Assembly (NCBI GenBank): GCA_007125985.1
Contig: SLCE01000085.1
Location: 1 to 33,592, forward strand
Length of the DNA: 33,592 nucleotides
Reading direction: 5' to 3'
From: Ectothiorhodospiraceae bacterium
GTDB lineage: Bacteria > Pseudomonadota > Gammaproteobacteria > Nitrococcales > Aquisalimonadaceae
In this document: in pieces, positions 1 to 33,592 of the stretch
How the letters are laid out: the number at the start of each line of letters is the position of its first letter
Position numbering within the stretch: position 1 is the first letter of the stretch
The notes under the pieces: generated by a model
Told to the model about the DNA's origin: nothing
The model's input: only the letters and a program-made list of their open reading frames with translations
The model's database searches: none
Made by a program: the position numbers and the translations under genes

Positions 1-1
1 G

Positions 2-115
2 GCCCAGGGTCCCAGTGCGCTGTCGTGCCTGGTCGATGTCGAGTTGTATTCGGGGCCGGTGGCATCGGTGAAGGCGTTTTCTCCACCCGAGATCCGTAGC
101 CAGGGTGAACAATGA
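2..115 (+). CDS. C-terminal fragment of an unknown protein (5' end outside window)
   Basis: Frame 2 is open from the window edge to a TGA at 113-115 and encodes about 37 residues ending ...IRSQGEQ. Its third codon positions are mostly G or C, as in the neighbouring genes, which supports real coding. The stop overlaps the ATG of the next gene in an ATGA arrangement, so the two are probably cotranscribed and translationally coupled. I do not recognise the protein from this tail. The other two + frames do not give an equally convincing join to the next gene. Confidence 0.55.
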   Translation, partial: AQGPSALSCLVDVELYSGPVASVKAFSPPEIRSQGEQ

Positions 116-1257
116 CTGGTCGGCCAGGGATCACGGAATCCGGAAGGACCAGGCCCGGTGATATCGGCATGCCGGTGGGTGCTTTGCTCACGCCCTGCCT
201 CATCGTGGACCTGGACGTGCTGGAACGGAATATTGCGTACCTAGCCCGCCATGCCGCTGAGCGGGGGGTGCGGCTTCGGCCTCACGCCAAGACCCACAAG
301 AGCCCGGATATCGCCATGCTGCAGATGGCGCATGGCGCCGTGGGCGTTTGCTGCCAGAAGGTTAGCGAGGCCGAGGCCATGGTCCGCGGTGGCGTGAACA
401 ATGTGTTGGTATCCAACCAGGTGGTGCAGCCCCGCATGATTGATCGCCTGGCCGCCCTGGCCCGGGAGGCCCGTGTCGGCGTCTGTGTTGATGATGCGGG
501 CAATGTGGATGCGCTCAGTGCCGCTGCGAGTCGCGCAGGCAGTGAAATCGATGTGCTGGTGGAAATAGATGTGGGCGCCGGGCGGTGCGGTGTGCAACCC
601 GGGGCGCAGGCAGTGCACCTGGCGCAACGGGTTGCCGGTGCTCCGGGGCTGCGATTCGCCGGTATTCAGGCGTATCAGGGCAGCGCGCAGCATGTGCGGG
701 AATACGCCCGCCGCAAGGCGCTCATCGACGCCGCCATCCGGGAAACCGAGCGCACGGTTCAACAACTCAATGAAGCCGGTCTCGCCCCTGGGGTGATTAC
801 CGGCAGCGGCACCGGAACCTATGATCTGGAAGGTGCACACACGGTGTTCAACGAGTTGCAATGCGGCTCCTACGTGTTCATGGACGCGGACTACCAGCGG
901 ATTGAAACCGAAGATCACCGCCCCTTCGATGCCTTCGACAACAGCCTATTTCTGTACACCACGGTGATGAGCAAGACGCGCGCCGGGCGGGCGGTATGTG
1001 ATGCCGGCCTCAAGGCGCACAGCGTGGATTCCGGTCTGCCCGCTGTGCATGCGCTGCCAGGTGTCCGCTATATTCAGGCGTCTGACGAACACGGTGTGCT
1101 GGAGGATCCGGACGACGTGCTGCGGCTCGGTGATCAGCTCAGACTGATCCCGGGGCATTGCGATCCGACAGTCAATCTGCATGACTGGCTGGTCGGCATC
1201 CGCAACGGTCATGTCGAATGCCTCTGGCCGGTCGCCGCGCGGGGCGCGGTGTTCTGA
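112..1257 (+). CDS. DSD1-family PLP-dependent enzyme (D-threonine aldolase / D-serine dehydratase-like)
   Basis: A 381-residue fold-type III PLP enzyme related to alanine racemase. The N-terminal barrel starts with TPCLIVDLD, and the RPHAKTHKS motif carries the likely Schiff-base lysine K60. The C-terminus has GHCDPTVN, where H349 and D351 match the H-x-D metal site of D-threonine aldolases (eukaryotic D-serine dehydratases use H-x-C). The expected reaction is metal- and PLP-dependent cleavage or dehydration of a D-3-hydroxy amino acid in the cytoplasm. The exact substrate cannot be read from sequence. The ATG at 112 has an AGGGTG a few bases upstream and overlaps the previous gene's stop. 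An internal ATG at 169 would give a more family-typical N-terminus but has a poorer ribosome site. Its last 86 bp overlap the convergent phosphopantetheinyl transferase gene. Confidence 0.88.
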   Translation: MTGRPGITESGRTRPGDIGMPVGALLTPCLIVDLDVLERNIAYLARHAAERGVRLRPHAKTHKSPDIAMLQMAHGAVGVCCQKVSEAEAMVRGGVNNVLVSNQVVQPRMIDRLAALAREARVGVCVDDAGNVDALSAAASRAGSEIDVLVEIDVGAGRCGVQPGAQAVHLAQRVAGAPGLRFAGIQAYQGSAQHVREYARRKALIDAAIRETERTVQQLNEAGLAPGVITGSGTGTYDLEGAHTVFNELQCGSYVFMDADYQRIETEDHRPFDAFDNSLFLYTTVMSKTRAGRAVCDAGLKAHSVDSGLPAVHALPGVRYIQASDEHGVLEDPDDVLRLGDQLRLIPGHCDPTVNLHDWLVGIRNGHVECLWPVAARGAVF

Positions 1258-2008
1258 AGAACCGCTGCGACAGCTGGTATTCGCCGCCTTCCACGACCAA
1301 GGCGCCGACGTAGCCTTCCGCCGGGTGTAATTCCGTCACGGACCAGGTCACGGCCGATTCCGCTCGATCATCATCCAGGTGCCCTGGAGGGCCGGTGTCC
1401 GCCAGCGCCGGTGCAAGGTCCTGCGGATCATCGCTCAGTCCGCACCCGATCGCCTTCGCATAGGCTTCCTTGCCGGTCCAGACTCGCAGGAAAGTCCGCG
1501 GCCGTTGACCCGGAGGGGCCGCCTTCCACGTCGCCTGCTCCTGGGGCGAGAACCACTGCCTGGCAATGTCGTCTGCCTCCGGAATGTCCCGGATGGCCTC
1601 CAGATCGACACCAATACGACGACCTCGCGTCAGGGCATACAAGGCAAGCCCGTGCGAACGGGAACAGTTGAACCGCAGAGGCGGGTCCGCCGAGGGAGTC
1701 GCGAGCTCCGGCTTGCCCCAGTTCCCGTAACGCAGGCGCAGGAGGCCCGGCTCACCGTCAAGATAGCCGGCAAGCAGCCAGCGAAGCAGGCCTCTGGCAG
1801 CGATGAACCGTCGCTGATCCTGCCTGAAAACAAAGGACTCAGTGCGCCGAAGTTCGTCGGGTGAGAGGCTGCGGGCAAGGTAGGCGATGGGCCATGGCGG
1901 ATGGTCTAGATCGGCAAGCCAGGTATGCACCTCGCCGATGCCCAAGGAGGTTACCGCCGAGGGGCACGGCCCGGTGCCGTGACCGGATTCCGACGGGTTT
2001 TCACTCAC
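1172..2008 (-). CDS. Sfp-type 4'-phosphopantetheinyl transferase
   Basis: 278 residues. It transfers phosphopantetheine from CoA to carrier-protein serines, and the obvious targets are the ACP (S2470) and PCP (S3534) of the adjacent PKS-NRPS. Family motifs are present: GVDLE with D135 and E137 (Mg2+ binding) and WTGKEAYAKAIGCGL with K180 and E181. The usual FNxSHS motif reads FNCSRSH (113-119), so the conserved His is Arg (R117), which is unusual. The start is GTG at 2008, and GTGA overlaps the synthase stop TGA (2005-2007), a strong sign of translational coupling. The last 30 or so residues are Arg-rich, go beyond the normal Sfp end and read antisense through the end of the DSD1-like gene. 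That tail may be non-functional. Confidence 0.93.
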   Translation of the reverse strand: MSENPSESGHGTGPCPSAVTSLGIGEVHTWLADLDHPPWPIAYLARSLSPDELRRTESFVFRQDQRRFIAARGLLRWLLAGYLDGEPGLLRLRYGNWGKPELATPSADPPLRFNCSRSHGLALYALTRGRRIGVDLEAIRDIPEADDIARQWFSPQEQATWKAAPPGQRPRTFLRVWTGKEAYAKAIGCGLSDDPQDLAPALADTGPPGHLDDDRAESAVTWSVTELHPAEGYVGALVVEGGEYQLSQRFFRTPRPARRPARGIRHDRCGCRPASHAD

Positions 2009-5000
2009 GACGCCACCAGGTCTGACTCTTCAAGCCAGGTGGCCAACTGCCGGGCAACTTTCGCCACATGTGGCTGACGCAGTAGCGTGTGGTGGTTCCC
2101 GGGAACCACGTAACGGGCGACACCACCATCCGCGAGCCTGTCCCAACCGAACTCATGCGGGTTCGCCCCTGCGGCGGATTCTTCCGCCTCAAACAGCGTG
2201 ATCCGGCCGGCGTATGGTGCTGGTGTGTAGTCATGCATCGCCCGGATATTGTGGGTGAAAACCTCCAGTTGTCGTCGCAGTTCCGAAAGCTCCAGATCCG
2301 GAGGGGCCAGGCCGGACCGCTGCGCCTGCTCGAGGACGGCGCGGAGCTGCGCCTGCGGATCAAGGCGCTGGAATTTCTCCACTGCGCCGGTTGGCAAGCC
2401 AAGGTGCTCCACGAACTGGGCTAGTGCGTCCCGGGCGTCGTATCGGGTTGCAGCGGACGCAGGTGCATCCAGCATCGCCAGCAGCGAGACGGTCTCGCCG
2501 GATTGTTCGAGTTGGCGGGCCATTTCGAATGCGATGACCCCACCCATGGACCAGCCACCCAACAGATAGGGACCCTGTGGCTGAACGCGCTTCAATTCCG
2601 CGATATAGCGCGCAGCCATGTCTTCGATACGCCGGTCAGGGGCGCCGTCGACCAATCCCGCCGCCTGCAATCCGTAGACAGGACGGTCCGCGCCGAGTAG
2701 ATGTGCCAGTTCCACATAGCAGTACACGGTTCCCGTGACCGCATGGATCAGGAATAACGGCTGCCGGTCGCCTTGCGAATGAATGGTGACCATGGGAGAG
2801 ACGGGTGCGTCTGACGCCTTTCGCAGCATGCAGGCGAGTTGCTCGATGGTGCGGCCCTGAATCAGGCTGGAGACAGGGATATCCCGTGAGAATGCCCGCT
2901 GGATCCGGGCAATCACCCGCATGGCCATCAGGGAATGGCCGCCCAGTGCGAAGAAGTCATCTGTCACGCCGATGTTGCGGCCGGGGAAGAACGTTTCCCA
3001 GATGCGCAGCAATTGGAGTTCCACTGCATCACGCGGCGCGATGCTGGGGTTTATCCGCTCGCGGGCTGTGTCCACGGTCAGCCGGGCCCGATCCACTTTC
3101 CCGCCTGCCGCACGCGGCAGGGCATCCAGCAACGTGATGGTGGATGGCACCATCTGAGCGGGAAGCCGTGCCGCCAGGTACTCCCGAAGATTACCGGCGG
3201 TGGCAGGCGCCTCCGTTACCACGAATGCCTGCAGCTGAAGTTCGCCGTCTCCGGCACACTGGGGGATAACGGCGGCCTCCCGCACGGCCGGATGGCGAGC
3301 CAGTAATGCCTCGATTTCCTCCGGCTCCACGCGGCGCCCCCGGATCTTCACCTGACGGTCGGTGCGCCCCAGAAAATCGAGCGTGCCGTCCGGCCGCCAG
3401 CGGGCAAGATCTCCGGTCCGGTACATCCGCTGTCCAGCCACAAACGGATCCGGGACGAACCGTTCCATCGTCAGTTCCGGCTGGTTGCGATAACCATGGG
3501 CCAGACCGGCGCCGCCGAGATACAGCTCACCGGGAGCACCCACAGGTTTTGGCTGAAGCTCCTCATCCAGCACGTAGGCGCGTGCGTTTGCGATGGGCCG
3601 CCCGATGGGCACGCGCGCCGTATCATCGTCGTCCTCGCAAGCCCAGTGCGTGGCATCGATACCTGCCTCGGCGGGACCGTACAAATGATGCAGGGCCGCG
3701 GGGAGGCGCGCGCGGCACCGGCGCTGCAACCCGGCCGATAGCAGCTCACCGCCGCAGAACACACGTTTGAGGCATCGGCAGTCGTCGATGCCGGGCAGTT
3801 CGAGCAGCACCTCCAGCAACGCGGGCACGACCTGCAACGTGGTCACCTGTTGCTCCTTGATCACCTGCAGCAGTTCTGCGCCGTCGTGCTCGACACCTGG
3901 CGGCGGCAGAACCAGTCGGGCGCCGGTCGACAATGGCCCAAACAGCTCCCAGATGGCGGGATCGAATCCCAGCGGGGTGCGCTGCAGCACCGCATCCTCC
4001 TTCGTTAGCGGGAAAGCCTGTTGCCGCCAGCGCACCTGGTTACAGATCGCGCGGTGCGGGACCATGACGCCCTTGGGCAAGCCGGTGGTGCCAGAGGTGT
4101 AGATGATGTAGGCAAGATCGTCAGGCACGGTAACGCCGGAAGGCCTGTCGTCAGGTTCGCCGGCGATCAGCGCCCGGTCGGCGTCGAGGTCCACCACGAT
4201 GGCATCGTGCGCAGCCATGCCGTCCGGTAGCGGCTGCCGGGTGAGCAGAATTTGCGCTCCCGCGTCCGCAATTAGTCCGCCCAGGCGTGCGGCCGGCTCC
4301 AACGGATCCAGAGGCAGGTAGGCACCGCCGGCCTTGATCACCCCCAGGGCCGCGATCACGGTCTCCGGCGACCGTGGGATCCAGACGCCAACAACGACGC
4401 CCGGCTCGACGCCGAGTTTGCGCAGGCGACGGGCGATCTGATTGGCGCGCCGGTCCAGTTCCCGATAGCTGACCCGCGTGTCGCCGAAGACCACGGCCGG
4501 GGCGTCCGGCGAGCGGTCCACCTGGGCCTCGATCAGACGATGGAGGCAGGTGTCATCGCCCAGATCAGCGGTGGTGTCATTCCACTGGATGAGGACCTGG
4601 TCCCGCTCTGGTCCGGAGTACAACGGCAGCCGGGACAGGGGCTGCTCCGGGTCGGCCACGGCGGCCTCCAGCAGGTTCCGCAGATGCGCGATCATCCAGT
4701 CCATGGTGGCGACGTCGAAGCGATCCGCGTTGTATTCCAGCGTGCCGCTGATCCGCTCACCGTCGTCCAGCAGCAGCATCAGCTCGGTCGCCGCCGTTCC
4801 GCTCTCGACGTCCAGCGGCTGCAGGTCAAGGCCCGCCACCCGCAGCTCTGGAACCCGTGCGTTGTGAAGCACGAGCATTGCCTGGAACAGGGGGTTCCGG
4901 CCGGCATCCCGCTCGGGCTGTAGTGCTTCGACGACGCGATCAAATGGAACATCCTGATGCTCAAATGCCTGAAGCGTGGTTCGTTTCACCTGCTGGAGTA

Positions 5001-8000
5001 GCCCGCGGAAGCTTGGTTTACCGGACAGATCCGAGCGCAGGACCAGGGTGTTCATGAAGCAGCCGACCACGGCATCGCTCCCGCGCTGCGCCCGGGAAGA
5101 GGCGGCTGTGGCCACACAGATGTCTTCATTCCCGAAGTATCGGTGCAGTAGCGTCTGGTACGCGGCAAGCAGCGTCATGAACAGCGTGACGCCTTCGCGA
5201 CGGCTGAATGCCCGAAGTGCATCGGAGAGTTCAGCGGAGAGCGCGAACCAACGATGGCCGCCGCGCATATCGCCGGCCCCGGGTGACGCCTGCGTTGCCG
5301 GAAGCCCCAGGCCGGCCGGCGCGTCGGCAAGCTGGCGTTTCCAGTAGGCGAGTTGGGTGTCGATCATCGCCTCGTCCCACTGCGCCTGCTGCTGGATGTG
5401 CTCCACGTAACGCGACGGTGGAGCTGGGAGCGGTGACGACCGCTTGCTGGAAAATGCGTCGTACAGCGCCGCCAACTCGCGCACGAGCAGATTCATTGCC
5501 CAGGCGTCGGCGGCGATGTGGTGCACGATCAGAAGGATGACGTGCTCTTCTTCGGTCAGCCGGAACAGCGTGACGCGCATCAGAGGCCCCTGGCCCAGAT
5601 CGAATGGCCGCTGGATCTCCTCAGTGGTGAGCCGGCCAAGTTCGATCTCCCGTTCCGCTGCCGGCACAAGGGCCAGATCCACCAGCGGCAAGGTGGCTGG
5701 CGGGGGCGGTGCGAATTGCTGGAGCGGGGCTCCGTCGACTTCACGGATGGTCGCGCGGAGCATTTCGTGGCGACGCAGGAGCTCCGACAGGCTTTGCTCC
5801 AGCGCAGCCACGTCCAGCATGCCGGACAGGCGGGTTGCCACGGCAATGTTGTAAGCGGCCGTCCCCGGGTTCAGCCGGTCAAGGTACCAGAAGCGCTGCT
5901 GCTCGAAAGACAGTGGATATTCCTCGGTCTGCGCTGTCGGCGCGGCCGGTACGGCGGCTTGTTCGGCATCGTTGGTCCTGGCGGCGGCGGGGGCGTCGAA
6001 CGCCAGCTGCTCCAGCAGTCTCTCCGCCAGTTCCGCACTACTGGTTCCCTGCAGGATGGCAACCACCGGCACCTTGATGCCGAGGTCCACCTTGACGGCC
6101 GCGCCCAGTTCCACAGCCATCAGCGAATCGAAACCAAGCTCCGTGAACGGGCGATCCGGATCGATCTTCTGCGGGGTCGTGCCCAGCACCCGCGCGACCT
6201 TGTGCACGAGGTAGTCGGTCAGAAGAGCGCTCCGCTCCGGAGGTGCCGCGCCCCGCAGCATGGCCAGCGGCGAGTCCGGCGAGTTGCCGGCCTGCTCTTG
6301 GGATTCGGGGCTGTCCGCAGCCACCAATGCCTCGAACCGCCGGGATCCGGCAGCCAGCGGATTGAACTCCGTCCACATCCGCCAGTCCATGCCGGCGGCA
6401 ATCACATGGCCGAAATCGTGGCGCAGCAACTGATCCAGTGTGTCCAGCGCCTGTGTGGCCCGGAACTGCCGGAAGCCGGCGCGATCCAGGTACTGTGCAA
6501 GCTCGTCGTGACGGGAGACGTAGCCGACATCCGCCAGTGCACCCCAGGCGATGGTCAGTGCTGGATGGCCCTGCGCCCGGCGATGCGCCGCCAAGGCATC
6601 CAGAAAGGCATTGGCCGCCGCGTAGTTGCCCTGCATGGGATGACCCAGGACTGCGGCGATGGAGGAGAATAGGACGAAGAAGTCCAGCGGGTCGCTCCGG
6701 GTCAGCCGGTGCAGATTCCAGGCGCCGGCCACTTTGGGGGCCAGCACACGGTTGAACCGCTGCTGATTCAGGCGCACCAGGACGTCGTCATCCAACACCA
6801 TGGCCGCGTGAATCACTCCCTTGAGCGGTGGCAGTTCCTGACGAATATGCTCGAGTGTGCGCCGCACGTCCGTCTCATCAGACACATCGCCCCGGATCAC
6901 GCTCACCCGGCAGGGCAACGCCCGCAGGGTCTCGAGCGCAGCCTCGTTGTCCTGAGGGACGCCTGAACGGCTCATGAGAACGAGGCTCCCGGCACCCTGG
7001 CGAGCCAGCCACTCCGCAACGGTCAGCCCGAAACCGCCGAGCCCACCGGTGATCAGGTACGTGCCGCCCTCATGGACCGGGGGCGTGTCCTGGCGCGAAT
7101 GCACGGGATACGTCTGCTCGTCGATGGTCAGCACCACCTTGCCGATATGCCGCGCCTGGGCCATTAGACGGAACCCTTGCTCCGCCTCGGCGAGATCGAA
7201 GGTGGTGACAGGAACCGGCTGCAGTGAACCGTCCCCAATTTGTCGCGCAACGTGCTCCAGCAGGCGGGTGGCAAGCGTCGGCCGATCCAGCGCCAGCGGG
7301 ATCAGGTCAACGGCGTGGAACGAAAGATTGCGCTGGAACGGTAGCAGCCCCACCTGGGCGTCGCCGTAGATATCCCGCTTGCCCAGTTCGATGAAGCGGC
7401 CATAGGGGCGCAGTACGGCCAGCCCCTTCAGCATGGCTTCACCGGACAGTGCGTTCAGGACCACATCCACGCCTTCGCCGTCCGTGTCACGCAGCACTTC
7501 GTCGGCAAACGCAAGCGAGCGCGAATCCATGACGTGCTCGATGCCGAGCTCGCGCAGGTAGGCGCGCTTCTCCGGCGTCCCGGCGGTGGCGAAGATCTCC
7601 GCGCCGACGCGTTGGCAGAGCTGGATGGCGGCCAACCCCACCGCGCCGGTGGCGGATTGGATCAGCACACGCTCCCCCGGGGCGATCCGGGCCACGTGAT
7701 TGAGCGCATATTCTGCCGTCACGAAACCGTTCAGCACCGAGGCGGCCTCCGCGAAAGACAGGCGTGCCGGCTTGGCGACGGTCAGATGCTCGCGGGCAAT
7801 CACTCGTGCGCCGTGTGCGGCTGCGGCCAGGGTCATGACCGCGTCTCCCGGCCGGAAGCGCGTCACGCCCTCGCCGCAGGCGAGCACGACGCCGGCGCAT
7901 TCGATGCCCAGGCCTTGTGGGTCGGGGTCGTGCTGGTAGGCGGCGGGCGGAAGCATATCCAGCGCCTGGAGCACGTCGCGGAAATTGATACCGGACGCGT

Positions 8001-11000
8001 GGACCCGGATGGCCAGTTCACCCGGTCCTGGCTCGGCCACCGCCGTTTCGCGCAACAGGAGGCTTTCGATCGCTCCGGGCGCGCCCGCCTCCAGGCGGAA
8101 CCCACCCGTTTCGGTGGAGATCGGGCGGATTGTCTCGGGCTGAGCGCGCTCGGCGAGCGCGACGCGGCGCAGCCGGCGCACAAAGCGCGCCCGGCCGCGC
8201 AGGGCCATCTCCTCTTCTCCGTCGTTGCCGGACAGTTCCGCGGCAAGGGTTTCCGCCTCCTCCTCAGAAGGGGTAGGGCCGAGATCGATCAAGCGGCAGT
8301 GGGACGTGTCGTGCTCGCTCATCAGCACGCGCCCGAGACCCCACAAGGGTGATTGCGTGACGTGTGGTGCGGCATCGTACCCGTCAACGGCTTGTGCGCC
8401 GGCGGTCACCAGACACAGTTCGCCGATTGGGTTGCCCGACGTCTCCTGGGCCTGCATCAGCGCAAGCACACTGCCGCAGCCGAAGCGCTGGGCATCCATG
8501 AGGGCGGCCGCATCCATGTCCTCATTGGTCGCAGCGGCTACACTCCATGCGTGGAGCACGCCGTTAACGGTGTCGTCGCGTAATGCATCCAGCAGGCGTG
8601 CATAGGCGCCAGTGTCCAGCGGCGGGATGGTGAAGCTGCCGTCCGCGTGCCGCTGGTAGGTGTCGCCGGCCCGCACCGGCGTGCAGCGATCACCCCTGGC
8701 CTGCAACGCCTCGGTCACCCGGTCTGCTTGGCCAACCGAATCGGTGAACACCAGCCAGTGCCGTGGGGAGCCGGACACGGGGACCGACAATGACGTGTGC
8801 ACGGCGGACGTTGCCTGCGCAAGGAGTACGGTCTGCAGTCTTCGATCGTCTGTCGTATCGGCCAACAAGCCGGTCACGTCCTTGAAGCCGTCGGCCTCAA
8901 GCAATGCGCCCCACTGGCGCGGTTCCAGCATGGGGCCGCCCGCCCGCAGGTTGACGTCCGTGTAACGCCACCAGCCCTCCAGCAGTCCGAACACCAGGTT
9001 GAGCCAGCTGGACCGGCGCGTGAGTTCCAGCATGGCCAGGAGCCCGTTCTCTGCGAGCAGGTGATGCACATGGCTCAGCGTGGTGCGGAGATCCGCGGTG
9101 ACATGGAGCACGTTGGCGGCGATGACCAGATCGAACGTGTGGGGTTTGAAGCCCTGTGCTGCCGGGTCGGTCTCGATGTCCAGGGTCGCGAAGCGGATGC
9201 CCGGGTGGTCGGCAAAGCGTGTCCGTGCCTCCTCCAGGAAGTGGGGGGAGACATCGGTAAAGGTGTACTCGGCGGAATCCGGCAGCAACGGGAGAATCGT
9301 GCCGGTGGCGGCGCCCGTGCCCGCGCCAATCTCCAGCACCCGCACGGGTTCGTCACCATCGGCGCCATCGGTGGCGTTGGCAACGGCCTCGGCAAGCAAC
9401 TGGTGGTAGGTCCGGCAGGGGGGGCTGTTGGTGTAGAACTGCGCCAGCAGTTCCAGTGAATCCTCGGTCAGCAGCACCTCCCGGGCGTCTGTCTCGCCGC
9501 GGAGGATGGCGGCGAGGTGCGTGCCGCCCCGGCGGAGCAGTTCGGCCTCGGCGGCATACTGCGGTTCCGCCGCAATGAGCTCGTCCAGTTTCCGGTGCAG
9601 CGTGGCATGATCCCGCGGGATCGCCTGCAAGGTGTCAGTCGTGCCCTGGGGTGACTCCCGGAGCAAGGCCAGCAGGGCAGCGAAAAGTCGCCGATGGCTG
9701 GGCACCACCCCCAGTGAATCCGCAACGGTCTCGGCGGGCAGTTCCAGGTCGCGGACAGGAATCCACCCCATCTCGTCCAGGGCGGCGAGCGTGTATCCCA
9801 GGGTCACGCGATTCACCCAGGGTTCCACGGTGTCCAGGTACCGGGCCACATCCGGTGTGTCTTCCGGCGTGACGGTGTCGGCCGCCACCGCAGCGGCGAT
9901 GTCAGCGACGGGGCGCAGACTGCGGGCGTTGTTGTTCCCGGCGGAAGCCTCTTCCCAGCGCCATTCATACAGCCAGTCATCGATGCCGGCCTGATCGGAG
10001 GGTTGATCCTCTTCCAGCACCCGCAGGCGCAGCCCCTCCAGGACAACGGCGGCTTCGCCGTTCTCATCAATCAGCCATGCATCGCCTTCCATGTCGTCCA
10101 CCCGCGCGCCTTCGCCATGCCGGATCACGACATGGGCCCAGAAATGTGCCCCAGGGCTATGGCGAAACACGAGGCGCCGGATGGATACCGGGAAAAAGAC
10201 CGCATCGGTCTGTGTCTCGGCGCCAGTGCGGGTACCGAGGGCGCCGAAGAGCTGAATCGTGCCGTCCAGCAGGGCAGGGTGGATCCGGTAACCGTCCACC
10301 GGGCGTTCCACGCCCGGCGGGAACGCAATACGGGCTAGCGCGCCGTCGGGGCCGAGCCAGATCTCCTGCAGGGTACGAAACGCGGCACCGAAGCGGTAGC
10401 TGCGTTGCTCCAGGAAGTCGTAATGCTCAGCCACAGGAAACGGCGTCGTGCACCGCTCGCGCAATCCCTGCAGGTCCGGTGCAGCTGCATCGCCTGCGTT
10501 ATACGGGGCGAGTCTCGCGGTGGTATGAAGGCTCCATGTAGCGCCGTCGTCCGGTGGGCTGCTGTGTATCTCCACCACGGAATCGCGTGCCTGGTAGTGG
10601 AGTTGCACCACGTCCTGGCCCGGTTGGCTGAGAAACAGCAATTTGCGGAACTGCACATCCTCCAGGCGAACCGGTATCTCGCCCCACAGTTCCCGCCCCG
10701 CCGCGAACGCCATTTCCAGGTAACCGGCCCCCGGGAAGAGGATGGTGCCATGGATCACGTGTGCATCCAGGTACCCGCTCGCCGGGGCGTCCAGGCTTAC
10801 TTCCCAGGTAGGCTGGGCGGAAGGAAGGCGGCGGCCGAGCAATGGATGACCGGTATCGACACCCGCAGGCCGCGTCCGCTGCGGCGTCGGTTCCTCTCCG
10901 GTGTCATACCAGTAGCGCTCCCGCTGCCACGGATAAGGCGGCAGCGTGACGCAGTTTCCGACGGGATACAGGCTGGACCAGTTCAGGGGCCGACCGCGCA

Positions 11001-13533
11001 CGTGCAGGGCGGCCAGGGTCCGGAGCAAGCACTGGCGCTCGTCCTCCTCGCGCCGCAGGCTGGGCAGTACCGTCGCGGATTCTCCCTGCTCGGCAAGATT
11101 CTCCGTGAGGGCCCCGGCCAGCACCGGGTGGGGGCCGAGTTCGATGAACAACTCGCATTCGTCTCTGATAAGCCGGTTCGCGGCGTCGGCGAACAGCACG
11201 GGTTGGCGGACGTTGCGCCACCAATAGGCGGCGTCGACGCGTGCGTCATCCACCCAGTCACCGGTGGCCGTAGACACCATCGGAATCTCCGGTGGGTGGG
11301 GAGACAAGGCCTGGAGAACGTGCAGGAATTCGTCCCGTATCGCCTCCATCTGCGGTCCGTGATACGGAACGTCGACGGGAAGAAAACGCGCGAAGCGCTG
11401 CTCCGCCGTGAGCGCTTCGGCAATCTGCTGCAGTGCGTCTTCCTCACCGGAGAGGGTGACCGACTCCGGCGCATTGACCGCGGCCAGGGACACGGTGTGT
11501 TCATGGCCGCGGATCAGGCGCCGGGCCGCGTCGGGCGATATCCCGGCAGCGAGCATCCGCCCGGTGCCGCTGGTGCGATGCTGCAGCCGGCCACGGTGGA
11601 AGGCCAGAAGCACCGCGTCCGGCAGCGGGAGGGCACCCGAGACACACGCTGCGGCCATTTCACCGGAGCTGTGGCCGACAACGGCATCCGGAATGACGCC
11701 CCAGGACCGCCAGAGGGCGGCGAGCGCGAACTGAATGGCGAAGTTCGCCACATGCGCCCGGTCTGCACGTGCGATCCGGGATGTTTCCTCGTCCAGCGAT
11801 AATTCCTCCAGCAGAGACCAGTCGGCCAACGGCCGCAGCAAGGCGTCCACCTCCTCCAGGCTCCGCCGGAATACCGGCTCGTCCTCCATCAGCTGCCGCC
11901 CCATGCCCCACCACTGCGGCCCCATGCCGGGAAACACGAAAGTCAGCCGGGGAATGTGCCCCTTGCGTGCATGTCCCGTGACGTAGGCGGCGCTTTTTTC
12001 TCCGTCCAGGAAGGCGTCTAGGCTTTCAATGGCCTCCTCTGGTGAGCGGGCCACCACTGCCAACCGCTCGGCATGGTGGCTACGGCGCACGACAGCGGTG
12101 TAGCACAGATCGTGCAGGTTCAGGGCGCTGCCTCCCTGGAGCAACGCGCGATAGCGACGCGCCGATTCCAGCAGCGCGTCCGGGGTATGCGCCGACAGGG
12201 TCAGTACCTGTTCACGGTTCCCGTCGATGGACGGGCGCTTAACGGGGGGCGGCGCCTCCAGCACCACATGCGCATTGGCGCCGCCGAAGCCGAATGAATT
12301 GACGCCGGCCATGGCGCGGCCTTCCGTGTCCGGCCAGGGTTCCAGTTGTGTGGGGACACGCAAGCGGAGCGCGTCGAACGGAATTGCGGGGTTCGGTTCC
12401 GAGAAGTGCAGGTTCGGAGGGATTTGCCGATGTTCCAGCGCCAGTGTCGCCTTGATCAGGCCCGCCATGCCGGCGGCTGCTTCCAGGTGACCCAGATTGG
12501 TCTTTACCGAACCGAGCAGGCACCGGGCATCGTCAGCGCGACCCTCACCCAGCACCCGGCCAATGGCCTCCGCCTCCACCGGGTCACCCACCGGTGTCCC
12601 GGTGCCATGGGCCTCGACATACTGGATTTCTGTTGATGCCACGCCCGCATCCCGGAGCGCCTGCCGCAGCATCGCTGCCTGGGCGGTGGCACTTGGCAGA
12701 CTGAGACCCGTGGTCCGCCCGTCCTGGTTCACCGCACTGCCGCGAATGACTGCATGGATCGGGTCCCCGTCCGCCCGTGCCTGCTCCAAGGGTTTGAGAA
12801 CAACGGCGCCGGCGCCCTCGCTGCGGACATAGCCATCGGCGTCGGTGTCAAAAGCGCGGCAGCGCCCCGTGGGCGACAGCATGGAGGCCTTGCAGAACCC
12901 CATGGTCACTTCCGGTGCCAGAAGCACGCCGACGCCGCCAGCGATGGCCAGGGCGCACTCGCCGGCGTCGAGACTGCGGCAGGCAAGGTGGACTGCCGTC
13001 AGCGAGGAGGAGCAGGCGGTATCGACGGAGAAGCTCGGCCCGCGCAAATCCAGCAGATAGGAGACCCGGTTCGCGGAGATGCACGCTGCGGTTCCAGCGT
13101 TCACATGGGCGTCAATCCGGTGTCGATTATGCGGCAGCACCTGGATGTCGACGTAGTCATGGGTGGAGACGCCGACGAAGACGCCGGTGCTGCTGCCCGC
13201 GAGCTTGTCCGGGGCCAGTCCGCCGTCCTCCAGGGCCTCCCACACCACCTCGAGCAGCAGGCGCTGTTGCGGATCCATGCGGCGCGCCTCGCGCGGCGCG
13301 ATGCCGAAGAAATCGGCGTCGAAACCATCCACGTGATCGAGAAAGCCGCCCCAGCGCGTGTAGATTTTCCCGGGGCTGGCTGGGTCTGAATCGAACAGCT
13401 CTGTCAGGTTAAACCGGTCCGGGGGCAGTTCGGTGACGGCATCGACACCGTCACACAACAACCTCCAGAATGCGCCCGGAGAGTCGGCCCCCCCGGGAAA
13501 TCGGCAACCGATACCAACAATCGCAATGTCCAT
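2005..13533 (-). CDS. Hybrid fully reducing C-methylating PKS-NRPS with terminal thioesterase
   Basis: 3842 residues in one frame. Approximate domains: KS 1-425 (DTACSSS, C174; EAHGTGT, H309; H349); AT 530-830 (GHSSGE, S622; substrate loop VPYHGPQM at 723-729); DH 895-1170 (HxxxGxxxxP from H925; D1090xxxQ); C-methyltransferase about 1370-1540 (LEIGAGTG at 1400); structural KR half about 1590-1790; ER 1815-2140 (SATGAVG near 1960); KR 2150-2390 (TGGLGGFG; K2267, Y2304; LDD at 2247-2249, a B-type sign); ACP 2435-2510 (GFDSL, S2470); C 2538-2970 (HHIAADAW, H2672); A 2990-3480 (YTSGTTGLPKG; YRTGD; K3479); PCP 3500-3570 (GGHSL, S3534); TE 3590-3840 (GWSMGG, S3662; D3689; H3814). The inferred chemistry is decarboxylative chain building with alpha-methylation and full reduction, amide coupling to one amino acid, and release by hydrolysis or cyclisation. 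With no loading module, it either takes a starter in trans or acts iteratively. Start: ATG 9 nt after GGAG. The exported protein gene lies 61 bp upstream and the PPTase overlaps the stop. The product is unknown. Confidence 0.96.
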   Translation of the reverse strand: MDIAIVGIGCRFPGGADSPGAFWRLLCDGVDAVTELPPDRFNLTELFDSDPASPGKIYTRWGGFLDHVDGFDADFFGIAPREARRMDPQQRLLLEVVWEALEDGGLAPDKLAGSSTGVFVGVSTHDYVDIQVLPHNRHRIDAHVNAGTAACISANRVSYLLDLRGPSFSVDTACSSSLTAVHLACRSLDAGECALAIAGGVGVLLAPEVTMGFCKASMLSPTGRCRAFDTDADGYVRSEGAGAVVLKPLEQARADGDPIHAVIRGSAVNQDGRTTGLSLPSATAQAAMLRQALRDAGVASTEIQYVEAHGTGTPVGDPVEAEAIGRVLGEGRADDARCLLGSVKTNLGHLEAAAGMAGLIKATLALEHRQIPPNLHFSEPNPAIPFDALRLRVPTQLEPWPDTEGRAMAGVNSFGFGGANAHVVLEAPPPVKRPSIDGNREQVLTLSAHTPDALLESARRYRALLQGGSALNLHDLCYTAVVRRSHHAERLAVVARSPEEAIESLDAFLDGEKSAAYVTGHARKGHIPRLTFVFPGMGPQWWGMGRQLMEDEPVFRRSLEEVDALLRPLADWSLLEELSLDEETSRIARADRAHVANFAIQFALAALWRSWGVIPDAVVGHSSGEMAAACVSGALPLPDAVLLAFHRGRLQHRTSGTGRMLAAGISPDAARRLIRGHEHTVSLAAVNAPESVTLSGEEDALQQIAEALTAEQRFARFLPVDVPYHGPQMEAIRDEFLHVLQALSPHPPEIPMVSTATGDWVDDARVDAAYWWRNVRQPVLFADAANRLIRDECELFIELGPHPVLAGALTENLAEQGESATVLPSLRREEDERQCLLRTLAALHVRGRPLNWSSLYPVGNCVTLPPYPWQRERYWYDTGEEPTPQRTRPAGVDTGHPLLGRRLPSAQPTWEVSLDAPASGYLDAHVIHGTILFPGAGYLEMAFAAGRELWGEIPVRLEDVQFRKLLFLSQPGQDVVQLHYQARDSVVEIHSSPPDDGATWSLHTTARLAPYNAGDAAAPDLQGLRERCTTPFPVAEHYDFLEQRSYRFGAAFRTLQEIWLGPDGALARIAFPPGVERPVDGYRIHPALLDGTIQLFGALGTRTGAETQTDAVFFPVSIRRLVFRHSPGAHFWAHVVIRHGEGARVDDMEGDAWLIDENGEAAVVLEGLRLRVLEEDQPSDQAGIDDWLYEWRWEEASAGNNNARSLRPVADIAAAVAADTVTPEDTPDVARYLDTVEPWVNRVTLGYTLAALDEMGWIPVRDLELPAETVADSLGVVPSHRRLFAALLALLRESPQGTTDTLQAIPRDHATLHRKLDELIAAEPQYAAEAELLRRGGTHLAAILRGETDAREVLLTEDSLELLAQFYTNSPPCRTYHQLLAEAVANATDGADGDEPVRVLEIGAGTGAATGTILPLLPDSAEYTFTDVSPHFLEEARTRFADHPGIRFATLDIETDPAAQGFKPHTFDLVIAANVLHVTADLRTTLSHVHHLLAENGLLAMLELTRRSSWLNLVFGLLEGWWRYTDVNLRAGGPMLEPRQWGALLEADGFKDVTGLLADTTDDRRLQTVLLAQATSAVHTSLSVPVSGSPRHWLVFTDSVGQADRVTEALQARGDRCTPVRAGDTYQRHADGSFTIPPLDTGAYARLLDALRDDTVNGVLHAWSVAAATNEDMDAAALMDAQRFGCGSVLALMQAQETSGNPIGELCLVTAGAQAVDGYDAAPHVTQSPLWGLGRVLMSEHDTSHCRLIDLGPTPSEEEAETLAAELSGNDGEEEMALRGRARFVRRLRRVALAERAQPETIRPISTETGGFRLEAGAPGAIESLLLRETAVAEPGPGELAIRVHASGINFRDVLQALDMLPPAAYQHDPDPQGLGIECAGVVLACGEGVTRFRPGDAVMTLAAAAHGARVIAREHLTVAKPARLSFAEAASVLNGFVTAEYALNHVARIAPGERVLIQSATGAVGLAAIQLCQRVGAEIFATAGTPEKRAYLRELGIEHVMDSRSLAFADEVLRDTDGEGVDVVLNALSGEAMLKGLAVLRPYGRFIELGKRDIYGDAQVGLLPFQRNLSFHAVDLIPLALDRPTLATRLLEHVARQIGDGSLQPVPVTTFDLAEAEQGFRLMAQARHIGKVVLTIDEQTYPVHSRQDTPPVHEGGTYLITGGLGGFGLTVAEWLARQGAGSLVLMSRSGVPQDNEAALETLRALPCRVSVIRGDVSDETDVRRTLEHIRQELPPLKGVIHAAMVLDDDVLVRLNQQRFNRVLAPKVAGAWNLHRLTRSDPLDFFVLFSSIAAVLGHPMQGNYAAANAFLDALAAHRRAQGHPALTIAWGALADVGYVSRHDELAQYLDRAGFRQFRATQALDTLDQLLRHDFGHVIAAGMDWRMWTEFNPLAAGSRRFEALVAADSPESQEQAGNSPDSPLAMLRGAAPPERSALLTDYLVHKVARVLGTTPQKIDPDRPFTELGFDSLMAVELGAAVKVDLGIKVPVVAILQGTSSAELAERLLEQLAFDAPAAARTNDAEQAAVPAAPTAQTEEYPLSFEQQRFWYLDRLNPGTAAYNIAVATRLSGMLDVAALEQSLSELLRRHEMLRATIREVDGAPLQQFAPPPPATLPLVDLALVPAAEREIELGRLTTEEIQRPFDLGQGPLMRVTLFRLTEEEHVILLIVHHIAADAWAMNLLVRELAALYDAFSSKRSSPLPAPPSRYVEHIQQQAQWDEAMIDTQLAYWKRQLADAPAGLGLPATQASPGAGDMRGGHRWFALSAELSDALRAFSRREGVTLFMTLLAAYQTLLHRYFGNEDICVATAASSRAQRGSDAVVGCFMNTLVLRSDLSGKPSFRGLLQQVKRTTLQAFEHQDVPFDRVVEALQPERDAGRNPLFQAMLVLHNARVPELRVAGLDLQPLDVESGTAATELMLLLDDGERISGTLEYNADRFDVATMDWMIAHLRNLLEAAVADPEQPLSRLPLYSGPERDQVLIQWNDTTADLGDDTCLHRLIEAQVDRSPDAPAVVFGDTRVSYRELDRRANQIARRLRKLGVEPGVVVGVWIPRSPETVIAALGVIKAGGAYLPLDPLEPAARLGGLIADAGAQILLTRQPLPDGMAAHDAIVVDLDADRALIAGEPDDRPSGVTVPDDLAYIIYTSGTTGLPKGVMVPHRAICNQVRWRQQAFPLTKEDAVLQRTPLGFDPAIWELFGPLSTGARLVLPPPGVEHDGAELLQVIKEQQVTTLQVVPALLEVLLELPGIDDCRCLKRVFCGGELLSAGLQRRCRARLPAALHHLYGPAEAGIDATHWACEDDDDTARVPIGRPIANARAYVLDEELQPKPVGAPGELYLGGAGLAHGYRNQPELTMERFVPDPFVAGQRMYRTGDLARWRPDGTLDFLGRTDRQVKIRGRRVEPEEIEALLARHPAVREAAVIPQCAGDGELQLQAFVVTEAPATAGNLREYLAARLPAQMVPSTITLLDALPRAAGGKVDRARLTVDTARERINPSIAPRDAVELQLLRIWETFFPGRNIGVTDDFFALGGHSLMAMRVIARIQRAFSRDIPVSSLIQGRTIEQLACMLRKASDAPVSPMVTIHSQGDRQPLFLIHAVTGTVYCYVELAHLLGADRPVYGLQAAGLVDGAPDRRIEDMAARYIAELKRVQPQGPYLLGGWSMGGVIAFEMARQLEQSGETVSLLAMLDAPASAATRYDARDALAQFVEHLGLPTGAVEKFQRLDPQAQLRAVLEQAQRSGLAPPDLELSELRRQLEVFTHNIRAMHDYTPAPYAGRITLFEAEESAAGANPHEFGWDRLADGGVARYVVPGNHHTLLRQPHVAKVARQLATWLEESDLVAS

Positions 13534-13594
13534 GGCCGAAACTCCAACCTGGGGCTGCGATCGCGGGGCGACCGTGACCGCAGCCCGAGTGGCA

Positions 13595-14149
13595 TCAGCG
13601 GCACTTGTATTGGAGGGTATAGGTCAGATCCAGGCCTTCCTGGCTGACAATGCCATGACCGGTGGCATGGAGCGTATTGCTTGGTTGACGGATGACCCGG
13701 ACAGTGGATTCCGTGACCGGTGCTGCTCCGCCTATCCCCTTGCCGGAAAGCCCCAGTGTGACGGACTGTGCACCTGGGCCGCATCCGTCGATGGTTCCGG
13801 TGAATTCCATGATTCCCCCGAATGTCACATCACCGTTGCGCTTAACGGTGCCGGTCACCTCTTGAACAAATGTTCCTTCCAATGTTCCTTGAACGGTGCC
13901 GGTGATTGTCCTCGCCTGATGCGAGTTGCCGCCGGTCTCTCGGAGCACTTCCACCTCAATGTGAGTGATCATTCCGGTGCCGCTCCCCTCAAGCATCGGT
14001 CCCGCATGTAGCGGGGGGCCAGCATGGGATGGGGGCCCGGCCTGTGACGATGGAGTGGCGGCGATAGGTGCTGAGACCAGCAGCGCTGACAGGGCAAGAG
14101 TCGTGGCGAGTTGAGCCAGGCCTGATGAGTTAAGGCGATTGCGAATCAT
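13595..14149 (-). CDS. Exported beta-strand-rich protein, possibly AOC-barrel/DUF3224-like
   Basis: 184 residues from the ATG at 14149. I prefer this start because GGGGAGGG lies just upstream and it gives a clean signal peptide: basic MIRNRLNS, a hydrophobic ALSALLVSAPIAA core, and likely cleavage after the Ala run near residue 31. An in-frame ATG at 14182 would add 11 residues. After a short low-complexity stretch with three AGPP/AGPM-His units, the mature part is a run of Gly/Thr-rich alternating strands (GTVQGTLEGTF, EFTGTIDG, LTYTLQY). Their spacing resembles the small beta-barrel DUF3224/allene-oxide-cyclase-like proteins. This is pattern similarity judged by eye, not a proven homology. 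Two cysteines (DGC and the C-terminal YKC) could form a disulfide. It lies 61 bp upstream of the synthase on the same strand, so cotranscription is likely. Its function is unknown. Confidence 0.75.
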   Translation of the reverse strand: MIRNRLNSSGLAQLATTLALSALLVSAPIAATPSSQAGPPSHAGPPLHAGPMLEGSGTGMITHIEVEVLRETGGNSHQARTITGTVQGTLEGTFVQEVTGTVKRNGDVTFGGIMEFTGTIDGCGPGAQSVTLGLSGKGIGGAAPVTESTVRVIRQPSNTLHATGHGIVSQEGLDLTYTLQYKCR

Positions 14150-14609
14150 CTGAGGTCCCTCCCCGGGGTTATCGACCGGCACAGCGCTGGGTAGGGCGTC
14201 CGGTCAGTGCCTCATGGACATGAAGTCGGTTTGCTTCGTGGTAGGGCGCGAAAGACCAGCGTTCAATCAAGGACCATTTGCCGATTTTATTCTGAGTGGA
14301 TGCAGTGCGCGCCGGATCGGGTCTTGACAAATTATTGCTAGTATGTGCGCAGGTCGACTTCACCACTTAACGGTAGACTGCTTCCTTGCCCTGTCAAGCT
14401 GGCGTTAAGCGCCACCATGCATCGGCGAAATTGCTTCGGCCACTGCGGTGGATCGGTGTGATGTGAGGTGCTTGGGGGCTGGGCTGCGGCACCGACGGGG
14501 GCTTCGCAGGAATGATTTCTTTGATCGCTGCCGGAAAAGACGGGGATGATGATCCCCCGAAAAATGCTTCCCCGCAGGCGACGGCGCCTGCGGGGAAGCA
14601 TTCAGGGCA
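14150..14609. other. Non-coding stretch between exported-protein gene and dctP
   Basis: About 460 bases without a convincing gene. It must hold the promoter of the - strand biosynthetic operon, but I could not pick a good -35/-10 pair on that strand. The right end holds the dctP terminator (separate entry). Short open frames here run antisense through the terminator stem or have no ribosome site. Confidence 0.5.
14560..14601 (-). terminator. Rho-independent terminator of dctP
   Basis: A perfect 17-bp inverted repeat (14564-14580 and 14585-14601) with an ACGG loop. On the - strand it is followed by a run of five T (the last one shared with the stem) starting 9 bases after the dctP stop codon. 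There is no T-run on the + side, so it acts on - strand transcription and separates dctP from the biosynthetic operon. Confidence 0.9.
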
Positions 14610-15770
14610 TCAAAGCCCGTAGCTGGTTACGTCGATCTTGGAGAAGATTTCATCCCAGTAGAGTTGGACCAACTCGTCTCGTGTTTCCACGTCCTCCACC
14701 AGGTCCATCCACTTGGCCAGCACCTCGGTGAAGGCCTCGGTCATTTCTGCTCCATTCTGAACGCCGTGACGCTGAGCGTACCGTTCCGGAACGGCCTCCA
14801 GGTCCGCTTCCTGGAACGCGCGTGTCACCTCCTGGAATGATGGATCCGGTTCATGCATGGTGATCTCGTCGGAGCGCTCATCAAGCTGCCGTAACGCTTC
14901 CCTGTGCTCCGACAGGTACTGCCAAGCGATTTCCGCGTTAATGGCCGCCGCGCCATACAGAACGGATTCACGTTCCTGCTCGGTGAGACGCTGCCAGGTT
15001 TCTCGGTTGATGGTTGTTCCAACGCCGCCAAACGTGCTGCCCGGCACACCCATCGTGATATCGGTGACCACGTCGATGAACATGAAGTTGAGTAGATCCG
15101 GTAGGTTGTGCGCGGTGCAGTCCACAACCCCCTGACTCAGCGCTTCAAACGTTTCGTTGACTGGAATGGACAGCGGAGTGCCGCCAAATTCCGTCACCCA
15201 GCGCGACCACTGTGGGCCACCGACACGAATGCGCCTACCCTCAAATTCTTCCTGGCTGCGGACTGGCCTGGTGCAAAACAGCCCGTATGGTGGGCTGCCG
15301 GCCATACCCAGATAGACCTGGTTTTCCTTATGGTGCTCGTCCATGCACGCGTCACAGTGGTTCATGACGAAGTACGAAACGGCACCCGTATAGGCAAAGG
15401 TCGACTGCTTCGGCGTGGCCTCCTGAATGGCCAGGCTCATGGTCAGTTCCGTGAACATGGTGGTCGTGGGGAACGTCGATGGAAAGTAGGCCACCAGCAC
15501 GGTCCCCAGGTCGGCAATGCCGTCGCGAATGCCATCCGGTGTCTCCATGAAGCTGAGCAGCGATGCAATAAAGCCCCGAACCTGTATCTCGCCTTCGGAA
15601 TGGGATTCAACAGCCTTGATGAACTCGTCGACCGCGATTTCACCCATTGAGCCGGGGGGGGTGCCCGATGCAAAGCGCAGCTGAGTGGCATCTGCGGCGG
15701 CCCCAAAACACAAGCCTGCGGCCAACAGGCCGGACAACAAGGGGGTTTTCGCGTTTGCGATATTGATCAT
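14610..15770 (-). CDS. dctP: TRAP transporter substrate-binding protein, DctP family
   Basis: 386 residues, periplasmic. The signal peptide (about residues 1-28) has a hydrophobic LLSGLLAAGLCFGAAADA stretch. The mature start TQLRFASGTPPGS and the later GRRIRVGGPQ, GGTPLSIPVNETFEALSQGVVDC and WQYLSEHREALRQLDE segments are typical of DctP-type binding proteins for carboxylates or related anions. GGAGGAG lies 5 nt before the ATG. No DctQ or DctM membrane partner is next to it, so it is an orphan binding protein in this window. The fused TRAP permease at 23.1-25.1 kb is of the TAXI type and has its own binding protein. Codons 36-38 contain an eight-base C tract. The ligand cannot be predicted from the sequence. 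Confidence 0.88.
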   Translation of the reverse strand: MINIANAKTPLLSGLLAAGLCFGAAADATQLRFASGTPPGSMGEIAVDEFIKAVESHSEGEIQVRGFIASLLSFMETPDGIRDGIADLGTVLVAYFPSTFPTTTMFTELTMSLAIQEATPKQSTFAYTGAVSYFVMNHCDACMDEHHKENQVYLGMAGSPPYGLFCTRPVRSQEEFEGRRIRVGGPQWSRWVTEFGGTPLSIPVNETFEALSQGVVDCTAHNLPDLLNFMFIDVVTDITMGVPGSTFGGVGTTINRETWQRLTEQERESVLYGAAAINAEIAWQYLSEHREALRQLDERSDEITMHEPDPSFQEVTRAFQEADLEAVPERYAQRHGVQNGAEMTEAFTEVLAKWMDLVEDVETRDELVQLYWDEIFSKIDVTSYGL

Positions 15771-15997
15771 GCTCTCCTCCAGAGGAATCGCTTTTTTGGG
15801 GTTTCAGTCTGAACAGCCGATGGGGAAGGGGTCTCCTCTTGGTTTCTTGTGGTTCTTGTCGGACTACGCATGGGCACATCCATTACGTTTATGGATACCA
15901 CGCCTCATGGGGGGGTGGGAAGAGAATTATGTCCAAATCAAGGGCGCGGCATGACTCGTCCCGATCTCACGGGAAGGAGGCATTTCCGTCAGGCCGG

Positions 15998-16474
15998 TTA
16001 AACGTTGATTCCAGCCCGTGAACTGTCATGAGCCCCCGCTGGTTTAAGCCAGCCATAGACGTAACCGAGCACCGCGCCGAAGACCAGGTGTGCGATCAAG
16101 GTGCTTAATGGAATGGCGAGGCCAAAGCCAGTGCCGAAGAACCCCGATCCCGCCAACGGAAACACGGTCAGCATGACCAACAGCCATGCCAGAATGCCGA
16201 ACAGCAGCCCCTTGCGGGCGTAAGTGGTGCCCGGCAGCACCTTCACGAGTGTGATGAAAAGCCCGCCCCATAACACGGTGCCGACGATGAAATGGAGCCC
16301 CCAGCCAATGGCTGCATTGTTGGGTGTGCCGAGTGCCTGATGGGCACTGAGATTCATGATCTGGATTGGGTTAAACCAGGTCATGAAGCCGGCTTCCAAG
16401 CGCACGATCATCAGCGCTGAAATCACCAGCGTCGCCGCGAAACCGGCAAACAGACCTCTGCCCAGCTCCGCCAT
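15998..16474 (-). CDS. Four-helix membrane protein, DUF6789-like
   Basis: 158 residues with four predicted transmembrane helices (about 8-25, 60-80, 90-110 and 118-140) and a short polar C-terminal tail. The opening GRGLFAGFAATLVISALMI and the GWGLHFIVGTVLWGGLF segment resemble small inner-membrane proteins grouped as DUF6789. No biochemical role is known to me. GGGAGGTG lies 5-6 nt before the ATG, which supports the start. The gene is followed by 227 bp and then dctP on the same strand, without obvious functional linkage. Confidence 0.75.
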   Translation of the reverse strand: MAELGRGLFAGFAATLVISALMIVRLEAGFMTWFNPIQIMNLSAHQALGTPNNAAIGWGLHFIVGTVLWGGLFITLVKVLPGTTYARKGLLFGILAWLLVMLTVFPLAGSGFFGTGFGLAIPLSTLIAHLVFGAVLGYVYGWLKPAGAHDSSRAGINV

Positions 16475-16869
16475 AATGCACCTCCCGACGCGATTTCTGT
16501 CCGCGACTCTACAGTCTGTCAGGTGGCCGGCTCCTTCCAGCCCTGCTCTGGCAAAGTATAGACGGGAGCGTTGAGCAGGCGTTTCCGCTTTACCTCCCAG
16601 GGCGATGTCTTGGTGAATGCGGTGCTTTGCACTTGCGTTGAAAGGATTGCCTCGCCGGCATAAGGCTTCCCCTTGAAGTAATAAAATTAGTAATTCTTAT
16701 ATGGGAAAAGTCTAATGGCGAAATTGCCAGCAGCTCCACATGAACTAAAACTCACCAATAGGGGGATTCATACATAAAGGAGAGCAGTCCGGCATCCGGG
16801 GTCGTGAAGAATGGACAGCGGGTTGTCCTGCAGAAGAATCAGGATTCCACGGAGCACGGACTAGACGCT
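16475..16869. other. Leader region upstream of ctaB
   Basis: About 395 bases between the divergent membrane-protein gene and ctaB. Most is ordinary GC-rich sequence, but 16673-16710 is strikingly AT-rich. A possible promoter there is TTGAAG (16673-16678) with TATATG (16698-16703), although the spacing of 19 is long. A second weak candidate is TTGAAA (16638-16643) with TAAGGC 17 bases on. A good AAGGAG at 16777-16782 has no in-frame start at normal distance. No gene is seen. Confidence 0.4.
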
Positions 16870-17772
16870 ATGACCTATCTCCAATCGGCTGTAACGGTTG
16901 CCACCTGGCGTGACTATGTCCAGTTGTGTAAACCGCGAGTAGTTTTGTTGATGCTGCTGACGGCTATCGTCGGTATGTGTCTGGCTGCCCCCGGTGTCCC
17001 CCCGCTTGATCTTGTGGCTGCCGGCATCGTGGGCATTGCACTTGTGGCCGGCTCTGCCGCTGTGGTCAACCACGTGGCGGACGCCCACGTGGATCAGACC
17101 ATGAAAAGAACCCAGGCGCGGCCAGTGGCGCAGGGGCGAATTGCTCCGCCGCAGGCCCTGCTCTTCTCCGGGCTGCTCGGCCTGACCGGTATGCTGGTGC
17201 TGACCCTGTTGGTCAATCCACTCACGGCTTTACTCAATCTGATTTCCTGGGTCGGATACGGTCTCATCTACACGCTTTATCTGAAGCATCGGACCCCGCA
17301 GAACATCGTGATCGGGGGGCTGTTCGGAGCGGCGCCGCCGTTGTTTGGGTGGACGGCTATCACTGGCACGATCAGTGTGGAACCCCTGTTGCTGGTGCTG
17401 ATTATCTTCGTCTGGACGCCGCCGCATTTCTGGGCCCTGGCGTTGGCGAGGTTGGATGATTACCGGGATGCCGGTGTTCCGATGCTGCCGATTACTCACG
17501 GTGTGATCTACACACGCCGGAGCGTGATGGCCTATACCGCGCTGTTGGCAGTGGTCAGCGCACTGCCCGTGGTCGTCGGCATGGCCGGGCTGGTCTATCT
17601 GGGGGTGGTATTGGTGTTGAATCTGCGCTTCCTGTACTGGGCCCGGAAAGTGCTGGTTGGGGATTGCGTCGCACCGATGAAAACGTTCCGGTATTCCATT
17701 TTTTATCTCGGGGTGCTGTTTCTGGCACTCCTGCTGGACCATTACCTGATTCTTGTCACGTCGTTGGTATGA
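16870..17772 (+). CDS. ctaB: Protoheme IX farnesyltransferase (heme O synthase)
   Basis: 300 residues. This polytopic inner-membrane prenyltransferase of the UbiA superfamily adds a farnesyl group to heme b to make heme O, the precursor of the heme A needed by the oxidase encoded downstream. The first Asp-rich motif is NHVADAHVDQTMKRTQARPV and the second is DDYRDAGVPMLPITHG. CKPRVVLLMLLTAIVG near the N-terminus is also typical. Eight or nine hydrophobic helices follow. I chose ATG 16870 because the protein then starts close to the conserved WRDYVQLCKPR. A GTG at 16804 in the same frame would add 22 residues, and neither start has an ideal ribosome site. No heme A synthase (ctaA) lies in the window. 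Confidence 0.92.
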   Translation: MTYLQSAVTVATWRDYVQLCKPRVVLLMLLTAIVGMCLAAPGVPPLDLVAAGIVGIALVAGSAAVVNHVADAHVDQTMKRTQARPVAQGRIAPPQALLFSGLLGLTGMLVLTLLVNPLTALLNLISWVGYGLIYTLYLKHRTPQNIVIGGLFGAAPPLFGWTAITGTISVEPLLLVLIIFVWTPPHFWALALARLDDYRDAGVPMLPITHGVIYTRRSVMAYTALLAVVSALPVVVGMAGLVYLGVVLVLNLRFLYWARKVLVGDCVAPMKTFRYSIFYLGVLFLALLLDHYLILVTSLV

Positions 17773-17819
17773 AGGGGGGGTTGATGATTCGAGGGCCATA
17801 ACAGATTGGGGGAAAGCTG

Positions 17820-18389
17820 ATGAAAATGAAGCGCTATTTCTATATTGGTGATGATCTTGACGATCTCGAAAGACTGGAAGAGGAGTTGGAAGCAGCAGGG
17901 GTGGTCACACCCCAGATTCACGTGCTGACGCTGGACGACAGTGGCGCGGAGCATCATCAAAACCTGCATCAGGTCACTGCCCTGATGAAGAAGGATATTG
18001 TGCACTCTGCGCTCATTGGCGCCGCCGTCGGTGCCTGCGCCTTCGTGTTGGTCCTGGTGGTGGCTTATCTGGCTGGTTGGACGGATACCCCCGCCGGTTG
18101 GCTGCCGTTCGTTTTCCTCGCTGTTGTACTGCTGGGCTTCTTTACCTGGGAAGGCGGCCTGCGCGGCATTGAATCGCCGAACGTGCACTTCGAACGCTTC
18201 CAGAAAGTCCTGGAGGAGGGTAAGCACGTGTTCTTCGTCGATTTGGAACCGGGCCAGGAAGCCGTACTGCGGAAAGCGCTCGAAAACCATCCAAGCCTGC
18301 AGTCCGCCGGCGTTGGACGTGCCGCTCCGCACTGGGTGGTGTTCTGGCAGTATCGCGCGAAACGTTTCTTCACGCAGACGTTTCCATAG
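17820..18389 (+). CDS. Unknown two-helix membrane protein in the oxidase cluster
   Basis: 189 residues, ATG preceded by GGGGGAAAG. The N-terminal 60 residues are soluble and acidic (YIGDDLDDLERLEEELEAAG), followed by two helices at about 61-85 and 93-110. A soluble C-terminal part includes VHFERFQKVLEEGKHVFFVDLEPGQE and ends in a basic RAKRFFTQTFP. The layout of a small alpha/beta segment, a helical hairpin and a second alpha/beta segment resembles general-stress or DUF1269-like membrane proteins, but I cannot assign a family. Its place between ctaB and coxII suggests a link with oxidase assembly or regulation. That is inference from position only. Confidence 0.7.
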   Translation: MKMKRYFYIGDDLDDLERLEEELEAAGVVTPQIHVLTLDDSGAEHHQNLHQVTALMKKDIVHSALIGAAVGACAFVLVLVVAYLAGWTDTPAGWLPFVFLAVVLLGFFTWEGGLRGIESPNVHFERFQKVLEEGKHVFFVDLEPGQEAVLRKALENHPSLQSAGVGRAAPHWVVFWQYRAKRFFTQTFP

Positions 18390-18473
18390 GCGGTTACGGG
18401 AACGGCCGGAGTCCGAGTTCGACCCGACAGGGTTCTATTCGGACTTCACCAGGGCGGCGAGGAGGCAGGTGAG

Positions 18474-19592
18474 ATGATACTGGCGATCGTGCTGCTCATC
18501 ATCGTCGTGGGCTCCGTGGTGTTTCATTTCCTGAACCCGTGGATGCTCACGGAACTGGCGTCCCATTGGGGTTCAATGGACGCCATGCTGCATATCTCGT
18601 TTCTGATCACCGGCGTGGTGTTTGTCGCCGTGTCGCTGTTCATGGTCGTGGCAATCATCCGCTACCGGCATCGGGAAGGCCAGCGCGCCCGTTTTCAACC
18701 TGACAATCGCAAGCTGGAATGGTGGCTCATCGGTGCGACCACTGCGGGCATCGTGGCATTGCTGGCACCGGGCCTGGTGGTCTACAGCGATTTTACCCGG
18801 CCCCCGTCCAATGCCATGGAGGTCGAAGCGTTCGGGGAACAGTGGCGGTACAGTTACCGCTACCCGGGCGAGGACGGCGTCCTGGGCTATGCCGATATAC
18901 GCCATATCAGTTCCGATAATCCTCTCGGGCTCGACCCCAGTGACCCGATGGCCATGGATGATGTGGTCATCCATGACGACGTACTGCGACTTCCGGTGGA
19001 CAGGCCGGTCCGAATGATGCTGCGCTCCAAGGATGTGTTGCACGGATTTTTCGTGCCGCAGTTCCGCGCCAAGATGGACATGGTGCCTGGCATGGTGACC
19101 CATTTCTGGTTCACGCCCACTCGCACCGGACGCTTCGAGGTGCTCTGCACCCAACATTGCGGTATCGCGCATTACAACATGCGTAGTCACGTGGTGGTGA
19201 TGGAGCAGGACGAATTCGACGCCTGGCTTCAGGAGCAGGAAACCTTCGGTGAGTCGATGGCGGCGGCCGACAACGACGAGGCGCCTGACGACCTGGTGGC
19301 GGTCGGCCGGCGCTTGGCGAACGCCGAAGGTTGCATAGGCTGTCACAGCGTGGACGGGAGCCGCCGTGTCGGACCCACGTGGCTCAACCTCTACGGCAGT
19401 GAAGTCACGCTCGCGGACGGCAGTACCGTCATTGCCGACGAACCCTACCTACGCCAATCCATTGAGGAGCCCGGGACTCAGTTGACAGCCGGGTACCCGC
19501 CGGTCATGCCCGCGTACAGTTTCGATCGGGACGACATGGAGGCCTTGCTGGCGTACATCCGAAGCCTTTCGGAAGGCGCTGGCCAGGAGTAA
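18474..19592 (+). CDS. coxB: Cytochrome c oxidase subunit II with fused cytochrome c domain
   Basis: 372 residues. It accepts electrons and passes them to the subunit I heme a. Three hydrophobic segments at the N-terminus (about 2-20, 40-62 and 84-103) suggest an uncleaved first helix before the usual two. The CuA site is complete: H190 in DVLHGFFVPQ, then C225, C229, H233 and M236 in CTQHCGIAHYNM. A C-terminal c-type heme domain has CIGCH (C287, C290, H291) and likely axial M345 in PPVMPAY. The fusion makes this a caa3-type oxidase that carries its own electron-donor heme. The stop TAA lies 5 nt before the coxA start, with AGGAG at 19585-19589 serving that gene. Confidence 0.96.
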   Translation: MILAIVLLIIVVGSVVFHFLNPWMLTELASHWGSMDAMLHISFLITGVVFVAVSLFMVVAIIRYRHREGQRARFQPDNRKLEWWLIGATTAGIVALLAPGLVVYSDFTRPPSNAMEVEAFGEQWRYSYRYPGEDGVLGYADIRHISSDNPLGLDPSDPMAMDDVVIHDDVLRLPVDRPVRMMLRSKDVLHGFFVPQFRAKMDMVPGMVTHFWFTPTRTGRFEVLCTQHCGIAHYNMRSHVVVMEQDEFDAWLQEQETFGESMAAADNDEAPDDLVAVGRRLANAEGCIGCHSVDGSRRVGPTWLNLYGSEVTLADGSTVIADEPYLRQSIEEPGTQLTAGYPPVMPAYSFDRDDMEALLAYIRSLSEGAGQE

Positions 19593-19597
19593 CGCAT

Positions 19598-21364
19598 ATG
19601 GCATACGTTCCATCGGCAGATGCACATGCACATCACGAGCCGCAGAGCTTCGTGACCAAATACATCTGGAGCCAGGACCATAAGGTCATTGCCATCCAGT
19701 ATTCGTTGACAGCCATCGCGGTCGGCATAGTGGCGCTGGTGCTTTCCGGCTTGATGCGTGTTCAGTTGGGCATGCCGGAAACGGACCTGGTGGACGCCAG
19801 TGCCTACTACCAGTTCATGACCATGCACGGCATGATCATGGTGGTTTACCTGCTGACGGCGCTGTTCCTGGGTGGTTTTGGCAACTACCTGATACCGCTG
19901 ATGCTGGGGGCGAGGGATATGGTATTTCCCTACGTCAACATGCTCAGCTACTGGTTTTACCTGCTCTCCGTTCTCGTGCTGATGGCAAGTTTCTTCGTGC
20001 CGGGAGGGCCAACCGGCGCGGGCTGGACTCTGTATCCGCCGCAGGCCATTACCGGCGGCACGCCCGGTGCGGGCTGGGGCATACTCACCATGCTGTTGTC
20101 GCTGGCGATCTTCATCGTGGCGGCGACCATGGGCGGGCTCAACTATGTCACCACTGTACTCCAGGCACGGGCCCGTGGCATGACGCTGATGCGCATGCCG
20201 CTCACCGTCTGGGGCATTTTCATCGCCTCCATCATGGCGCTGCTGGCCTTCCCGGCCCTGCTGGTCGCCGCCATCATGATGTTTCTGGATGCCACGCTGG
20301 GCACCAGTTTCTTCATGCCGGCAATCATCGCCATGGGCCGCGAATTGCCGCATGAAGGGGGTAGCCCATTGCTGTTTCAGCACCTGTTCTGGTTCTTCGG
20401 CCACCCCGAGGTCTACATCGTGGCGCTGCCGGCCTTCGGGCTGGTGTCGGACATCATCAGCACCCACGCCAGGAAGAATATCTTCGGCTACCACATGATG
20501 GTCTGGGCCATTGTGATCATCGGCGTGCTCAGCTTCTTCGTCTGGGCACATCATATGTATGTCAGCGGTATGAACCTGGCGTTCGGTTTCTTCTTCGCCA
20601 TTTCCACGCTGGTAATCGCCGTGCCAACTGCCATCAAGGTCTATAACTGGATACTGACCCTGTGGCAGGCGGACATCCACCTTACTGTTCCCATGCTGTT
20701 CGCCATGGGCTTCCTCGTGACTTTTGTGGTGGGCGGGTTGACCGGGCTCTTCCTGGGTAACGTGGTGGTGGACATCCCGCTGGCAGACACGTATTTCGTG
20801 GTAGCCCATTTCCACATGGTCATGGGTGTCGCTCCCATTTTGGTGGTGTTTGGGGCTATTTATCACTGGTTCCCCAAAATCACCGGACGGATGATGAACG
20901 ACACGCTCGGACAGCTGCATTTCTGGATCACATTCCTGGGGACCTACATCATCTTCTTCCCCATGCATTACCTCGGCGTGATGGGTATGCCCCGCCGTTA
21001 CTACGCTTACGAGGACTATGAATTCATCCCGCAATCGGCCCACGACCTGAATGCCTTCATCACGTATGCCGCTCTGGTGGTCGGGCTCGCACAACTGCTG
21101 TTCCTCTACAACATGTTCTGGAGTGCGTTCTACGGTCGCCCGTCCGGCGGGAACCCGTGGCGGGCGACCGGCCTGGAATGGCAGACACCGGACACGCCTC
21201 CCAAACACGGCAACTGGGGCGAGAAACTGCCGGTGGTGCACCGTTGGCCCTACGACTACAACGTGCCCGGCGTGGAGCAGGATTTCATTCCCCAGAATGA
21301 ACCTCGCCCTCACTCCGGCACGGCGGAAGGCGAGCATCACAAGGCAGAGGAGGGGAGGTCATGA
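19598..21364 (+). CDS. coxA: Cytochrome c oxidase subunit I
   Basis: 588 residues with about 12 helices. It holds heme a and the heme a3-CuB center where O2 is reduced. Ligands are in place: H77 and H406 for heme a, H404 for heme a3, and H269, H318 and H319 for CuB. Y273 in GHPEVY is the cross-linked tyrosine. E271 in the same motif marks an A1-type enzyme with a D-channel, and T344/K347 in AVPTAIKVYNW form the K-channel, so proton pumping is expected. D107 matches the D-channel entry. AGGAG lies 8 nt before the ATG. The stop overlaps the next start (ATGA at 21361-21364). Confidence 0.97.
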   Translation: MAYVPSADAHAHHEPQSFVTKYIWSQDHKVIAIQYSLTAIAVGIVALVLSGLMRVQLGMPETDLVDASAYYQFMTMHGMIMVVYLLTALFLGGFGNYLIPLMLGARDMVFPYVNMLSYWFYLLSVLVLMASFFVPGGPTGAGWTLYPPQAITGGTPGAGWGILTMLLSLAIFIVAATMGGLNYVTTVLQARARGMTLMRMPLTVWGIFIASIMALLAFPALLVAAIMMFLDATLGTSFFMPAIIAMGRELPHEGGSPLLFQHLFWFFGHPEVYIVALPAFGLVSDIISTHARKNIFGYHMMVWAIVIIGVLSFFVWAHHMYVSGMNLAFGFFFAISTLVIAVPTAIKVYNWILTLWQADIHLTVPMLFAMGFLVTFVVGGLTGLFLGNVVVDIPLADTYFVVAHFHMVMGVAPILVVFGAIYHWFPKITGRMMNDTLGQLHFWITFLGTYIIFFPMHYLGVMGMPRRYYAYEDYEFIPQSAHDLNAFITYAALVVGLAQLLFLYNMFWSAFYGRPSGGNPWRATGLEWQTPDTPPKHGNWGEKLPVVHRWPYDYNVPGVEQDFIPQNEPRPHSGTAEGEHHKAEEGRS

Positions 21365-21984
21365 GTTTCTGGGTGGATCGCAGCCATCCGGAACGCGGCA
21401 CCATTGAGCCGACCCGCACCGGGGACCGCTGGCCCGGGCCGCCGGAGCGCCCGAAACTGGCCATGCGCGGTCTGCTGATCCTGTTGCTTCCGCTGACGTC
21501 CATGTTCGGTCTGCTAATCAGTGCCTATGTGATGCGGCGGCACATGGGGGATTGGCAACCGCTGCCACTGCCATGGCAGGTCTGGCTGAGCACGGTGCTG
21601 CTGGTGCTGAGCAGCGCCGGCTTCGAATGGGCGCGCAGGGCCGCCGCGGCCGGCTGGGTGGACGATGTCCGCCGCGGCTTGCTTGTTGCGGGCCTCCTTG
21701 CGCTGGCGTTCCTGGGCTCCCAACTCTGGGCGTGGCAACAGTTGCAACTGGCCGGTCTGGCCGTTGCGACCAACCCGGCCAGCAGTTTCTTCACGCTGAT
21801 GACCGGCCTTCATGCGGTGCATCTGGTCGCCGGTCTGGCCGCGTGGTTCCGCACCCGCGCCGTACTGGCCGGTGAGGCAGAGCCCGCCACCGTGCAGAGC
21901 ATGGTGCAACTGTGTGCATGGTACTGGCACTTCCTGCTGGCGGTGTGGCTGGTGCTGTTCGGCGTGTTGCTGTTCCTGGCGTGA
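21361..21984 (+). CDS. Cytochrome c oxidase subunit III-like protein (first copy)
   Basis: 207 residues with about five helices starting near residue 36. The region WYWHFLLAVWLVLFGVLLF at the C-terminus and the LHAVHLVAGL segment are the family hallmarks of heme-copper oxidase subunit III. The N-terminal 33 residues are hydrophilic (SHPERGTIEPTRTGDRWPGPPERP). Its ATG overlaps the coxA stop by 4 bp and GGGAGG lies upstream, so expression is coupled. It differs clearly from the second subunit III gene 15 bp downstream and lacks that protein's long N-terminal extension. Confidence 0.88.
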   Translation: MSFWVDRSHPERGTIEPTRTGDRWPGPPERPKLAMRGLLILLLPLTSMFGLLISAYVMRRHMGDWQPLPLPWQVWLSTVLLVLSSAGFEWARRAAAAGWVDDVRRGLLVAGLLALAFLGSQLWAWQQLQLAGLAVATNPASSFFTLMTGLHAVHLVAGLAAWFRTRAVLAGEAEPATVQSMVQLCAWYWHFLLAVWLVLFGVLLFLA

Positions 21985-21999
21985 AAAGAGGGCGGGACG

Positions 22000-22686
22000 A
22001 TGGCTGATCACACATCCCCCGAACGACCGCAACCCCAGAATACAGGCTGGCAGAGTCTGGTGGACGACTGGTCCTCCGACCGCCAGGCCTTCAAGGTGTC
22101 CTGGGGCAAGGCCATGATGTGGATCTTCCTGCTCAGCGACACGTTCGTATTCAGCCTGCTGCTGATCGGTTACATGGCGGTGCGCCTCACCACGCCCCAG
22201 CCCTGGCCGGATACCGGCGAAGTGTTTGCGCTGACCGTGCTCGGGCACGAGTTCCCCCTGCTGCTGATCGCCATCATGACGTTCATCCTGATCACCAGTA
22301 GCGGAACCATGGCCATGGCGGTGAACTTCGCCTATGCCCGCAACCGTCGGATGGCCGCACTGTTCATCCTGTTCACGGCCATCCTGGGCGCGAGCTTTGT
22401 CGGCCTGCAGGTCTTCGAATGGACAGACCTGATCCAGAAGGGCGTCCGCCCTTGGGAGAACCCCATGGGGGCGCCGCAGTTCGGCGCGGCGTTCTTCATG
22501 ATCACCGGCTTCCACGGCCTGCATGTGTCTATCGGGGTGCTTTACCTGCTGATCGTGGCGCGCAAGGTGAAGCGCGGAGACTACGACCGCTCGGGCAACT
22601 ACGAACCGGTGGAGATCGCCGGCCTGTACTGGCACTTCGTGGATCTGGTGTGGGTGTTCATATTCGCCTTCTTCTACCTATTGTGA
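22000..22686 (+). CDS. coxC: Cytochrome c oxidase subunit III (second copy)
   Basis: 228 residues with about five helices. The family signatures ITGFHGLHVSIGVLYLL and GLYWHFVDLVWVFIFAFFYLL are complete, including E206 upstream in NYEPVEIAGLYWHF. Subunit III does not bind redox metals. It stabilises subunit I and supports proton uptake. It has a soluble N-terminal region of about 35 residues. It is the closer of the two to ordinary proteobacterial CoxIII. It begins 15 bp after the first copy and ends 9 bp before subunit IV, all in one operon. Confidence 0.92.
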   Translation: MADHTSPERPQPQNTGWQSLVDDWSSDRQAFKVSWGKAMMWIFLLSDTFVFSLLLIGYMAVRLTTPQPWPDTGEVFALTVLGHEFPLLLIAIMTFILITSSGTMAMAVNFAYARNRRMAALFILFTAILGASFVGLQVFEWTDLIQKGVRPWENPMGAPQFGAAFFMITGFHGLHVSIGVLYLLIVARKVKRGDYDRSGNYEPVEIAGLYWHFVDLVWVFIFAFFYLL

Positions 22687-22695
22687 GGTGGTGTG

Positions 22696-23016
22696 ATGGC
22701 TAACGTGAGCGAAGGGCAGCAGCACCCGGTCAAACTCTACCTGCAGGTGTGGGGCTGGCTGTTTGTGTTCAGCTTTTTGTCGTATCTGGTGGACTACAAC
22801 GATCTGCAGGGCATCTGGCGGTGGACGCTGGTTCTGATGTTCATGATGATCAAAGCCTCGCTGATCGTGATCTTCTTCATGCACATGTTCTGGGAAAGGT
22901 TGTCGCTGGTGTACGCCATTCTGTTGCCGCCCCTGTGCCTGTTGGTCCTGGTGGGGTTCCTTGCCATCGAAGGCGAATACATCACACTCCTCAGGGATCT
23001 GTATCTGGGGCGTTAG
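22696..23016 (+). CDS. coxD: Cytochrome c oxidase subunit IV (prokaryotic type)
   Basis: 106 residues, three helices (about 18-35, 45-67 and 76-94). MIKASLIVIFFMHMFWERLSL matches the conserved K-A-x-x-V-x-x-F-F-M-H core of small bacterial subunit IV proteins. I chose the ATG at 22696, 5 nt after GAGGTG. A GTG directly before it (22693) is too close to that site. It is the last gene of the oxidase operon. The next gene is convergent. Confidence 0.88.
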   Translation: MANVSEGQQHPVKLYLQVWGWLFVFSFLSYLVDYNDLQGIWRWTLVLMFMMIKASLIVIFFMHMFWERLSLVYAILLPPLCLLVLVGFLAIEGEYITLLRDLYLGR

Positions 23017-23045
23017 GGAAGTACTGATCTATTCCCATGGTGCTC

Positions 23046-23063
23046 GGACATTGCAGCATGTCC
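23046..23063. terminator. Weak hairpin between convergent coxD and TRAP permease genes
   Basis: A 6-bp stem (GGACAT/ATGTCC) with a 6-base loop lies in the 100-base gap between two convergent genes. It has no T-run on either side, so it is at best a weak or Rho-assisted stop. Confidence 0.25.
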
Positions 23064-23116
23064 AGCGCAGACCGCCACGGGTGTATTCAGCGTCTCCGTG
23101 CCGAAAGGTTAGTACG

Positions 23117-25132
23117 TTACACCGGTCGCTCGTCGCCGGGGCCCGGGGCGATTTCCACCTCGGTTACCGGAGCCTTGGCCAGTTTTTCCCGTCGGATGCG
23201 GTAGGTGCGCAGGATCCCTGCCACCAATCCGACCAGAACGAGGGTCGCGGCCACGGTCGCAACTGTGTTTTCGGGGTGCAGCAAGGTAACCATGGACAGG
23301 ATGACCAGCAACGCCCGCAGCAAACGGTCGATGCCCGGCCTGCCGTGAAACTGTCCCTGCAACCCGAAAATCGTGCCCAGGGTTCCGGTACTAACCAGCA
23401 CGATGGCCGCAAGCTGGGCCACGCCAGGTTCCAGCACCAGCTCAGGCCGCGTGAACACGGCGAAAATCATCAGAATCAGCGGGATGCAAAGGCCCATCGC
23501 ATCGATCATGGTGCGCACGAACGGAGCGTCCGCAATGCGGGAAGTCACTGCGGCCGTGACCGAAGTGGGGGGCGAAAGTTCGCCGAACACGGCCACGAAG
23601 AATGCGAAGAAATGCACCACCCACGGATCGATTCCGGCGCGAATCATGAACGGGGCGATCACCACTGCCACCACGATGTAGGTGGGCGCCACCGGCAGGC
23701 CCATACCGACCAGGTAGCCGAAGGCGAACGCCACCAGCACCATCAGCACCAGATGGATCGACGCCACCTCCATGACCAGAATGCCGACCTTCGTGGGCAC
23801 ACCGGTCACGGTAAAGGCCGCGGTCAGGATGCCCAGCGTCGCCAACAGAACGGTGAGCTCGGATGTGGTCAAGGCAAAGGTCTCCACCATTTTGTGAAAG
23901 GGGCGGAGCAGCTCGGCCGGATGCCACATTCTGTGCCACAGGCGCTGTGCCAGGAACAGCAATGCCAAGCCGGAAAACAGGAATACGAATACGGTCTGCG
24001 CGGAGGTCATGGCAGCCTTGCGTTCCACGCCCATCAGGTAGATCAGGCCCGCCACCGACAGCAGGTACGCGGCAATATTGATCCAGTCCAGTAGCCCCAT
24101 GGGTTCTACCTTCGGCACAACGGCCTTGCTCTGGTAACGCACGGCCAACAGATAAACAGCCACGCACACGCCCAGGAAGTAAATGAAGGCAGGGCCGAAC
24201 CCTCGGGATACCACATCGAAATACCGCACGCCCATGATCTCCGCCATCATGAATGCGGCAATGCCCATCAGCGGCGGCATGAGCTGACCACCCAGGGATG
24301 ACGCAGTTTCCACGGCCGCCGCCTTGACCCGCGGGAAGCCGGCACGGATCAGAGCGGGGATGGTGGCCGTCCCTGTGGTCGCCGCGTTGGCCGCCCCGCT
24401 GCCGCTCACCGCTGCCACGGCGAACGAGCCCACCACGGCGGTCTGCGGCAGCATGGCTGGCGAACGTGCGGCGATGTGGGCGCTGCCCCTGAGAATGGAG
24501 TCGATGCAGTTGAAGGCGCGCAGGGCTGCCAGTACGAGAATGAACGACCCGATCAGCGTTAACCCCAGTTGGGAGAGGCGCTCGAACACGCCAGTGCTCA
24601 TTTCGATGCTGACGGCGCTGACCGCGCGATTAAAGGAAATCCCCGGATGGTGGAACATGCCGGGGACCAGATAACCGTAGACCGTGTAACCCAATAGCAG
24701 CAGATTGACCACGAACAGCGCCAGGTACTTGCGCCGGGTGTACTCGAGAACCAGGGCCGCAATGGCGCCGCCGGCCAGATAGTCCTTGCGGTCCCAGAAA
24801 CCCACGCGGTAGATGCGAATCTCGTCGAGTTCCGTGACCAGATGGTACGTGGCCGCCGCGCAGATCCCGACGTAGATCACGGCGATCAGCAGACCAAGCC
24901 AGGGTCCAAGCAGAGGATAGAGTTCGCCCTTGCGCGCATCGTTCAGATAGACCAGGGCGATTGCCACCGGCACCATGGTAACGGCCAGCAGTGTGGGGCC
25001 GCCGGCACCCGTGACGTAGTAGCGCGACAGATACAGGAAAAAGAACAGCGCTGCCGCGAAAAAAATCCAGTTGGCGATGCGCAGCGGCAGCGTTGTCGGG
25101 AGGCTGGTGATGTCCTTGTTGGAATCGGTCAT
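23117..25132 (-). CDS. TRAP transporter fused permease (DctQM type, TAXI-associated)
   Basis: 671 residues with many hydrophobic helices. The N-terminal four-helix part corresponds to DctQ and the remainder to the DctM ion-transporter domain. GSGAANAATTGTATIPALIRAGFPRVKAAAVE and GMGLPVAPTYI are typical of the fused permeases that work with TAXI binding proteins. It uses a sodium or proton gradient to import the substrate delivered by the binding protein encoded 91 bp upstream. I see no Shine-Dalgarno sequence before its ATG. Instead a strong hairpin ends 8 bases upstream. The C-terminus is hydrophilic (PGPGDERPV). Confidence 0.93.
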   Translation of the reverse strand: MTDSNKDITSLPTTLPLRIANWIFFAAALFFFLYLSRYYVTGAGGPTLLAVTMVPVAIALVYLNDARKGELYPLLGPWLGLLIAVIYVGICAAATYHLVTELDEIRIYRVGFWDRKDYLAGGAIAALVLEYTRRKYLALFVVNLLLLGYTVYGYLVPGMFHHPGISFNRAVSAVSIEMSTGVFERLSQLGLTLIGSFILVLAALRAFNCIDSILRGSAHIAARSPAMLPQTAVVGSFAVAAVSGSGAANAATTGTATIPALIRAGFPRVKAAAVETASSLGGQLMPPLMGIAAFMMAEIMGVRYFDVVSRGFGPAFIYFLGVCVAVYLLAVRYQSKAVVPKVEPMGLLDWINIAAYLLSVAGLIYLMGVERKAAMTSAQTVFVFLFSGLALLFLAQRLWHRMWHPAELLRPFHKMVETFALTTSELTVLLATLGILTAAFTVTGVPTKVGILVMEVASIHLVLMVLVAFAFGYLVGMGLPVAPTYIVVAVVIAPFMIRAGIDPWVVHFFAFFVAVFGELSPPTSVTAAVTSRIADAPFVRTMIDAMGLCIPLILMIFAVFTRPELVLEPGVAQLAAIVLVSTGTLGTIFGLQGQFHGRPGIDRLLRALLVILSMVTLLHPENTVATVAATLVLVGLVAGILRTYRIRREKLAKAPVTEVEIAPGPGDERPV

Positions 25133-25140
25133 GGCGCGTC

Positions 25141-25171
25141 ACGGCCCGCGGCGCTTTGCGCCACGGGCCGT
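25141..25171 (-). other. Intercistronic hairpin between TAXI binding protein and permease genes
   Basis: 14-base arms (25141-25154 and 25158-25171) pair with a single G-U or mismatch position around a 3-base loop. There is no T-run, so it is unlikely to be a full terminator. Such hairpins in transporter operons often protect the upstream binding-protein message and lower permease expression. That role is inferred here. Confidence 0.6.
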
Positions 25172-25223
25172 CGTCCGTCCTCAGTTTGCGAGGCGGATTG
25201 GGCGCGGAGCCCCGCCAGGGGCA

Positions 25224-26261
25224 TCAGTCCGCGATGCGATCATCCCAGTCCGGGTTCCATACATCACGCTCACGCATGTACCGCGCCAGGCCAGGATGCA
25301 CTTTGACATCATCAATGGACGCCTCGACACCTCTGCGCTGTATGGCGGGCATGTCTTCGTTGATCTGGGCGAAAACCGAATCCGCCTGGGCCAACTCCTC
25401 GGCGTTTTCCTCGATGACCAGCAGCATCTGGTACTTGTCTTCCTCAGACACATTCATACCGACGTGGAAGCCGTAGAAAAACGGCACAAAATGCGCTTCA
25501 TCGGTGCCCACGTCCGTCTGGAATACATCGGCACTGACGCGCACCACTTCCAGGCCGGCCGCCTTGAGCGCCTCCGCCTCTTCTTCGCTCGGATTGAGCA
25601 CGGCGATGTCCGTCGCCAACTCGGCTTCGGCAACCCATGGCGCCAGGGACGCTTCACCGGCGGTATAGGCGATAAAGGCGTCGATGGTTCCATCGCCGAG
25701 CGAGCTGCCGGCAAGGCCAAGATCCAGCTCGCGATACTCGTGTCCGACCTCCAGCACGTTCATCGCGCGCTCCAGTTGCGCCCGTACATCCCACGGCGCC
25801 GGCCCGGTGAACACCGGGCTGCCGGACAGGTCGCGCCAGCCGCTGAGGGTTTCAGCATCTGCCTTGCGTACAGCCAGCCCCACCTCCATCGTGTATGCCC
25901 AGAAAGACTGCACCGGTTCACGTTCCATGCGGTCACGGAAGTCCCGGAAGCGGCCTGTGTCGTGGGCCAGCTCATTGAACGCAATATCGGCGCCGTAGAA
26001 GCCGTCGAACTCACCCATGGTGAAACCACGAATGGTGGCAATGGCGCCGGGGGTGGGCATGACCGTGATGTTATACGCATCCAATTCCCGGTTGAGCACG
26101 GCCATCAGGTTGACCTTGGCCCGGTGGCCTGCAGAGCCGGTGGCTGATGTCGCCCAGCGTAGCTGTGTGATCTCCTGGGCGGAGGCCGGCTGGGGTTGAG
26201 TTGCCAGGCTGGTGCCCAACACGGCCAGCGCAGCGACAGTTGATATGGCGATGTGCTTCAT
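25224..26261 (-). CDS. TAXI-family TRAP transporter solute-binding protein
   Basis: 345 residues, exported. The signal peptide (about 1-28) ends in QPASAQE. The mature start LRWATSATGSAGHRAKVNLMAVLNREL and the PTPGAIATIRGFTMGEFDGFYGADIAFNE region follow the TAXI pattern (a T-GG-like opening, then a residue set lining the ligand pocket). GAGGAGG lies upstream of the ATG. The gene heads a two-gene operon with the fused permease. TAXI ligands are often glutamate or other carboxylates, but the specificity here is unknown. It is divergent from the NrtR-type gene. Confidence 0.88.
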   Translation of the reverse strand: MKHIAISTVAALAVLGTSLATQPQPASAQEITQLRWATSATGSAGHRAKVNLMAVLNRELDAYNITVMPTPGAIATIRGFTMGEFDGFYGADIAFNELAHDTGRFRDFRDRMEREPVQSFWAYTMEVGLAVRKADAETLSGWRDLSGSPVFTGPAPWDVRAQLERAMNVLEVGHEYRELDLGLAGSSLGDGTIDAFIAYTAGEASLAPWVAEAELATDIAVLNPSEEEAEALKAAGLEVVRVSADVFQTDVGTDEAHFVPFFYGFHVGMNVSEEDKYQMLLVIEENAEELAQADSVFAQINEDMPAIQRRGVEASIDDVKVHPGLARYMRERDVWNPDWDDRIAD

Positions 26262-26427
26262 GGTTGGTTCCTCCTCTCGCCTCGTGCCGGGTTGTTATGT
26301 GCCTGTTGGAGCACGTGTTTCCTTATAGTGTAACTGGTAACTGCATTTCCGGCGTCGGCGCGGATTCCCGCGGCGATGTTGTGCTTGGCCTTCCCAGGTC
26401 CAGCGGCCATTCATTCCTGACATCGAA

Positions 26428-26456
26428 TTGACATAGTGTAGAAAACACACTAAGTT
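26428..26456 (+). promoter_or_regulatory. Promoter of the nrtR-nadA operon
   Basis: A perfect TTGACA (26428-26433), a 17-base spacer and TAAGTT (26451-26456) form a reasonable sigma-70 promoter 28 bases before the gene. The -10 element is weak. The spacer is filled by the dyad described separately. Confidence 0.55.
26434..26452. promoter_or_regulatory. Putative NrtR operator
   Basis: TAGTGT-N7-ACACTA is a perfect 6-bp dyad lying between the -35 and -10 boxes of the operon promoter. Binding there would block RNA polymerase. NrtR proteins bind palindromes upstream of NAD-synthesis genes and are released by ADP-ribose or related NAD products. The match to this role rests on position and symmetry. 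Confidence 0.6.
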
Positions 26457-26483
26457 GCCAGTCTGAGGATCGCAGACAGGAGC

Positions 26484-27152
26484 ATGATCTTGCCCATCCC
26501 CAAGGCGACCGCCGTGCTGGCCACTAATGTGGTGGTCTTCACTATCCGCGACGAGCGGCTGGTGGCGCTGCTGGTCCGGCGGCCGAGGAAACCGTTCGCC
26601 GGCGTCTGGAGTCTGCCCGGCGGCCTGGTGGGGGATGATGAGGGTCTGGAAGACTGCGCGGTACGTACGCTGCGGGACCAGACCGGGCTGAAGGGGCTGT
26701 ATTTGGAACAGCTCTATACCTTCGGCAACCCGGACCGCGATCCGCGCACGCGAGTGGTGACGGTGGCGCACTTCGCGCTGCTGCCGCCGGCCCGCCTGAA
26801 CGGGGAACTGGACGACCTGCCCGATCAGCGTTGCTGGGCGCCGGTGGATGCACTGCCGGATCTGGCCTTTGACCATGACAGGATCGTGGCCATGGCGCAC
26901 CAGCGGCTGGCGTCGAAGTTGGAATACTCCACCATCGGCTTCCAGCTCATGGGTGAACGCTTCACGCTGAGTGAGCTGCAGCAGGTGCATGAAATCATCC
27001 TGGGGGAGCCCCTGGACAAGCGAAATTTCCGCAAGCGGGTGCGTAGCCTGCATTGCATCGAGGAAACCGGCGACTGGTATCGCGCCGGCAACCACCGGCC
27101 GGCGCGACTGTATCGACTGAAGCAGCCCGGCGCGGTGGAGTACATCAAGTGA
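26484..27152 (+). CDS. nrtR: NrtR-type transcriptional regulator (degenerate Nudix domain plus winged helix)
   Basis: 222 residues. The Nudix domain (about 8-130) has a box from G47 to L69 in which the catalytic glutamates are replaced: the R-E-U-x-E-E segment reads RTLRDQ (61-66). Hydrolysis is therefore unlikely and ligand sensing more likely. [19 protein letters not shown] is typical of NrtR. The C-terminal part (about 140-222, [22 protein letters not shown]...FRKRVRSL) is the winged-helix DNA-binding domain. nadA follows 28 bp downstream and a dyad occupies the promoter, fitting a repressor of NAD synthesis. AGGAG sits only 1 nt before the ATG. An in-frame TTG at 26490 has better spacing, so the start may be 2 codons later. 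Confidence 0.88.
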
Positions 27153-27180
27153 ACGACGGCGACAGGCCGGAGGTAAGACG

Positions 27181-28257
27181 ATGACGAAGGCGCAAACGGC
27201 CCAGGTAGCACGCCCGGTTTTCTTCCGGGAGCAGGCGTTCAGTTCCAGTGAGGAACTGCGGGCCGGCGAACGGGAGGAGCTGAAACAGCGTATCCGGGAA
27301 CTGCTCAAGGCCCGGAACGCGGTGCTGGTGGCCCATTACTACACCGATCCTGCGTTGCAGGAACTGGCCGATGAAACCGGCGGCTGTGTGTCCGACTCGC
27401 TGGAGATGGCGCGCTTCGGCTATGAGCATCCGGCTGAAACCGTGGTTGTCGCCGGCGTGCGTTTCATGGGCGAGACGGCCAAGATCCTCAGCCCGGAGAA
27501 ACGGGTGCTGATGCCGACGCTGGAGGCCACCTGCTCGCTGGACCTGGGCGCCCCCGCTGATGAATTCAGTGCTTTCTGCGACCAGTACCCGGAGCGCGTC
27601 GTGGTTGTCTACGCCAATACCAGTGCCGCCGTGAAAGCACGGGCGGACTGGGTGGTGACCTCCAGCATTGCGGTGGACGTGGTGCGCCATCTGCACGCCC
27701 AGGGCAGGAAGATCGTCTGGGGCCCAGACAAGCACCTGGGTGACTACATCCGCCGGGAAACCGGTGCCGACATGGTGCTATGGGACGGCAGCTGCATCGT
27801 CCACGAGGAATTCAAGACCCTGGAACTGGACAAGCTCCGCGCCGAGTATCCGGATGCCAAGGTGCTGGTGCATCCGGAATCGCCAGCGGGCGTGGTGGAG
27901 CAGGCGGATGTGGTGGGTTCCACCTCGCAGTTGTTGAAAGCCGTGCAGACCATGGAGGCGGACACCTTCATCGTCGCCACCGACAATGGCATCTTCCACA
28001 AGATGCGCCAGCTGGCACCGAACAAGACGCTGCTGGAAGCCCCCACGGCCGGCAAGAGCGCCACCTGCAACAGCTGTGCGCATTGCCCCTGGATGGCCAT
28101 GAACGGCCTGCGCAGCCTGGCCCACGTGCTGGAAACCGGCGATAACGAGGTGTTCGTGGACCCGGTCGTGGCCCAGCAGGCCCTGGTGTCGCTGGGCCGG
28201 ATGCTGGATTTTGGCAAGACCAAGCAGAAGCAGGTGGTGGGGGCAGGGGACGCCTGA
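27181..28257 (+). CDS. nadA: Quinolinate synthase
   Basis: 358 residues. It condenses iminoaspartate with dihydroxyacetone phosphate to quinolinate, the first dedicated ring of NAD, using a [4Fe-4S] cluster in the cytoplasm. Likely cluster ligands are C118 (MPTLEATC), C205 (WDGSC) and C302 of the C-x2-C-x2-C motif (C296, C299, C302 in [17 protein letters not shown]), matching the E. coli-type enzyme. [14 protein letters not shown] near residue 51 binds substrate. GGAGGT lies 6 nt before the ATG. It is cotranscribed with the regulator upstream. No nadB or nadC is in the window. Confidence 0.97.
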
Positions 28258-28294
28258 TTTACCGGTTGCCCGCATAGCGATGCATCTTTGCGCA

Positions 28295-28427
28295 ATGGTG
28301 CGCTTTGCTGCGCTCAGAGCACGCTACGATAGAAGAACCGGGATCGGCGATCCGGTGTAGGCCGGTAACCGCTACAGGCGGTTGCCGGCATCCGCGCGCC
28401 TGGTCTGGCGCAGGCAAAGCGCACCAT
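28295..28427. repeat. Intergenic structured repeat, copy A, with 14-bp terminal inverted repeats
   Basis: Bounded by ATGGTGCGCTTTGC (28295-28308) and its exact complement (28414-28427). Inside are three consecutive hairpin-forming blocks: the GGTGC.../...GCACG block, an ACCGGGATC/GATCCGGT block, and a 12-bp stem GCCGGTAACCGC/GCGGTTGCCGGC (28361-28389). The core matches copy B at 32466-32581 in inverted orientation at about 80 percent by eye. It fills the gap between convergent nadA and the LysR gene and may also stop transcription. Confidence 0.8.
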
Positions 28428-28478
28428 CAAAACAGGTTGTTGCGCTCGCCCGGCCCTTGACCGGACTCCTCCCTGCAT

Positions 28479-29372
28479 TCATCCGGCTTCAAAAGTCTCC
28501 CGGACACAGTCCACAAACAGATCCCGCCCCGCATCCTCCTGCTCTGCCACCCAGATGCAGCAGGCCGCGTGCCACGCGTCTGAGGACTCCAGCGGTACGA
28601 AACTTACTCCCGCGAATCCGGACTCTGCCAGTGCCCGCGGTACCAGCGAGGCGCCCATGCCCCCGGCGACCAATGCCGTGATGGTCAGCCAGTGATTGAC
28701 CTCATGCCGGATGTCCGGCTCCACGCCGGCCAAGCGGAACAGGCCGATAATGCGGTCGTAATAATGACTGGCGAGTTGTCGGTTGAACATGATGAGTGGC
28801 TCGCCGGCCAGTTCCTGAAGGCGCATTCTGCTGCGGCCGGCCAGGGGATGATGGCTGGGTAGGCAGCAGACGAAGGGCTCGTTGGCGATGGTCAGAGATG
28901 TGATCCCGTCCGGCAGGGGCATGGCATGGATAAAGCCGATATCAATCCGCCCGGTGCCCAATGCCTCCACCTGCTCAGCGGAATTCAGTTCCAGCAACTG
29001 GATGTCCATGGCCGGGTGACGATCCCGAAAGGTTCCCAGAACCAGTGGCAATCGGCGGAAAATCATGGTGGGCGTGAAGCCCACCCGCACCAGACCGGAC
29101 GCGCTTTCCGCAACCCGCCGCACCAGTTCCTGGGTGTCACCGAGTTGACTCAGTAACCGCTGTGCCTGGCGGCGGAACACCTCACCGGCCCGAGTCAGCG
29201 CCACGTGTTTGCTGCTGCGTTCGAGCAGGCGCGCCCCGAGTTCTTCCTCCAACTGCTTCAGGCTGGCGCTGAGCGGCGGCTGCGAGATGTGCAGTCGTTT
29301 GGCAGCACGCCCGAAATGCAGCTCCTCGGCCAGTATCAGAAAGTATTTCAATTGCCGGAACGTTACTGCCAT
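28479..29372 (-). CDS. LysR-family transcriptional regulator
   Basis: 297 residues from the ATG at 29372, chosen because AAGGTG lies 7 nt upstream and the protein then begins MAVTFRQLKYF, the usual LysR opening. A longer in-frame start at 29426 would add 18 residues. The winged helix-turn-helix covers about residues 2-60 (HFGRAAKRLHISQPPLSASLKQLEEELG). The remainder is the effector-binding domain (VRVGFTPTMIFRRLPLVLGTFRDRHP...). It is divergent from the acyl-CoA dehydrogenase/CoA-transferase operon and most likely controls it in response to the pathway substrate or its CoA thioester. Confidence 0.92.
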   Translation of the reverse strand: MAVTFRQLKYFLILAEELHFGRAAKRLHISQPPLSASLKQLEEELGARLLERSSKHVALTRAGEVFRRQAQRLLSQLGDTQELVRRVAESASGLVRVGFTPTMIFRRLPLVLGTFRDRHPAMDIQLLELNSAEQVEALGTGRIDIGFIHAMPLPDGITSLTIANEPFVCCLPSHHPLAGRSRMRLQELAGEPLIMFNRQLASHYYDRIIGLFRLAGVEPDIRHEVNHWLTITALVAGGMGASLVPRALAESGFAGVSFVPLESSDAWHAACCIWVAEQEDAGRDLFVDCVRETFEAG

Positions 29373-29403
29373 GATCTGCACCTTACTGCGCCTGTTCCTC
29401 GTT

Positions 29404-29427
29404 ATTGATACATAAAAATGAATCAAT
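29404..29427. promoter_or_regulatory. Candidate LysR-type operator in the divergent promoter region
   Basis: ATTGAT and ATCAAT form a 6-bp dyad separated by 12 AT-rich bases, in the 137-base gap between the LysR gene and its divergent target. The T-N11-A-like symmetry and position fit a LysR site. No experimental support can be read from sequence. Confidence 0.45.
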
Positions 29428-29509
29428 GAATAGAAAAGCGGTATTGGGCACTAGCGCCGGCCTCACCTAGGCTTGCACCATCGATCAAAACAGTTGGAGG
29501 AGCGGCATC

Positions 29510-31264
29510 ATGGCCTACAGCATTCACAGAAATATCCCGGACAGCCGGGGTAGCAACGCCTACACGGTGGATCCGGACTTCCGGCGGCTGCTCGGGGTTT
29601 ACATGGACCCGGAGCTTCTGAATCATGTGGAACCCGAGTTTCAGCGCCTGGGTGGGCTGGTGGGTGACGAATTGGAGCAGCTGGCGCTGGAGGCGGACAA
29701 GAACCCGCCCACGCTGGAGCTGCGCACCCGCAATGGCGCTGACTCCCAGCGCATCAACAAGCACCCGTCCTACCAAGAGCTGGAACGGTACGCCTTCAGC
29801 GAATTCGGTCTTGCGGCCATGTCCCATCGGGGTGGGGTGTTCGATTGGACTGCGCCCATGCCGCCGGTAGTCAAATACGGACTCACCTACCTGTTCGTTC
29901 AGGCCGAGTTCGGGCTTTGCTGTCCATTGAGCATGACCGATGCGCTGACGCGGACGCTGCGGAAGTTCGGTGACGAGGAACTCATCAACCGTTACATCAC
30001 CCAGCTCACGTCCCAGGATTTCGACGCCATGTTCCAGGGCGCCATGTTCATGACCGAGCAGGACGCTGGTTCCGACGTGGGCGCGATTACCACGGAAGCC
30101 CGGTTCGAAGACGGTGTTTGGCGGCTGTATGGCGACAAATGGTTTTGCTCCAACGCGGATGCGGATCTGGCCATGGTGCTGGCGCGGCCGGAGGGCGGTG
30201 ATGCGGGTACCCGCGGGCTGACCCTGTTCCTGCTGCCGCGCCGTCTCTCCGACGGCAGCCTGAACCACTACCGCCTCATCCGCCTGAAGGACAAGTTGGG
30301 CACGCGCTCCATGGCCAGCGGCGAGATTGTGCTGGAAGGGGCCGAGGCCTATGTGGTGGGCGAGCCGGGGCGTGGCTTCAAGCAGATGACCGACATGATC
30401 AATATGTCGCGGCTCTCCAACGGCGTGCGCTCCGCGGGCCTCATGCGCCGCGCGGTCAACGAGGCCCTGTTTATCGCCCGAAACCGCGTGGCTTTCGGCA
30501 AGAGCCTGATCGACCTGCCGCTGATGCAGCGCCAGTTGCTCAAGATGCTGGTGACCGCGGAGCAGGGCCGCAGCATGGCATTCCACACCGCAGATTGCCT
30601 CAAACGCGCCGATGCCGGTGATGCGGAAGGGCAGAAGCTGCTGCGCATTCTCACGCCGCTCATCAAGTTCCGCACCACCCGCGACGCGCGCCAGGTCACC
30701 GCCGACGGCATGGAAGTGCGGGGTGGTTGCGGCTACATCGAGGAATGGTCGGACGCACGCGTGCTGCGCGATGCCCACCTGGGCTCCATCTGGGAGGGCA
30801 CCAGCAATATCGTCGCGCTGGACGTGTTCCGGGCCATCCGCCGGGAAGGTACGCTGCCGGTGCTGCAGGTGTACCTGCACCGCAAGCTCAGCGAGGCGGG
30901 TTTGCCGGTTCAGGCGGCCACCATGCTTGGTTCCGTGGTTGACCGGGTGGTGAAACGCGTGAGCGCAGCGGCGGAGTCCAGTGATGGGGAACAGGATGTG
31001 CGCCAGCTGGCGTCCGCGTTGTACAACATCTCCGCCGCGGTTTTCCTGGCCTGGGAAGCGGGCCAGATTGGCGAGGACTGGCGTCGCCTGGCCCTGGCGC
31101 ACCTGGTGGTGAAACACAAGGTGCTGCCCCGGGATCCACTGGCGGAAACCGTGGATGACCCGCAGGCGCTGCAGTTCCTGCTGGCAGAGCAGCCCATGAC
31201 CCGGGAGCAGGCCATGAGCCTGTTGCCTGCAACGGCGGCCGGCGCGGAGGTGACCCCCGCATGA
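29510..31264 (+). CDS. Acyl-CoA dehydrogenase family protein (AidB-like subgroup)
   Basis: 584 residues, somewhat longer than AidB (about 540) and much longer than short-chain dehydrogenases (about 380). FAD-binding and substrate motifs are present: FMTEQDAGSDVGA (about 180-192), RLSNGVRSAGLMRRA, RNRVAFGKSL, and IWEGTSNIVALDVFRA, in which E429 is the expected catalytic base. It would oxidise an acyl-CoA to the 2,3-enoyl-CoA with FAD. GGAGGAG lies 7 nt before the ATG. The stop overlaps the start of a CoA-transferase gene (ATGA), so the pair likely activates and oxidises one organic acid. The substrate is unknown. Confidence 0.9.
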   Translation: MAYSIHRNIPDSRGSNAYTVDPDFRRLLGVYMDPELLNHVEPEFQRLGGLVGDELEQLALEADKNPPTLELRTRNGADSQRINKHPSYQELERYAFSEFGLAAMSHRGGVFDWTAPMPPVVKYGLTYLFVQAEFGLCCPLSMTDALTRTLRKFGDEELINRYITQLTSQDFDAMFQGAMFMTEQDAGSDVGAITTEARFEDGVWRLYGDKWFCSNADADLAMVLARPEGGDAGTRGLTLFLLPRRLSDGSLNHYRLIRLKDKLGTRSMASGEIVLEGAEAYVVGEPGRGFKQMTDMINMSRLSNGVRSAGLMRRAVNEALFIARNRVAFGKSLIDLPLMQRQLLKMLVTAEQGRSMAFHTADCLKRADAGDAEGQKLLRILTPLIKFRTTRDARQVTADGMEVRGGCGYIEEWSDARVLRDAHLGSIWEGTSNIVALDVFRAIRREGTLPVLQVYLHRKLSEAGLPVQAATMLGSVVDRVVKRVSAAAESSDGEQDVRQLASALYNISAAVFLAWEAGQIGEDWRRLALAHLVVKHKVLPRDPLAETVDDPQALQFLLAEQPMTREQAMSLLPATAAGAEVTPA

Positions 31265-32454
31265 GTGAGCAATCCAGTGCCCTGAACGGAATTCGTGTTA
31301 TCGATCTCAGCCGCGTGCTGGGCGGGCCGTACTGTTCCCAGATGCTGGGGGATCACGGGGCCGATGTGATCAAGGTCGAGCCACCGTCCGGCGACGAGAC
31401 CCGTGGCTGGGGCCCTCCGTTCCGCGAGGGCACGGCCTCCTACTTCATCGGTGTGAACCGCAACAAACGCGGTATGGCGCTGGACCTGCGCCGGCCGGAG
31501 GGCCGGGAGGTGTTGCTGCGCCTGCTGGAAGATGCCGATGTGCTGGTGGAGAACTTCAAAACCGGCACGCTGGAAAAATGGGGCCTGGGCTACGACAGCC
31601 TGAAGGAGCGTTTCCCGCGCCTGGTCCATTGTCGGATCAGCGGGTTCGGTGCCGATGGCCCCATGGGGGGACTTCCCGGCTACGATGCCATCATCCAGGC
31701 CATGGCCGGTCTGATGAGCGTCAATGGTGAAGCCGGGGGCGAACCACTCCGCGTTGGGCTGCCGATTGTGGATATCGTCACCGGTCTGAACGCGGTGATC
31801 GGCATCACCATGGCGCTGCACGAGCGCCAGCGCAGTGGCCGCGGGCAGTTCGTGGAAGCGGCGCTGTTCGACTCCGGGTTGGCGTTGATGCACCCGCATT
31901 TTCCCAATGTGTTTCTGGGGGGAAACCAACCGAAGCGCACCGGAAATGCCCATCCCAACATTTCGCCGTACGAGACATACCGCACCGCCACCCAGCCCAT
32001 CTTCCTGTCCGTGGGAAACAATGTGCAGTTTTCCCGGCTGTGCGAAGCCCTGGGGGCGCCGCAACTGGCCAGTGATTCCCGCTTCGCCGACAACGGTCAA
32101 CGTGTGGTGAACCGGGATGCGCTGCGTGATGAGTTGGAGGCGGTTATGGCCGACCAGGACGGCGAATCCTTGGCCACGGCGCTGATGAAGGCCGGCGTTC
32201 CTGCCGGGCCGGTGCTGGAAACCGCCCAGGTGCTGGAGCACCCGCATACCGCCCACCGGGAGATGGTGGTGGAGATGGACGGCTACAAAGGCACCGGAAC
32301 GCCGGTGAAGTTTGACCGCACACCGGGTACGTATCGCCGACCACCCCCCGCATTCGCCGAGCACAATGATGAGGTGCTGCGGGATGCGGGCTTCTCGGAG
32401 GAGGAGATCGAGCAGCTCATATCCAGCGGCGTGGTGCCGCAGGCCCGAGGGTGA
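31261..32454 (+). CDS. CaiB/BaiF family CoA-transferase
   Basis: 397 residues, a class III CoA-transferase that moves CoA between acids without ATP. IRVIDLSRVLGGPYCSQMLGDHGADVIKVE at the N-terminus, RNKRGMALDLRRPEGRE and the catalytic LPGYDAIIQAMAGL (nucleophile D142) are all standard. GNAHPNISPYETY and GVPAGPVLE also match the family. The ATG overlaps the dehydrogenase stop by 4 bp. Together they suggest that the acid is first linked to CoA and then dehydrogenated. The family ranges over carnitine, formate/oxalate, mesaconate and bile-acid substrates, and I cannot choose one. Confidence 0.93.
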   Translation: MSEQSSALNGIRVIDLSRVLGGPYCSQMLGDHGADVIKVEPPSGDETRGWGPPFREGTASYFIGVNRNKRGMALDLRRPEGREVLLRLLEDADVLVENFKTGTLEKWGLGYDSLKERFPRLVHCRISGFGADGPMGGLPGYDAIIQAMAGLMSVNGEAGGEPLRVGLPIVDIVTGLNAVIGITMALHERQRSGRGQFVEAALFDSGLALMHPHFPNVFLGGNQPKRTGNAHPNISPYETYRTATQPIFLSVGNNVQFSRLCEALGAPQLASDSRFADNGQRVVNRDALRDELEAVMADQDGESLATALMKAGVPAGPVLETAQVLEHPHTAHREMVVEMDGYKGTGTPVKFDRTPGTYRRPPPAFAEHNDEVLRDAGFSEEEIEQLISSGVVPQARG

Positions 32455-32465
32455 ATGAAGGCAGG

Positions 32466-32581
32466 CGTTCCTGCCTGGCGGCCGGATGCCGACAACCGCC
32501 GGTGGCGGTTTCCGGCCTACCCGATCGCTGATCCCGGTTCGCCTATCCTAGGGTGCTCTGAGCCGCGAGGCGAAGCGCACC
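32466..32581. repeat. Intergenic structured repeat, copy B (inverted relative to copy A)
   Basis: The reverse complement matches copy A through the shared blocks GGTGCGCTT, GCTCAGAGCAC, GAACCGGGATC and CGGCATCCG. The hairpin arms at 32488-32500 and 32504-32516 correspond to the 12-bp stem of copy A. It lacks the outer 14-bp inverted repeat on one side. Just outside it is a 7-bp AGGCAGG/CCTGCCT hairpin (32459-32476) directly after the CoA-transferase stop. Confidence 0.75.
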
Positions 32582-32612
32582 AAACCCAATCCCAAAACCC
32601 TCCTCGATCGCG

Positions 32613-32643
32613 TAGGGTGCTCTGAGCGTCAACGAAGCGCACC
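32613..32643. repeat. Partial third copy of the repeat end unit
   Basis: TAGGGTGCTCTGAGC...CGAAGCGCACC repeats, in the same orientation, the end of copy B at 32549-32581. Only the terminal hairpin block is present. Confidence 0.7.
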
Positions 32644-32644
32644 G

Positions 32645-32680
32645 CCAAAAGAACATACGCCGCTATTCAGCGGCGTATGT
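32645..32680 (-). terminator. Terminator of the TrpB2-like gene
   Basis: A perfect 12-bp stem (32653-32664 and 32669-32680) with an ATTC loop. On the - strand it is followed by TTCTTTTGG. It lies 27 bases after the stop of the - strand gene. On the + strand a shorter CTGTTTCC follows, so it may also act on readthrough from the CoA-transferase side. Confidence 0.8.
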
Positions 32681-32706
32681 CTGTTTCCGACGTGTGTCCG
32701 ATCCGC

Positions 32707-33592
32707 TCAGGCGTTTACCGCCGGCAGGCCCGCCAGGGCCATGGCGCCTTCGCCCTCGTCGTAATCCAGTTCTTCCAGCTTGCCGCCCAGGAAATCCGTG
32801 TAGGCCTGCATGTCGAAGTTGCCGTGGCCGCAGAGGTTGAAGAGGATGGTCTTTGCCTCGCCGGTCTCCTTGCACTTCAGCGCCTCGTCGATAGCGCCCT
32901 TCACGGCATGGTTCGCTTCCGGCGCCGGGATGATGCCCTCCGCCTTGGCGAACTGGATGCCTGCCTGGAAGCATTCGATCTGGTTGTAGGCACGCGGCTT
33001 GATGTAGCCGAGATCGGTCAGGTGACTGATCTGCGGGGCCATACCATGGTAGCGCAACCCCCCGGCGTGGAACCCCGGTGGCACGAAGCTGGAGCCCAAC
33101 GTGTGCATCTTGGTGAGCGGCGTGAGATGGGCGGTGTCGCCGAAGTCGTAGGCGAATTTGCCCTTGGTCAGCGTGGGGCAGGCGGAGGGTTCCACCGCAA
33201 TCACGTCCACCTTGCGGCCGCCGCGGAGCTGTTCGCCCAGGAAGGGGAACACGATGCCGGCAAAGTTGCTGCCGCCGCCGGTGCAGCCGATCACCATGTC
33301 CGGGTAATCGTCCGCCATGGCGAGTTGTTCCATGGCTTCCACGCCGATCACGGTCTGGTGCAGCAGCACATGGTTCAGCACACTGCCCAGCGCGTACTTG
33401 GTGTCATCCCGCTGTGCAGCCATTTCCACGGCTTCACTGATGGCGATACCCAGGCTGCCGGTGCTGTTCGGGCTCTTGGCCAGAATAGCGCGGCCGGCCT
33501 CGGTGGTGTTGCTGGGGCTGGGAATGCACTGGGCGCCGAAAGTTTCCATAAATGCCCGGCGATACGGCTTCTGCTGGAAACTCACCTTCACC
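32707..33592 (-). CDS. TrpB2-like PLP-dependent enzyme, 5' end outside window
   Basis: About 295 C-terminal residues of a protein that is usually around 450 long. The visible part starts inside the conserved [18 protein letters not shown] segment of TrpB2-type tryptophan synthase beta chains. [11 protein letters not shown] binds the PLP phosphate and [19 protein letters not shown] is the C-terminal catalytic region. The reaction expected for TrpB2 is indole plus serine to tryptophan, but TrpB2 can also accept other substrates. The PLP lysine lies upstream of the window edge and cannot be checked. The GTG at 33591 is an internal codon, not a start. No trpA lies in the window. Confidence 0.9.

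Follow-up and report, generated by a model that had tools for sequence, protein, structure and literature searches.

A three-gene cassette with a putatively iterative highly reducing PKS-NRPS and a secreted barrel protein in a gammaproteobacterial family and Nitriliruptoria

Genes at the locus

The window, i.e. the whole stretch of DNA that was analysed (33,592 nucleotides, contig SLCE01000085.1 of an Ectothiorhodospiraceae bacterium), carries genes for a small secreted protein, a PKS-NRPS megasynthase of 3842 aa and an Sfp-type phosphopantetheinyl transferase (PPTase), all on the minus strand (Table 1). The PPTase gene lies 3' of the megasynthase, its start overlapping the PKS stop by 4 nt, and the PKS start is preceded, at a distance of 61 nt, by the gene of the small protein. 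The initial annotation had proposed a single enzyme with its PPTase; the PPTase was indeed found at the 3' end, but the secreted barrel, which the annotation did not contain, adds another conserved gene to the cassette. No Rfam match was obtained in positions 13400-14800, and neither a tRNA in the window nor a sigma-70-like promoter was found. A terminator-like site separates the barrel gene from the DctP gene upstream.

Beyond the PPTase, positions 112-1257 encode a homologue of the 3-hydroxy-D-aspartate aldolase BhcC, whose score of 541 bits does not reach the equivalog cut-off (690); its gene is convergent with that of the PPTase and is not shared by the homologous loci. On the other side, pieces of a TRAP transporter (DctP, DctM) and an NMT1-like binding protein (14610-15770 and 23117-26261) flank a terminal oxidase cluster (16804-22686), which starts with a UbiA-type prenyltransferase and a 189-aa protein without Pfam match and continues with a COX2-cytochrome c fusion, COX1 and two COX3-like genes.

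Table 1. Features of the three-gene locus. Positions refer to the window and residues to the megasynthase; residue spans are those of the Pfam matches, except for psiKR, and are approximate for PCP.
Feature	Position	Strand	Residues	Evidence
Sfp-type PPTase	1172..2008	-		PF01648 E 3.9e-19; HetI-like
PKS-NRPS megasynthase (ORF)	2005..13533	-		
Thioesterase (TE)	2038..2763	-	3591-3832	PF00975 E 9.8e-33; S3662/D3689/H3814
PCP	2824..3036	-	about 3500-3570	GGHSL; second PP-binding stretch
Adenylation domain (A)	3097..4530	-	3002-3479	PF00501 E 2.8e-93; nine-residue code DPWQFGLID
Condensation domain (C)	4597..5928	-	2536-2979	PF00668 E 1.1e-92; HHIAAD
ACP	6016..6213	-	2441-2506	PF00550; GFDSL
Catalytic KR	6532..7065	-	2157-2334	PF08659 E 3.4e-71; LDD motif, S-Y-K residues
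ER	7123..8085	-	1836-2135	PF08240, PF00107, PF13602; TIGR02824 E 1.3e-55; nucleotide motif intact
Structural (non-catalytic) psiKR	8104..8796	-	1580-1810	stretch without Pfam match between MT and ER
C-methyltransferase (cMT, MT)	8875..9363	-	1399-1499	PF08242 E 1.4e-21; LEIGAGTG; H1477/E1503 invariant in 12 rows
DH	9997..10848	-	896-1179	PF14765, PF21089; HxxxGxxxxP and DxxxQ
AT	10993..11943	-	531-847	PF00698 E 1e-74; GHSSG
KS	12256..13530	-	2-377	PF00109 E 4.9e-97; active site DTACSS, HGTGT, NLGH
Small secreted protein, 184 aa	13598..14149	-		apparent signal peptide (by eye) and 136-aa DUF3224-like domain

Domain architecture and active sites

Pfam and NCBIfam models gave the order KS-AT-DH-cMT-psiKR-ER-KR-ACP-C-A-PCP-TE in a single chain, with very low Pfam E-values for all assigned domains. 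The KS starts at residue 2 and no loading module is present. When homologues, both full and partial, were aligned, the catalytic residues tested were present and invariant in all homologues covering them (KS C174/H309/H349, AT S622/H725, DH H925/D1090, KR S2291/Y2304/K2267, ACP S2470, C HHxxxD, A K3154/K3479 and PCP S3534, as well as the MT and TE residues of Table 1), and MT motif I is intact in the window. The psiKR region was among the least conserved PKS parts. The coordinates, domain order, intact motifs and missing loading module of the initial annotation were thus confirmed, with the gene placed on the minus strand.

Search for partner modules

The genome of the window (3.24 Mb, 98.9% complete, 248 contigs) was searched family by family, and neither a further type I PKS KS nor a second condensation domain was found in it. 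Other strong KS matches were FabF-size frames of 435-440 aa, and the remainder were weak and partial matches in frames of 397-472 aa. As far as the assembly goes there are therefore no partner modules, so that the module would be used repeatedly or for one extension only. Since it is the sole type I PKS and holds the sole C domain of the genome, the megasynthase does not appear to be one assembly-line step and most likely works iteratively. With a full MT/KR/DH/ER set and no other source of a long chain, iteration is also the more economical reading. A longer assembly line with its remaining modules elsewhere could have been hidden by the fragmentation of the assembly into 248 contigs, but is highly improbable in a genome of this completeness without another type I PKS KS or C domain, for an enzyme that runs from a KS at residue 2 to a terminal TE, and with homologues whose flanks have no PKS or NRPS gene in common. 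Iterative action had already been proposed in the initial annotation, with further PKS or NRPS modules nearby named as evidence against it; none was found in the genome or common to the homologue flanks, and the sole PKS together with the KS tree supports this probable mode of action.

KS phylogeny

The KS tree contained 52 rows, KSs of polycyclic tetramate macrolactam (PTM) systems not being among them. The KSs of the megasynthase family formed a 100/100 clade, which joined (96/93) a group of fungal PsoA and LovB and stand-alone Pseudomonadota HR-PKSs of ~2,500 aa, apart from the CurL, Streptomyces modular, trans-AT, MAS and Pks13 KSs. In the phylogeny that the initial annotation had proposed as a check, the KS thus groups with iterative HR-PKSs; the internal order of the group it joins was poorly resolved (83/70).

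The KS scored higher against bacterial CurL (506 bits) and Pks13 (442) than against the KSs of fungal PsoA (374) and LovB (369); a fungal origin therefore does not follow from the fungal-like layout. Acquisition of the enzyme from a fungus would agree with the domain order and with the KS clade adjoining LovB and PsoA, but it is very unlikely: the fungal KSs stand beside the bacterial stand-alone HR-PKSs and not within the megasynthase family, the scores favour CurL and Pks13, a TE occupies the place of R, the reading frame is uninterrupted and the homologues are bacterial.

Comparison with known systems

Fungal HR-PKS-NRPSs (PsoA, and LovB for the PKS half) share the order KS-AT-DH-MT-psiKR-ER-KR-ACP-C-A-T with the enzyme and have a neighbouring KS clade. 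They release their products by an R or Dieckmann domain, and their ER is often inactive and supplied in trans. In contrast, the ER in the window looks intact, and Pfam detected no fungal-type C-terminal R/DKC release domain in the megasynthase, which ends in a bacterial TE. The stand-alone Pseudomonadota HR-PKSs have a similar PKS order, but lack the NRPS half and the TE. The best PDB sequence match was mycocerosic acid synthase (MAS, 9d2z), likewise a bacterial single module, which is iterative and fully reducing; unlike the enzyme in the window, it has no cMT and no NRPS, its KS is placed elsewhere in the tree and its AT motif is of methylmalonyl type.

Single-module iterative PKS-NRPSs are already known in bacteria. 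Those of PTM type have the layout KS-AT-DH-KR-ACP-C-A-PCP-TE, are widespread in metagenomes and are largely uncharacterised (PMC10308959); the initial annotation, according to which bacteria usually split such modules, overlooked these PTM/HSAF-type enzymes. The systems for HSAF, ikarugamycin and frontalamide resemble the enzyme in the window in being bacterial, monomodular and iterative (as inferred here), with one NRPS module and a C-terminal TE. An ordinary member of this group, which combines two polyketide chains with ornithine into a tetramate, would follow the same monomodular logic with a TE, and large uncharacterised monomodular KS clades exist there (PMC10308959). We nevertheless consider membership unlikely. 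The window's enzyme has an intact cMT and ER, both missing from the PTM layout; its A code is glutamine-like, whereas PTM systems use ornithine; and the tailoring oxidoreductase or hydroxylase genes of PTM systems were found neither beside it nor in common among the homologous loci. The secreted barrel is a further difference, as we know of none in PTM systems. Candidate PTM reference sequences turned out to be NRPSs and were discarded.

No near-identical characterised cluster was found in the collections searched (MIBiG not among them), in agreement with the initial annotation, which had recognised no known cluster. A literature search returned no paper on PKSs of Aquisalimonas.

Distribution and horizontal transfer

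The cassette is one of salt-lake bacteria. Homologues were found in 4 genomes of the gammaproteobacterial family to which the window belongs, and in 9 of the 66 Nitriliruptoria genomes (Actinomycetota) searched. Those of the window's family (G002, an Ectothiorhodospiraceae MAG, JAFIFU010000008.1; G006; G013) are mostly 71-79% identical. In G013 (L013, L060) the KS-to-MT part is ~76% identical to the window, the A domain 58% and the TE 46%, which suggests that the NRPS end has changed faster or been exchanged. In five of the nine Nitriliruptoria with the enzyme, the ORF is complete or nearly so (about 3,835-4,030 aa). In the genome scan, an Egibacter MAG (Actinomycetota, Nitriliruptoria) gave a full-length homologue of 57% identity, which adjoins a large regulator-like protein with WD repeats (read by eye) in DNA of 74% GC.

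In the tree of the PKS part, three gammaproteobacterial copies grouped together (100/100) within a branch (100/99) that also contained two actinobacterial copies, and actinobacterial monophyly was rejected (AU p 2e-5). This nesting indicates that the locus moved horizontally. Together with the GC content of the operon (65-67%, against mostly 57-63% across the remaining contig), it is best read as a transfer into the window's lineage, with Nitriliruptoria or a relative as the source.

Outside the window's family and Nitriliruptoria, no full-length relative was found in 370 genomes of the class (KR-to-A query) or in 396 Actinomycetota genomes (ER-to-C-to-A query); these searches were samples with two candidates scored per genome, and the true range of homologues may therefore be wider. 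In the plasmid collection, no record covered 80% of the MT-to-TE query; its top Streptomyces matches belonged to modular assembly lines and were rejected as relatives, as were gammaproteobacterial matches in G600 and G716, which are terminal modules after other PKS modules. An actinobacterial match of 45% identity over ER-to-C with one in-frame TGA (L154, G1094:C82:48649-51237) is possibly a more distant relative. One genome of the window's family also has a multi-ORF HR-PKS and NRPS cluster (L061-L062, G005:C28:78000-117999), in which several modules bear a methyltransferase and a docking domain of TubC type is present.

Conservation of the cassette

Secreted protein, megasynthase and PPTase form the unit that is shared between loci. 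The PPTase gene lies directly 3' of the megasynthase in most of them, the Egibacter copy without an adjacent PPTase being an exception. In the window and in G002, G006, G549, G512, G552 and G547, the barrel gene immediately precedes that of the megasynthase, and in G468 a barrel was identified by profile match at the contig end upstream of the megasynthase. Across 14 loci, no further gene was common to the flanks except for one weak match between two loci. Barrel and megasynthase co-occur (Fisher p 1.6e-4 within the order and 2.6e-4 within the Nitriliruptoria class, the species not being independent).

Two Nitriliruptoria genomes have a barrel without a full megasynthase. One contains an orphan homologue of 41% identity with no megasynthase nearby (G545, L105:10165-10734, G545:C4). 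In the other, the PPTase is accompanied by no more than a PCP-TE remnant and a partial barrel (G495, L106, G495:C3:110000-125000), and this locus looks like a decayed cassette. The orphan copy, and the absence of a barrel both upstream of the megasynthase and from the genome in G544, would fit an unrelated neighbour of the megasynthase; we regard this as improbable, as the barrel gene is upstream in eight loci of two phyla although the other flanks differ.

The secreted barrel protein

The mature domain of the small protein is 46-80% identical in five homologues from both phyla, with two invariant Cys. AlphaFold2, run on six trimmed sequences, predicted an eight-stranded barrel with a pLDDT of 86.8; with the signal peptide and three close homologues the pLDDT was 42.6. 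The best match of the model among solved structures was 2q03 (TM 0.84, E 1.3e-6, Z 17.7), the next rows having Z of 12.9 and lower, and the top matches 2q03 and 2ooj are uncharacterised DUF3224-type proteins. A profile search also ranked 2q03 first, with a weak E of 0.05, and Pfam PF11528 matched one of the six barrel members (E 0.019). We found no match to the barrel in the plasmid collection and, by literature search, no paper on DUF3224.

Below DUF3224, at Z of about 9-12, matches comprised allene oxide cyclases, dirigent proteins, the pericyclases AbyU, PyrI4, PloI4 and AbmU, and outer-membrane barrels; the pericyclases aligned to the barrel at Z 9-11 with 4-11% identity in the structural alignments. 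As these lower matches are mixed with outer-membrane barrels, the assignment is sound at the DUF3224 level only and implies no function. The protein is predicted to be a DUF3224-like barrel of the allene-oxide-cyclase type. It shares its fold with 2q03 and 2ooj, but is apparently secreted. AbyU, PyrI4 and PloI4 have a similar fold and also belong to polyketide pathways; unlike them, the window's barrel appears to be secreted. In polyketide pathways, AbyU-type barrels are established as [4+2] cyclases (PMC11268479), which provides a lead for a cyclase role of the barrel.

Predicted chemistry and proposed pathway

At the site of the MAS 'ASH' motif, the alignment reads PYHG in the window's AT and AYHS in PsoA. 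An AT without ASH and resembling PsoA makes malonyl-CoA the likelier substrate than methylmalonyl-CoA, which fits methyl groups derived from SAM. The A code, read by motif anchors, is DPWQFGLID(K) in the window and most homologues, with changes F/L/I, L/V and D/E. It differs at one of nine sites from the nearest published code, DAWQFGLIDK for glutamine in tyrocidine synthetase (PMC2866473), and from this glutamine is most likely the amino acid selected.

In the proposed pathway, the PPTase would arm ACP and PCP, and the single HR-PKS module would iterate malonyl condensation with optional C-methylation from SAM, while KR, DH and ER would reduce the chain to varying degrees. Once the chain is complete, the C domain would couple it to a single amino acid, most likely glutamine; what the TE releases would be an N-acyl amino acid, either as such or cyclised. 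With its intact triad the TE could release N-acyl glutamine; attack of the side-chain amide at TE release, giving an acylamino-glutarimide, is speculation. The secreted DUF3224-like barrel would meet the product outside the cytoplasm and might bind, carry or cyclise it, any such role being a guess.

Overall, we consider it probable that the locus is a horizontally mobile cassette of three genes, in which an iterative HR-PKS chain is joined to one amino acid and released by the TE, and the barrel acts outside the cytoplasm. A narrower version, in which the barrel acts as a cyclase outside the cytoplasm and completes the PKS-NRPS product, so that two enzymes and a PPTase spread between Nitriliruptoria and Gammaproteobacteria would yield a cyclised acyl-glutamine scaffold, is tentative and in our view rather doubtful.

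Significance

With three genes in about 13 kb, and with chain building and release all in one megasynthase, the cassette is small enough for whole cloning and expression. It would provide a bacterial, intron-free system for testing the programming of methylation, reduction and chain length by iterative HR synthases, so far studied mostly with fungal enzymes. With the conserved secreted barrel, a DUF3224-like protein gains a role that can be tested, and the position of the KS, beside those of fungal and stand-alone bacterial HR-PKSs, bears on the origin of the fungal HR-PKSs.
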